From: Beroe forskalii
Taxonomy: Eukaryota > Ctenophora > Nuda > Beroida > Beroidae
Assembly (NCBI GenBank): GCA_011033025.1
Contig: WFMF01000091.1
Span: 248,001-312,000 of the forward strand
Reading direction: 5' to 3'
DNA length: 64,000 nt
The notes under the pieces are model-generated. The model had not been told where the DNA came from, ran no database searches, and was given only the letters and a program-made list of their open reading frames with translations. Made by a program: the position numbers and the translations under genes. Positions 1-64,000 of the stretch are shown here, piece after piece. The first letter of the stretch is position 1; the number at the start of each line of letters is the position of its first letter.

Positions 1-547
1 TTGGTTGTTATCACAACTTGCCTCCCTCGTGGGCTGTTTTTACATCTAACCTCATTCATTGGTTGTTATAACAGCTATCAATTCCTTCGTTAGGTGTCAT
101 AACAACTAAAACTCCCTCATACGTTGCTATAACAACTAATCTCCCTCACTGGTTGTTAAAACAACTTACCTCCCTCATTGGTTGCTATAACAACCAGCCT
201 CCGTTATTGGTTGTTATAACAACTTACCTCCCTCTTTGGTTGTTATAACAACTAACCTCCTCATTGGTTGCTATAACAACTTACTTCCCTCATTGGTTGC
301 TATAACAACTAACCTCAATCATTGGTTGCTATTAGTATAACAACTAACCTCCCAGTCCCTCATTGGTTGCTATAACAACTTACCTCCCTTATTGGTTGAT
401 ATAACAACTAACTTCTCTCATTGGTTGCTATAACAACTAACCTTTACCATTGGTTGCTATAACAACTTACCTCCCTTATTGGTTGCTATAACAACTAACC
501 TATCCCATTGGTTGCTATTACAACTAACCTCCCTCATTGGTTGTTAT
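1..547. repeat. ~30-bp minisatellite carrying splice donors
   Basis: About 18 units of TTGGTTGYTATAACAACTWA plus CCTCCCTCA. On the minus strand each unit contains GGGAG|GTTAGT or GGGAG|GTAAGT. The rightmost unit is the real end of exon 15 of the armadillo/FN3 gene, so the array looks like an expansion of that exon-intron junction. Confidence 0.9.
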
Positions 548-678
548 GAGAGCAGGCCCGCTGTAGGGACCCTCGTCTGAGCTGTTGGTTGCTCTGATTC
601 TGAACACGTAAGAGGTGAAGGGCCTCAAGTTGCTAACTTTAACTGATGTCTTGGAGCCTTGGTAGACACACGTGCAGC
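529..678 (-). CDS. Exon 15: second half of the fibronectin III domain
   Basis: Acceptor ATTCAG joins exon 14 in phase and the exon reads [20 protein letters not shown] then [20 protein letters not shown] and [25 protein letters not shown] and the closing [11 protein letters not shown] are classic F- and G-strand features of FN3 domains. The donor is GGGAG|GTTAGT at 528-527. If it is not used, translation ends two codons later at TAG. The last ~20 coding bases are the first unit of the minisatellite that fills the rest of the window to the left. Confidence 0.75.
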
Positions 679-3600
679 CTGAATCCAGATGATGTTATTG
701 AATGGAATGGGTAATGACGTATAAAAGAGGAAAATGTACTAGGAAAGTAGCAACGCCAATTGCCGATTTGCTAACGATCGCTCATAGTCATATGATGTTT
801 GTATGTCAGTAGCTAGGTAACAGGTGGATCACAAAGTGTAAGGCATGATAAGGTTTCCCTTGGACAATGGACATTTTTCACAAATATGTCACTGACTAAT
901 AGTAATACACGTCAATCATCTTCCCGGCAAATACCCACTCCAAGTAAAAGAGTTGAGCCCTTGCTTTCCAAAAAGGTTTTTCCTCCCATTAGCAGCATGT
1001 AGAATCCTCCCAGTAAATTTAAATTGAATTTGTAACTAGTGAAACAGACGTCTGGAGGCCACAGGCCTCAAAACTAACAGAATTTTAACTTATAGTTCAG
1101 TCTAAGTACGGTGTATTTTAAATGCAAAATGTCTATTGAAAGATTGAAACAAGTATAATATCTAGTATCAGTATGCGGATTGCAGGGGTCTGGGGGCGGC
1201 AGCCCCCAGAAGCTGGACGTTGTTAACTGAACAGAATTGTCATCTCAATAAGATTTAACTCTTATTTCAGTATAATTTCAAAGCATTTGCTTGGCCCGTA
1301 GGCCGTATTTGAAATGAAAAAGAATGAAATCAAATAGGCAGTGTTCTGGGGGCGGCAGCCCCCAGAAGCTGGACGTTTTTTACTAAATAGAATTGTACTC
1401 TCAATAAGATTTTAACTCTTATTTCAATCTTATTTCAAAGCATTTGCTCGGCCCATAGGCCGTATTTAAGATGAAGAATTTCCACAAAGATGAGAGAATG
1501 AAACCAGTAAGCAGGGGGGCTGGGGCGCAGCCCCAGAAGCTGGGCGTTTTTAACTGAATAGAATTGTCATCTTAATAGGATTTCAACTCTAATTTCAGTC
1601 TAATTTCAAAGCATTTGCTTGGCCCGTATTTGAAATTAAGAAGAATGAAATCCAGTAGGCAGGGGTCTGGGGGCGGCAGCCCCCAGAAGCTGGACGTTTC
1701 CGACCTGATAGAATTGTCATCTCAATAAGATTTTAACTCTTATTTTAGTCTGATTTTAAAGCATTTGCTTAAGCCCGTAGGCCGTATTTGATATGAAGAA
1801 GAATGAAATCCAGTAGGCAGGGGTCTGGGGGCGGCAGCCCCCAGAAGCTGGACGTTTCCGACCTGATAGAATTGTCATCTCAATAAAATTTTAACTCTTA
1901 TTTCAATCTATTTTAAAGCATTTGCTCGGCCCGTAGGCCGTGTTTTAAATGAAGAATTTCCACAAAGATGAGAATGAAACCAGTAAGGCGTCAGCAGGGG
2001 TCTGGGGGCGGCGCAGCTGGACGTTTTTAACTGAATAGAATTGTCATCTCAATAGGATTTTAACTCTAATTTCAGTCTAATGAAATCCAGTAGGCAGGGG
2101 TCTGGGGCGGCAGCCCCCAGAAGCTGGAGGTTTCCAACCCGATAGAATTGTCATCTCAATAAGATTTTAACTCTTATTTTAGTCTGATTTCAAAGCATTT
2201 GCTTAGCCTGTTGACCGTATTTGAAATGAAGAATTTCCACGAAGATGATAGTGAAACAAGTAAGCAGGGGCCTGGGGGCGGCAGCCCCCAAAAGCTAGAC
2301 GTTTTAACCTGATAGAATTGTCATCTCGATTAGATTTCAACTCTTAGTTCAGTCCTATTTCAAAAGTTTTGCTAAGCCAAATTTTTTGGCAATTTCGCAA
2401 AATCCTCCCAGTATCAAAAAAATTCCTCCCATTAGCACTGCTAACCGTGCTAACTGTTTATGGAAACAAAGGTTGAGCCGGTGTATACCTTGAAAGAGCT
2501 GGTAAGAGGTTCTGGAGCCAGGAGTTGCAATAACACCATCCCACCGCGCTGACACTGAGAACTCGTCAATGCTGGTGAGGATAGGGGGCGCTAACTTGGG
2601 CAGTTTGCCAAGAATCTCCACTGTCAACTTCACTTCTTTTAGCAGATCGGACTTGAGTTTCACTCCGCCTGTTTCCTTACACAGCTTCTTGAGAACGGAA
2701 AACACTGACTTGTGGTCTCGCAATCTGAAGACCCCTTCTTTCTGAACGTTAGCAAATTATTGGACAAGACATCAAATTTTGAAAATTTCCACGGAAAGAT
2801 AGCAAGTAACCTGAATCATGAAACAGGTAATCTAGTTACTTGGTCATACAACCTAGTATTCGTTACCTACTAACCTAGTAGTAGTAGGTAGTAGTAAAAG
2901 AAACCTGGCTGGAGACGGCTCTGAGGGTGACAGCAGCAAACCAGGCCGTTTCGTCGTCTGGGTCGGTTATCAGTCGCACCAGCTGGTCTAGGATCAGCTC
3001 GCTGTTCACATTTCCCAGCAACCTGGTGAGAGAGAAGGCTGCTACTTATAATAATAATAATAATAATAATGTTTTGGCAGCTTAGCCAACTCAACTCTTA
3101 CATAAAAACTCTAAATCTACCCCAATTCCAAATCATACTGTAGATTGTTATTCAGTTTGGAATTGGTGATTAACAAACAAATCAGTGGACCTCTCATACT
3201 TCTATTTAGAGTCTGAGTTCGAACTGGCCAACGCAGTACGACGACGTCGTCCAAATGAACCATTGCTAACAACCTCACCCTTACGAATGACCCATTTAAT
3301 AGATGGTTCGTTTTGATCTTTTCCTTCAATTTTTCGACGAGTTCTGCTCTTGCTTTTCGTTCAGCAAATGTCCGATCCGGTGCGATGTAAACTTTGGAGT
3401 ACTCTTCAGAGCGTTTCAGATGCTTCGACCTTTCTAGCACCTTGGTCGCAATGAACTCACTCTGGAACTGAACTCGTAGTGTACAGGTTGATACGTCTTG
3501 TCCTATTTCGTCATCATGATGGAAATCGTTCGATTTCCTCAATAGTTCCACATAATTAGGTTTTATGGAAAACTCTAATCTATTCTCCATTTGTTTCAGT

Positions 3601-6600
3601 ACACCGTCAAGTTCACTTCTGTAGTCGAAGATATCATTCTCGAGATCAACGTGAATTCCTCGTATACCATAGAATACGAGGTTACATCTTCTGTTGGACG
3701 CTTTCATCTCGGAAACCATTTGCTTAGCCAATGTTTCGGGTTGATTGCTTACCCGTTGTTATAAGTTTCTGCTGACTTCTGTAGTATATCGGCATATGTT
3801 GAAACTTTTTCAGCCTCTTCATACACTTTTTTCTGCCTGATTCTCAATGTCTGCCTTGAGTTCCAATAATTTCTTTCCATTTTCTTTGACTTCTTCCAGG
3901 ATGCTGTTCATCATTTTAGTTTGGGAGGACATTCCTTCTTCAATGCTAGAGTTAAGAGTATCAATTTGATGTCTTTCCATTTTCATGTTTTCTGTTTCTT
4001 TCTTGTGGTTCTTGAGATATTTCTGGGCCTCATAAAGGCAGGTGAAAAGATCAAATGTCAACTCTGACATGGGCCCTTTGTTGAACTTTTTTTCAATATC
4101 TTTCGGTTTTACTCCGCCACTTCCTCCAAGCGTGAAAATCTCGGAACAAAGCTCTTCCATTCGTACCACCAGGGAATCCAGTTTACTCGTCATAGTTGTT
4201 CACAAGTCGCACAAACCACAAGGTGGTAGGTGGAGAGGTGGTGTCGCCTTACTGGTACTGTTAAAAGTCGGAGAGCGAAATTCGAAACAAACGAAAAGTA
4301 GAAATAAGAGAAGTGATGGGAGGAATGGAACATTTATAGCAGTATAATACTTATATCAGTACAATGTATGACATTAGAGCTCAGGTATAATGCTTATAGC
4401 GTAACAAGGCATCCACTGGAAATAACTTCTTACCGGGAGTGTCCCTCCTTGCTGTTGGCAAGGCAGCTGAAAGCGAAGCAAGCGTTCTTCCTCGGCCCTG
4501 ATTCTTTGTTGTACAGCATTTTAGTCAACGCAGTCATCTGAATGAAACCAAATGAGTAGGTTAACGGTGTCAAATCTTAGTCGAAATTTAGAACGTATTT
4601 GGGAGTAAAACTAATTGTTTACGCTTTATGAGTAGGTTTCACTCAGTGATCGCTCAAAGTTGAAGTTCATATTATTTGCGATAAAAAGAGCCAAAAAGTG
4701 AAATCAATTTTCTTTTTGAACAGTTACTGTACGCACCTACGATTTTACTCACGGTGTTTTTGAAGTTTTTCATGGCTAGGAGTTTTGATCTGGCATCCTC
4801 TCTTTCCAGTAACCTCCCCACAGCAAACGCCGAGTTCATACTGCTGCCTGAAATAAACCAGTCGGGCTTAAAAAAAGCTTTAGAGTTGATCATCCTTTCT
4901 TCTAATTTCGGCAGATCTTATCACTCTGAAACTTCCAAAACAAGTGAAAAGATATGAAAATTCCAAGGGTCGATGAAAAATTGTGATTGAAATTGGAATC
5001 AAAACTCTGAACCAACTGTTATTAACGCGATACTTTACTTTTTAAGGTTTAAATAGGTATTGATCATGGGATTTTTATTTCACAAACCTGGGTTATGTCC
5101 ACATAGGGAAACGCATAAGTTTGTGAGAACGAAGCTACACCTCTCATGACTCAGAATCTTCACAATGCCTTCCTGCGACAAAGTCAACCTGAAACAAACC
5201 GATCAACAGTGGTAATAAGCTGAAATATTGAAGATGATAGCATTTCGCCAAGAGCATATACAAGAGTATACTGTATAGTACACAAAGCTACAATATCTTC
5301 TTAAAAGTTTTGTAGCTTTTTACCGATAATTTGAGAACCTGGACAGAGACTTAGAAGCCAGGGAATCTTATGACCCAGAGAAGTCTTAAAGACGAATTTC
5401 CTAACAGTTTGATTTTTCTATGCGATCAAGCCACTTCATCGGATAATCAATTAATCAATTAATTAATAGCTTAATTGAGTTAATTTAGTTGCGCTAACTT
5501 CGATCAATCGACAGGCCCGTCGCGCGCGCAACAAAATGGTTGTTGATACAGTATTTGCTATTTTGAATTGCAAATAACACGTCGCGCGTTCCATAAAACT
5601 ATAGAAATGGGACCCTTAATTCGATTACTAGCATAGCGTTGCCATGAAGCAAAGATCACCTAGCAATGACGAGAGCTGCGTTGCTAGCCGCCCACTGGTG
5701 TGGATCCACCGTCAAGACACCCAGTATCGGAAGCGCATCGTCAAACGCTGCTTGTTGCAGAATCCAAAGTCTCCCTTCTGGGGACTCGGCCTGAAGAAAG
5801 GGGGAACATAGAAAGATAGAAAGTGTTTTTTAATGAAAACAACTAGGAAAATGTAAAAAAATCACGATTCAATAAGTTGCAAGCTGGTTCAAATGGTAAC
5901 AATGTTATCGCTGCAGACTTCGGTACTGACTTTTGATAGACGTGACCCTTTGGGAAACATGCATCAAGTCACAAAGAGTTAAAACTAAAGAAAATCAGTC
6001 AACACAGACTTTGCATATTATCTCTGCTTTTCAACTTTTCTAGAAGTCAGAACTTAGAACTGATTAATTACAAAGTTTTGTGAAAAACTATGGTTTGGTA
6101 GGAAAGTGCTCTACTGCACTTCTGTACTTCTATTCTACAATGCAAGGATACAATATGATAACTTGATGAAGCCTCATTGTTAAGTTGTTAACTCATACCT
6201 CTTCATATACCTAGCTTTGTTGATACAGGACTAACATGATCACTAATTAAGTAATTAAGCATGATGTTTAAGACTTACACTTACAATGAACAGCTAAAAA
6301 AGGAAGCAAGGATGTTTACGTTCCTCGGATTATGGTGGTAGTATTATATGCAGTGTCATAGAACCTACTTCATTGCAGTACATTATTAACGATTAACCAT
6401 GAATAATCATAACACTCGCATTAATCCACCTTTATAGTCAGTTAATTATATGAATGAACATTGGTGTAATGTGGTCGTCATAAATTGGAATTGTTAATGA
6501 CGGCTTACTCAGATTCACAGTGCACGGTAGAAGAATTCAATGCTTCTTCAAGTTTCACACTGTGCAGTGACAATGACAGTGTCAATAACTTAGGTATTTA

Positions 6601-9600
6601 CTTTTGAGATTACACGATGATGAATACATTGCAACAATAAACACTTGTAACAGCTCACATGTTATGCATCCAAAATATTAAGAAACTGTGTTTTTTGAGG
6701 AACTGATTGATATTGTACGATTAACAAACGAATGGGAGTGTGATATCGAAAATTATCACACGAGGCGTCAGCCGAGTTTGACAATTTTCAATATCACACG
6801 ATCCATGAGTTTGTTAATTGTATTATTGACAAAACGACCCTCGTCTGAATTCAACATTTTTATAGTTTTCGAGTCATAAAATCAACAATTTATTTAACGA
6901 TATTCTGCTCTATTATTCCGCCACTGTACAGTAGTTCTATAAAGGAGTGATATATCGATAATTATCACACTGGAGTTTGAGCCACGGGAGGGTAATAATG
7001 AGCAATTACCAAACAAATCTGAGTGAGTCATCGAAAATTATCTCACGACGATAATTTTCGATAACACCCGGACCGTGAGTTATTTAATTGCATTATCACC
7101 ATGAAATGATACGGCGAAGTCAGTTAAACTGAGCAAAACATATTTCCTCGGCCCTTTGGTGCAAATTCTTCACACGGGCAATTTGTCTCAGCAATGTCCA
7201 GCACTCTGCCAACAAACACTCATTGAGTAATTTTAACCATTGCTTCTCCAGATTTGATCATAACAATATTTTCATGTACCAGTCCTCTTCATCATAGCTC
7301 CAAACCAAATTCAGCTTGATTCGCCAAGTTCCTAAATTTCACAAATTAGAGTTGGACTGAGTTCAAAACATGACAAAGAGTCTGCAACTCTCGTATTGAG
7401 TTATGTAATGATATGTAATTATGTTAATGTTTCCAAAAATAGATATAATAAAAGAATAAATGTTATGAAATAACAGAGCAACAGTTTTTGGAACATTTTT
7501 AAAATGTCACAATGAATCTGGCCGATAAGCATGAAATGGGTGATATGGGATACATCACCAACAGATACAGAAGGACTTTGGAATATGATGATTTGATCGA
7601 TCATCAATCATCATTTAAACTTTAAACTTTTTGACGTGGTAGCAACCAAACAAAAATTATTTCTATCATTCCAGTTGAGTAGTTTGACCCTATAGAACTC
7701 GGCTCTGCCTTACAGCACTTGTTTTTTTTTCCTTCTCGGATCTGTCTTGAACAATTGATATTGACACGCTTTTTCTGTTTTTCGTTCTGATACCAATATT
7801 GAAATTATAGCACGATGCGTGGAATTCTTGGAGACCAATTCCAACTTTTGACTCCGGTATGCCTTCAAAAACTTATAAACATCATACTATCATAGCTCTA
7901 TATGGTGCTGTTGTAGAACGTAGTTATCGTATTCATTTACTACATGTACAACTCACGACAGTTTTAATAAGGTGTTTAAAACTGTCGGCCATGTCATTGA
8001 TAGCACATACAAAAGTAAAATGTTAAAATGTGATTTCCACAAGCAACATCAGTCATTGTGATACAGACACAGCTTAGTTCGCAACTACAACAAGCAGATA
8101 CTTCTGATAGGTGTATATGTATGTGTGATGCGTCAACAACCGATAGTATCTTTTAGGATTTACAGCGTGAACAACACTCGAAATGACGGTCACTATTGCT
8201 GATTTGAAGGTTATCTGGATCCTATTAGCAACTCAGTGATTTGGGAAGGTATGTTGATTTGTTGAAGGCCCGTTCTATAGAACATTATAACCTAGCTATA
8301 GAGTAGCTTTGTTGAAGGGATATGATCATATGATGCATATTAGTAATATCAGTCATTCGCTATATTCATCATTCGCCCAATGTTAATCTATAATTTCTCA
8401 TATTCAATGCGAATTACGAACGTTATAATACTACTCATCTTATTAAAGTACTTAGGAGAAAACAAAAGATCTTTTTAATGGCGAGTGTTTCCCACCGCCC
8501 CAGATACTGTTAAATACGCAATAAAGATATCAAAGGACTGAGATTATCTCATCAGCTCATACTGTTGCGTGGAATAGATTTAACTCTGTAGCGGAGCTCG
8601 GTAAGCAATTGTCGTATATAAACTTTTAATATACTATGATTATGAATGAGAATAAAATGTAGTACTACATTAGAAAGGTGTTTCTGTGGCGGCACCAGTC
8701 CAATTCCTGCATCATATCCACTGCAAGCACACAGCGCATGTTACAGCGAGAAATGTATCATGAACGAAGGCAATGTACAAAGCATAGCTTCATTCTTGGT
8801 CTAAAGTCCCAACCTTCAGACTTGACTCCTCCTTTTGGACAATTGGTACAGTGGCACCCCCTGCCTTACAGGCACCTCGCTCCTGAACTTGAAATATTCA
8901 ACCCACCGCCACTAAATTCAAGAGGGTTTTCATAGAATCATAGATATGTTCATTCGATTGATATGCAAGATATTATATTCAATCATTTCCATGTTAGAGA
9001 CTAATAAATAGGGACTAATAATTTGAAAATTTGGATGTCGGAGTTCGGACTCCCCAAAAGGTTTCCCCGAATCGTTAAAAAGCTTTGATAACGGACGAAA
9101 AAATGAAGCGATAAAAAGCAATTTTTTTCGGAAAAGAAAATAAACTTACGAAAATTGTATGTTTCTCAGGGAATTAATTTTTGACTTTCTTCTTCCACCC
9201 CATCGTTAATTGCACTGATTATTTCGTGAGCTCCCGTAAATTGCCCAAATCCTCGAAATAACAATGTAATATGCTGCGTGGTTACCGCATGATCACCTAT
9301 GAAATTCCCAAGTAGAGAAGTAGCTCTTATCTCAGAACCTCTTTAGCTCTTTATCCATTATCGAATATCACGGCTGATAAAGTGTGACCGGTATTTTTAG
9401 AGGAGACTGCTTCTCGTTATGTAGATACTGATACAGTAAGTGGGATTCCGCAGCGTTGCCATAGCAACCTATAGCAACACAATTAGAGGATAATAGAAAG
9501 TGAATTAGTACATGCTACATGATAAGTGCAATCCAGTGCAATCGTAACAAAACAATTACACACCTACTCTACTATTCTATTATTTAGGTAAGCATTGAAA

Positions 9601-12600
9601 TAGCTAAAAGTTAACCAGAATATCAATGACGTAGTTTTTAGAGTGCTTCTCAATGTTCCTTCATTGGTCCACTGCTTATCTAAGTAACATTCCTTGGTTA
9701 TGTTATCATAACATCATTCAGTAGATTCCTTGGCCAAAGTGGCAGCAAACAGATCGACTTAATGGCTTCATACTTGCGGTTCCGAGCAATACTTATCATC
9801 ACAGCAGCTATCCTAAATATAGGAGGAATACCACCCTTAGAAATACCATCCTTAGGGGTACCGCCCTTCGGTTTACTGCTGGGTTTAAGTAGGCGTTGTC
9901 CGACGTAGTCTGACTGATTCGGACAACGTCAGAAAAAGTAGGCCTAGCCTCTAGAATCTAGAGAGATGGCAAGTTGACACTTGTACACTATAACTGTACT
10001 ACCTGCTACTGCTGCTGCTGTCTGCATCGGTACACAGTACAGATGTAGGTACTTAATAAGTACTTATGCCTCTATGTGTAAAGGCTGCCGGAATGCGGCA
10101 TGATGGTGCACATAACTCCCAAAAACACGGACACTCCGTGATTTCCTGTACATACCGGCACTCTACTACACATACTGCTATACTGTACACCACATACACT
10201 GCTCAGTGAATACTCTCAAACAGCTAACTATTACTACAGGTCTGCCACTAATAGACGAGTGTAAACCTCCTCGATGCAGTGTTATGCTCAAAGAGTCATA
10301 CCAATATTCTACATTTCAAAGAATAATTAGATTTCAAAATGATTGATTTGTATGATAATCATCCAAGTACACAAAGTGATCGCGTTGTTAGAAATTAAGT
10401 TATGTGGAGGAAGCGCATGCTAAATTATAAGATTATAGCTTTAAAAGGGACTCATAGTGTCTAGTGATTCCTTTAGAAGAATTAAATATATGATTTTATC
10501 GCTTTGCTCCAGGCAACATCAAACCATGTTACTATAGCAACATCTCTACATGTTGCTGTACTTCTATTCCATGTTGCTATAACAACGTCCTCCTACTCAC
10601 GATGTTAGCGATAGTTCCTGCAGAGTTCATCACCACATTCTTATCGTCTGACATGAGCATGTTCACCAGAGCAGTGAACAGGGTCGGATTGTTCTGCCCC
10701 ACAGTGGCCGTGTTCCTGGGCACTTCCAGCACGTACTGTCTGCACCGCGGGTGCTCCACGATAGTCCCCAGGATGTGAACTACTGACTCTGTCAGGCTGC
10801 GGGAGAGTTAGGGTTACCAACCATTAATCCGAGGATGTGAACTACTGACTCTGTCAGGCTGCGGGAGAGTTAGGGTTACCAACCATTAATCCGAGGTTGT
10901 GAACTACTGACTCTGTTAGGCTGCGGGAGAGTTAGGGTTACCAACCATTAATCCGAGGATGTGAACTACTGACTCTGTCAGGCTGCGGGAGAGTTAGGGT
11001 TACCAACCATTAACCCGAGGATGTGAACTACTGACTCTGTCAGGCTGCGGGAGAGTTAGGGTTACCAACCATTAATCCGAGGATGTGAACTACTGACTCT
11101 GTTAGGCTGCGGGAGAGTTAGGGTTACCAACCATTAATCCGAGGATGTGAACTACTGACTCTGTCAGGCTGTGGGAGAGTTAGGGTTACCAACCATTAAT
11201 CCGAGGATGTGAACTACTGACTCTGTCAGGCTGCGGGAGAGTTAGGGTTACCAACCATTAATCCGAGGATGTGAACTACTGACTCTGTCAGGCTGCGGGA
11301 GAGTTAGGGTTACCAACCATTAATCCGAGGATGTGAACTACTGACTCTGTCAGGCTGCGGGAGAGTTAGGGTTACCAACCATTAATCCGAGGATGTGAAC
11401 TACTGACTCTGTCAGGCTGTGGGAGAGTTAGGGTTACCAACCATTAATCCGAGGATGTGAACTACTGACTCTGTCAGGCTGCGGGAGAGTTAGGGTTACC
11501 AACCATTAATCTGAGGATGTGAACAACTGACTCTGTCAGGCTGCGGGAGAGTTAGGGTTACCAACCATTAATCCGAGGATGTGAACTACTGACTCTGTCA
11601 GACTGCGGGAGAGTTAGGGTTATCAACCATTAATCTGAGGATGTGAACAACTGACTCTGTCAGGCTGCGGGAGAGTTAGGGTTACCAACCATTAATCCGA
11701 GGATGTGAACAACTGACTCTGTCAGAATGCGGGAGAGTTTAGAGTTAGGGTTACCAACCATTTATTATTAACCGAGGATTTAGATATTGCTATCAATGTG
11801 ACCTTTGATTAATATTAGGATTGAGGAAGTTATTAGTCTCGAAATCGATAATCGTCAGGTTCAGGAGAGTTAGGGTTACTGAACCATTAATCCGTTGGAT
11901 GCTAAAAACTACTCACTCGGAGCTACGGTTACCTGTCCCTGCGGAAATTTAAATTGCAATTCAAGTATCAAGTCAATTTTTCTATTCTTACCACATTGAA
12001 GGAATGAAAACAATTAATACATTGGTACGCCAGCTGCAAATTTTGAAATATGAAAAGTTTATGAAGGAGCAAAATTTACAATAATCCGTTTGTCACTTTC
12101 AGTAATGCTACTGTCCCATGAAGGCCAGTTTTGTCTAATTACAGATTGTCAGGCCGACGAAGTTAGGGTTACCAACTGCAATCTGGAGAACCTATTCTGT
12201 CATACTGAACGTTGAATTACCAACCATTGATTTGAACTAAGATTCCCAAGCGGGAGAATAAGTTACCAACCATGCCCAATTTGATCAATTTGATTTCAGG
12301 CTGTAATCTTAAATTTCTTTCAATAATTATGATTAACATAATTTAGGGTTGAAACCATTTTAATCATCGATTTAATAAATTGACCAAACCATTGCCACTG
12401 ATTCATGAAACTGATTCTATCGCCTATGGAGCCTCCGGTTGCCAGCCATACCCATTCACTATCTTTAGATCTTCAATTTTAAATGTAGAAAGCGTTAAAA
12501 TTAACCGAAAACCACGACGCAGTTAGTTGGCAGCGTATACCAACCAAGCACCAGGATGTGAACTACTGACTCTGTCAGGCTGCGGAGAGTTAGGGTTACC

Positions 12601-15600
12601 AACCATTAATCCGAGGATGTGAACTATTTTCCCGTTCATAGAAGTTTGATAAGGGTTGACCATTTTTTCAAGAAATAATTTAACCCCATGAGACTGCAAT
12701 GGAAAAGGAGTATGGTTTATACGTGCCATCTCCAAATTATATATAAGATGTTTCTAAATAAAGAAGGTACAGGTTATCACTCAATATTTTATTTGTTGAG
12801 GCAGGGGTGAGCTGCGGAGTACAGCTAATACGAAGTGTTACTTTAGGTACTCTTATAGCTTCAAAAGGGTGCATGGCAGAGTGCCAATACCAAGTTTCAA
12901 ATAACCACCCAATGACCTAACTATGTAATTACTATCATGTCTAATAGGCACTCAAATAATGTATCATTAGTTACCCCATGAAAACTGATACATTGTTCTG
13001 GGCTCTACAAAGGCAGAACGCAATATTCGATGCAGAGCTTGGCGTTGCCAAAACGACCAAATACTGACAATGTATGCGGTGGGTTTATGATGCATCCTGA
13101 AGGTCCAAACACACCCCTATACCATGGGTGATCCAAATATCTGGTGATAAATGTAAAGCATAATTACATAATTAAATTTTTATATTCAGTGGATGCAATA
13201 TTTACTTATTAGTTTATTAGTCAAAGGGAGGGCACATATTCAATTAAAGCTAACTAGAAGCTAATGAGAGGGATTTAAATATAATTTAATCTAACAATAT
13301 ACTAAAATCTCAACACAATGCCATAGATTTTTAAATAAATATTAAATAAATAGTGAATTGCGATGGCCTATATTTTCCTTGATCAATTATTAAATCTATG
13401 AATACGATCCATTTGGAACACATTCATCTCCGAATCTATTCTTGTGTACGAACTGAACCTCAAAATAATGCCAGGTTTTCCCCATCTACATTATTTACAC
13501 CCCATTTATGCAGTTTTACCCCAATTTCTCACCCAAACTACAGCTTGAGACCTGATGTAAGGTGGTTATGGTGTAGGAGTGATATCTTGTTGCCTAGCAA
13601 CCACTGTGTTAGATGAGATTGCAGATTTAATACACAGACCTGTATGGACACACCTCTAGTATTACAGAACATCACGTCACCCAATACGTCAATATTTACA
13701 GTAATTCATTAATTCAAGTATACCGTGTGTTGATATTATGATACATGAAACATTTCAAAACATTTCATTCATCAGCAGCTGTGATGGATGGTGAAGTAAA
13801 AGTATCGATATTATCCACAATTCAAGAAATGCAGGACTCACCCAATCTCAAAGTCAGTGGATCTAGACGGGGTGTACTTGAAAGGCTGACTTAGCATCTT
13901 GAAAGCAGAGTAAGCAACGATCAATCTCAAAAACACACTTTATACGGCCCCAGCTCAAAACACACCACACAAAAGCACTTTCAATGCACAATTAAATGCA
14001 CTTAAAAATCCCACTGTCACAATAAAGCTAGGCTGCCGGTTCCTATCTTTCTAAATTAGATGGCAAGTATGCTTAAACTTTGTAGTAAGTAACCTAATCG
14101 CTGAGACTATTAAGACGGCTTAGAACGGCACATAGAATGTTTACTGCGATATACGCTTGTGAACGAAATGCTATAAAGCAATGAGAGATTCTCTGGAACA
14201 GGTTTAGGCATTTCGATATTTACAATTTTCATTCAAATACCAACATGAAATAAAGTTATTACCTACTTTATAACGTTATAAAGTAAGGCTATTCGCTACT
14301 TCATTCAAATATCACAACCCATTTTCCCGAATAAGCGAATACGACCATTTGGTCATAGTATGAACTATAATATGTATCATGTAGAGGTCAAAGCTCAAGT
14401 TAAATGCTTATAGTTAATGCTTAACAAGGTTAAAAGTGGTCAAAACTCAAAATCCCAGAACTAATTCAGAAAAAATTCAGTTTTACCGACTTAGTGTTTA
14501 GTATTCCAGCAAATCCCGATGGGATTAGTTGGAAATACTCCTGTTTCATCACGTGTATGTATAGATCACATACTGCATAAATGCATAGGTATTCGAGAGA
14601 GAGAGAGACACTATAAAAACTCCCTTCAAAAACACGGATCGAATTACCTCCCAAGATGTCGTTGCAATAGAAGTCTTAATGTTAGTAGATGTTAAGTCAC
14701 TGATCGGTACAGGGTTCTAGCGATATGAATGGTGGATGAGCAGCAGCTACTCAATGACAAAATTTGGTGATCATCAGCAAATTGGTGCTGTTAAAAGCTT
14801 ATTTTTACGGGCAGTTATTACCTTTAAGTACTAATAACATCATGCTTTCTTCCTTTTGTTGTGATTTTGTGATGATGCAGCTACACGTTGTGCACTTTCT
14901 CAATCTATTTTTCTTACTTCGCACAAGTCTCTATCATATAAAGCGTCATATTTTCAGTTGAACTGTTATTTAATATTGAATCAAGCTTCTAATAAACCCC
15001 AGAAAATGACAATATTTGGAGACAACTTGGCCACTTCAAATGACACCACAGAAAACTGTGGGTTTGAGACACACGACGGCACTCCCATTGACACAGCCCT
15101 CAACTATGTTTTCGGACTGCTGCTTGTGGTGCTAGCCCTCACTTCCTTGCTCGGTAACTCTGGTGTTCTATTCTTCATGATCAAGAGGCACGCCTTCTCT
15201 GAGTTTGAAAGGATAAGGAGGGGCATGACTATAGCCCGGGCAGTCATTGACCTGCTCTACAACACCAGAACACTGTACGTGGCGTACGTGCTTCTGCGTA
15301 AGTACCACGAGCCTCTGTGTGGCAGGAAAAAGTCCCTGGAAATAGTCATCCTGTCCATTACCACCTACAGCCTGTCAGTGCTCTCCATATTCATGACTTT
15401 CCTCATCTCTCTGCTCGACTGTGCCAATATCAAAATTCCCCTATTGAGGGTTAATTTTAGACACAGCTACAGAATTATCATATCAGTTTTCACGGTGCTC
15501 AACTTCCTAGGTATTTTTATTCTTGAGCTAGTAGGCCCAATATGTCAGCGTGACTGGTTCAGTCCAACCCAACTCCCATTTCATGGAAAGAGGTATGGGA

Positions 15601-18600
15601 TGCACAATTTTTTCAAATGGAGTTTTTTTGCATTTAGATTAATCTTTCTCCTCCTACATGTGATTTTGGTTGTCTTCGCTATAAGGAAACTTCAAAGACT
15701 GGTCGCAGTCATTAAAATCAAACATGTCAATCACGTTCACGTGAGTATGATATTGTCAATGGCTGGGAACTGCATTACTATTTTTCTTGCTCTTGTCAAA
15801 GACCTGGTCACAAAATTTGTGGACTTTGACATAACCCTTACAGAAGCTTCGGTTGAAACACATCCATACTACCAAGTGTATCTCCTGTTTTTTGTAAATG
15901 TCTTCATGTTATCGACACTTGCTGCCTACAACCCCCTTGTCTTTATAAGGAACTCCTCTATTGCCAGACGCACAATTTATATTGCTATGACAGAGGCTGT
16001 GTCCTTCACTGGTCTCAGTGCTTCAAGGAAGTTCTCTAGGACCCCTGCAGTACCTGGAACTTTATATTCGCCCTACAACAGGCACGACAACTCGGAGGAC
16101 AGTGCACAGGCTGAGGATCAACACAGACCACTTGCTTCACCAGAATGGAAGAGTGACTATAATCGATGGAAAACCTGTCAAACGCTTTCACTGACATTTT
16201 GGACAAACTCAATAGAGTCAAGAGAGCCAGTGTCCGGGACAAATGTCACGTTTCCCCTGAGTCACATTCCTTCACAGCCAGTCATTTCAATACCAGTTCA
16301 CCGACTCAAACACCCCATGACATTGCCGTTCGTGGGGCGGGGCTCCTATGGCAAAGTTTATAAATTCACAGATGAAGCAGTTGGGTGCAGTGTTGCCATC
16401 AAACACATTGATATTCCTTCTATTGGCGCAAGGTGTGAAGTGGAGAACGTGAAGAAAGAGGTAAGTAATTTGAGCAAGTTATGTTTGCTCTTTACATTAG
16501 TACACTCAATGAAAAGAACAAGAATTGTGCCTGCGGGCGCAATTCTTGTTGTCCATTTTTCCTTAATCCTTATGCAGGCGCTTAATTTCCCTCCCCCACG
16601 CTTGATGTTGACCTAGTAATATCTCAATGCTTATCCCAGTGACTAAAGTCTTACCTTTCAAAAGTTGGTAGTCCGGGTAGTCGTGACTACCGGGAAATTT
16701 TTTTGATTTACCGGGAAATTTTTCAAAAATCGAGATTTTTCGAAAATGTTCATTGGAATCTTCCCAGGATTAAGTCTGGTACTTTTCAGTTATTTTCCAG
16801 TAGTTTTTATTTTAAGATTTTCCCAGTGGTAGGAAATCTTCCTAGTGGTAGGAAATCTTCCCAGTGGTAGGAAATATTCCCAGTGGAAGGAAATCTTCCC
16901 AGTGGTAGGAAATCTTCCCAGTGGTAGGAAATCTTCCCAGTGGTTGGAAATCTTCCCAGTGGTAGGAAATCTTCCCAGTGGGTAAAACAACTTCCCAGTG
17001 CTACTAAATCTTCCCAAGTTCCCAGTGGTACTTGGTAGGAAATCTTCCTAGTGGTAGGAAATCTTCCTAGTGGTTGGAAATCTTCCCAGTGGTAGGAAAT
17101 CTTCCCAGTGGTAGGAAATCTTCCCAGTGGTAGGAAATCTTCCCAGTGCTCCAGTGGTTAGAAATCTTCCCAGTGGTAGGAAATCTTCCCAAGTTCCCAG
17201 TGGTGGAAATCTTCCCAGTGGTAGGAAATCTTCCCAGTGGTAGGAAATCTTCCCAGTGGTAGGAAATCTTCCCAGTGGTAGGAAATCTTCCCAGTAGAGT
17301 AGAAAGCATTGAAAATATTCACCTGTGGCAGACTGTTAAATTAAACAGTCCTGCGTTAAATTATCAATACCGAATTAAATTTAGAGGCAGATTCAGATAC
17401 AAAGAACCCTGAAAATTTTCGCCTCACGGCAGGCTGTTGTGATCAAATTTTGTTGATAAATTTGTCTTAGACACAGCCACAGGTGTGAAACATTGGAAAT
17501 GTTGTAATCAAATTATCGATACTGTATTAATTTAAGAGGCAGATTCAGATGCAAAAAACCCAAAAATAACTCCCCAATAAATCTTATTTTTTTGTGATCA
17601 ATAATGTACATTACCAAATTGATCCCTAAACAGGCAGATTTAGATGCAAAAACCTAAAATTTTCGCCTAGCAGGCTGTTTTGATCAATTTTGTTGATAAA
17701 TTGGTCTTAGACACAGCCACAGGTGTGAAACATTGAAAATGAATAAAATCAAGTTATCAATAAAGAATTGACTTTAGAGGCAGTTTAAATGCAAAAACCA
17801 AAAATTTTAACTGTTCAAATGGCTTTTGAGAAGATAAATTATGTTACACAACTGGTCTAGACACAGTCAGGGTTGTGAAACATTAAAAATTTTCGCTTGC
17901 AGCAGGCTATTGTAATCAATAATGTATTACCAAATTGTATTACCAAATTGAACTTAGATCACAAACTAACTTTAAAAAAGGTATTTCACTGATAACGCTG
18001 TTTTGATCAAATTTTGTTGATAAATTGATCTTAGCATGTTTCAGGTGTGGAACATTAAAAATTTTCTCTTGTGAGGGACTGTTGTTATCAAATTATCAAT
18101 ACGGAATTGACTTTAAAAGGCAGATTCAGATGTAAAAAAACCAAAAATTTAAAAACTACATGGGGGCTGATTGTGATTCATTATGTGGCTTATAATTGGT
18201 CTAGACAGTCTTCAATCGAAACTTTGAAAAATTTCGCCTGCTTACCTGAGCCGCAGAAAGATCAGTTAAGACTTAGGATTGCCATTTATATGTGGTATTT
18301 TTGCGAGCGTAGTGAGCAGGCCACAGAAATCATAAAACGGGGTCTCAGAGGAAATTAAAGAATTTCTGGATGCTAAAGCATGGGTACTTTTTGCGGCGGA
18401 AGAAGGGCAACAGAAAACCAAAAATTTAATTTAGTATCAAAAATTTTGGCCACTACCGGGAAGAAAAATGCTTTTGAAAGGTAAGACTAAAGTTTTCATA
18501 TCGACTAATGTCCTGGAAATTTATTTTCGATTCGACTATTTCAAAATCAAAAACACGATTTTTTTGCCAAAAAACCTATAGTGTCTGACAAATGTGAAGA

Positions 18601-21600
18601 AGGTTTGACTACTCCTTGAGAAATGACGTAGAAAATTGAATCAATATCACGATAAAACACTGAAATAATTATGAAGCAACGAATTTTCCTCGTATAGTGG
18701 CCACATTATTTACATGAGTTCGAACGTCTCCGTGTATAGGGAATCTCCATGCGTGCATGGCTGCCTCTTCTATCGATCACCTTGACCTGCATTTGCAGCA
18801 GGTCACGGGGTTGTGCAGCAAGCCCGAGACTATAGTCAAATTTAAAATTTTCATTTTCTTAGCTTATCTTCAGTTTTCTGATAGCAAATAATGATCCGTA
18901 ACAAATAATGATACGTAACAGTTCATCAGAAAGATTTAAATCATATCACAAAAATTATAAGTAATCAGTTTACTTCAGCAGTTAGAGTGAATGACTAATG
19001 TTCTGATAGCCGCCCTTCGGGCGGCAGAAGTGAATGACAAATGTTTTGATTGCCGCCCTTCGGGTGGCTGATGGCTCTTGCCTAAATCAGTAAACCATGC
19101 TCGAAAAACCATGAATTTCGGTAAAAAGGCACGGACGGACGGACGCCACAAATATTATAAAGGAGCAATCCGGGCACTTTCCAGAAATTACAGTAGTTGT
19201 ATTGCAAATCTGGACCTGCTATGCACATATCCTATTTCTCACCTTTCCAAAACCACGATCTCTGCCAACCCTATCATTTGCCTTTTTGTTTAAAAAATTA
19301 TTATAAGATTAAATTGCTGAAAATAATTCCTTATTTTTCTATGTAAAGCACACTGGGGCTTCTCTGATCTCTCAGAATGAAGTGTGTGAAAGTTCAGAAA
19401 TTGGCCTAAGGGTCCCACACACAGGGCCCAACCAAACAAAATTTGGCAACCGCAAACTAATTGCCCAAGGCCCTGTATATTTGACACATGATATAGATAT
19501 CAAACCAGCTATTGGGGACTGTCGCTTTAACAATGTAATTTACATCTTCATGAGTAAATTTGTGATAAAAATTATATTGGAAGGGCCACCTGCATATTGC
19601 ACCGACAAGTCAATGAATCAATGAACACCAGGCGAGGTTCTATAATAAGATCTTGAATGATCATTGATCTCACCATTGATACTTCTAATAAGGGCAACCC
19701 TGACAGATGACCATAATTTTGTTCTAGAGATGACATTAAAAGTTAATAGCCATTACCAAATTTTCATCCTTCCCAATAGTAGCCCTAGAACTCGTGATGT
19801 TAATTAGCAAGAATAGATTTAAAAAACAATCAAGCCTTTTGGAATAAATTCAGTTGATCCTTTTGGCAAACCTTATCTAATCATTTCCCTGTAACTATTC
19901 AGTCTTAGATTGTTTCTGATTTTGAGTTTTTGTAATCTATTTTCTTTTTAATTTAAGATTAATTTTGATAAATCTTAATTGTTACTGATAATTTGAAATA
20001 TGTGAAAATACTCCATCTCTCAATTTAAAGATTTAGCTTGTTGACCATTTGTTTCATCGCTGGTCAAATTTTTGGGAAAAACTAATCTTTAAAGAGTTTT
20101 GTTCTTCTTTTTCTATACCTTCATTATCTTTAAACTCACTCAGCTATAATCAAGTAATTTGATTCCAGGTCCACATAAACAGTAAGCTGAGTCACAGTAA
20201 CATAGTTCAGTACATTGGGTGCTGTGACAGTGAGATGAGCAGCTGGTGCATAATAATAGAGTACATGAGAGGTGGCTCTCTTAGAGGACTCCTTCTTAGA
20301 ACTAGAGACAAATCAGCAAGTCTTAGTAGAGAATACACCTCAAACTACCCTCCAATTGCATCCCATCAAGAAGCTACTTCTACAGTCCTCCACCACAGTA
20401 TTATTCTTAAGTATAGCAGAGAGATGATGTCTGGGCTCACTTACCTACACTCAAACAACATCATGCACCGAGACTTGAGAGCAGCCAATGTACTAATTTC
20501 TTCTGCTAACATAGCAAAACTTGGGGACTTTGGCCTTTCTAGAAAACTTGAAGCAGTGACAAGAGTTGTGGGAGATTATACACCAGATGTTGGACATCCA
20601 TTCTGGAGGTCCCCAGAGACAATGGTGAATGATGAGTGTGGACCAGCAGTCGATGTGTGGAGCTTTGGGATCACCTTACTTGAGATGATATGGGTAGATC
20701 CACCCTTCATGAACCAGGAATCATTCAGGTATGTGTATGGCCTGTGTAAACACAGGCATGTGCCTCAGATCCCATCGTTTGTAGATGAGAGGATACAGGA
20801 AATGCTGGGGATGAGTCTACAATTCCAGCCACAAGATAGACCCTCCTCAGAAGATATGCTAGCCATCATTGAGGGTATGATATCTGACTCAGTGACACCA
20901 TACACCTTTACACCTACTGTGTGATTGGAAATAAACGAAAAATCATATCATGCAATGTGCAAGTCCATCAAATGAAAGATCAAATTACAATAAAAAAGAT
21001 TACAAACATGTTCTTATCAAGGTCTTACTGAGAATAAACAGATATGGTTATAATAGAGGAAATGTGTGAGGAACCCTGTAAGTTTAGGAACTATTTTAGC
21101 AGTGATTACAACTTTATTAATCAATTTAAGTCATTTGGAGCTGTAACTGTGGCAGTTTGAACTGTAGTTTTGTGTGTGCTGGTTACGGACATGTTATTTA
21201 GCTATTTAAACTAACAACATGCACACGAAACTACAGTTCAAACTGTCACTGTAAATCAGTATTGTCATCCCTCCAAACATTCATTTATTAAGTTATTAAT
21301 GAAAAATTTCCATACTTCCATGCTCACCTCTCATCGTCAAACTCCAATAGATCAACTAATCCAGCAATAGCTTTACTTGCCATACTATGTTGTAACAGCT
21401 TGTATATCTGAGGGGGTTTTGATTCAGTTTTGCACATGAGTGTTGATTTTTTCCTGCTGTGCCTAAACTACTGCAGTCTACACATTCAAAAGTTCAAAAT
21501 ATGAATTCAATTCGATATAGTTATTTAATATGATGCAATATAATCATATTTTGGTTAAACTTTCAAGTTGGCATTCAGACATATAATATGGGATTACCTA

Positions 21601-22401
21601 ATCACCAAGGGGGATCCAAATGGTTAAGTTATATCTTAATTATAATTTACAAATTCTGTTTCTCCGTGGGTCACACCCCATGGCAACAGAAGGAAATTGC
21701 AAGTGCAGATTAATTGTGTGCACATTCATTTCTGTATAATGCTGTTTTGAGTATGTTGCTCCTTAACTTTTACTTTAATAATTGGATTTTTTGATGCGGT
21801 AAAAGTATCTAGTTGATTTGAATTGTGGGGTTTGGAATTTGGGAACGAGCTGCTGTGTAGTAGCGCAGAGTGAGCTGTGTATTTGCAGCCCAAACGGGCC
21901 TGCTAGTATTATTGCTTTATTGTAACAAAACAACTACTGTAAACTTGATTGAGAGGGGAGGCAGTTAAAATCAGCCAAAAATAATTGATTACATAACATA
22001 CGAATCATTCCTATATACTATCAACATGAGTATAGATACGATAAATTGATCAATTAATGAGTTATGATAATTTAGTACTGACAGCATTTTCATTGTGGGT
22101 ATCAATATAATCTGTAAACCAGGACAGCACTGTAGGAGCCCTGAAAGAACATTCAAGTGATTAAAGTAGGTATATTCGGTTCATAAGTAACACAAGCTTA
22201 CACAGATTTTCACAGATAACTATTCAAAATCAATTGGCAGGGAAGTTAAAATTGTAGTCTATCAAATGATTGGGAAGTTTAAAGAGAAATCTCTACACTC
22301 ATGAAGCCCATTGGTATTAGGTAAACTTATCACTACCTGTAAACATCTCTGTCAGCCAAGTATTTCAAATATTCATCAATAATTTCTTCAGATGGATCCA
22401 T
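529..22401 (-). CDS. Armadillo-repeat / fibronectin III protein, 15 exons, 3' end beyond window
   Basis: Exons in transcription order: 22337-22401, 22083-22140, 21328-21407, 19674-19699, 14648-14674, 14487-14572, 13842-13897, 10601-10796, 5660-5790, 5088-5188, 4753-4847, 4434-4537, 2905-3022, 2489-2741, 529-678. All junctions are GT..AG and phases match throughout, giving 515 codons plus one base with no stop. Residues 1-133 are helical without a recognised domain. Residues about 134-420 look like armadillo repeats ([65 protein letters not shown]). Residues about 431-515 form a fibronectin III fold ([20 protein letters not shown], then [20 protein letters not shown]). Such proteins usually act as protein-binding scaffolds; I do not recognise a named orthologue. 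The start is the ATG of [15 protein letters not shown]. Weak points are the GTCAGT donor at 22082 and the AAG acceptor of exon 7. The gene overlaps the receptor-kinase gene on the other strand. Confidence 0.8.
1100..2400. repeat. ~160-bp tandem repeat with a GC-rich palindrome
   Basis: About seven or eight imperfect units in intron 14. Each contains GGGGGCGGCAGCCCCC, able to form a hairpin, and GGCCCGTAGGCCGTATTT. One copy near 2000 is shortened in the palindrome. Confidence 0.85.
2489..10796 (-). CDS. Armadillo-repeat exons 8-14
   Basis: Exon 8 (10601-10796) through exon 14 (2489-2741) carry most of the armadillo solenoid, with helix-turn-helix units rich in Leu, Ala and Asn. Exon 14 finishes the solenoid ([20 protein letters not shown]) and then switches within the exon to the first half of a fibronectin III domain ([22 protein letters not shown]). 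Its acceptor must be the one at 2742-2743; the nearer CAG at 2724 gives an early stop. Intron 12 (3023-4433) contains a dead LINE ORF1, and intron 8 (5791-10600) is 4.8 kb with no coding signal seen. Confidence 0.8.
3117..4193 (-). pseudogene. Degraded LINE ORF1-like gene in intron 12 of the armadillo gene
   Basis: Reading 4193 to 3117, an N-terminal coiled-coil part ([20 protein letters not shown] onward) reaches a stop at about 3819. After a one-base shift it continues [20 protein letters not shown], then after another shift [32 protein letters not shown] and R(T)FAER. The C-terminus again needs a shift to give [20 protein letters not shown]. The order coiled coil, RRM-like nucleic-acid-binding domain and basic tail is that of LINE ORF1 proteins. 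At least three frame breaks make it a relic. It lies in the same orientation as its host gene. Confidence 0.7.
5791..10600. other. Intron 8 of the armadillo gene, no genes seen
   Basis: Apart from the foldback elements at 6.7-7.1 kb and a palindromic ACGTYRTCTGAC-like site near 9900-9935, I see AT-rich unique-looking sequence without credible exons on either strand. Confidence 0.5.
6713..6830. repeat. Small foldback element
   Basis: Arms with ATTAACAAACGAATGG and, in reverse, CCATGAGTTTGTTAAT surround inner arms of TGTGATATCGAAAATT. A related block with GATAATTTTCGATAA lies at about 6955-7080. Confidence 0.5.
10771..11760. repeat. 62-bp minisatellite carrying splice acceptors
   Basis: About 16 nearly identical units of 62 bp. 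On the minus strand each unit contains AACCCTAACTCTCCCGCAG followed by CCTGACAGAGTCAGTAGTTC, which is the 3' splice site and first bases of exon 8 (start 10796). A lone copy sits at 12551-12620 and decayed copies lie between. The unit length is not a multiple of three. Confidence 0.95.
11760..13841. other. Rest of intron 7, decayed 62-bp units
   Basis: Fragments of the 62-bp unit (GTTAGGGTTACCAAC) fade out by about 12620. Beyond that I see no gene or ordered repeat. Confidence 0.5.
13842..14572 (-). CDS. Exons 6 and 7 of the armadillo/FN3 gene
   Basis: Exon 6 (14487-14572) follows acceptor ATGCAG and reads [20 protein letters not shown] then AGILNTKS, with donor TCG|GTAAAA. Exon 7 (13842-13897) reads [18 protein letters not shown] with donor GG|GTGAGT. 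Exon 7 opens with an in-frame ATG behind a TATAAA about 42 bp away (13939-13944), so it could be an alternative first exon. However a pyrimidine-rich acceptor (CTCTGCTTTCAAG) sits directly before the ATG and exon 6 joins it in phase. Confidence 0.65.
14648..14674 (-). CDS. 27-nt microexon 5 of the armadillo/FN3 gene
   Basis: A perfect-looking branch site TACTAAC lies just upstream of the acceptor ATTAAG, and the donor is GGGAG|GTAATT. The 27 nt encode FYCNDILG between split codons. A 75-nt intron separates it from exon 6. It lies about 330 bp upstream of the receptor-kinase start codon on the opposite strand, in that gene's presumed promoter region. Confidence 0.5.
14937..14942 (+). promoter_or_regulatory. 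Possible TATA box of the receptor-kinase gene
   Basis: TATAAA lies 64 bp before the start codon in otherwise non-coding sequence, which would place transcription start near 14968. The TTTTCAG at 14951-14957 could instead be a 3' splice site of a 5' UTR intron. Confidence 0.3.
15006..16460 (+). CDS. Exon 1: class A-like seven-helix domain, tail and kinase N-lobe
   Basis: Helices are near residues 33-58, 74-96, 111-137, 155-178, 203-226, 246-266 and 289-315. Class A marks are G50-N51 in helix 1, C105 at the top of helix 3 with C180 in loop 2 as a likely disulfide, and Y308-N309-P310-L-V-F in helix 7 in place of NPxxY. The DRY site reads L137-D138-C139-A140, so the conserved arginine is missing, and no CWxP is seen in helix 6. 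G-protein coupling may therefore be altered or absent. The tail (316-440) is rich in Ser, Thr and Pro. The kinase glycine loop GRGSYG (444-449), VAIK lysine K466 and alpha-C E485 are encoded before the donor. Confidence 0.88.
15006..20924 (+). CDS. Seven-transmembrane receptor fused to a protein kinase (736 aa, two exons)
   Basis: Two exons, 15006-16460 and 20169-20924, join at AAAGAG|GTAAGT and ATTCCAG|GTCCAC in phase 0, inside the kinase fold between the alpha-C glutamate and the HSNIVQYIG strand. Domains: extracellular N-terminus 1-32, seven hydrophobic helices 33-315, cytoplasmic Ser/Pro-rich tail 316-440, kinase 441-736. All core kinase motifs are present, so an active receptor kinase at the plasma membrane is likely. 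The ligand and substrates cannot be inferred. The ATG at 15006 is the first in the open frame and precedes an N-glycosylation site (N12-D-T). The first exon alone reads on past the donor and would give a kinase-less receptor of about 537 residues if intron 1 were retained. Fusions of seven-helix domains with lipid kinases are known in Dictyostelium and oomycetes; joining to a TKL-type protein kinase is rare. Confidence 0.9.
16770..17295. repeat. 19-bp minisatellite inside the hAT-like element
   Basis: About 25 units of GGAAATCTTCCCAGTGGTA. Open frames here on the minus strand are by-products of the repeat. Confidence 0.9.
17320..18430. repeat. Degenerate ~160-240-bp repeats inside the hAT-like element
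   Basis: The motif GTTGATAAATTGGTCTTAGA followed by CACAGCCACAGGTGTGAAAC recurs near 17450, 17690, 17850 and 18015 with decreasing identity. Confidence 0.6.
18490..19290 (+). repeat. Dispersed repeat with degraded tRNA-derived head, copy 1
   Basis: The stretch 18490-18900 matches 55200-55590 in reverse orientation (shared CTTATCTTCAGTTTTCTGAT and TTTCATATCGAC). The stretch 19130-19290 matches 55720-55880 in direct orientation (TCCGGGCACTTTCCAGAAAT). The tRNA-like part is poorly preserved in this copy. Confidence 0.6.
19674..19699 (-). CDS. 26-nt microexon 4 of the armadillo/FN3 gene
   Basis: The acceptor CATCTGTCAG and donor ATG|GTGAGA bracket 26 nt. The phase is exactly what is needed to move from exon 3 (phase 2) to exon 5 (phase 1), and it encodes VALIRSIN plus split codons. 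It lies inside the single intron of the receptor-kinase gene on the other strand. Being so short, it rests on splice signals and phase alone. Confidence 0.5.
20169..20924 (+). CDS. Exon 2: kinase catalytic core
   Basis: It encodes residues 486-736. Visible elements are HSNIVQYIG, hinge [11 protein letters not shown], an insert of about 25 residues before alpha-E, catalytic loop HRDLRAAN (D587, N592), DFG (605-607), P+1 region [10 protein letters not shown] with the APE-like SPE at 633-635, and DVWSFG (D647). HRDLRAAN resembles tyrosine kinases, whereas HPFWRSPE resembles the NPYWMAPE of LIMK/TESK, so I place it in the tyrosine-kinase-like group. The specificity for Ser/Thr or Tyr is open. The protein ends PYTFTPTV. 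Confidence 0.9.
20930..20935 (+). terminator. Poly(A) signal of the receptor-kinase gene
   Basis: AATAAA lies only five bases after the stop codon. Further copies follow near 20989 and 21032, which would give a more usual 3' UTR of about 90-130 nt. Confidence 0.45.
21145..21255. repeat. Short inverted repeat
   Basis: Arms CAGTTTGAACTGTAGTTT and AAACTACAGTTCAAACTG flank about 50 bp. Possibly a small MITE. It lies between the receptor-kinase 3' end and exon 3 of the antisense gene. Confidence 0.6.
21328..22401 (-). CDS. N-terminal exons 1-3 of the armadillo/FN3 gene
   Basis: Exon 1 (22337-22401) starts with ATG and reads [20 protein letters not shown], ending at a GTAGTG donor. Exon 2 (22083-22140) follows acceptor TTTCAG and reads [19 protein letters not shown]; its donor GTCAGT is off consensus. 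Exon 3 (21328-21407) has a strong pyrimidine-rich acceptor (CCCCCTCAG) and a GTGAGC donor and reads [20 protein letters not shown] followed by LEFDDE. The three exons lie downstream of the receptor-kinase stop codon on the opposite strand. An alternative is a separate small gene ending in exon 2 by read-through to TAA, but the phase match to exon 3 favours splicing. Confidence 0.65.
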
Positions 22402-23303
22402 TTTATAAATGCTAGGTGATCAGATTGTAGCCATCTATGTCACCATAACCTATATAGTATAAGTAGGATGGGTTATTGTTTATGAGAATAAAAACACAAA
22501 AATCAATTGTTATTATTTATTATTTATTTATTACTTCTACTACATAACATTGTGTCACTCACCGCTGAAAGGATATATTAAACTAATATGCTAATAACTT
22601 GATAAATAGAAATAATTAAAAAATAACCTATTTACAACTTTAAAAAAAACTAAAAACTGGTGACACAAGCCCTCTATTTGTAGGGAAAAATGAGATGAAA
22701 CTTCAGATGGAAAAATTTGATGAGCTTTTATTACTTAAATCCCAATAAATACGAAAAGTCTACCAAAAAACCTTTCATGCATGAGTTTAATGCTTGAAAT
22801 GATCCAGAGATTTAGAAATAGGTAGAAAGTACCAAATTCACCTTATATGTAAGTATAAATCCCATTGATAATAATTACACTGAACTCAGTCCATTTCAAC
22901 GAACTATACAAGAATCTACTATCACGAAATAAGTAAAGAAGTGTTTTAAACTTACAACACAACACATAATAAATTAACTAACTGAGAATGTTGTGTCACA
23001 CTTTGTGGAGTTCCTGAAGAAGAGATATTTTATCTCGAAACTGACAGTTGAATAGCGGTGCAAAGTGTATGGGTTTGATTTCATATTTGAGAATTTTTGT
23101 GTTTCACTGAAATGATCAATCACTTCAAACAAGTGTTAGAGCTGCACTTATATAATTTCAATATTCAACCAGTAAGCAATTGATCATCGCTTTGTTATCG
23201 CTTTCGTTGCTTGTCTTATCAGCTCTTGAAATCTTGCAAGGCTTGTATTGCAACGTGCATTGTGTGATATTTATACATTGTACTATACATTGTACAGTGT
23301 GTA
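22402..23303. other. Intergenic region between two divergent genes
   Basis: It separates the armadillo/FN3 start (minus) from the ORF1 start (plus). TATATA near 22450, about 50 bp before the armadillo ATG, is a possible core promoter element. Confidence 0.3.
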
Positions 23304-24248
23304 ATGTCGCTCCCATTTGAAGATACAAGTCCCTATCTTAGGGGGATTGGCATCGACAGACCTTCTGACAGGAAATTCCGACCGGCTGATGTTCCGGCAG
23401 TACGAAGAGCCATGCGTCTTATCTACGGAGACATAGGTACAGTGTTAAAGTACAACCATGACTGTGCTCGAGATATTCCGCATGAGACTCTCATGAAGGT
23501 GAGGAAGGAGAAGCTGTGTGAGTGGCTGGAGAATGTGCTTTGTATCACGGAGCACTACATGGACCCTATCATGAGGGCTGCTTGCGGACTAGCGGAATCT
23601 GTTGGGGAACTCATTGCTGAGAGGGTTGCTGATCAGAAGACCATCATTGATCTGCAGGAGCAGATCATCACAGAGAAGGACAAACAGCTCTCAAAGGTAC
23701 AGGAGACAGTGAAGACTGGGCTGAAGACCTACGCCAGTACTGTGGAACAGAAGTGCTCGGAAGCTTTTTCTGGCAGAGTTCAAGAAACTGTGAAAAGTGA
23801 GATGAAGTCTTACGCTAGTATTGTTGAGAGCAAGTGCTCTGAAGTACTGTCTGAGAAGAAGATTACCGCCGCAGTGAAGAGTGCAGTCCAGGCGGAGGAT
23901 AGATCACGCAACATGATCATCTTCGGATGTGAAGAGGAAAGCGACGAGATTGTTGAGGAGAAGGTTAGTGAAATCCTCACACACCTGGGAGAGAAGCCGT
24001 CTGTCGTGCTGTGCTCAAGAATGGGTGCTATGGCTAGGGCCGGACATCGTCGACCTATCAAGGTAGTGCTACGGAGCTCGGACCAAGTAAGGCATGTTTT
24101 GCGAAAGGCAAAGAACCTGAAGGACATTGCTTCTTGTAAAAGCGTGTTTGTCTGCCCCGACAGATCAGTGGAAGAACGCCTGGAGATCAAGAAGAAGGTG
24201 GAAGAACGCAAGCGTCAACGAACTGAAACTGCCCGCGAGATAACATGA
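23304..24248 (+). CDS. LINE ORF1-type nucleic-acid-binding protein (314 aa)
   Basis: Single open frame from ATG 23304. Residues 1-110 form a helical region without a known domain. Residues 110-190 are a coiled coil with an internal duplication (KVQETVKTGLKTYASTVEQK and RVQETVKSEMKSYASIVESK). Residues about 200-300 are an RRM-like domain (RNMIIFGCEEES, RRPIKVVLRSSDQVRHVLRK, VFVCPDRSVEERLEIKKK). ORF1 proteins of LINEs bind element RNA and trimerise through the coiled coil. A frame break at the end is likely: after the stop another frame gives VFITGNKRDWLT, resembling the usual ORF1 terminus. No reverse transcriptase follows. The 5' flank contains a short hairpin, GAGATATTTTATCTC. Confidence 0.7.
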   Translation: MSLPFEDTSPYLRGIGIDRPSDRKFRPADVPAVRRAMRLIYGDIGTVLKYNHDCARDIPHETLMKVRKEKLCEWLENVLCITEHYMDPIMRAACGLAESVGELIAERVADQKTIIDLQEQIITEKDKQLSKVQETVKTGLKTYASTVEQKCSEAFSGRVQETVKSEMKSYASIVESKCSEVLSEKKITAAVKSAVQAEDRSRNMIIFGCEEESDEIVEEKVSEILTHLGEKPSVVLCSRMGAMARAGHRRPIKVVLRSSDQVRHVLRKAKNLKDIASCKSVFVCPDRSVEERLEIKKKVEERKRQRTETAREIT

Positions 24249-24648
24249 GTTTTTATTACGGGTAACAAGAGAGACTGGTTAACGTGACCGTCGGAGTGAT
24301 ATATCATATCTTCATGTTCAATCTTACATCCACAGACATTATGAATATTTTACAAAATATTGATTGATTGTTTTTGCTAAGGGGCCAGTGTCATTATGTC
24401 CTGAGGATGTGTTCTGGGCCCTTAATTGATACTAGATGTTTTGTGAGTTTAGTTGAAGTTTTATGTTGAGAAATTTGCTATTGTCATTGGTATCAATTTA
24501 AACTTTTGAAATAAAAAAAACTGAGAAGTGGCACAGTAATTAATAAATCTAAATTGCAACATGCTGCTTCTCCTTACAAGCACAAAGGGCTGTTTCAATT
24601 TATTTAAAATGGTAATAAGATTCCCTACACTGGATAAAGACATTGAAG

Positions 24649-24815
24649 ATGTGGAACCAAGAATAAAATTGTCCATTGCCTTTCATGTAAGGAAGGGGGT
24701 TATGTGAATATGAGGCACAACAAAGTCCATGACTGCATTGGTGACATGATGAAGGATGTCTGTGTTGAAGTGAAGATTGCACCATCTCTGGCAAAATGGT
24801 ACCACAGGAACACGA
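24649..24815 (+). pseudogene. Fragment of a retroelement-associated C-terminal domain
   Basis: The open frame reads KNKIVHCLSCKEGGYVNMRH then NKVHDCIGDMMKDVCVEVKI and APSLAKW. The pattern CxxC, GGYVxxRHNxVxD and DVxVE recurs, as far as I remember, in uncharacterised retroelement polyproteins of cnidarians and sponges. An in-frame stop lies just upstream and the frame runs into the foldback array, so it is a fragment. The family assignment is tentative. Confidence 0.35.
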
Positions 24816-26800
24816 CAAAAATTAGCCTCCATTAGCCTCCATTAGCCTCCATTAGCCTCCATGGAGGCTGAGTGGAGCCTGAGTGGAGCCTGAGTGGAGC
24901 CTGAGTGGAGCCTAAGTGGAGGCTAATTTCAAAAATTAGCCTCCACGGAGGCTAGTGGAGGCATGAGGCTAATTTTTGAAAAATAGCCTCCACTATGGAG
25001 GCTATATTAGGCTCCACTAGCCTCCACTCAGCCTCCACTCAGCCTCTACTCAGCATCCACTCAGCCTCCATGGAGGCTAAACTTTTGGTTTAGCCTCCAC
25101 TAGCCTCCACTCAAGAATTAGCCTCCATTAGCCTCCACAGAAATTTAAAAAGTCATTTTTGTGGAGGCTAAAGCCTCCATATGGAGGCTAATGGAGGCTG
25201 AGTGGAGGCTAAGTGGAGGCTGAGTGGAGCCTAAATCAATAAGCCTACAAAACACAAATTTCTTGCTGAAAATGGTGATTTATGTGTACTAATGTGAAAA
25301 ACAATATATAGCTTCAAACTTTCAGACAGCTCCAACTGTCCTACACTCAGCCTCCACTAGGCTCCACTCAGCCTCCACTAGGCTCCACTCAGCCTCCACT
25401 AGGCTCCACTCAGCCTCCACTAGGCTCCACTCAGCCTCCACTCAGGCTCCACTCAGCCCCACTTAGCCTCCACTAGGCTCCACTCAGCCTCCACTAGGCT
25501 CCACTCAGACCCCCACTAGCCTCCACTAGGCTCCACTCAGCCTCCACTAGGCTCCACTGGCCACCACTAGGCTCCACTAGGCTCCACTAGCCTCCACTAG
25601 GATCCAATAGGCCCACTAGCCTCCACTAGGATCCATTCAGCCTCCACTAGGCTCCACTCAGCCTCCACTAGGCTCCACTCAGCCTCCACTAGCCTCCACT
25701 TAGCCTCCACTAGGCTCCACTCAGCCTCCACTAGGCTCCACTCAGGCCCCACTAGCCTCCACTAGGCTCCACCCAGCCTCCACTAGGCTCCACTGGCCAC
25801 CACCAGGCTCACTAGCCTCCACTAGATCCAATAGGCTCCACTAGCCTCCACCAGGCTCCACCCAGCCTCCACCAGGCTCCACTCAGCCTCCACCAGGCTC
25901 CACTCAACCTCCACCAGCCTCCACTAGGCTCCACTCAGCCTCCATCCATTCAGCCTCCACTAGGCCCACTCAGCCTCCACTAGGCTCCACTCAGCCTCCA
26001 CCAGGCTCCACTTAGCCCACCAGCCCAGTGGAGGCCAGTGGAGCCCATTGGAGGCCAGTGGAGCCTAGTGGAGGCTGAGTGGAGCCTAGTGGAGGCTGAG
26101 TGGAGGCTAATGGAGGCCGAAATGGAGGCCAGTGGAGGCTAGTGGAGGCTGAATGGAGACTAGTGGAGGCTGAGTGGAGCCTAGTGGAGGCTGAGTGGAG
26201 CCTAGTGGAGGCTGAGTGAAGCCTAGTGGAGCCTAGTGGCTTAGTGGAGGCTGAGTGGATTCTAGTGGAGGCCTAGTGGTGCCTAATACTAGACTTTGGT
26301 CTATGTTACAAAATGTACTCTTTTTGTAAAAACATGACATAAATTTAATTTTGTGGAGGCTAGCATATTATCTGTGTTTTTTCATGATTTTAGCCTCCAT
26401 TTGGAGGCTATAGCCTCCACTAGCACTGTCAAAATAGCTTCCATAGAATCCAAAAAATGACTTTTTAAATTTCCGTGGAGGCTAATGGAGGCTAGATCTT
26501 GAGTGGAGGCTAGTGGAGGCTAGTGGAGGCTAAACCAAAAATTTAGCCTCCATGGAGGCTGAGTGGAGGCTGAGTGGAGGCTAGTGGAGCCTAGTGGAGG
26601 CTAGTGGAGGCTAGTGGAGGCTTATATAGCCTCCATAGTGGAGGCTATTTTTCGAAAATTAGCCTCATGCCTCCACTAGCCTCCGTGGAGGCTAATTTTT
26701 GAAATTAGCCTCCACTTAGCCTCCACTAAGGCTCCACTCAGGCTCCACTCAGCCTCCATGGAGGCTAATGGAGGCTAATGGAGGCTAATTTTTCGCAAAC
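24815..26800. repeat. 2-kb foldback array of GGAGGCT units
   Basis: Units GCCTCCACTAGGCTCCACT run through the left part and the reverse complement GGAGGCTAGTGGAGCCTAGT through the right part from about 26030. Edges mirror each other (AAAATTAGCCTCCATTAGCC at left, GGCTAATGGAGGCTAATTTT at right), including matching inner motifs with GCATGAGGCTAATTTTTGAA. The whole could fold into one long hairpin. Confidence 0.85.
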
Positions 26801-27582
26801 CAGTAGTGGAAAGGTCCACAACCGCATAACTATTGTGCTACGTAGCGTGTCACTACAGTATGTAGCATTTAACCATGGTATGTAGTGTGGTAGATTGCAC
26901 TAAAACTACCATGCTATGTAGTGTGTAACCAGGCTACATAGCATGGCAGATAAGTAGGGTTATTAATGACGAAACATGTCCAATATTGGGCAATCTACCA
27001 TGCTACATCTTAGTCTTACTAAAATGGCCATGGTCAGTATAATTGACCAGGCCGGTGGCAGCCATGCTGAGCATGGAGACTATCCCTAGTACACTAGGGG
27101 AAGGGTGTGAACTCCTGGTTGGTTTTTAGGCCACCCAACTGCCAGGGATATCCTGAGCTGAGAGCAGCCTGTCTGTCCAGGACCTCTTTGGACCCCCAAG
27201 CTGCCAACACCCATGGCATCAATCAGACTGTAAAGCAAGATGAGGCTGGCTAGCAGATTAAGTCAGAGATCTGCTGAAGGTGGCTATGTACCACCTCCCT
27301 TAGTCACTGGGAGGTCTGAACCAGCCAAACTGTGTAAATAATATTCCCATTGATTGGGATTAAACTGAGCTCAATGGCAAAGCCCAGATCCAGGATACTG
27401 CCTGGAACAACAGAGAAGGAAATAGTTATTAGACCTGGTATTATATTTTTGTTTTAAAGTAGGTTAATCTTCTTAGTGAGATAGGCTCAGTTAGTTTCTA
27501 TGAAAAAAATATTAGGCACCTGCATCGTTCCGCGTCGATCGAATGAATTGATCAAATGAAAAACGCACACAATTGCTTTTTT
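26800..27582. other. Unassigned repeat-like sequence
   Basis: Short GTAGCATGGTAT-type repeats at 26820-26960, then a GC-richer block (27050-27420) resembling an untranslated retroelement segment. No open frame. Confidence 0.3.
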
Positions 27583-28494
27583 GTTGTCAGACGTCGTCTG
27601 ACCATTATTTCAGTGAAATAAGGGTCAGATGAAACTTTACGCGATATTTTTACGCCGCGCATGGGTATAGAATATGTTCGTACGTGCGCGATGAAGCAAT
27701 TACAGCATCGCTGCGGCGGTAAACGTACATAAATCTGGCAAATCGTGACAAATTTTGAAACGAATAAAATTGCATGTGGGCGGGCTGCAGGCTGGCCATT
27801 AACCGGATTTGACTGTTTAAAATTATGGATATATGATGGTAGAGTTGGTTGAGTCAATTGTTAGGCACTGTCTGAGCACTTTCGAGTACCATATTACTCG
27901 GTAATTCGCCAGTAGTTTTAGGCAGAAAATACCCGGGGTCATGGGCACTTCTTGGCGGGTAGTTTGAAGAATTCGTGAACTCTGCCATTCATTTCACGTT
28001 CCAGTGCCCGTTTCCAAGATCAAAATCTGTACATTTTTGTTACAACTGCCCTGCCACAGATTTATTTTTTTGACAAGAAGCCGTTACACTTACAGCACAG
28101 ACCCATAACAAATAACAATTTCATGGCTATAAAGTTGAAGGAAATATAAGATTTCAACTGAGATTTAATTTCATATTCTTAAATACATTTCATTGGGCAG
28201 CACCCAAATCTCTAAATCGTCCACAGCACCAGATGCACGACAGTGTCACACTGCCATGAACCGCAGCACTTTGTTTGGCACAGTGTCACAACTGTCACAC
28301 TGACATGAACCGCAGCACTATTTTTGACACAGTGTCAGTTGTCACACTACCATGAACTGGAGCACTTTGTTAGGTAGACACAGTGTCACACTATCATGAA
28401 CCGCAGCACTTTGTTGTGTCACACTATTGCGAAAAATGTTGCTAAATACAAATTGTGTTTCTCAACACAACCCCAGATTACACACTACTACAAA
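27583..28494. repeat. Left arm of a ~0.9-kb inverted repeat pair
   Basis: It matches 42431-43323 in reverse complement. The outer end is GTTGTCAGACGTCGTCTGAC and the inner end is ACACTACTACAAA. It includes five copies of the CAGTGTCACACT minisatellite motif (28200-28430). Confidence 0.9.
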
Positions 28495-28496
28495 TG

Positions 28497-28962
28497 GTGC
28501 TAGTAATAAGCGAGGGGGACCAGCGGGTCCCCCTCGCTTATTACTAGCACAAGTTTCATCTGACCCCTTTCCGCCTTCGGCGGACGCGCGCGCTTCGCGT
28601 CCGCTAATTGAAAGTAAATGTTGTTCTCAGTGCTGGATGATGGAACTATGATCAAATATCATTAAATTGACAAGTATGATCACCAATAACCAAAGGATAA
28701 TTTATCGTAGCCATGCCGCCTGTAGTGTTGTTGCGTAATTTCTACATGCCTTCGAACGTGCCCTGTTCGTGCTGCGCGCGTCAAATATTGGCGCGCACAG
28801 CACGTACGCTCACATTTTGTCAGACGTTGTCTGACCCCTTCGCCTTCGGCGGGCGCGCGCGCGAAGCGCGCGCGTCCGCCGAAGGCGGAAAGGGGTCAGA
28901 TGAAACTTGTGCTAGTAATAAGCGAGGGGGACCGGCTGGTCCCCCTCGCTTATTACTAGCAC
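28497..28962. repeat. Inverted repeat of two identical perfect hairpins
   Basis: 28497-28550 and 28909-28962 are each hairpins with perfect 25-bp arms (GTGCTAGTAATAAGCGAGGG then GGACC) and 4-nt loops AGCG or GGCT. Between them the flanks are also inverted (AAGTTTCATCTGACCCCTTT and its complement), and a TTTGTCAGACGTTGTCTGAC terminus starts near 28817. Confidence 0.85.
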
Positions 28963-29244
28963 CATTTTACGCCGCGCACTACCTGGAAATAGTCATCGAC
29001 GAAGCTTATCCAACGCGATTTTGTACTACTATATAAGCTCCGCGAAATTTTCCTGACAGTCAAAATTCATAATTTTGTTGGTAGCTTGTGGTTGTGTGTC
29101 TTAGGATTACGTAATCATCTTCATCAATTCTTTTCACCTTTTTCGGTTTCATGCTTTGATTGCCTTTCTCAATATATCACGTTCATTTGTGTACATTATT
29201 GTTTTTCAATGAAGATGAAGTGCTTTCATTTTTGAATTTCTCAG

Positions 29245-29367
29245 CATGTGCCAAGAACTTCGAGTCAAATAAATTGAAAATACTTCACCGAGGATCTTCA
29301 ACCCGAACTCCAAGTTCTCATGATCTGTTGTTAGTGCAGTCAACTTCGTCGAATCATTTCAATGACC
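29245..29367 (+). CDS. Candidate orphan exon, function unknown
   Basis: A pyrimidine-rich acceptor (TTGAATTTCTCAG) and donor ACC|GTGAGT bracket 123 nt open in only one frame, reading CAKNFESNKLKILHRGSSTR then TPSSHDLLLVQSTSSNHFND. Entry phase 1, exit phase 1. It could belong to the same gene as the exon at 30454, but that exon needs a phase 2 donor, so at least one more exon would be required between them. No family recognised. Confidence 0.35.
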
Positions 29368-30056
29368 GTGAGTATATACTTCAGAAGATGTGATTCTTGG
29401 CCAATGGCCATAACCCATATGAAATATAAATTTGAAAGATGATATCGAGCCTCCGTAAGCAGTAAGGTGCCTGCATGACAGGTCGAACGAACAGAATAAA
29501 TTGATCTATTAGCCACTTAATATATGAATCACCAATACCCAAAGTACTCCAGTTGTTCATAATAGACAAATGGTAGGTTATTTCGTCAATTGAGAAGTTC
29601 CCAAATCATTTATACCCATAGATAGATCAAATTAAGTTGATCTATCGACAAAATTGATCGATTGCGTGATTTTAATTCGATCGATCACCTCCACTTGATC
29701 AACTGAAGTTAGATTATTATATTCTCAAATGATAATTTTGTCACTTACACGAAATAATAATTTGATGTTTCAATTTAAAAATGATCTTGCGGCTTTAAAA
29801 TAGAGTTGCTCTCCCAACCCTATATATTCGGACGATTGACCTGTTATGCAGGTCGATTTCTGTGTCCGTCAGAATGGAAAAGACCCGCATACCTATGCTA
29901 TACCTACCGTATAACTGAGTAACTGTCAATTTAAAGTGCGGATTGCTATTTTTTCCAATTCCCAGGATCTTGCTATTTGACATCACTTTCATGTTGAGAC
30001 GAGATGTTATAAGGCATGTTGCTGTATTAATAATCTTTCAGTCTTTAGGGTAGGTG

Positions 30057-30289
30057 TCCCATATAAACGGGGTCCTTCATTATCTATGACAATGACGTCA
30101 CTCAGAAAAATATAATTAAGCGCACCTAGCGCTTTAAGGACTAGGGTTAGGGTCAGGATTAGGGTCAAGATTTGTTAGGGTTAGGGTTAGGATTAAGGTT
30201 AGGGTTTTGGTTAAGGTTATGGTTAGGTTTAGGATACAGAAAAATTGACGTTTAGATCTGTGACGTCACTCAGAGCCGTTTATATGGGA
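30057..30289. mobile_element. MITE with telomere-like core
   Basis: Termini TCCCATATAAACGG and CCGTTTATATGGGA are exact inverted repeats. The core contains runs of TTAGGGTTAGGGTTAGG with variants. A diverged relative is at about 60530-60760. Confidence 0.75.
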
Positions 30290-30453
30290 GAGATACCGTC
30301 TTTAGGTATAAATAATTTCATGTGTTCGTGGTTCTGTGTGTCTGTCGCTATAATGTAGGAGATATATAATAAACATTTTCGTTCGATTTTTTCAAGCTAA
30401 TGATATTTCAATCAATATTAGTTCAATCGAGTCTTAATTTCCTAATTTCCCAG

Positions 30454-30654
30454 GCTTCACTCCTACTGTGTCCGGCTAAAACTCCTATGGAAGAATGAAG
30501 GGGAGACGCCACTCTCAAGCAGGAAGATCTCTGGGGAGCTTCAGAGTGGCGTGAGTGGAGTAGCTTTGTTTCCTGAAACTCTGAAGCAACAGCTGCTGAT
30601 CCCAGTGTTGGAACTGATCACTGGCATCGACTATAGGACGCCAATGGATTCCAG
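30454..30654 (+). CDS. Orphan coding exon, function unknown
   Basis: The acceptor AATTTCCCAG and donor TTCCAG|GTAATT bracket 201 nt. One frame is open and reads LHSYCVRLKLLWKNEGETPL then SSRKISGELQSGVSGVALFP, ETLKQQLLIPVLELITGIDY and RTPMDS. Amphipathic helix spacing and codon use look genuinely protein coding. I cannot name the family. It lies in the 15.7-kb block between two large inverted repeats. A possible next exon begins at 31024. Confidence 0.5.
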
Positions 30655-31023
30655 GTAATTCATACTTTTACATATTTACAAACTACCTATCTATATGTCT
30701 AATTTATCCGTCTAATTTACATTTCCTTTTTGACTTTCTTCAGCTTTCTTTGACCGTTCTTCAGCCGTTCAGTGTTAATTTACCCGCTTGGATAATATAT
30801 ATTATGCAGATCCTATTATCCTACTATTATTAATATTAGTACTAATCCATAGCATCATGATATCGTGTTCACAAAATGATTGTCACAGACAATTTTCTAA
30901 AGTAACTGCTGACGGGATCGGTTTTCACGTGTATGATAGCCCCTAACCGCATATTCTGCTTGAAATTTCAAATTTTCACTAGAGGCATGCTCTTTATCAT
31001 GAGTCATATGGAGTTTACTGCAG

Positions 31024-31168
31024 ATCTTTAAATCGTACAAGAATCCTTCCCAGTCGTCCACCAACGTCCATGAAGTTCTTTAGACTTGGACCTCGATGGC
31101 CAGAATACGCCCTTAATAGTGTAATGGAACTTCAAATTAACTTATTTTCATGTCCAAGAAGGTGTTAA
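31024..31168 (+). CDS. Possible terminal exon following 30454-30654
   Basis: After the acceptor TTTACTGCAG the phase fits the exon ending at 30654. The frame is open for 47 codons, with SLNRTRILPSRPPTSMKFFR and LGPRWPEYALNSVMELQINL, before TAA. The acceptor lacks a strong pyrimidine tract, so the open frame may be chance. Confidence 0.22.
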
Positions 31169-31339
31169 ATTGGCCATATTGTAGAGCATCTATATCCTGC
31201 ATAATTAAAAATCAAATTGCTCAAAAGCACAAAATGCTATGTTAACAAATGCTGGTTAACGCTGCAAAGTTGGAATACAATCTAATGCGGACCTTTATAG
31301 CTTTATGGCCGTCATGATCAGCCGTGGTGACATCTCATC

Positions 31340-31535
31340 TCACGAAATTTCATCTCAGGACACTTCATCTCCCTGTCCTGACCCTAACCATAACCCTTAC
31401 CCAAACCCTAACCCTGACCCTAACCCAAACCCTAACCTTGGACCTAACCCAGACCCTTACCTTTGCGTAGGGCTGACTTATTGCGAGATAAAGTGTCCTG
31501 AGATGAAGTCAGAAGTGTCCTGAGATGAAATGTCC
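31340..31535. mobile_element. Second MITE-like element with telomere-like core
   Basis: TTTCATCTCAGGACACTT at 31348-31365 is inverted at 31513-31530. Between lie CCCTAACC and CCCAAACCCTAACCCTGACC units. Confidence 0.65.
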
Positions 31536-31539
31536 GTTC

Positions 31540-33050
31540 CCCTTTCCGAGCGTACCCTAATATCATGCCCAAAGACCGATGAAAGTTATTATTCATTTGT
31601 AGTAATTAACTTAATTCACATATATATGTACACGCGTACATAATGGACAACGATACATCGCCAGTCTTGAATGTTGCGTCTAAAAATAGCGTTCGCCAGA
31701 ATCGAATACCATATATGGCATAATGCTACACCTGCCCGTTAGCGCGCGTCAGTCAGCGCACGTGTCAGTTCGATTTATGGCTTTCATTCACTTTTACTAC
31801 GACCATATTATGTTTTATTGCGATACGTTCGTTTCAACTTGAACTTGCAGTACCTAGTAATTATTTAATACAATGTTTTCCTATGACTGTTGATTGTAAT
31901 ATTTTTTCCAAAACCAAAAAGGATTTGGTTTTGTTGGTCCGCGGCATTTTGTCGTTCTTTAAGTTTACAGTTTACTGTTAAACATTTGATATATGAGAAA
32001 AATGCGACGGTTAAAACGGCCGCAACGTACTTCGAGTGCCTTGCAGGTGCTTTTTGTTACAAAAAACTGGACACTTGAGGTGACGTTATGCGGTGCCAGA
32101 ATTGAAGCTAATGAAGCTGTGATCTAGGGTGCAGAATTTGTAAACCCCGTAAGGGCACCACTAAGGGCTTTGAAGAGAAAATATTATAAATGGAATACAA
32201 TTAAATCAATCAACACATAAGTCCCGAAACCGCAATGATTTACCCATTAACGTGGTAAACTAGCATCTCAAACTCAAATCAAATTGACACCTGAAAACTG
32301 TAAAGTCCTGTGTAGGTTATCAAGATGAAAACCATTAAAGGGGTTGGCAACTATAGAATTGACTAGCAGGAACGTGAAAATAATTATGTTTTTATCAATT
32401 CTCACCTAGCATGTTACACAATGGAGAAAATCTCACCTCTCTATCTTAATTATTTCGCGAGTTATTGCGGTTTAAAGATTTTAGCGCGATGACGTCACTG
32501 TGGCAGTAACATGTTATTGCACTGCGTTACATTACTGGTAAAACGGCTGTATCGTGTTTTAGGTGCTAATTCCTGTACGATTTAACCAGATTTTTTATTT
32601 ATTTATTTGATTCCTTGAAGTTCGGATCATCTCCGTTTGTCGTAGTTTTCTCAGTCTTCAGTCATAACACATACGTTATCTATATTATTCATAACTGGTG
32701 GTCAGGGGATCTGAGTAGACATATTACATTTACTTACTGTGCGTGAAACCCCTTTTATATTTGCTCATCACTTCTTAGCCATGAAAATACGCTAATCAAG
32801 ATGAATAGGTTTTTTGAAGTTTTAAATTTAAGACGCCAAGGCCTGCTTTAACAAATTGACATTTATGATGGGTCAAAAATGCATGTGCGATATAACAGAT
32901 CCATGTCCAGCTTTAAAGACAGTGTACTCGTCAGAAAATTATCTAGCAAGCCGTACAATACAGGAAAGAACAATGTATCGGGTCATATGCAGTGACAATG
33001 GGGTTGGCAAGTATGGGAGCCCGGGAATAAGGGGAGGCATTAATGTTCCC
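31540..33050. other. No gene seen
   Basis: Several open frames of 60-80 codons occur here without splice logic or recognisable domains. I see no ordered repeat. Confidence 0.4.
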
Positions 33051-33079
33051 CGACACCCGTACCCAGGCTTCCCCTTCAC

Positions 33080-33890
33080 ATGGGATCACCTCTAATCACG
33101 GGCTCACCTATACACCACTCCCCTGAATCTAGAGCTCACCTGATTTTCCGGGGCTCACCTCTATACTCGGTGTCACCCTAACCAGACTCACCTCATTGCC
33201 AGGCGTCACCATACGAGGCTCCACCTAATCCTGGGCTCCATCAATGCCTTGGCATAACCCCGATACAAGGGCTCAGCCTTACCAGAATCACCTCATTGCC
33301 GGGCTTGACCATAACAGGTTCCACCTTACCCTGGGCCTTACTGATAATTTGGACTAACTCTGAAATATGGGATCAGTGATCACCCAAACGAGGCTCGCCC
33401 TTACCTTGGGCTTCACCATACCTGGCTCCACCTTATCCTAGGCTCCACCTTATCCTGGGCTTCACCATAGCTTGGGCTCACCCACACTTACTCGCACTCC
33501 CCTACCAACCGGGGCTACCCATTACTAACTCGGGCTCCCCCATACTAACCTGAGCTCCCCCATACTAACTTGGGTTCCCCCATTCTAACCTTGGCTCCCC
33601 CATACTAACTCGGTCTCCCCCATACTAACTCGGGCTCCTCCATACTAACCTGGGCTCCCCCATACTAATTCAGGCTCCCCCATACTAATTCAGGCTCCTC
33701 CATACTAATTCAGGCTCCTCCACACTAATTTGGGCTCCCCTTACTAACTTCCAGGGCTCCCCCATCACCCATGCGAAGCTGGGCTCCCCTATACTATTTG
33801 ATTATTTGTGCACCTCAACCAACTCGGGCTCACCCACAAACTCGGGCTCCCCATATCAACTCGGGCTCCCTCAAACTAACTCGACGCTCT
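33080..33890. repeat. Degenerate ~22-bp tandem repeat
   Basis: Units of the form GGGCTCCCCCATACTAACTC, most regular between 33500 and 33720, fading into GGCTCACC-type units to the left. Confidence 0.75.
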
Positions 33891-34378
33891 GTTATGGTGG
33901 AGCAATAAATGATACCAAATTATAGAAGGTTCCCTCACTTTTCACATGCATATTATACATGCTTATGCATTACTGTCTTTCTGCTGACCTACTAATATTA
34001 GTATTGGCCCATCATTACAATGCATATTGTTCATATGAAACTCGGCTACGCCTCGTCTAATATGCACTAATATGCATCTCAATGCTGTCAAATACTAATA
34101 AAATACAGCATTAACCTAGTGATCATAGCGCTGGGTTGTGGTGAACTGCCACTGTGACGCAATCGCGCGGTAACATAAAGGTGCGATATCTCACGATTGG
34201 AGGGGCTTAGAAACATGGGGATTTCAAACATTTTGTTTTCGCAGTATTTGTAGGTAAATTAGATAATAAAATATGGTACTTTTTCTGTAGTTGCCAACCC
34301 CTTTAACAAATATTGGCAAGAGCGTCCGTGATATCTGAAACACAAGTATCTACTAACACAGACATTTAAGTTGCAGAA

Positions 34379-35243
34379 CTAAATCCTATCAGCGCTAATT
34401 ATCTGTCCATTTCTGATGTAGTGCTTGCTCTGCGGATCCTCCTCCATCCTCTTCTTCAGCTGCGAGACAAGCCCCTTCTGCTTTTCTCTCTCCTCAACAG
34501 TCCTGTCTGGTGACAGGAATACCTTCTTGAACCTGTCCGTGTGACGCAAGTTCCTCGACTTACCGATGATGTTCCTCGCACTTTGAGCGCTGCACAGCAC
34601 TACTCGAACTGGACGCACCAATGACTCCCGCTTCTTGCCGAGACGTACTGCTTCGAATCGAGGCTTCTCCCCTAGCTCCTGCAACACTGCATCGACTGAG
34701 TCTTCTAGCTTCCCAGCACCCACCTCTTCAGGGAGACCGAACACCATCACATTTCTCCTCCACTGCCACCGGCTTCACAACCTTCTTCAGGGTTTCCTGT
34801 GTCAGACCTGCACTAGAAGTGGCAGCATTCCCAGACTGTGCTACGTCACTGTAAGTCTTAACGCTCGCATTCAAAGTGTCTTGTACACCCTCTTTGACAG
34901 CTTCCTCCACGACTTCTATGACGTCCTCGCATATCCCTCTTCTGACAGCATCAATATGAGTGCGTTGAACTTGAATCATATTCCTCTGCAACATGATCAT
35001 CTCCTCCTTAAGCTCATCAGCATGAACACGTTGATCTACGATCAAATTATGTTGTCTCTCGATTAACAACAGAGCATTCACGAGCTGCTTGGCTAACACA
35101 TCCTTGTTTCCAGTACGTGTCAACGTCTCTATCTTCACGTTCTCTACATGATGAACTTTATTCTGCTCCAGAACATCACTGATAAAAGTCCTTCCATCAC
35201 TCTCCACCTCTGAGAACTTGTACTTTTCAGCTATTGTGGACAT
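34379..35243 (-). pseudogene. LINE ORF1-like gene with one frameshift
   Basis: The first part (35243-34728) starts MSTIAEKYKFSEVESDGRTF and is helical and coiled coil up to KTYSDVAQSG. A one-base shift near 34750 is needed to continue into the RRM-like part, RRNVMVFGLPEEVGAGKLED, RPVRVVLCSAQSARNIIGKS, KVFLSPDRTVEEREKQKG, ending in QSKHYIRNGQIISADRI. With the shift repaired the length would be close to 290 residues. It is related to the copy at 23304 (GEKP, RP(I/V)xVVL, PDR(S/T)VEER). The start codon lies at the outer edge of a perfect palindrome. Confidence 0.7.
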
Positions 35244-35420
35244 TTCTCAATGTATTTCACGATGTGCACAAAGTCAAAGCACGGTTGCAATGTTATCAGA
35301 TAATTGCTAAGATAAGAGAGGTGCAACCAATTGGTTGCACCTCTCTTATCTTAGCAATTATCTGATAACATTGCAACCGTGCTTTGACTTTGTGCACATC
35401 GTGAAATACATTGAGAAATG
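35241..35420. repeat. Perfect 180-bp palindrome
   Basis: Arms 35241-35330 and 35331-35420 are exact reverse complements over 90 bases with no loop; the centre is CCAA|TTGG. The left edge is the ATG of the ORF1 relic (35243-35241), so each arm is that gene's 5' UTR. Confidence 0.95.
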
Positions 35421-35496
35421 CCCACCCAACATTTTTGGTTGCACAGGAGTTGCACAACGTTTCATATGCAACCTACAACGTCTCAGGGAGGTTTCA

Positions 35497-35834
35497 TAGG
35501 GGGTAAATTGTCGTGTGCAGGGAGGTTGCTTACACTTAAGTGAAACGTTCCTCATGAAACGTTGCGAAACGTTTCACTTGAAATGTAATTCCACCGTTTC
35601 TGCAACCTACCTTAGGAGGTTTATTTATAAAGGTTGTAATTTGGGGATTTGTCAGAAAAATCCCCATTTTATCACCCACCATGAAATTTCGAAATGACGT
35701 CATTATCATATGTTAACAAGAGTAATAACTTAAAAATCCCCATATTTTCAACCTACCAAAATTTGAAGCACCGAAATTTTATCCCAAATAAATTCACCTC
35801 CTAAGGTATTTGCGGACGACAATTTACCCCCTAT
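35497..35834. mobile_element. Small terminal-inverted-repeat element
   Basis: ATAGGGGGTAAATTGTCG at 35497-35514 is exactly inverted at 35817-35834. A second inverted pair (ACCTTAGGAGGTTTATTT and AAATAAATTCACCTCCTAAG) sits inside. Confidence 0.75.
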
Positions 35835-37039
35835 GCAACCTTCAAGCAACCATTGTAAGGTTGTAAATGCAACGTTTTAAAACGTTGGCACATTGTTGCT
35901 ACAATGTTGAAAATAACGTTGCTGCAACGTTGCTGCAACTTACCCAAGGCGAACCCCACGTCAACAACAATAATATTGAAGAGCAATATTGTTCCGATTT
36001 GTTTTTTTGGCTGAAGCAGCTGTAATGGATTTGGCGCTGCTTCAGCCAAGACCTTGTTCAGGAGCTGCAGGCTCTTGACCAAGGTCTTCCAAAAGTCCTT
36101 TCATTGCACTCTCGAGTACAAAGAAAGAGGATGTGATGGATACCCATCAGCATCCAGAAGGCCTCATTAACCCCCAGAGGAGGTTACATGAGAAGTCAAA
36201 TACTCACCATACTTACTTCAGTAACGATGTTATCACGCTGAACATCACGTTGCAAAGAGGTTGCATTGCGTCATTCAGTTACCCTTCGAATATATCTCTC
36301 ACGATAAAAAAATTTCTTGCGTTTGAAAATTCATTTTGATATAATTTGAATTGATGTCATCTCAACGTCCTTAAATTACAATTTTCTTGTTCTTTAATAG
36401 TCGAAGCAAAAATTTTCACTCAAACAATCATTCATGACTGTAATTGGGCTTCTTTATCAACTTATTTCGTGAAACAAAATTGCAAAAAACGTTGTTGTGA
36501 TGTTTTCAAAACGTTTCAAAAACTTTGTTACTCGTTATAATTTCTACCACAATCTACAGTATTTCTTTGACAAAGTGGCATGGCCGCGGCTTGTCAGAAG
36601 TTGTCTGACCCCATCGGCAGACCCTTGCTAAAACACAAATAACCCTGTGTGGCTTTCACGCCGCGCGCTTCTGCATCACAGGAAGTCGAAATGTGGAATG
36701 TTGCGCCGCGCGAGCGAGGGTGGGGTAACAATTAACATCCTACGACGCACGCGGTGCCGCGGTGGTAAGGTATTATCATTCTTCATTTCTTCGAGTACGA
36801 CGCAACCAATTCAGTCGACGGACGTTGCCCGTCTTATAAATTTCTTCTGACTGGATGGCGAGAGCGCAAAGTGACGTCCAAATGTGGAACGTTGCGCCGC
36901 ACGTGAGGGTGGGGTAACATCCTACGGCCAATTCAGACAACGTCTGACATTGACAAGCCGCGTCTTTTGCTAAAAACGTATAACATCAGTTCGCGATGCG
37001 CACTTGCGCAGCACGCTTCCCAGATTTAGATTTAGAACA

Positions 37040-37600
37040 GGGAAGCGCTTGGAAACGTTAAAACAACGTATTTCAAACGTATCAAAGTAACGTTGCGTAC
37101 AAGTTACCTCTAAACGTTTAAACAGCGTAGTTCAGACGTTTCAAAGTAACGTTGCATACAAATTAATTGGAAACGTTAAAACAACGTAATTCAAACGTAT
37201 CAAAATAACGTTGCATACAAGTTCCTTGTAAACGTTAAAACAACGTAGTTCAGACGTTTCAAAGTAACGTTACATACAAGTTATTTGCAAACGTTAAAAC
37301 AACGTATTACAAACTTATCAAAGTAACGTTGTATACAAGTTACTTTGAAACGTTAAAACAACGTATTTCAAAAGTTTCAAAATGACGTTGCATACAAGTT
37401 ACTTGGAAACGTTAAAACAACGTATTTCAAACGTATCAAAGTAACGTTGCATACAAGTTACTTGGAAACGTTAAAACAACGTATTTCAAAAGTTTCAAAG
37501 TAACGTTGCATACAAGTTACTTGGAGACGTTGAAACAACGTATTTCAAACGTATCAAAGTAACGTTGCATACAAGTTACTTGAAACGTTTAAAATACGTT
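37040..37600. repeat. 59-bp minisatellite
   Basis: About nine units with CGTTAAAACAACGTATTTCA and AAGTAACGTTGCATACAAGT. It lies in a wider AACGTT-rich stretch (35440-37850). Confidence 0.9.
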
Positions 37601-37859
37601 CCATATGCAACGTTCCTTAACGTTGGATTTTTTGAAGTTGCTGAAACGTTCCATTGGAATTATTTTGTAACGTTTCAAAGAAACGTTTAAATGTCGTTTC
37701 ACAACGTTGCCTAGGCAACGTTCCAAAAAGTAACAATTGAAACGTTTAGTATACGTTGCAATAGGTTGCCAACGTTGCAACCCCGTTGCAACCTTTTGCA
37801 ACCTTGGTAAAATGTCTTGCAACGTTACTGCAACGTTGGCAACCAAAATTGTTGGATCA

Positions 37860-39420
37860 TGGGAAATGAAAAGTGTGTACATGATGAACTTGAAGCAGTG
37901 AAGCAATGAATCCCTAACTTGAGCAAGATGAGGGCGTTGTGTTCAGGAAGGACTGCAAGCTTGCAAGAAGGAGGAAATGACATCCCCTGACCTGCGCATG
38001 CCCCACGCATGAGGCATAAACCCAACGGTACGTAGCCAGGCGAGAATCGGAGGGGCACCTACTTCCCACACCTTTGTAGAAGGTGGCTGATTCACTAAGG
38101 GCAATTCGGAATCACCCCTCTGCTCCACTCAGCCATATTCTGGGATCCAAAGTCCAAACTGAATGGGACACTTAGACGTCATGGTCTGATCTAGAGGAAT
38201 GAAGAGAGGATAAAGAAGCTGAGGAAGAATTGGTCAATGGGAATGTTAGGTAGAGATGATGGGCTCAACATGCATTGATTTGCTGTTGACACTTTTTATA
38301 CTTGATGGCACTTCTGTACATAAATTTGATGGCCCTGGTCGCGATTTCAATGTGCCTGATAGCCTGATGTGCTATTGATGGCTGATGTTGGTGGTGTCAG
38401 AGTCATAGGACCTGAGTGTCTGGAACATGCAGTACATCGAACCTAACTTTGTCCTGTGCTCACCCGTTTTTTCTGGAGCTGGATCGGGGCAAAAAGTACT
38501 TATTTAACTACCTACATCTAAAGTAGAGCAGCTGAGTAGTTATACTGTTGGTCATAGCTCTTTAGAACCGCGCTGCATCAAAAAAAATCTATTCACATAT
38601 CCTTTTATCATCATCTAGGGATCTAGAGAATCTGCAAACATTTCTTATAATTGTTTGTTTCCTGCTGCCGTCTGCAGCTTTAGGTACCTTGTTGAATGTT
38701 GGCACTTCTTCCTCCCACGGGGCTTGATAACAGATTCGGCTTATTATCCTAAATCTTGGCTGTATAATCACATTCGCCACAATAGAAATGTCCTTTACGG
38801 AGCCCCTCAGTTTCGATTCCTTGTTTAACATGTTGTACAGCAAGGATCTACACTGAGTTAGGCACTTAGACACATGAAGTTTTTGGAATTTTTATCATGA
38901 TTCGATGAAAGCTGTTATATAGGGAGTCCTCTACATAAAACTTCAGTTTAATTGGTCCTTATTAGCTCTCTAGATTATTTCTATTCTACAGGATAGAGCT
39001 GCAGTCCACAGTCATGACTGCAACGATAAGACGTAGTTATCGTTGGATGACGCCACGAGCAGTACGCCCTGAACCGCGGTATACAACGGTGCTCGGTAGA
39101 AACTGTTTCGACGGATAGGAAACAACACAGATAGGAAACAAGACAGAAAACTGATGGACGTTTGTAACAAAGGATAACAACTTATTTAATTATGTTCATC
39201 AAGCCACACACATTCTAAAGTTCCATTCATACACCGACGCACCCGCACTGCACCAAGCACAAACCTCTCATATCTCAGGTCAGCACCATTTTTATTATTT
39301 TAACTATTTGTACCTGATAGCTATACACCTCATCTTTATTTGATTATATTCCGGCATCTTCACAAAATATAGAGAGAACCGTGGTTTATGGTCGATCGTT
39401 ATCCATTTATGATTTATCAT
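37860..39420. other. No supported gene
   Basis: A 94-codon minus-strand frame at 38589-38873 is the only notable one. I could not support it as an exon. Confidence 0.35.
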
Positions 39421-42400
39421 TCGAACAATAGCACTTGGTTTAGTATCAGATTCATGACAGTGTGACACTGTCAAACATAGTGCTGCATGTGTATCTTGAT
39501 AGTGTGAACCTTGTGTCAAACATAGTGATGCAGTTCATGATAGTAAATTATAGTGTGACACTGTGTCAAATGTTATATTGTGATGCGGTTCAGGGTTGTC
39601 AGTAGTTTGACACTGTCAAAAATAGTGATGCGGTTCATGATGAGATGATAATGAGACACTGTCAAGCATAGTGATGCTGTTTATGGTTGTGTGACCCTGT
39701 GTCAAACAAAGTGCTGCATGTGATTATTGGTAGTGTGACACTGTGTCGAACAAAGTGCTGCGGTTAATGATAATGTGTCAACCATAGTGCTGTGGTTCAT
39801 GATAATGTGACACTGTGTCAACCATAGTGCTGCAGTTCATGGTAGTGTGACTGTGACACTGTGTTGAACATAGCGCTGCGGTTCATGGTAGTGTGACACT
39901 GTGTCAAACAGAGTGATGCAGTTCATGGTAGTGTGACACTGTGTCAAACAGAGTGATGCAGTTCATGGTAGTGTGACACTGTGTCAAACATAGTGCTGCG
40001 ACTGGTAGTGTGACACTGTGTCAAACAAAGTGCTGCGGCTCATGGTAGTGTGACACTGTGTTGAACATAGCGCTGCGGTTCATGGTAGTGTGCCACTGTG
40101 TCAAACAGAGTGATGCAGTTCATGGTAGTGTGACACTGTCAAACATAGTGCTGCGGTTCATGGTAGTGTGACACTGTGTCAAACTGAGTGATGCAGTTCA
40201 TGGTAGTGTGACACTGTGTCAAACATAGTGCTGCGACTGGTAGTGTGACACTGTGTCAAACAAAGTGCTGCGGCTCATGGTAGTGTGACACTGTGTCAAA
40301 CAGAGTGATGCAGTTCATGGTAGTGTGACACTGTGTCAAACAGAGTGATGCAGTTCATGGTAGTGTGACACTGTGTCAAACATAGTGCTGCGGCTCATGG
40401 TAGTGTGACACTGTGTCAAACATAGTGCTGCGGTTCATGGTAGTGTGACACTGTGTTGAACATAGCGCTGCAGTTCATGGTAGTGTGCCACTGTGTCAAA
40501 CAGAGTGATGCAGTTCATGGTAGTGTGACAATGTGTCAAACATAGTGCTGCGGTTCATGGTTGTGTGACACTGTGTCAAACAAAGTGCTGCATGTGATTA
40601 TTGGTAGTGTGACACTGTGTCGAACAAAGTGCTGCGGTTAATGATAATGTGTCAACCATAGTGCTGCAGTTCATGGTAGTGTGACACTGTGTCAAACATA
40701 GTGCTGCAGTTCATGGTAGTGTGACACTGTGTTGAACATAGCGCTGCGGTTCATGGTAGTGTGACACTGTGTCAAACAGAGTGATGCAGTTCATGGTAGT
40801 GTGACACTGTGTCAAACAGAGTGATGCAGTTCATGGTAGTGTGACACTGTGTCAAACATAGTGCTGCGACTGGTAGTGTGACACTGTGTCAAACAAAGTG
40901 CTGCGGCTCATGGTAGTGTGACACTGTGTTGAACATAGCGCTGCGGTTCATGGTAGTGTGACACTGTGTCAAACAGAGTGATGCAGTTCATGGTAGTGTG
41001 ACACTGTGTCAAACATAGTGCTGCGGTTCATGGTAGTGTGACACTGTGTCAAACTGAGTGATGCAGTTCATGGTAGTAGGACACTGTGTCAAACAGAGTG
41101 ATGCAGTTCATGGTAGTGTGACACTGTGTCAAACATAGTGCTGCGGTTCATGGTAATGTGACACTGTGTCAAACATAGTGCTACGGTTCATGGTAGTGTG
41201 ACACTGTGTCAAACAGAGTGATGCAGTTCATGGTAGTGTGACACTGTGTCAGACATAGTGATGCAGTTCATGGTAGTAGGACACTGTGTCAAACAGAGTG
41301 ACGCAGTTCATGGTAGTGTGACACTGTGTCAAACAGAGTGATGCAGTTCATGGTAGTGTGACACTGTCAAACATAGTGCTGCGGTTCATGGTAATGTGAC
41401 ACTGTGTCAAACATAGTGCTACGGTTCATGGTAGTGTGACACTGTGTCAAACTGAGTGATGCGGTTCATGGTAGTGTGACACTGTGTCAAACAGAGTGAT
41501 GCAGTTCATGTGTCAGACATAGTGCTGCGGTTCATGGTAATGTGACACTGTGTTGAACATAGCGCTGCCGCTCATGGTAGTGTGACACTGTGTCAAACAG
41601 AGTGATGCAGTTCATGGTAGTGTGACAATGTGTCAAACATAGTGCTGCGGTTCATGGTAGTGTGACACTGTGTCAAACGAAGTGCTGCGGCTCATGGTAG
41701 TAGGACACTGTGTCAAACAGAGTGATGCAGTTCATGGTAGTGTGACAATGTGTCAAACGTAGTGCTGCGGTTCATGGTAGTGTGACACTGTGTCAAACGA
41801 AGTGCTGCGGCTCATGGTAGTGTGACACTGTGTCAGAGTGATGCAGTTCATGGTATTGTGACACTGTGTCAAACAATCAAACATAGTGCACTGGTTCATG
41901 GTAGTGTGACACTGTGTCAAACAGAGTGCACTGGTTCATGGTAGTGTGACACTGTGTCAAACATAGTGCACTGGTTCATGGTAGTGTGACACTGTGTCAA
42001 ACAGAGTGATGCAGTTCATGGTAATGTGACACTGTGTCAAACATAGTGCTGCGGTTCATGGTAGTGTGACACTGTGTCAAACTGAGTGATGCAGTTCATG
42101 GTAGTGTGATTCTGTGTCAAACATAGTTCTGCGGTTCATATTAGTGTGACACTGTGTCAAACAAAGTGCTGCGGTTCATGGTCTCGTGGTAGTGTGACAC
42201 TGTGTCAAACGTAGTGCTGCGGTTCATGGTAGTGTGACACCGTGTCAAACAAAGTGCTGCGGTTTATAGTCTCATGGTAGTGTGATACAGTGTCAAACAT
42301 AGTGCTGCGGTTCATGGTAGTGTGACACTGTGCCAAAAATAGTGTCGTGGTTCATGGTAGTGTGACACTGTGCCAAACATAGTGCTGCCGTTTATGGTAA

Positions 42401-42430
42401 TGTGACACTGTGTCAAACATAGTTCTGAGG
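39420..42430. repeat. 40-bp minisatellite
   Basis: About 75 units of GTAGTGTGACACTGTGTCAA plus ACAGAGTGATGCAGTTCATG with two main variants (ACATAGTGCTGCGGTTCATG). The array continues to about 42660, interrupted by the inner edge of the right inverted-repeat arm. Confidence 0.95.
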
Positions 42431-43323
42431 TTTGTAGTAGTGTGTAATCTGGGGTTGTGTTGAGAAACACAATTTGTATTTAGCAACATTTGTCGCAATA
42501 GTGTGACACAACAAAGTGCTGCGGTTCATGATAGTGTGACACTGTGTCTAACAAAGTGCTCCAGTTCATGGTAGTGTGACAACTGACACTGTGTCAAACA
42601 GAGTGATGCAGTTCATGGTAGTATGACACTGTGCCAAACATAGTGCTGCGGTTGATGGCAGTGTGACACTGTCGTGCATCTGGTGCTGTGGACGATTTAG
42701 AGATTTGGGTGCTGCCCAATGAAATGTATTTAAGAATATGAAATTAAATCTCAGTTGAAATCTTATATTTCCTTCAACTTTATAGCCATGAAATTGTTAT
42801 TTGTTATGGGTCTGTGCTGTAAGTGTAACGGCTTCTTGTCAGAAAAATAAATCTGTGGCAGGGGCAGTTGTAACAAAAATGTACAGATTTTGATCTTGGC
42901 ACTGGAACGTGAAATGAATGGCAGAGTTCACGAATTCTTCAAACTACCCGCCAAGAAGTGCCCATGACCTCGGGTATTTTCTGCCTAAAACTACTGGCGA
43001 ATTACCGAGTAATATGGTACTCGAAAGTGCTCAGACAGTGCCTAACAATTGACTCAACCAACTCTACCATCATATATCCATAATTGTAAACCATCAAATC
43101 CGGTTAATGGCCAGCCTGCAGCCCGCCCACATGCAATTTTATTCGTTTCAAAATTTGTCACGATTTGCCAGATTTATGTACGTTTACCGCACGCGCGATG
43201 CTGTAATTGCTTCATCGCGCACGTACGAACATATTCTATACCCATGCGCGGCGTAAAAATATCGCGTAAAGTTTCATCTGACCCTTATTTCACTGAAATA
43301 ATGGTCAGACAACGTCTGACAAC
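42431..43323. repeat. Right arm of the ~0.9-kb inverted repeat pair
   Basis: Reverse complement of 27583-28494 with few differences. The outer terminus is GTCAGACAACGTCTGACAAC. Confidence 0.9.
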
Positions 43324-43329
43324 TCACAT

Positions 43330-43860
43330 TTGCCTCTGAATCCATAGGTGTGTGTCCCGTAGGGAAGCGCCGCGCGCGTACACACACCTATGCGGGCTTA
43401 GGAAGCGTGGGGTTTGCTAAACACGTATATCCCTGTCTGCGTTGCGCCGCGTGCGTACACACACCTATGCGGGCTTAGGAAGCGTGGGGTCAGACAACGT
43501 CTGACAACTTTTTTGCGCGATGCCATCGTGAATTAGTGTATTGTGCGCGGTTTGCCGGTTTTCATTTGATCAGTCCATTCGATCGACGCGGAACGATGAA
43601 ACCACCTTAGTTTGTGGATTGTTATATTATGAAGTGGTTGGTGATGTTGATAATTTTTCCAAGTTAAGGACTTAGGTAATTTTGAAGTGACATATGTGAA
43701 AGTGTTGCTAAACACGTATATCCCTGTCTGCGTTGCGCGGCGCGCGTACACACACACCTATGCGGGCTTAGGAAGTGAAAGTGCGCCGCGCGACGATGAC
43801 AGGGGTATACGTGTTTAGCAACGCTTCCTGTTCTGAGGTTGCTAAACACGTATACCCGTT
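43330..43860. repeat. Cluster of a ~75-bp dispersed element
   Basis: Four partial copies in both orientations share GCTAAACACGTATATCCCTG and ACACACCTATGCGGGCTTAG. The latter motif recurs alone near 55985 and 59285. Confidence 0.7.
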
Positions 43861-44511
43861 ATCGTCTTGTCGTACGATGTATAATGTCCCGCTGACGCCA
43901 GCCGCGAAGCAGCTGGCGTCAGCATCAGCGCCGCTGATTTTCGAGAGGGTCTGTCAACGCCAGACAATTATCGTCGCGCTTGCCAAGCGTTGCCTGGCCC
44001 CCTCCCTCAGAAGCGTGGGGAAGCGCGCGGCGCGTACACTATTACCACATGTTACGTGTCCCTGTTTGTTCGCGCTTGCGCGCGCTTTTCGTAGAAAAGT
44101 CACAAACAGGGCCACGCAACAATGGTAAGATTCGCTCCTCAGCTCGGGGCGCATATTTTACGCCCCTATTAAGTGATTCAACCATATTTGGGCATTAATT
44201 GTTTGAGTGCGCGCGTCGTACGCCGCGCTCTAGGCTGAGAGTCACTCTAGCAGAGATGACCATATTTTGAGATCCTCCAAATCGCGTTGGATAACATGAT
44301 GACGTAGATCAGGTTTAGCAGGCGTTCCTTGAAATAATTGTCAGGTGATACCCATATATGGAATAAACTATCTGCCGAGCACTAGAGTGAGGAATGTGTC
44401 CGGCTTTCCATAAACAGTTGATGTTTTTACGCAGTTCGTTGCTACTCATTACTTCATTAAATTATTTGTTTTGTGTGGCCATCGGCTCTTTCTACTTTTC
44501 TACCCGTTTTG
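43860..44511. other. GC-rich island beside the 52-bp array
   Basis: GCGC-rich, with a hairpin CTGACGCCAGC..GCTGGCGTCAG near 43893-43922. A similar GC-rich stretch lies at the far side of the array (53930-54240). Confidence 0.4.
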
Positions 44512-47500
44512 ATTATGCTAATTGATATTTGCTTGTGAGATGTGACTCTGTGGGCCCGGCTATATCTACTCCATTTTAATATATGCTTGCTGCAGGATAC
44601 CATGTTGGCCCGGCTCTATCTACTCCATTTGATTATGCTTGCTGCAAGTGACTCAGTGTGCCCGGCTATATCTACTCCATTTTATTATATGCTTGCTGCA
44701 GGAGACTCTGTGGGCCCGGCTCTATCTACCCCATTTGATTATGCTTGCTGCTTGTGACTCTGTGTGCCCGGCTCTATCTACTCCATTTGATTATGCTTGC
44801 TGCTTGTGACTCTGTGTGCCCGGCTCTATCTACTCCATTTGATTATGCTTGCTGCTTCTGACTCTGTGTGCCCGGCTCTATCTACTCCATTTGATTATGT
44901 TTGCTGCTTCTGACTCTGTGTGCCCGGCTCTATCTACTCCATTTGATTATGCTTGCTGCAGGAAACTCTGTGTGCCCGGCTCTATCTACTCCATTTGATT
45001 ATGCTTGCTGCAGGAGACTCTGTGGGCCAGGCTCTATCTACTCCATTTGATTATGCTTGCTGCTTCTGACTCTGTGTGCCCGGCTCTATCTACCCCATTT
45101 GATTATGCTTGCTGCTTGTGACTCTGTGTGCCCGGCTCTATCTACTCCATTTGATTGTGCTTGCTGCAGGAGACTCTGTTGGCCCGGCTCTATTTACTCC
45201 ATTTGATTATGCTTGCTGCAAGTGACTCTGTGGGCCCGGCTCTATCTACTCCATTTGATTATGCTTGCTGCAGGACACTCTGTGGGCCCGGCTCTATTTA
45301 CTCCATTTGATTATGCTTGCTGCAGGAGAATCTGTGTGCCCGGCTCTATCTACTCCATTTGATTATGCTTGCTGCAGGAAACTCTGTGTGCCCGGCTCTA
45401 TCTACTCCATTTGATTATGCTTGCTGCAGGACACTCTGTGGGCCCGGCTCTATTTACTCCATTTGATTATGCTTGCTGCAGGAGAATCTGTGTGCCCGGC
45501 TCTATCTACTCCATTTGATTATGCTTGCTGCAGGAAACTCTGTGTGCCCGGCTCTATCTACCCCATTTGATTATGCTTGCTGCAGGAGACTCTGTGTGCC
45601 CGGCTCTATCTACTCCATTTGATTATGCTTGCTGCAGGAGAATCTGTGTGCCCGGCTCTATCTACTCCATTTGATTATGCTTGCTGCAGGTGACTCTGTG
45701 GGCCTGGCTCTATCTACCCCATTTGATTATGCTTGCTGCAGGAGAATCTGTGGGCCCGGCTCTATCTACCCCATTTGAAAATGCTTGCTGCAAGTGACTC
45801 TGTGTGCCCGGGTCTATCTACCCCATTTGATTATGCTTGCTGCAGGAGAATCTGTGGGCCCGGCTCTATCTACCCCATTTGATTATGCTTGCTGCAAGTG
45901 ACTCTGTGTGCCCGGCTCTATCTACCCCATTTGATTATGCTTGCTGCAGGAGAATCTGTGGGCCCGGCTCTATCTACCCCATTTGATTATGCTTGCTGCA
46001 GGAGAATCTGTGGGCCCGGCTCTATCTACCCCATTTGATTATGCTTGCTGCAAGTGACTCTGTGGGCCCGGCTCTATCTGCTCCATTTGATTATGCTTGC
46101 TGCAGGAGAATCTGTGGGCCCGGCTCTATCTACTCCATTTGATTATGCTTGCTGCTTGTGACTCTGTGGGCCCGGCTCTGTCTACTCCATTTGATTATGC
46201 TTGCTGCAAGTGACTCTGTGTGCCCGGCTCTATCTACCCCATTTGATTATGCTTGCTGCAGGAGAATCTGTGGGCCCGGCTCTATCTACTCCATTTGATT
46301 ATGCTTGCTGCAAGTGACTCTGTGTGCCCGGCTCTATCTACCCCATTTGATTATGCTTGCTGCAGGAGAATCTGTGGGCCCGGCTCTATCTACTCCATTT
46401 GATTATGCTTGCTGCCCTGTGACTCCTGTGGGCCCGGCTCTATCTACTCCATTTGATTATGCTTGCTGCAGGTGACTCTGTGTGCCCGGCTCTATCTACT
46501 CCATTTGATTATGCTTGCTGCTTGTGACTCTGTGTGCCCGGCTCTATCTACTCCATTTGATTATGCTTGCTGCTTGTGACTCTGTGTGCCCGGCTCTATC
46601 TACTCCATTTGATTATGTTTGCTGCTTCGACTATGTGTGCCCGGCTCTATCTACTCCATTTGATTATGCTTGCTGCAGGAAACTCTGTGTGCCCGGCTCT
46701 ATCTACTCCATTTGATTATGCTTGCTGCAGGAGACTCTGTGGGCCAGGCTCTATCTACTCCATTTGATTATGCTTGCTGCCGGGACTCTGTGTGCCCGGC
46801 TCTATCTACCCCATTTGATTATGCTTGCTGCAGGTGACTCTGTGTGCCCGGCTCTATCTACTCCATTTGATTGTGCTTGCTGCAGGAGACTCTGTTGGCC
46901 CGGCTCTATTTACTCCATTTGATTATGCTTGCTGCAAGGAGAGCTCTGTGGGCCCGGCTCTATCTACTCCATTTGATTATGCTTGCTGCAGGACACTCTG
47001 TGGGCCCGGCTCTATTTACTCCATTTGATTATGCTTGCTGCAGGAGAATCTGTGTGCCCGGCTCTATCTACTCCATTTGATTATGCTTGCTGCAGGAAAC
47101 TCTGTGTGCCCGGCTCTATCTACTCCATTTGATTATGCTTGCTGCTTGTGACTCTGTGGGCCTGGCTCTGTCTACCCCATTTGATTATGCTTGCTGCTTG
47201 TGACTCTGTGTGCCCGGCTCTATCTACTCCATTTGATTATGCTTGCTGCAGGAAACTCTGTGTGCCCGGCTCTATCTACCCCATTTGATTATGCTTGCTG
47301 CAGGAGACTCTGTGTGCCCGGCTCTATCTACTCCATTTGATTATGCTTGCTGCAGGAGAATCTGTGTGCCCGGCTCTATCTACTCCATTTGATTATGCTT
47401 GCTGCTTGTGACTCTGTGGGCCTGGCTCTATCTACCCCATTTGATTATGCTTGCTGCAGGAAACTCTGTGTGCCCGGCTCTATCTACCCCATTTGATTAT

Positions 47501-50500
47501 GCTTGCTGCAGGAGACTCTGTGGGCCCGGCTCTATCTACTCCATTTGATTATGCTTGCTGCAGGAAACTCTGTGTGCCCGGCTCTATCTACTCCATTTGA
47601 TTATGCTTGCTGCAGGACACTCTGTGTGCCCGGCTCTATCTACTCCATTTGATTATGCTTGCTGCAGGAAACTCTGTGTGCCCGGCTCTATCTACTCCAT
47701 TTGATTATGCTTGCTGCAGGAAACTCTGTGTGCCCGGCTCTATCTACTCCATTTGATTATGCTTGCTGCTTGTGACTCTGTGGGCCCGGCTCTGTCTACC
47801 CCATTTGATTATGCTTGCTGCAGGAGACTCTGTGTGCCCGGCTCTATCTACTCCATTTGATTATGCTTGCTGCAGGAGAATCTGTGGACCTGGCTCTATC
47901 TACTCCATTTGATTATGTTTGCTGCAAGAGATTCTGTGTGCCCGGCTCTATCTACTCCATTTGATTATGCTTGCTGCAAGTGACTCTGTGGGCCCGGCTC
48001 TATCTACTCCATTTGATTATGCTTGCTGCTTGTGACTCTGTGGGCCCGGCTCTATCTACCCCATTTGATTATGCTTGCTGCTTGTGACTCTGTGTGCCCG
48101 GCTCTATCTACTCCATTTGATTATGCTTGCTGCTTGTGACTCTGTGGGCCCGGCTCTATCTACTCCATTTGATTATGCTTGCTGCAGGAGAATCTGTGGG
48201 CCCGGCTCTATCTACTCCATTTGATTATGCTTGCTGCAGGAGAATCTGTGGACCTGGCTCTATCTACTCCATTTGATTATGCTTGCTGCAGGAGACTCTG
48301 TGTGCCCGGCTCTATCTACTCCAATTTATTATGCTTGCTGCAAGAGACTCTGTGTGCCCGGCTCTATCTACCCCATTTGATTATGCTTGCTGCAGGTGAC
48401 TCTGTGGGCCCGGCTCTATCTACCCCATTTGATTATGTTTGCTGCTTGTGACTCTGTGTGCCCGGCTCTATCTACCTCATTTGATTATGCTTGCTGCAAG
48501 AGACTCTGTGTGCCCGGCTCTATCTAGTATCTAGTCCATTTAATTATGCTTGCTGCAGTAGACTCTGTGTGCCCGGCTCTATCTACTCCATTTGATTATG
48601 CTTGCTGCAGGTGACTCTGTGGGCCCGGCTCTATCTACCCCATTTGATTATGCTTGCTGCAAGTGACTCAGTGTGCCCGGCTCTATCTACCCCATTTGAT
48701 GATGCTTGCTGCAGGAGAATCTGTGTGCCCGGCTCTATCTACTCCATTTGATTATGCTTGCTGCAAGTGACTCAGTGTGCCCGGCTCCTTCTACTCCATT
48801 TGATTATGCTTGCTGCAGGAGAATCTTTTGACCCGGCTCTATCTACTCCATTTGATTATGCTTGCTGCAGGAGACTCTGTGTGCCCGGCTCTATCTACTC
48901 CATTTGATTATGCTTGCTGCAGGAGACTCTGTGTGCCCGGCTCTATCTACTCCATTTGATTATGCTTGCTGCAGGAAACTCAGTGTGCCCGGCTCTATCT
49001 ACTCCATTTGATTATGCTTGCTGCAGGAAACTCAGTGTGCCCGGCTCTATCTACTCCATTTGATTATGCTTGCTGCAGGAAACTCTGTGTGCCCGGCTCT
49101 ATCTACTCCATTTGATTATGCTTGCTGCAGGAAACTCTGTGTGCCCGGCTCTATCTACTCCATTTGATTATGCTTGCTGCAGGAGACTCTGTGCCCGGCT
49201 CTATCTACTCCATTTGATTATGCTTGCTGCAGGTGACTCTGTGTGCCTGGCTCTATCTACTCCATTTGATTATGCTTGCTGTAGTTGACTCTGTGTGCCC
49301 GGCTCTATCTAATCCATTTGATTATGCTTGCTGCAGGAGACTCTGTGGGCCCGGCTCTATCTACTCCATTTGATTATGCTTGCTGCAGGTGACTCAGTGT
49401 GCCTGGCCTCTATCTACTCCATTTGATTATGCTTGCTGCAGGAGACTCTGTGTGCCCGGGCTCTATCTACTCCATTTGATTATGCTTGCTGCAGGAGACT
49501 CTGTGTGCCCGGCTCTATCTACTCCATTTGATTATGCTTGCTGCAGGTGACTCTGTGTGCCCGGCTCTATCTACTCCATTTGATTATGCTTGCTGCAGGA
49601 GACTCTGTGGGCCCGGCTCTATCTACTCCATTTGATTATGCTTGCTGCAGCAGAATCTGTGGGCCCGGCTCTATCTACTCCATTTGATTATGCTTGCTGC
49701 AGGAAACTCTGTGTGCCCGGCTCTATCTACTCCATTTGATTATGCTTGCTGCAGGAAACTCTGTGTGCCCGGCTCTATCTACTCCATTTGATTATGCTTG
49801 CTGCTTGTGACTCTGTGGGCCCGGCTCTATCTACTCCATTTGATTATGCTTGCTGCAGGTGACTCTGTGGGCCCGGCTCTATCTACTCCATTTGATTATG
49901 CTTGCTGCAGGAGACTCTGTGGGCCCGGCTCTATCTACCCCATTTGATTATGCTTGCTGCAAGTGACTCAGTGTGCCCGGCTCTATCTACTCCATTTGAT
50001 TATGCTTGCTGCAGGTTACTCTGTGGGCCCGTTTCTATTTACTCCATTTGATTATGCTTGCTGCAGGAGAATCTATGTTCCCGGCTCTATCTACTCCATT
50101 TGATTATCCTTGCTGCAGGAAACTCTGTGTGCCCGGCTCTATCTACTCCATTTGATTATGCTTGCTGCTTGTGACTCTGTGGGCCCGGCTCTGTCTACTC
50201 CCATTTGATTATGCTTGCTGCAGGAGACTCTGTGTGCCCGGCTCTATCTACTCCATTTGATTATGCTTGCTGCAGGAGACTCTGTGGACTCGGCTCTATT
50301 CACTCCATTTGATTATGCTTGCTGCAGGAGACTCTGTGGGCCCGGCTCTATCTACTCCATGTGATTATGCTTGCTGCAGGAGACTCTGTGTGCCCGGCTC
50401 TATTTACTCCATTTGATTATGCTTGCAGCAGGACTCTGTGCCCGGCTCTATCTACCTCATTTGATTATGCATGCTGCAGGAGACTCCGTGTGCCCGGCTC

Positions 50501-53500
50501 TATCTACTCCATTTGATTATGCTTGCTGCAGGAGACTCTGTGTGCCCGGCTCTATCTACTCCATTTGATTATGCTTGCTGCAGGTGACTCTGTGTGCCCG
50601 GCTCTATCTACTCCATTTGATTATGCTTGCTGCAGGAGACTCTGTGTGCCCGGCTCTATCTACTCCATTTGATTATGCTTGCTGCAGGAAACTCTGTGTG
50701 CCCGGCTCTATCTACTCCATTTGATTATGCTTGCTGCAGGAGACTCTGTGTGCCCGGCTCTATCAACTCCATTTGATTATGCTTTTGCAGGAGACTCTGT
50801 GTGCCCGGCTCTATCTACTCCATTTGATTATGCTTGCTGCTTGTGACTCTGTGGGCCCGGCTCTGTCTACCCCATTTGATTATGCTTGCTGCTTGTGACT
50901 CTGTGTGCCCGGCTCTATCTACTCCATTTGATTATGCTTGCTGCAGGAGAATCTGTGGACCTGGCTCTATCTACTCCAATTTATTATGCTTGCTGCAGGA
51001 GACTCTGTGTGCCCGACTCTATCAACTCCATGTGATTATGCTTGCTGCAGGAGACTCTGTGTGCCCGGCTCTATCTACTCCATTTGATTATGCTTGCTGC
51101 AGGAAACTCTGTGCCCGGCTCTATCTACCCCATTTGATTATGCTTGCTGCAGGAAACTCTGTGCCCGGCTCTATCTACCCCATTTGATTATGCTTGCTGC
51201 AGGAGACTCTGTGTGCCCGGCTTTATCTACTCCATTTAATTATGCTTGCTGCAGGTGACTCTGTGTGCCCGGCTCTATCTACTCCATTTGATTATGTTTG
51301 CTGCAAGAGACTCTGTGGGCCCGGCTCTGTCTACTCCATTTGATTATGCTTGCTGCAGCAGAATCTGTGGGCCCAGCTCCATCTACTCCATTTGATTATG
51401 CTTGCTGCAGGAAACTCTGTGTGCCCGGCTCTATCTACTCCATTTGATTATGCTTGCTGCAGGTGACTCTGTGTGCCCGGCTCTATCTACTCCATTTGAT
51501 TATGCTTGCTGCAGGTGACTCTGTGGGCCCGGCTCTATCTACTCCATTTGATTATGCTTGCTGCAAGTGACTCAGTGTGCCCGGCTCTATCTACTCCATT
51601 TGATTATGCTTGCTGCAGGTTACTCTGTGGGCCCGTTTCTATTTACTCCATTTGATTATGCTTGCTGCAGGAGAATCTATGTTCCCGGCTCTATCTACTC
51701 CATTTGATTATGCTTGCTGCAGGAAACTCTGTGTGCCCGGCTCTATCTACTCCATTTGATTATGCTTGCTGCAAGTGACTCTGTGGGCCCGGCTCTATCT
51801 ACCCCATTTGATTATGCTTGCTGCAGGAGACTCTGTGGGCCCGGCTCTATTTACTCCATTTGATTATGCTTGCTGCAGGAGACTCTGTGAGCCCGGCTCT
51901 ATCTACTCCATTTGATTATGCTTGCTGCAGGAAACTCTGTGTGCCCGGCTCTATCTACCCCATTTGATTATGCTTGCTGCTTGTGACTCTGTGTGCCCGG
52001 CTCTATCTACTCCATTTGATTATGCTTGCTGCAGGAGAATCTGTGGACCTGGCTCTATCTACTCCAATTTATTATGCTTGCTGCAGGAGACTCTGTGTGC
52101 CCGACTCTATCAACTCCATGTGATTATGCTTGCTGCAGGAGACTCTGTGTGCCCGGCTCTATCTACTCCATTTGATTATGCTTGCTGCAGGAAACTCTGT
52201 GCCCGGCTCTATCTACCCCATTTGATTATGCTTGCTGCAGGTGACTCTGTGGGCCCGGCTCTATCTACCCCATTTGATTATGCTTGCTGCAGGAAACTCT
52301 GTGCCTGGCTCTATCTACTCCATTTGATTATGCTTGCTGCCTGTGGGCCCGGCTCTATCTGCCCCATTTGATAATGCTTGCTGCTTGTGACTCTGTGTGC
52401 CCGGCTCTATCTACCCCATTTGATTATGCTTGCTGCAGGTGACTCAGTGTGCCCGGCTCTATCTACTCCATTTGATTATGCTTGCTGCAAAAAAACAACA
52501 TAATTTATTTACTCCATTTGATTATGCTTGCTGCAGGAGAATCTATGTTCCCGGCTCTATCTACTCCATTTGATTATCCTTGCTGCAGGAAACTCTGTGT
52601 GCCCGGCTCTATCTACTCCATTTGATTATGCTTGCTGCTTGTGACTCTGTGGGCCCGGCTCTGTCTACCCCATTTGATTATGCTTGCTGCAGGAGACTCT
52701 GAAAGTTCGGCTCTATTTACTCCATTTGATTATGCTTGCTGCAGGAGACTCTGTGATAAATTATAATATCTACTCCATTTGATTATGCTTGCTGCAGGAA
52801 ACTCTGTGGGCCCGGCTCTATCTACCCCATTTGATTATGCTTGCTGCTTGTGACTCTGTGTGCCCGGCTCTATCTAATCCATTTGATTATGCTTGCTGCA
52901 GGAGACTCTGTGGACCTGGAATCTATCCCCTGATCCAATTTATTATGCTTGCTGCAGGAGACTCTGATGTGCCCTGGACTCTATCAACTCCATGTGATTA
53001 TGCTTGCTGCAGGAGACTCTGTGTGCCCACTCAACTATCATACCCCATTTGATTATGCTTGCTGCAGGAAACTCTGTGCCCGGCTCTATCTACCCCATTT
53101 GATTATGCTTGCTGCAGGAAACTCTGTGCCCTGGCTCTATCTACTCCATTTGATTATGGTAATTATCATTTGTCATTTCTGCCCAAATAGGATAATTTTT
53201 GCTGCTTGGGATAATTGTGTGAGGCTTAATTCCATTTCAGGATTATGCTTGCTGCAGAATTTAATCAGATTAATATAACTTATGGAACCCCTTTTAATTA
53301 TGCTTGGATCAGGTGACTCTGTGTGCCCGGCTCTATCTACTCCATTTAATTATGCTTGCTGCAGGAGACTCTGTGTGCCCGGCTCATCTGCCCCATTTGA
53401 TAATGCTTGCTGCTTGTGACTCGGTGTGCCCGGCTCTATTTACTCCATTTGATTATGCTTGCTGCAGGAGACTCAGTGTGCCCGGCTCTGTCTACTCCAT

Positions 53501-53900
53501 TTATAATTATGCTTGCTGCAGGTGACTCTGTGTGCCCGGCTCTATCTACTCCATTTGATTATGCTTGCTGCAGGAAACTCTGTGTGTGCCCGGCTCTATC
53601 TACTCCATTTGATTATGTTTGCTGCAAGAGACTCTGTGGGCCTGGCTCTATCTACCCCATTTGATTATGCTTGCTGCAGGAGAATCTGTGGGCCCGGCTC
53701 TATCTACCCCATTTGATTATGCTTGCTGCAGGAGACTCTGTGGGCCCGGCTCTATCTACCCCATTTGATTATGCTTGCTGCAGGAGACTCTGTGTGCCCG
53801 GCTCTATCTACTCCATTTGATTTAGCTAATTGCTTGTGAATCTGTGAGCACCGGCTCCTTGTACCCCGTTTGATTATGATTGCTGCTCGTGAGCACCGGC
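44512..53900. repeat. 9.4-kb satellite of a 52-bp unit
   Basis: Roughly 180 units of GATTATGCTTGCTGCAGGAG, ACTCTGTGTGCCCGGCTCTA and TCTACTCCATTT. Variants alternate GCAGGA/GCTTGT/GCAAGT and TGTGGG/TGTGTG. Blocks of shared rare variants reveal higher-order copies about 1.1 and 1.6 kb apart. The many open frames with CARLYLLHLIM and related motifs are repeat artefacts. The stretch 52490-53300 is disordered. Confidence 0.97.
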
Positions 53901-54348
53901 TCTTTTACTGCATAATGACATATCGTGCAGCCGCGGTGCAATTCATGTTATGTAAACCATCCACGCTGAATCCAATGCGCGGGATATTTTCAGCGCGCGC
54001 GATAATTAGTTACGACGCGCATCGACTATTACCATTATGGTGGAGCCTTATTTTGCTTCTTCTCTGAAGAGGCGCGCTTGCGCGCGCAAAATAAGGCTCC
54101 GTAACATGGAGTATAGCTCTATACTCCATGTGCTTCAGATTTGGCCGATTTTTTGATGGATTTCTCCCATCCCTGCGCGCAACACTCGGAGGTTTGGAGG
54201 GTCCCCGCGGAAAACGTTGCGTGCGCGGCGGAGGGTAGGGTAACATCCTACAAGCCGATTTTAGGTTTTCCGTGATAAACATGATGGTGGTATGTTTTTG
54301 CCTCATCTGGTCCTAAAAATGACCAATGACTGTGGTATAAATCTTTAA

Positions 54349-54957
54349 GGATAGAATTGAAATTTTACGGTCGCACCTGCCACAGGGCGTTTTAACACGT
54401 TTTTGCCTGTGAAATTCAAGGTGAAGCTATACCGCCACAACCTTTCAAGTTAGCGTCTTTTCCTTTACATCAGCGTGTTCCACGGCCCAGAAAACCCTAA
54501 TGGAGATCAAAAAATTTTGCTCGGACTCAAATCAGAAGCATAAAATGTCACGTAATCATGAAAATTCATGAAATAGGCTATCAACAACATGATAGACCAC
54601 TTCTAAATACTATAATTTAATACTATAATTTAATGGCTGGAATATATCCTTGACAGTACTTTTGACTCAAAACAATGGGCAAATTGCCCATAATCCGTGC
54701 TCAGAGGACGAAAATACAGATGGTCACGTGACTTTGTCACAAATTACTAAAAATCACGTTAATTAATTCTGTTTTAAGTCCGAACGAAATTTTTGACCCC
54801 CATAAGAGTTTTCAGGGCCGTAGAATACGCTGGTGTGGTGGAAAAAGCTCTAAATCAAAAGATTGTGACGATATTCATAGCACCTCAAAATTCATAGGCG
54901 AGAACGTGTGTTAAAACGCCCTGTGGCAGGTGCGACCGTGAAATTTCAATTTTATCT
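54349..54957. mobile_element. ~600-bp element with ~50-bp terminal inverted repeats
   Basis: Left TIR includes ACGGTCGCACCTGCCACAGG then GCGTTTTAACACG; the right end is its complement with about one mismatch. No coding capacity. Confidence 0.8.
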
Positions 54958-55640
54958 CAACAAGAATTGCGCCTGCCGACAATTCTTGTTTGTCCATTGT
55001 CTCGTATGCAGGCGCTAATTTCCCTCCCCGCGATGCTTGATGTCTTGTAACTCAACATTTGGAAATTTAGTTTTAACGACCTGGGCAACATGCTTATTTG
55101 AGTATCGTGCCATCATGTATTTCGAAATCTAACTGTTGAATTAAACTTATTACTGAAACTTTGGTGACCTGATTTAAACCTTTCTTGATGAACTGATTGG
55201 GCTGTACAGGATCATTTTTGCTATCAGAAAACTGAAGATAAGCTTTAAGAAAATAAAATTTGAAATTTGACTATAGTGGGCTTGAACCTGTGACCTCCAG
55301 CGTGCCAGCACTACTAAGTCTGACGCGCTAACTGATTGAGCTACGAAATCATGAAATGACATGTTAATTATGTAAAATAATACGTAAAATTTCAGTTTTT
55401 TATTTGTGATACTGATTCAATTTTTCACATCATTTCAGAGAATAGTCAAATTTGCAAGCCTTCTTCATTTACTCGGTCAATATCTTTTGGCGAAAAAAAT
55501 CGTGTTTTTTGTGTTTGAATAGTCAAATGAAAATCAATTTCCAGGACATTAGATTTGGTCGATATGAAAACTTTAGTGACTGGGAATGTGGCAATGGATG
55601 GGCCCCTGGTCAACGTATGAGATTAAAATTTTGACAACCG
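54958..55640 (-). repeat. tRNA-derived SINE-like composite, copy 2
   Basis: On the minus strand 55345-55265 has an A-box region TAGCTCAATCAGTTAGCG and a B box GGTTCAAGCCC at tRNA-like spacing, but acceptor-stem ends do not pair. Flanking sequence matches 16510-16640 and 18486-18900 in the receptor-kinase intron. Confidence 0.6.
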
Positions 55641-56767
55641 ACAGCTCCATGAATTAAGAAATTCGTTATTTTGAAGATGTATGTGATATGGGGGGGATGG
55701 ACGGAGGGAGGGACGGAGGACATTTTCGCGACTATTATTATAAAGGAGCAGTCCGGGCACTTTCCAGAAATTACAGTAGTTCTATTACAAAACTGGACCG
55801 CCATGTACATATCCTATTTCACCCTCCCAGACCACGATTCTGCTAACCCTTCTCATTTGCCTTTTGTATTCAGCAAAACGCCAATGGGGAGGGAAAAATT
55901 TATACCAGTCATTTTTAGGACTAGATGAGGCAAAAACATTCCGCCAACAGGTATTCGGAAAATCACCCAAATCTGAAGCACTTAGCACACACCTATGCGG
56001 GCTTTTTAGGTTCTGAATCATAGCGCGCACCGCGAACGGGGGTATGACTATGTTCGTTTAGCAGAGGAAGCCGTATTTTAATTTAGCAATTTCAGCCACT
56101 TTACACTTCGAGAGCTTTAAAATTGAAGAAATCTGACAAACGTGTGCAGATCTCGATCAAAATGCATATTAAAAATGATATTTCGTTGTCAAATTCAACA
56201 GATATTTGGGAATCGATATTAATAAATCAACACCACAAAATTAATCAAATATTTGATTCGAATACTTAAAACATATTTCAAATTTAAAAACTATAAGTGA
56301 AAATAGTTTGCCAATAGCCTATGAGTACGTCAAATTGGAGGGGATGGGCGCACATTCACAAGTGAAGCAGTGTGGGTCAGAGACGTTGTGGGCTCTGAGC
56401 ACTTTGACCCTACGGCTGCCTTGGTCATAGGTTTAAAGATGCATTGATTTTAAAGATGTTTTGCCTTTGATAGCGGTTGTGTGGCTATTTTCAAGAGGTG
56501 GAAAGATGGCAGAGCTGTTAATGGACAGGCTTTAAGAAGACTCCTTTAATCAAAATTAACAAGTCCGAGCACCTATTGGGTCAAATGTTGGTATACCTAC
56601 GTGTGTTTCTAAACACAACCCCAGATTAAATGATCTAACTTAAATTGCAGTAATGACGTCACTTCAGCCTTTCATATTGGATGAGTGACGTGACATATCT
56701 TGAAATGATGAGATGAGGTTGGGGTATGTATGTATCTTCCCAAATGTTGAGGTTGTGATGAGGTAGT

Positions 56768-57284
56768 ACCTTATTGGCCCTTATTTTACCGGCACTTATT
56801 AGGACAAAAACGACTTTTTGTCCAAAGGGCCGGTTAAAAACATGGCCGGTTAAAAAGAGGCCGGTTAAATTAAAGGCCAGTTGATTTAGGCCAGATGGAA
56901 CTTTCAATTTCATTACTTGGCGTATGTACTGTTAAATTCATTTTATTGTCATTAGATTTAGATAACACAGATAATGACATAAATCATGATAATGATATTA
57001 GACCAGGATTTGAGTTTTTTGATGTAATTTACTTAATTTATGTTGATTTTCGTGGCTTTTCTTGAGCAAAAATTTCTTGGTTTGGCAACTGCCTGAAAAT
57101 TTTTTGTCCAAGGGGCTGGTTAAATTTGTCGGACGTTGTCTGACCCCTTCGCCTTCGGCGGGCGCACGTCCGCCGAAATAATGGTCAGACTCAGACAACG
57201 TCTGACAAGGCTAAATTTAAAATGGTTCGAAAATGATTCGATTTTTGTTAACGAAAGGGCCGGTTAAATAAAGGCCAATAAGGT
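56768..57284. mobile_element. 517-bp TIR element containing a nested MITE
   Basis: Termini ACCTTATTGGCCCTTATTTT and its inverse, with inner repeats of GGCCGGTTAAA. The 83-bp element at 57126-57208 interrupts it. Confidence 0.75.
57126..57208. mobile_element. 83-bp MITE with GTCAGAC palindromic ends
   Basis: It begins TTGTCGGACGTTGTCTGACC and ends with CAGACAACGTCTGACAA. The same terminus is at 28817, 36593, 36940, 43303 and 43490. Confidence 0.75.
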
Positions 57285-57548
57285 ATGTATCAGTATGTAT
57301 GTTCAAAAAATCCGATTTTTGATGAGCTCATTTCTGGATGGCCCCTTAACCTAGGTGAAGGTCTGTACAGTGTACGACATGCCCACAACAATGCACGCAG
57401 AACTTTATAATTATATGCACTTGCAGGTTTCGAAGCTCCGTCATCTTTTACAATTGCAAATACCATATCGGCTTATTGAATGAAATTGTATGTAGTTGTA
57501 ATTTAGAGGCGTAACTGCTAATTAGACGAAACTCAAACTCAAACACTC

Positions 57549-58001
57549 GTCGATACCAAAAGCAGTAACCACCCGATACCAATTACACCTGAACCAACCG
57601 GATTTAGCCCACCGAAACCACCAAACCCACATGATGATGAACCCTCGTTTTTTAATGACTTTTCAATCAAAATATGAAAATAACCCGAACCCACCCCGAA
57701 ACTCTACTCAAATGTGGAACCACCCGAAACCAGCCAAAATTAAGTGTTTGGCTGGGATAGGGTTTGGTTGGGCCCCGACCCTAACCCAGTTAGGGTTCTG
57801 GTTATGGTATTAGGGTTCCGGTTAGGGTGGGTTCGGGTGGAACCACTGAAACAAGTGCAACCCACCCAAAGTATGACTATGAGTTTCGGGTGGTTTCAAA
57901 TTGATTAGGATGGTTTCAGGTGGGTTGGGACTGGGAGGTTGGGCGAATGTTCGAGGCTAAATCCGGTGGATTCGGGTGGTGTCTGCTTTTTAGTATCAAC
58001 G
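57549..58001. mobile_element. Possible element with GGTTCGGGTGG and telomere-like core
   Basis: Weak termini CGATACCAAAAGCAG and CTGCTTTTTAGTATCAACG face each other. The inside holds inverted CCACCCGA/TCGGGTGG units and TTAGGGTT runs at about 57790-57830. Confidence 0.45.
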
Positions 58002-58010
58002 GCGAAGCAC

Positions 58011-58300
58011 TAGGGGCCATCCAATTCCATGAAGGACGTCCACAATGAGGGGGGAGTCTGCAGGCATAGGGGGTGTTTGGCCAAATGCGGAGGCCCGCAG
58101 TTATGGAAATTTTGGTCGATTTGAGAGACATTTCACTAGAAAATCGTGAAACTTCGGACCCAAAAGAAATATGCGGATTGCAGACGTCCTAGACTCCTAG
58201 GGGAGTTTCTGAAATGCTGACGTTTGATTTTGAGGATAAGGGGGAGGGAGGGGTCTAAATTGACCGAAATTTTGCGGACGTCCTTTATGGATGGCCCCTA
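58011..58300. mobile_element. 290-bp TIR element
   Basis: TAGGGGCCATCC with AAGGACGTCC at the left is inverted at the right (GGACGTCCTTTATGG then ATGGCCCCTA). A diverged relative lies at about 59790-60090. Confidence 0.65.
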
Positions 58301-58469
58301 GTGTAAAAACAACATGATCATACCAGAGCCATAGGGATGAAGTGATAGGCAGCACAAGTTTAAACCGTCGCGTTTTTTATCATTATATCGTAGATTTTAC
58401 AATTACAATCAATATACGTCTATTAATGGCTAACATTTCAGATCTTATGCCGCTAATTTTGGTTCCGCT

Positions 58470-59718
58470 TCACGTTTTCCCCTCTCTGAGCGTTCTGAGA
58501 AGTTTGAGCTCCTGAGCCCAGTGCTCTGGATCCGGAGTCTCGAGTATCATGGGAGTGGAGTGATGCTCCTTCACGAGGCATTCAAACACAGGAAGCTTCA
58601 CGCAGCCTTTCCCCAGCACCTCGTGTCTGTCCAAATGGTCGCCACACAGCCCTTTCTTGTCGTTGAGATGAAACGCTTTCAGGTATTTCGCTCCAACCAC
58701 ACTTCCCAATTCGGAGAACATTGCTTTTATCCCTTCAGCACAACACAAATCGTACCTGTAAGTGGGTATGTTCAAATTCAATGATGTGACATGAAACTTA
58801 GGTATTTTTGTTTTTTTAATAAGAAACTTTTTGAAATAACAGGCTAAAAGCTTCTTAGTTCTTAATTTTCTGCGATTTTGAGCCTAAAAGTCCATTTAAA
58901 TTTCCAAAGTTGTTTGAACTGAGGCATACTTATAACGCATATGTGTCTTCATAGGTCGAAAACAACAAGTTGAAAAGTAGGTCGAAAAGGAGGTCGAAAG
59001 GACACAGAATTTTACTGTGCCCCAGTCTGGATGGTTTTCACAACAGGAACTATCTTTTCCTCATCTCCCTTAAAGATTGAAAGCATGCTCTGCAATTTCC
59101 AAGCCAAGAAGGGTCTTTATTGAGCCCTTTCTACCTACCTTTTCAACCTACCTTTTCAACCTACTTTCCGACCTGTTGCTTTCAACCTATGAGCACACAT
59201 ATCATATCAGTAAGTCCCGTACTAAAATTGACGCATTGCTCGGTTACAGGTTGCTCAACACACATATCCCTGTGAGAGTGTGCCTGGCACACCTATGCGG
59301 GTTAGGAAAGTTAGGGAGCCGTCACATATTGCGTCATCCCCCAAAGAGAGGATGGGGTTTTCAAATGCTGACAAGGGGGAAGGAGGAGGGATGGGGTTTG
59401 AGGTCTGCTCACGTCAGCGAAAGTATTTTATTTTTTATCCTTATGATACGATTTTCATTCACAATTTTTTGTTTTAGAGTATCCATTGTATTTTTATTTC
59501 TGTAATAATTGATGATATGTATACGCGAAGTATAAATTGCCTGTCTCACTCCAAAAAATGCTGAACATGAACAACGAAAATGAAAAGAAATCATGCCCTA
59601 GTCCTTACCCTGCAGCCATAGCGTGACAAGTATCAATGCAGACTCCCACCCTATCTTTGTTGGTCACGTACGATATGATAGTTCCCAATTCTGACAAGTC
59701 TCCTCCAACTGTGCTTCC
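58470..59718 (-). CDS. Endonuclease IV (AP endonuclease family 2), C-terminal 131 residues
   Basis: Two exons, 59609-59718 and 58470-58755, join at GCAGG|GTAAGG and CTTACAG|GTACGA to give the family signature [14 protein letters not shown]. The second exon carries [15 protein letters not shown] and ILETPD and ends in a stop. These supply the zinc ligands equivalent to E. coli Nfo D179, H182, H216, D229, H231 and E261. The enzyme cleaves DNA 5' to abasic sites in base excision repair, in nucleus or mitochondria. The N-terminal half, with ligands H69, H109 and E145, is not found upstream. The first exon seen begins in phase 0 at [12 protein letters not shown]. The missing exons should lie above 59718, where I see only repeats and another gene. 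Confidence 0.85.
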
Positions 59719-60249
59719 CTGTCAAGATTGTGAGCATTGAATTACAGAATCATTCAGAATTCAGGGTTTACTTTTAGTACGTAGATGGATTTCCCCTCCC
59801 CCCTTCGGACGTCCGCATTTATTTTTCATTCCAAATCTTTTGTGCCATCATTTTTATCCCTGTTATCTCAAATATGGTGACAAAATAAACTTTATTATTT
59901 GGCTCAATGTCGAAAATATAAGTCAAAATTCTAAAAATCAACATCTTCTAGTAGAAAACAAATCAAATCGACCAAAATTTACATAAATGCGGACGTCCGC
60001 ATTTGGCCAAACACACCCTCCCCCTACGTTCACATTGACTAGACTCCCCCTCCCCCCTCTTTGCAGACATCCTTTATGTGTGGCCCCTAAAGCTAAGCTC
60101 TAAATGCACGTAAATACATTTTCCGAGTGATTTCATTGTCATAGATTAGATAATGAAGGCTCTCTATTTATATGGGAGACTGGCCAGAAAACATGGAAAA
60201 AAACATTGACTGTGCGCGTCGTAAGTCTAATCGCACGCGCGTGGCCACG

Positions 60250-60480
60250 GTGGAAAATCTCTGGATTTTAAAATTGCACAAAACGATAATCGACGATAAA
60301 ACGATTATCACACGATAATCGTTTCAAAAAACGATAATCGTTTTTAAAACGCGAAAATCGTTTCAAAATCGATAATCATTTTTTAAAAACCATAATCGCA
60401 CGGTAATCGTTTTAGAAAACGATTATCGCGCGTTATAGTTTGGAAAACGATATTTTATCAGTTGTATGATAATCGTTTCA
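60250..60480. repeat. CGATAATCG-rich segment
   Basis: Many short inverted copies of AACGATAATCGTTT; bracketed by AAGGCTCTC (60157) and GAGAGCCTT (60530), so perhaps one foldback element. At 60760-60960 a different simple repeat of GATCGTAGCTCACTA type follows. Confidence 0.6.
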
Positions 60481-60950
60481 AAAACTTTTTGTCCAATGGC
60501 CATATTTTGGTCATCATCCCAGGTAAACGAGAGCCTTCATAAATTCATAATATCTATGGCAATGGCGTCACTGGAAAAATAAATTTAGCGCATCAAGGAA
60601 TTTAAGGATTAGCGTTATGATTTGGGTATGGGTTTGTTAGGTTTAGGTTAAGGATCAAGATTAGGTTCTGATTTAGGTTAAGTTTGGTAAGGATACAAAG
60701 ATTGACGTGCTCATCTCGTGACGTCACTCAGAGCCGTTAACATGGGGATCTACCATGGGTGGATCACCAAATCGTGGATCAATAGATTGTAGCTCACTAG
60801 ATCAGTAGATCGCAGGTCAATATATTACATCTCACAAGATCGGAGCTCAATAGATCGTGGATCAGCAGATCATGGATCTACTGATCGCGGATCAGAATAG
60901 ATCGTAAATCAGTAGATCGTAGCTTACTAGATCACTGAATCTAGTTATTT

Positions 60951-62175
60951 CTAGATCAAAATTAATAGATCACAGCTCACTAGAGCAAGAAAGGGAAGAA
61001 ATGAATGAAATGAATGGAATGAATGAATGAATGAATGAATGAATGAATGAATGAATGAAATGAATGGAATGAATGAATGAATGAATGAATGAATGGGGAA
61101 TGAATGAATGAATGAATGAATGAATGAAAATGAATGAATGAATGAATGAATGAATGAATGAATGAATGAATGAATGAATGAATGAATGAATGAATGAATG
61201 AATGAATGAATGAATGAATGAATGAATGAATGAATGAATGAATGAATGAATGAATGAATGAATGAATGAATGAATGAATGAATGAATGAATGAATGAATG
61301 AATGAATGAATGAATGAATGAATGAATGAATGAATGAATGAATGAATGAATGAATGAATGAATGAATGAATGAATGAATGAATGAATGAATGAATGAATG
61401 AATGAATGAATGAATGAATGAATGAATGAATGAATGAATGAATGAATGAATGAATGAATGAATGAATGAATGAATGAATGAATGAATGAATGAATGAATG
61501 AATGAATGAATGAATGAATGAATGAATGAATGAATGAATGAATGAATGAATGAATGAATGAATGAATGAATGAATGAATGAATGAATGAATGAATGAATG
61601 AATGAAATAAGGAATGAATAAATGAATGAATGAATGAATGAATGAATGAATGAAATAAGGAATGAATAAATGAATGAATGAATGAATGAATGAATGAATG
61701 AATGAATGAATGAATGAATGAATGAATGAATGAATGACTAAATGAATGACTGAATGAATGAATGAATGAATGAATGAATGAATGAATGAATGAATGAATG
61801 AATGAATGAATGAATGAATGAATGAATGAATGAATGAATGAATGAATGAATGAATGAATGAATGAATGAATGAATGAATGAATGAATGAATGAATGAATG
61901 AATGAATGAATGAATGAATGAATGAATGAATGGATAGATGAATGAATGAATGAATGAATGAATGAATGAAATGAATGAATGAATGAATGAATGAATGAAT
62001 GAATGAATGAATGAATGAATGAATGAATGAATGAATGAATGAATGAATGAATGAATGAATGAATGAATGAATGAATGAATGAATGAATGAATGAATGAAT
62101 GAATGAATGAATGAATGAATGAATGAATGAATGAATGAATGAATGAATGAATGAATGAATGAATGAATGAAAATG
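60951..62175. repeat. (GAAT)n microsatellite, ~1.2 kb
   Basis: A nearly pure tetranucleotide array. Because none of its frames contains a stop, it yields a 421-codon frame of Ser-Phe-Ile-His on the minus strand, which is not a gene. Confidence 0.98.
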
Positions 62176-62344
62176 AATGAAGGAAGGAAAAAACGGCACT
62201 TATTAATCAACGGCAATCTTTATTAACAACGGTAACTCTATTAACGCTACCTTATTACCAACGGCGTCTCTGACAACGGTACAGAAAGTATGAATTGATG
62301 GAATTTAATAATATACCCACACAAGCCCCCCCCCCTCCACTTAC

Positions 62345-63844
62345 CAGCAGGTATGTTGATGTCAGCCTCTTCCGACACAGTGGTAGTCCCCTTCCCGTGG
62401 CACCCCTTACACTTCTGAGTGATGATCTGCCCCTGGCCCATACAGGTGGGACACTCCTGTTGAACGTGGTACCAACCCACCTGACTTACCACATGGGGAA
62501 GGAGTGTGGTTTTACACTTTACATAACGCTACAGAGCTAAAGGAGGAAATCCAGGGTTTTTACCACCCACCTGACTTACTACCTGGGGTTGGGGCGAGGT
62601 TTACAATTTACATAAAGCTACAGGGGGAAACCCAGGGTTTTCATACCGCTTGGTGTAGGAATGATGATTCAAAAAGCTACAGGGGTTTAAGGAGACTTTG
62701 TACCGACTTTTGAGTGACAAACAACCGGATAAACTTTGAACAAATTGAAAGATTTACGGTCAATGATTATTTCCCAATGAATCTTGACCCACATGCCCGG
62801 AGCCCTTACAGCGGTGACAGTTCCTAAGCCCTGATCCTGGCTCCCCCTTCCTCCCCTGACACCTGCTACAGGTGGCAGGGTAACTGAGTGTAACGTTTCT
62901 CTGGGTCCCGTTACACGCCTCCAGGAACGAGATGTTCATCTGGTACTGAGGAGGGAGGGTGTGATACGGATGGGGATGTTTATTGTTTACCTTTTTAATA
63001 TCAAGGTTATACTCGACAGATAGGTCAGGGTTGCCGGAAGTTTGGGCACTGTCCTTGGTTATGGGATACACTTAATGGCGATAAACTGATAAGGATAACC
63101 CGTAAAAGAGATAAACAGATTGCAAAATGCAACAGCAGGTAATATCTACTGTAGCATAACCAGAGGGCGGTTTGATCAACAGAAGGTCTCTTACCCGTGT
63201 TCGTGATTGGTTTGCTGACTTTTGCCCTCCGCTGTCGGATCCGAATATTGACTCGAAGTCAAAGTTGCCTCCGAACGCTTGTCTGAACAGATCCTCTGGG
63301 TTCACCTGGAACAGGGCAAAGTGTGGGGAAGGGCATGAATGAGCACCATATCCAAAATAAATTAGTTAAGTTTATGCAATATGTACTATGTAGTATACAA
63401 TACCGATTTATGCCAATAGTCAATATCTATTTTGAACAAAAACAAGAAATATGTACCAAATACAATATCCAATCGCAGAAGCAGAATATCAAGGAATTCC
63501 CTCACCCAGAAGCCATTTCTTTGCACCATTCCCCGTTTATGTTGGTGCCAATTCCTCCGCCACCTCTTCAACGTACGCTTTCTAAACCTCTCAAGTCTAA
63601 TCTTCTCATCAAGTCTTATCCTCTCCTCGAAAGACGGTCCCGCATCGGGACCACTCTGAGTCCTCCTCCGTTTCCTGTTACGAGTCTGGTTATAGAAGAA
63701 ATCATGCTCTACCTTAGTTTGGTAGCTGTAGGAGCTCTGAGCGTTTCCGAAGGGGTTGCCGCCTCCACCGCCTCCGAAGGGACTGTTGGCACCGCCGGCA
63801 CCGTACGTGTCGTACTCAGATCTCTTCTGCTCGTCTCCAAGCAC
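62345..63844 (-). CDS. Type I DnaJ co-chaperone, mitochondrial DNAJA3/Tid1-like, internal exons
   Basis: Exons 63713-63844, 63195-63305, 62793-62945 and 62345-62480 join in phase. The first holds the end of the J domain (VLGDEQKRSEYDTYG) and a Gly/Phe-rich stretch. The next reads VNPEDLFRQAFGGNFDFESI. The last two carry the zinc-finger domain with four cysteine motifs: CSRCQGRK, CHRCKGSG, CPTCMGQG and CKGCHGKG. The role is a co-chaperone that stimulates Hsp70 and binds unfolded clients. The J domain start lies beyond the right edge. The C-terminal client-binding domain after NIPAG is not found downstream before the (GAAT)n tract. The first exon could instead extend to 63506 at TGG|GTGAGG, adding about 69 basic residues in frame. 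Confidence 0.8.
62480..62680. repeat. Tandem duplication across a DnaJ splice acceptor
   Basis: The exon start at 62480 and its acceptor (CCCACCTGACTTACCACATG on plus) recur at about 62570 (CCCACCTGACTTACTACCTG) with the same downstream TTTACATAAMGCTACAG and CCAGGGTTTT. A third partial copy follows. Confidence 0.75.
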
Positions 63845-64000
63845 CTTATGTAAGGAGATGTTTTATGAGTGTAGATGATAAGGCATGGATAAACATTAAG
63901 CAATCCTAGGATAGACTGCGTCAGATCGACATTGATTTCCTTGGATTGTGTCAGAACGTTAGTCACGATTGATGACTCGTGAAGCATTGGGCCACACTCG

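What the first reader, a model, noticed from the sequence alone, without database searches (positions are those of the whole stretch)
15006..20924. Class A-like seven-helix receptor fused to a complete TKL-like protein kinase
The sequence shows seven hydrophobic helices with GN in helix 1, paired C105/C180, NPLVF in helix 7, then a kinase with [21 protein letters not shown] and SPE. The intron falls inside the kinase fold in phase 0, so the fusion is not an assembly join between two genes. The missing DRY arginine suggests signalling through the attached kinase instead of, or besides, G proteins. It would be a one-protein GPCR-to-kinase relay.
Basis: partly seen in the sequence, partly recalled or inferred. 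Interest (0 to 1): 0.88.

Follow-up and report, generated by a model that had tools for sequence, protein, structure and literature searches.

The report
Comb-jelly receptor with built-in kinase
In what is probably a comb-jelly genome, a cell-surface receptor of the hormone-and-neurotransmitter receptor type carries a protein kinase on its inner end, which suggests that it signals by phosphorylating proteins directly.

Summary
The gene is real. Exon 1 (15006-16460) is one open frame holding seven helices, a linker and the kinase Gly-loop and VAIK; after a phase-0 intron, exon 2 (20169-20924) completes an intact kinase (736 aa). A paralog in the same assembly has the same architecture and intron position. 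The listed close relatives form one protein family whose only named members are ctenophores: a full-length 712-aa Mnemiopsis leidyi 'hypothetical protein' and a Bolinopsis model starting at helix 7. The 7TM is class A-related: stand-alone sisters exist in the same genome, one matching PF00001, and the Mnemiopsis model fits class A structures. Stand-alone sisters keep VRY (4 of 4); fused receptors lack that arginine (11 of 11). Corrections: the kinase lies outside TK and TKL, nearest STE-type kinases; C180 is not conserved (1 of 11). 7TM-kinase fusions are known elsewhere, sponges included (PMC12716839), so this is a new variant of a known kind. Best reading: a receptor Ser/Thr-type kinase with reduced G-protein coupling. 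Activity, ligand and output are untested.

The parts
15006..16460 (+). Exon 1 (485 codons): N-terminus, 7TM, linker and first part of the kinase N-lobe in one open frame
   Evidence: start MTIFG in 11 of 11 family sequences that have an N-terminus
15006..16040 (+). Class A-like 7TM region with helix-8-like extension (residues 1-345)
   Evidence: AF2 helices; homology to stand-alone receptors, one of four of which matches PF00001; fold of the Mnemiopsis homolog
15057..15059 (+). C18, in fused receptors 11 of 11, in stand-alone sisters 0 of 4
15318..15320 (+). C105, in fused receptors 11 of 11, in stand-alone sisters 0 of 4; candidate partner of C18
   Evidence: pairing inferred
15414..15422 (+). 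LDC at the DRY position (residues 137-139): D here, N in the other 10 fused receptors, R in 4 of 4 stand-alone sisters
15930..15944 (+). NPLVF, NPxxF of helix 7 (residues 309-313)
16041..16310 (+). Juxtamembrane linker (residues 346-435); its second half (16170-16310) is the conserved part
   Evidence: 67% identity to the paralog over residues 389-435 against 31% over 346-388
16311..16460 (+). Kinase N-lobe part in exon 1 with GRGSYG (16335-16352) and VAIK (16392-16403)
   Evidence: 82% identity to the paralog
16461..20168 (+). Intron 1, phase 0, GTAAGT..CAG; holds a 19-bp minisatellite at 16820-17295
   Evidence: same position in paralog L011, 222 bp
20169..20924 (+). Exon 2: rest of the kinase with HRDLRAAN (20466-20489), DFG (20526-20534), GDYTPD activation loop (20571-20588), SPE (20610-20618) and stop
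20930..20935 (+). AATAAA, first candidate poly(A) signal after the stop (others start at 20989 and 21033)

Best explanation
It is a receptor kinase built from a class A-type (rhodopsin-family) receptor. SHOWN by sequence: one gene model encodes 7TM, conserved linker and a kinase with its catalytic residues; the architecture is kept in a paralog and in Mnemiopsis; kinase-free sister receptors exist in the same genome and keep the arginine of the DRY position, which the fused receptors examined have lost. INFERRED: an extracellular ligand changes the helix bundle; the linker (RT-hydrophobic-S ... PLNHIPSxPxISIPV) passes the change to the kinase N-lobe; the kinase is switched on by phosphorylation of its invariant GDYTPD activation-loop stretch, probably between two receptors; it phosphorylates downstream proteins, most likely on Ser/Thr, perhaps as a membrane-tethered MAP3K-like kinase. 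G-protein coupling is reduced or lost.
Confidence: 0.55

Rival explanations
1. Built-in GRK: the receptor still signals through G proteins or arrestin, and the attached kinase phosphorylates its own or neighbouring receptor tails for desensitisation or arrestin recruitment (a model proposed for oomycete GPCR-TKLs in PMC6033456).
For: The same idea is in print for GPCR-TKLs (passages). The linker carries a conserved R/Q-T-hydrophobic-S stretch.
Against: The arginine central to G-protein coupling is absent in 11 of 11 fused receptors while 4 of 4 stand-alone sisters keep it; no named hit among the listed rows is a GRK (many rows are unnamed).
Confidence: 0.2
2. Member by descent of the sponge/choanoflagellate GPCR-TK family or the choanoflagellate GPCR-TKL/K family (PMC12716839), hence an ancient animal-stem fusion.
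For: Same domain order; choanoflagellates and early-branching animals are where such fusions occur in Holozoa.
Against: Grouping with TK or TKL references is rejected; of the 239 proteins held from three searches, the 9 with five or more hydrophobic stretches all belong to this family; the 7TM has kinase-free relatives in its own genome. Limits: the sponge and choanoflagellate sequences were not in hand, and only the best 120 of 400 and of 260 hits were listed.
Confidence: 0.1
3. Kinase mostly a scaffold or regulatory arm on an otherwise ordinary G-protein-coupled receptor.
For: No activity data; NPxxF and the helix-2 Asp are retained in 11 of 11.
Against: Catalytic residues invariant in 4 of 4 kinases; the N-lobe part in exon 1 is the best conserved of the regions compared with the paralog (82%).
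Confidence: 0.1
4. Artefact: misassembly or two adjacent genes.
For: Two-exon model without transcript data; 3.7-kb repeat-bearing intron.
Against: Exon 1 alone crosses from 7TM into kinase; paralog and another species agree.
Confidence: 0.02

Closest known systems
GPCR-TK of sponges and choanoflagellates (PMC12716839, section 26 read)
   Same: N-terminal 7TM, C-terminal protein kinase, early-branching animals included
   Different: Those kinases match metazoan tyrosine kinases; here grouping with TK references is rejected. The section reports GPCR-TKs in sponges but in no other metazoan lineage, and does not name ctenophores
GPCR-TKL/K of acanthoecid choanoflagellates (PMC12716839, section 26 read)
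   Same: Architecture; kinases described as TKL and other non-tyrosine kinases
   Different: Reported only from acanthoecids, their 7TM clustering with no other GPCR; here the 7TM has class A-like stand-alone relatives. Sequences not compared directly
GPCR-TKL bigrams of oomycetes (PMC5784254, PMC6033456, passages read)
   Same: Catalytic domain C-terminal to a 7TM; 17 of 44 P. infestans bigrams are GPCR-TKL
   Different: Distant lineage; TKL kinase; PMC5784254 calls GPCR-bigrams rare or even non-existent in metazoans
GPCR-PIPK (RpkA type; PMC5784254, passages)
   Same: 7TM plus C-terminal kinase; reported from a sponge and a choanoflagellate
   Different: Lipid kinase, not a protein kinase
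Class A GPCRs (PF00001)
   Same: Helix-1 N, helix-2 D, NPxxF, fold of the Mnemiopsis model; stand-alone sister L022b matches PF00001
   Different: No DRY arginine in 11 of 11 fused receptors; no Pfam match of the fused 7TM
STE11/STE20 kinases (MEKK2, MST, PAK, TAO)
   Same: Best kinase profile matches; grouping not rejected
   Different: HRDLR instead of HRDxK (recalled contrast); best non-family hit is only 29% identical; not shown to lie inside STE

Membership tests
Class A (rhodopsin-family) GPCR | PF00001 match | tested here: not met
   0 Pfam 7TM hits in 7 of 7 fused sequences scanned at E<=10; 1 of 4 stand-alone sisters matches PF00001 at E 1.8e-4, below the gathering score
Class A (rhodopsin-family) GPCR | Seven-helix class A fold | tested here: met
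Class A (rhodopsin-family) GPCR | Helix-1 N, helix-2 D, NPxxY/F | tested here: met
   N51, D82, N309-P310-F313 in 11 of 11 fused
Class A (rhodopsin-family) GPCR | DRY arginine | tested here: not met
   R in 0 of 11 fused, 4 of 4 stand-alone sisters
Active protein kinase | G-loop, VAIK Lys, alpha-C Glu, HRD, DFG, APE Glu | tested here: met
   Invariant in 4 of 4 complete kinases; PF00069 E 1.4e-48. Activity itself untested
GPCR-TK (sponge/choanoflagellate) | Kinase belongs to the tyrosine kinase group | tested here: not met
   Grouping with 15 TK references rejected, AU p 0.0007; TK+TKL exclude it with support 98. References were chosen from the search hits, so sampling is limited
GPCR-TKL/K (choanoflagellate) and GPCR-TKL (oomycete) | Kinase of TKL type | tested here: inconclusive
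   Grouping with MLK+RAF (AU p 0.010) or all 5 TKL references (p 0.003) rejected, but LISK and the published GPCR-TKL/K kinases were not available, and TKL/K includes 'other non-tyrosine kinase domains'
GPCR-TKL/K (choanoflagellate) | 7TM homologous to the acanthoecid 7TM cluster | not tested
STE kinase group | Kinase nests with STE kinases | tested here: inconclusive
   Not rejected (AU p 0.48) but not recovered in the best tree, where it attaches between STE/NEK/PLK and TK/TKL
STE11 MAP3K | Phosphorylates MAP2Ks | not testable with these tools
   Sequence resemblance only

The most novel reading that the evidence does not exclude
Ctenophores independently evolved a receptor Ser/Thr-kinase class from a class A GPCR: a stand-alone receptor captured a MAP3K-like kinase, gained a new extracellular Cys18-Cys105 clamp, lost the G-protein-coupling arginine, and now feeds a kinase cascade in one molecule, with its kinase-free, arginine-bearing sister receptors still in the same genome as a natural before/after pair.
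Probability: 0.4. Interest if true: 0.86.

Novelty: new variant of a known kind. Interest (0 to 1): 0.73.

Why it matters
GPCR-kinase fusions are known from oomycetes, amoebozoans, choanoflagellates and sponges, and PMC12716839 states that to its authors' knowledge none has been functionally characterised. Here the fusion is in a lineage often placed as sister to all other animals, is present in Mnemiopsis, which can be kept in the laboratory (recalled), and has kinase-free sister receptors that keep the DRY arginine. That makes the question 'what happens to G-protein coupling when a GPCR acquires its own kinase?' directly testable by comparing sister receptors, and it probably adds another kinase type and another origin to the list of 7TM-kinase fusions.

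Tried and rejected
TKL assignment: not supported. My own first reading, that the kinase groups with STE/NEK kinases at support 100, was wrong: the supports printed there were shifted by midpoint rooting. One search reads the unrooted tree: TK+TKL apart 98, the 16 STE/NEK/PLK-side references apart 56, ctenophore kinases together 100. One tip that I had labelled RLK by guess (P0010; its source name says CAMK-CHK1) lies on the STE/NEK/PLK side. The 'all TKL' constraint also forces TKL to exclude TK, so part of its rejection may come from that. C105/C180 disulfide as a family feature: rejected (1 of 11). Counting hydrophobic peaks as proof of a 7TM: not discriminating against shuffles of the same composition. 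Whole-protein structure: the kinase part of the Mnemiopsis model is below pLDDT 50 almost throughout, so no 7TM-kinase interface is claimed; the window model gave no Foldseek match at E <= 0.001. PDB sequence search with the 7TM profile: 0 matches at E <= 10. NCBIfam (bacterial and archaeal models) was uninformative. dN/dS: dS is saturated between the paralogs in every region but the 7TM (2.83), so only codon-position differences are used; printed ratios of 0.00 come from infinite dS. A search of the genome for a third paralog with P0003 did not complete. Species identity was not tested independently of this gene family. In VIA-align, classes B, T and F appear among the 50 rows for the window model.
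Full report
OBSERVATION. The window lies in an unnamed 216-Mb assembly of 1134 contigs (C1036:248001-312000). Exon 1 runs from ATG 15006 to 16460 inside a 583-aa open frame; the intron is GTAAGT...CAG in phase 0; exon 2 is 20169-20924; the joined protein has 736 aa. Pfam finds the kinase (PF00069, residues 442-716, E 1.4e-48; PF07714, E 1.1e-44; a chance-level ABC1 match at 0.21) and nothing for the 7TM half at E <= 10. Exon 1 already holds 7TM, linker, Gly-loop and VAIK in one frame, so the fusion does not depend on the splice. In 500 mononucleotide shuffles of the region the longest open frame was 196 aa. The number of hydrophobic peaks is not evidence by itself, since shuffled residues 1-345 give a mean of 5.7.

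RELATIVES. In the same genome, C1091 holds a paralog with the same 7TM-linker-kinase order and the same intron position (donor GTTTCT, 222 bp, acceptor TTTCAG). Over 716 aligned codons the two share 58% of residues, and codon positions 1, 2 and 3 differ in 33, 22 and 63%; the third-position excess holds in the 7TM (39/22/60), linker (33/40/82), N-lobe (16/8/54) and exon 2 (29/19/63). Synonymous change is near or beyond saturation, so no dN/dS is claimed. Three searches of 5.77 billion proteins left 239 distinct proteins in hand; the lists showed the best 120 of 400, 8 of 8, and the best 120 of 260, and only about 8,000 candidates were scored. The family is P0001-P0006 and P0121-P0124 (10 proteins). 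Its only named members are P0124, Mnemiopsis leidyi ACHWQZ_G007576, 712 aa, 7TM plus kinase, 'hypothetical protein', and P0004, Bolinopsis microptera LOC134819340, a 413-aa model beginning at helix 7. Of the other eight, seven are open frames that leave the kinase right after VKKE, where the window's intron lies; P0006 ends earlier, in what looks like translated sequencing adapter (recalled motif). Of the 239 proteins, 9 have five or more hydrophobic stretches at the cut used, all from this family. From the two named members I infer that the window's genome is a ctenophore; this was not tested by other genes.

WHAT CHANGED WITH THE FUSION. In the alignment of 11 fused and 4 stand-alone receptors, N51, D82 and N309-P310 are present in all 15. 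At the DRY position the stand-alone receptors read VRY (4 of 4); the fused ones read LNY or MNY (10) or LDC (window), so arginine is present in 0 of 11 fused. K265 in helix 6 and W205 are likewise in 11 of 11 fused and 0 of 4 stand-alone. P0123 and P0124 are 98% identical, so the 11 are not independent, and all changes could date from one ancestral branch.

KINASE. In 4 of 4 complete kinases (window, paralog, Mnemiopsis, Bolinopsis) the G-loop glycines, VAIK Lys, alpha-C Glu, HRD, Asn, DFG, APE Glu and the activation-loop stretch GDYTPD are invariant. Group: I built an LG+G4 tree of these 4 with 36 references chosen by me from the 229 non-family proteins in hand; some labels are guesses from source names. 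Read without a root, the ctenophore kinases form one group (100), TK+TKL references (20) stand apart from everything else (98), and the 16 STE/NEK/PLK-side references stand apart with only 56; the ctenophore kinases attach between the two. Constrained trees: with STE kinases not rejected (AU p 0.48); with TK (0.0007), MLK+RAF (0.010), all TKL (0.003) and NEK/PLK (0.022) rejected (the SH test does not reject NEK/PLK). The PDB profile search puts MEKK2 first (5e-45), then a chain named only tyrosine-protein kinase (1e-42; a JAK, recalled) and STE20 kinases (best 60 of 123). The best non-family hits of the kinase search are plant MAPKKKs (1.5e-38, 29% identity). HRDLR instead of HRDxK leaves specificity open. 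The kinase is therefore outside TK and the TKL kinases sampled and nearest STE kinases by resemblance; its exact place is unresolved.

MECHANISM. Shown by sequence: a conserved receptor-linker-kinase protein with an intact active site and without the DRY arginine. Inferred: ligand binding is passed through the conserved linker to the N-lobe, the activation loop is phosphorylated, probably between receptors, and downstream proteins are phosphorylated; a MAP3K-like role is the most specific guess. Rivals are a built-in GRK, a scaffold, descent from the known GPCR-TK/TKL families, and artefact.

LITERATURE. PMC12716839 (abstract and outline, section 26 in full, passages) reports GPCR-TKL/K only from acanthoecid choanoflagellates, GPCR-TKs from choanoflagellates and, using the kinase as query, from sponges but no other metazoan lineage, and says that to the authors' knowledge none has been functionally characterised. 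PMC5784254 and PMC6033456 (passages) describe GPCR-TKLs in oomycetes; the former calls bigrams rare or even non-existent in metazoans. The ctenophore genome papers PMC11184263 and PMC11797021 (passages found by keyword) do not mention such a receptor in the passages seen. Seven library searches (listings of titles and abstract starts) showed no report of a 7TM-kinase protein in ctenophores; many subscription papers and all bioRxiv preprints are outside the library. Verdict: real, conserved, a new variant of a known kind. The late correction of the kinase tree did not change my odds, because the AU test leaves STE as the only one of five tested groupings that is not rejected.

Noticed in passing
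L022 (C175:391000-400999), 3953-7901: Tandem trio of stand-alone class A-like receptors, two of them 77% identical, sisters of the fused receptors; no kinase match listed on that contig.
   Followed up: partly
window 44544-53886: Satellite array of a 52-bp unit, about 180 copies, 89% match, with strong AT skew.
   Followed up: no
window 39774-42444 and 28244-28423: 40-bp satellite whose unit begins TGTGTCA and ends TGACAC; the 49-bp unit 11 kb upstream looks by eye like the same sequence in reverse orientation.
   Followed up: no
window 25344-26017 and 26027-26285: Two arrays of a 21-bp unit (CACTCAGCCTCCACTAGGCTC and AGTGGAGGCT type) that by eye face each other in opposite orientation, a large inverted repeat.
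   Followed up: no
window 61000-62189: AATG tetranucleotide run of about 297 copies giving long spurious FIHS reading frames.
   Followed up: no
window 58470-58883 (-): Frame matching AP_endonuc_2 (E 3.2e-12), likely an exon of an endonuclease IV-like gene.
   Followed up: no
window 23268-24248 (+), 34379-35246 (-), 3117-3758 (-): Open frames that resemble retrotransposon ORF1 proteins by eye; no Pfam match above a gathering score.
   Followed up: partly
window 63386-63862 (-): Frame that looks DnaJ-like by eye; no Pfam match at E <= 0.1.
   Followed up: partly
window 10770-11747: 62-bp unit repeated 15.8 times at 97% match, probably a recently expanded array.
   Followed up: no
window 16461-20168 against the L011 intron: The window copy's intron is 3,708 bp with a minisatellite, the paralog's 222 bp.
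   Followed up: yes
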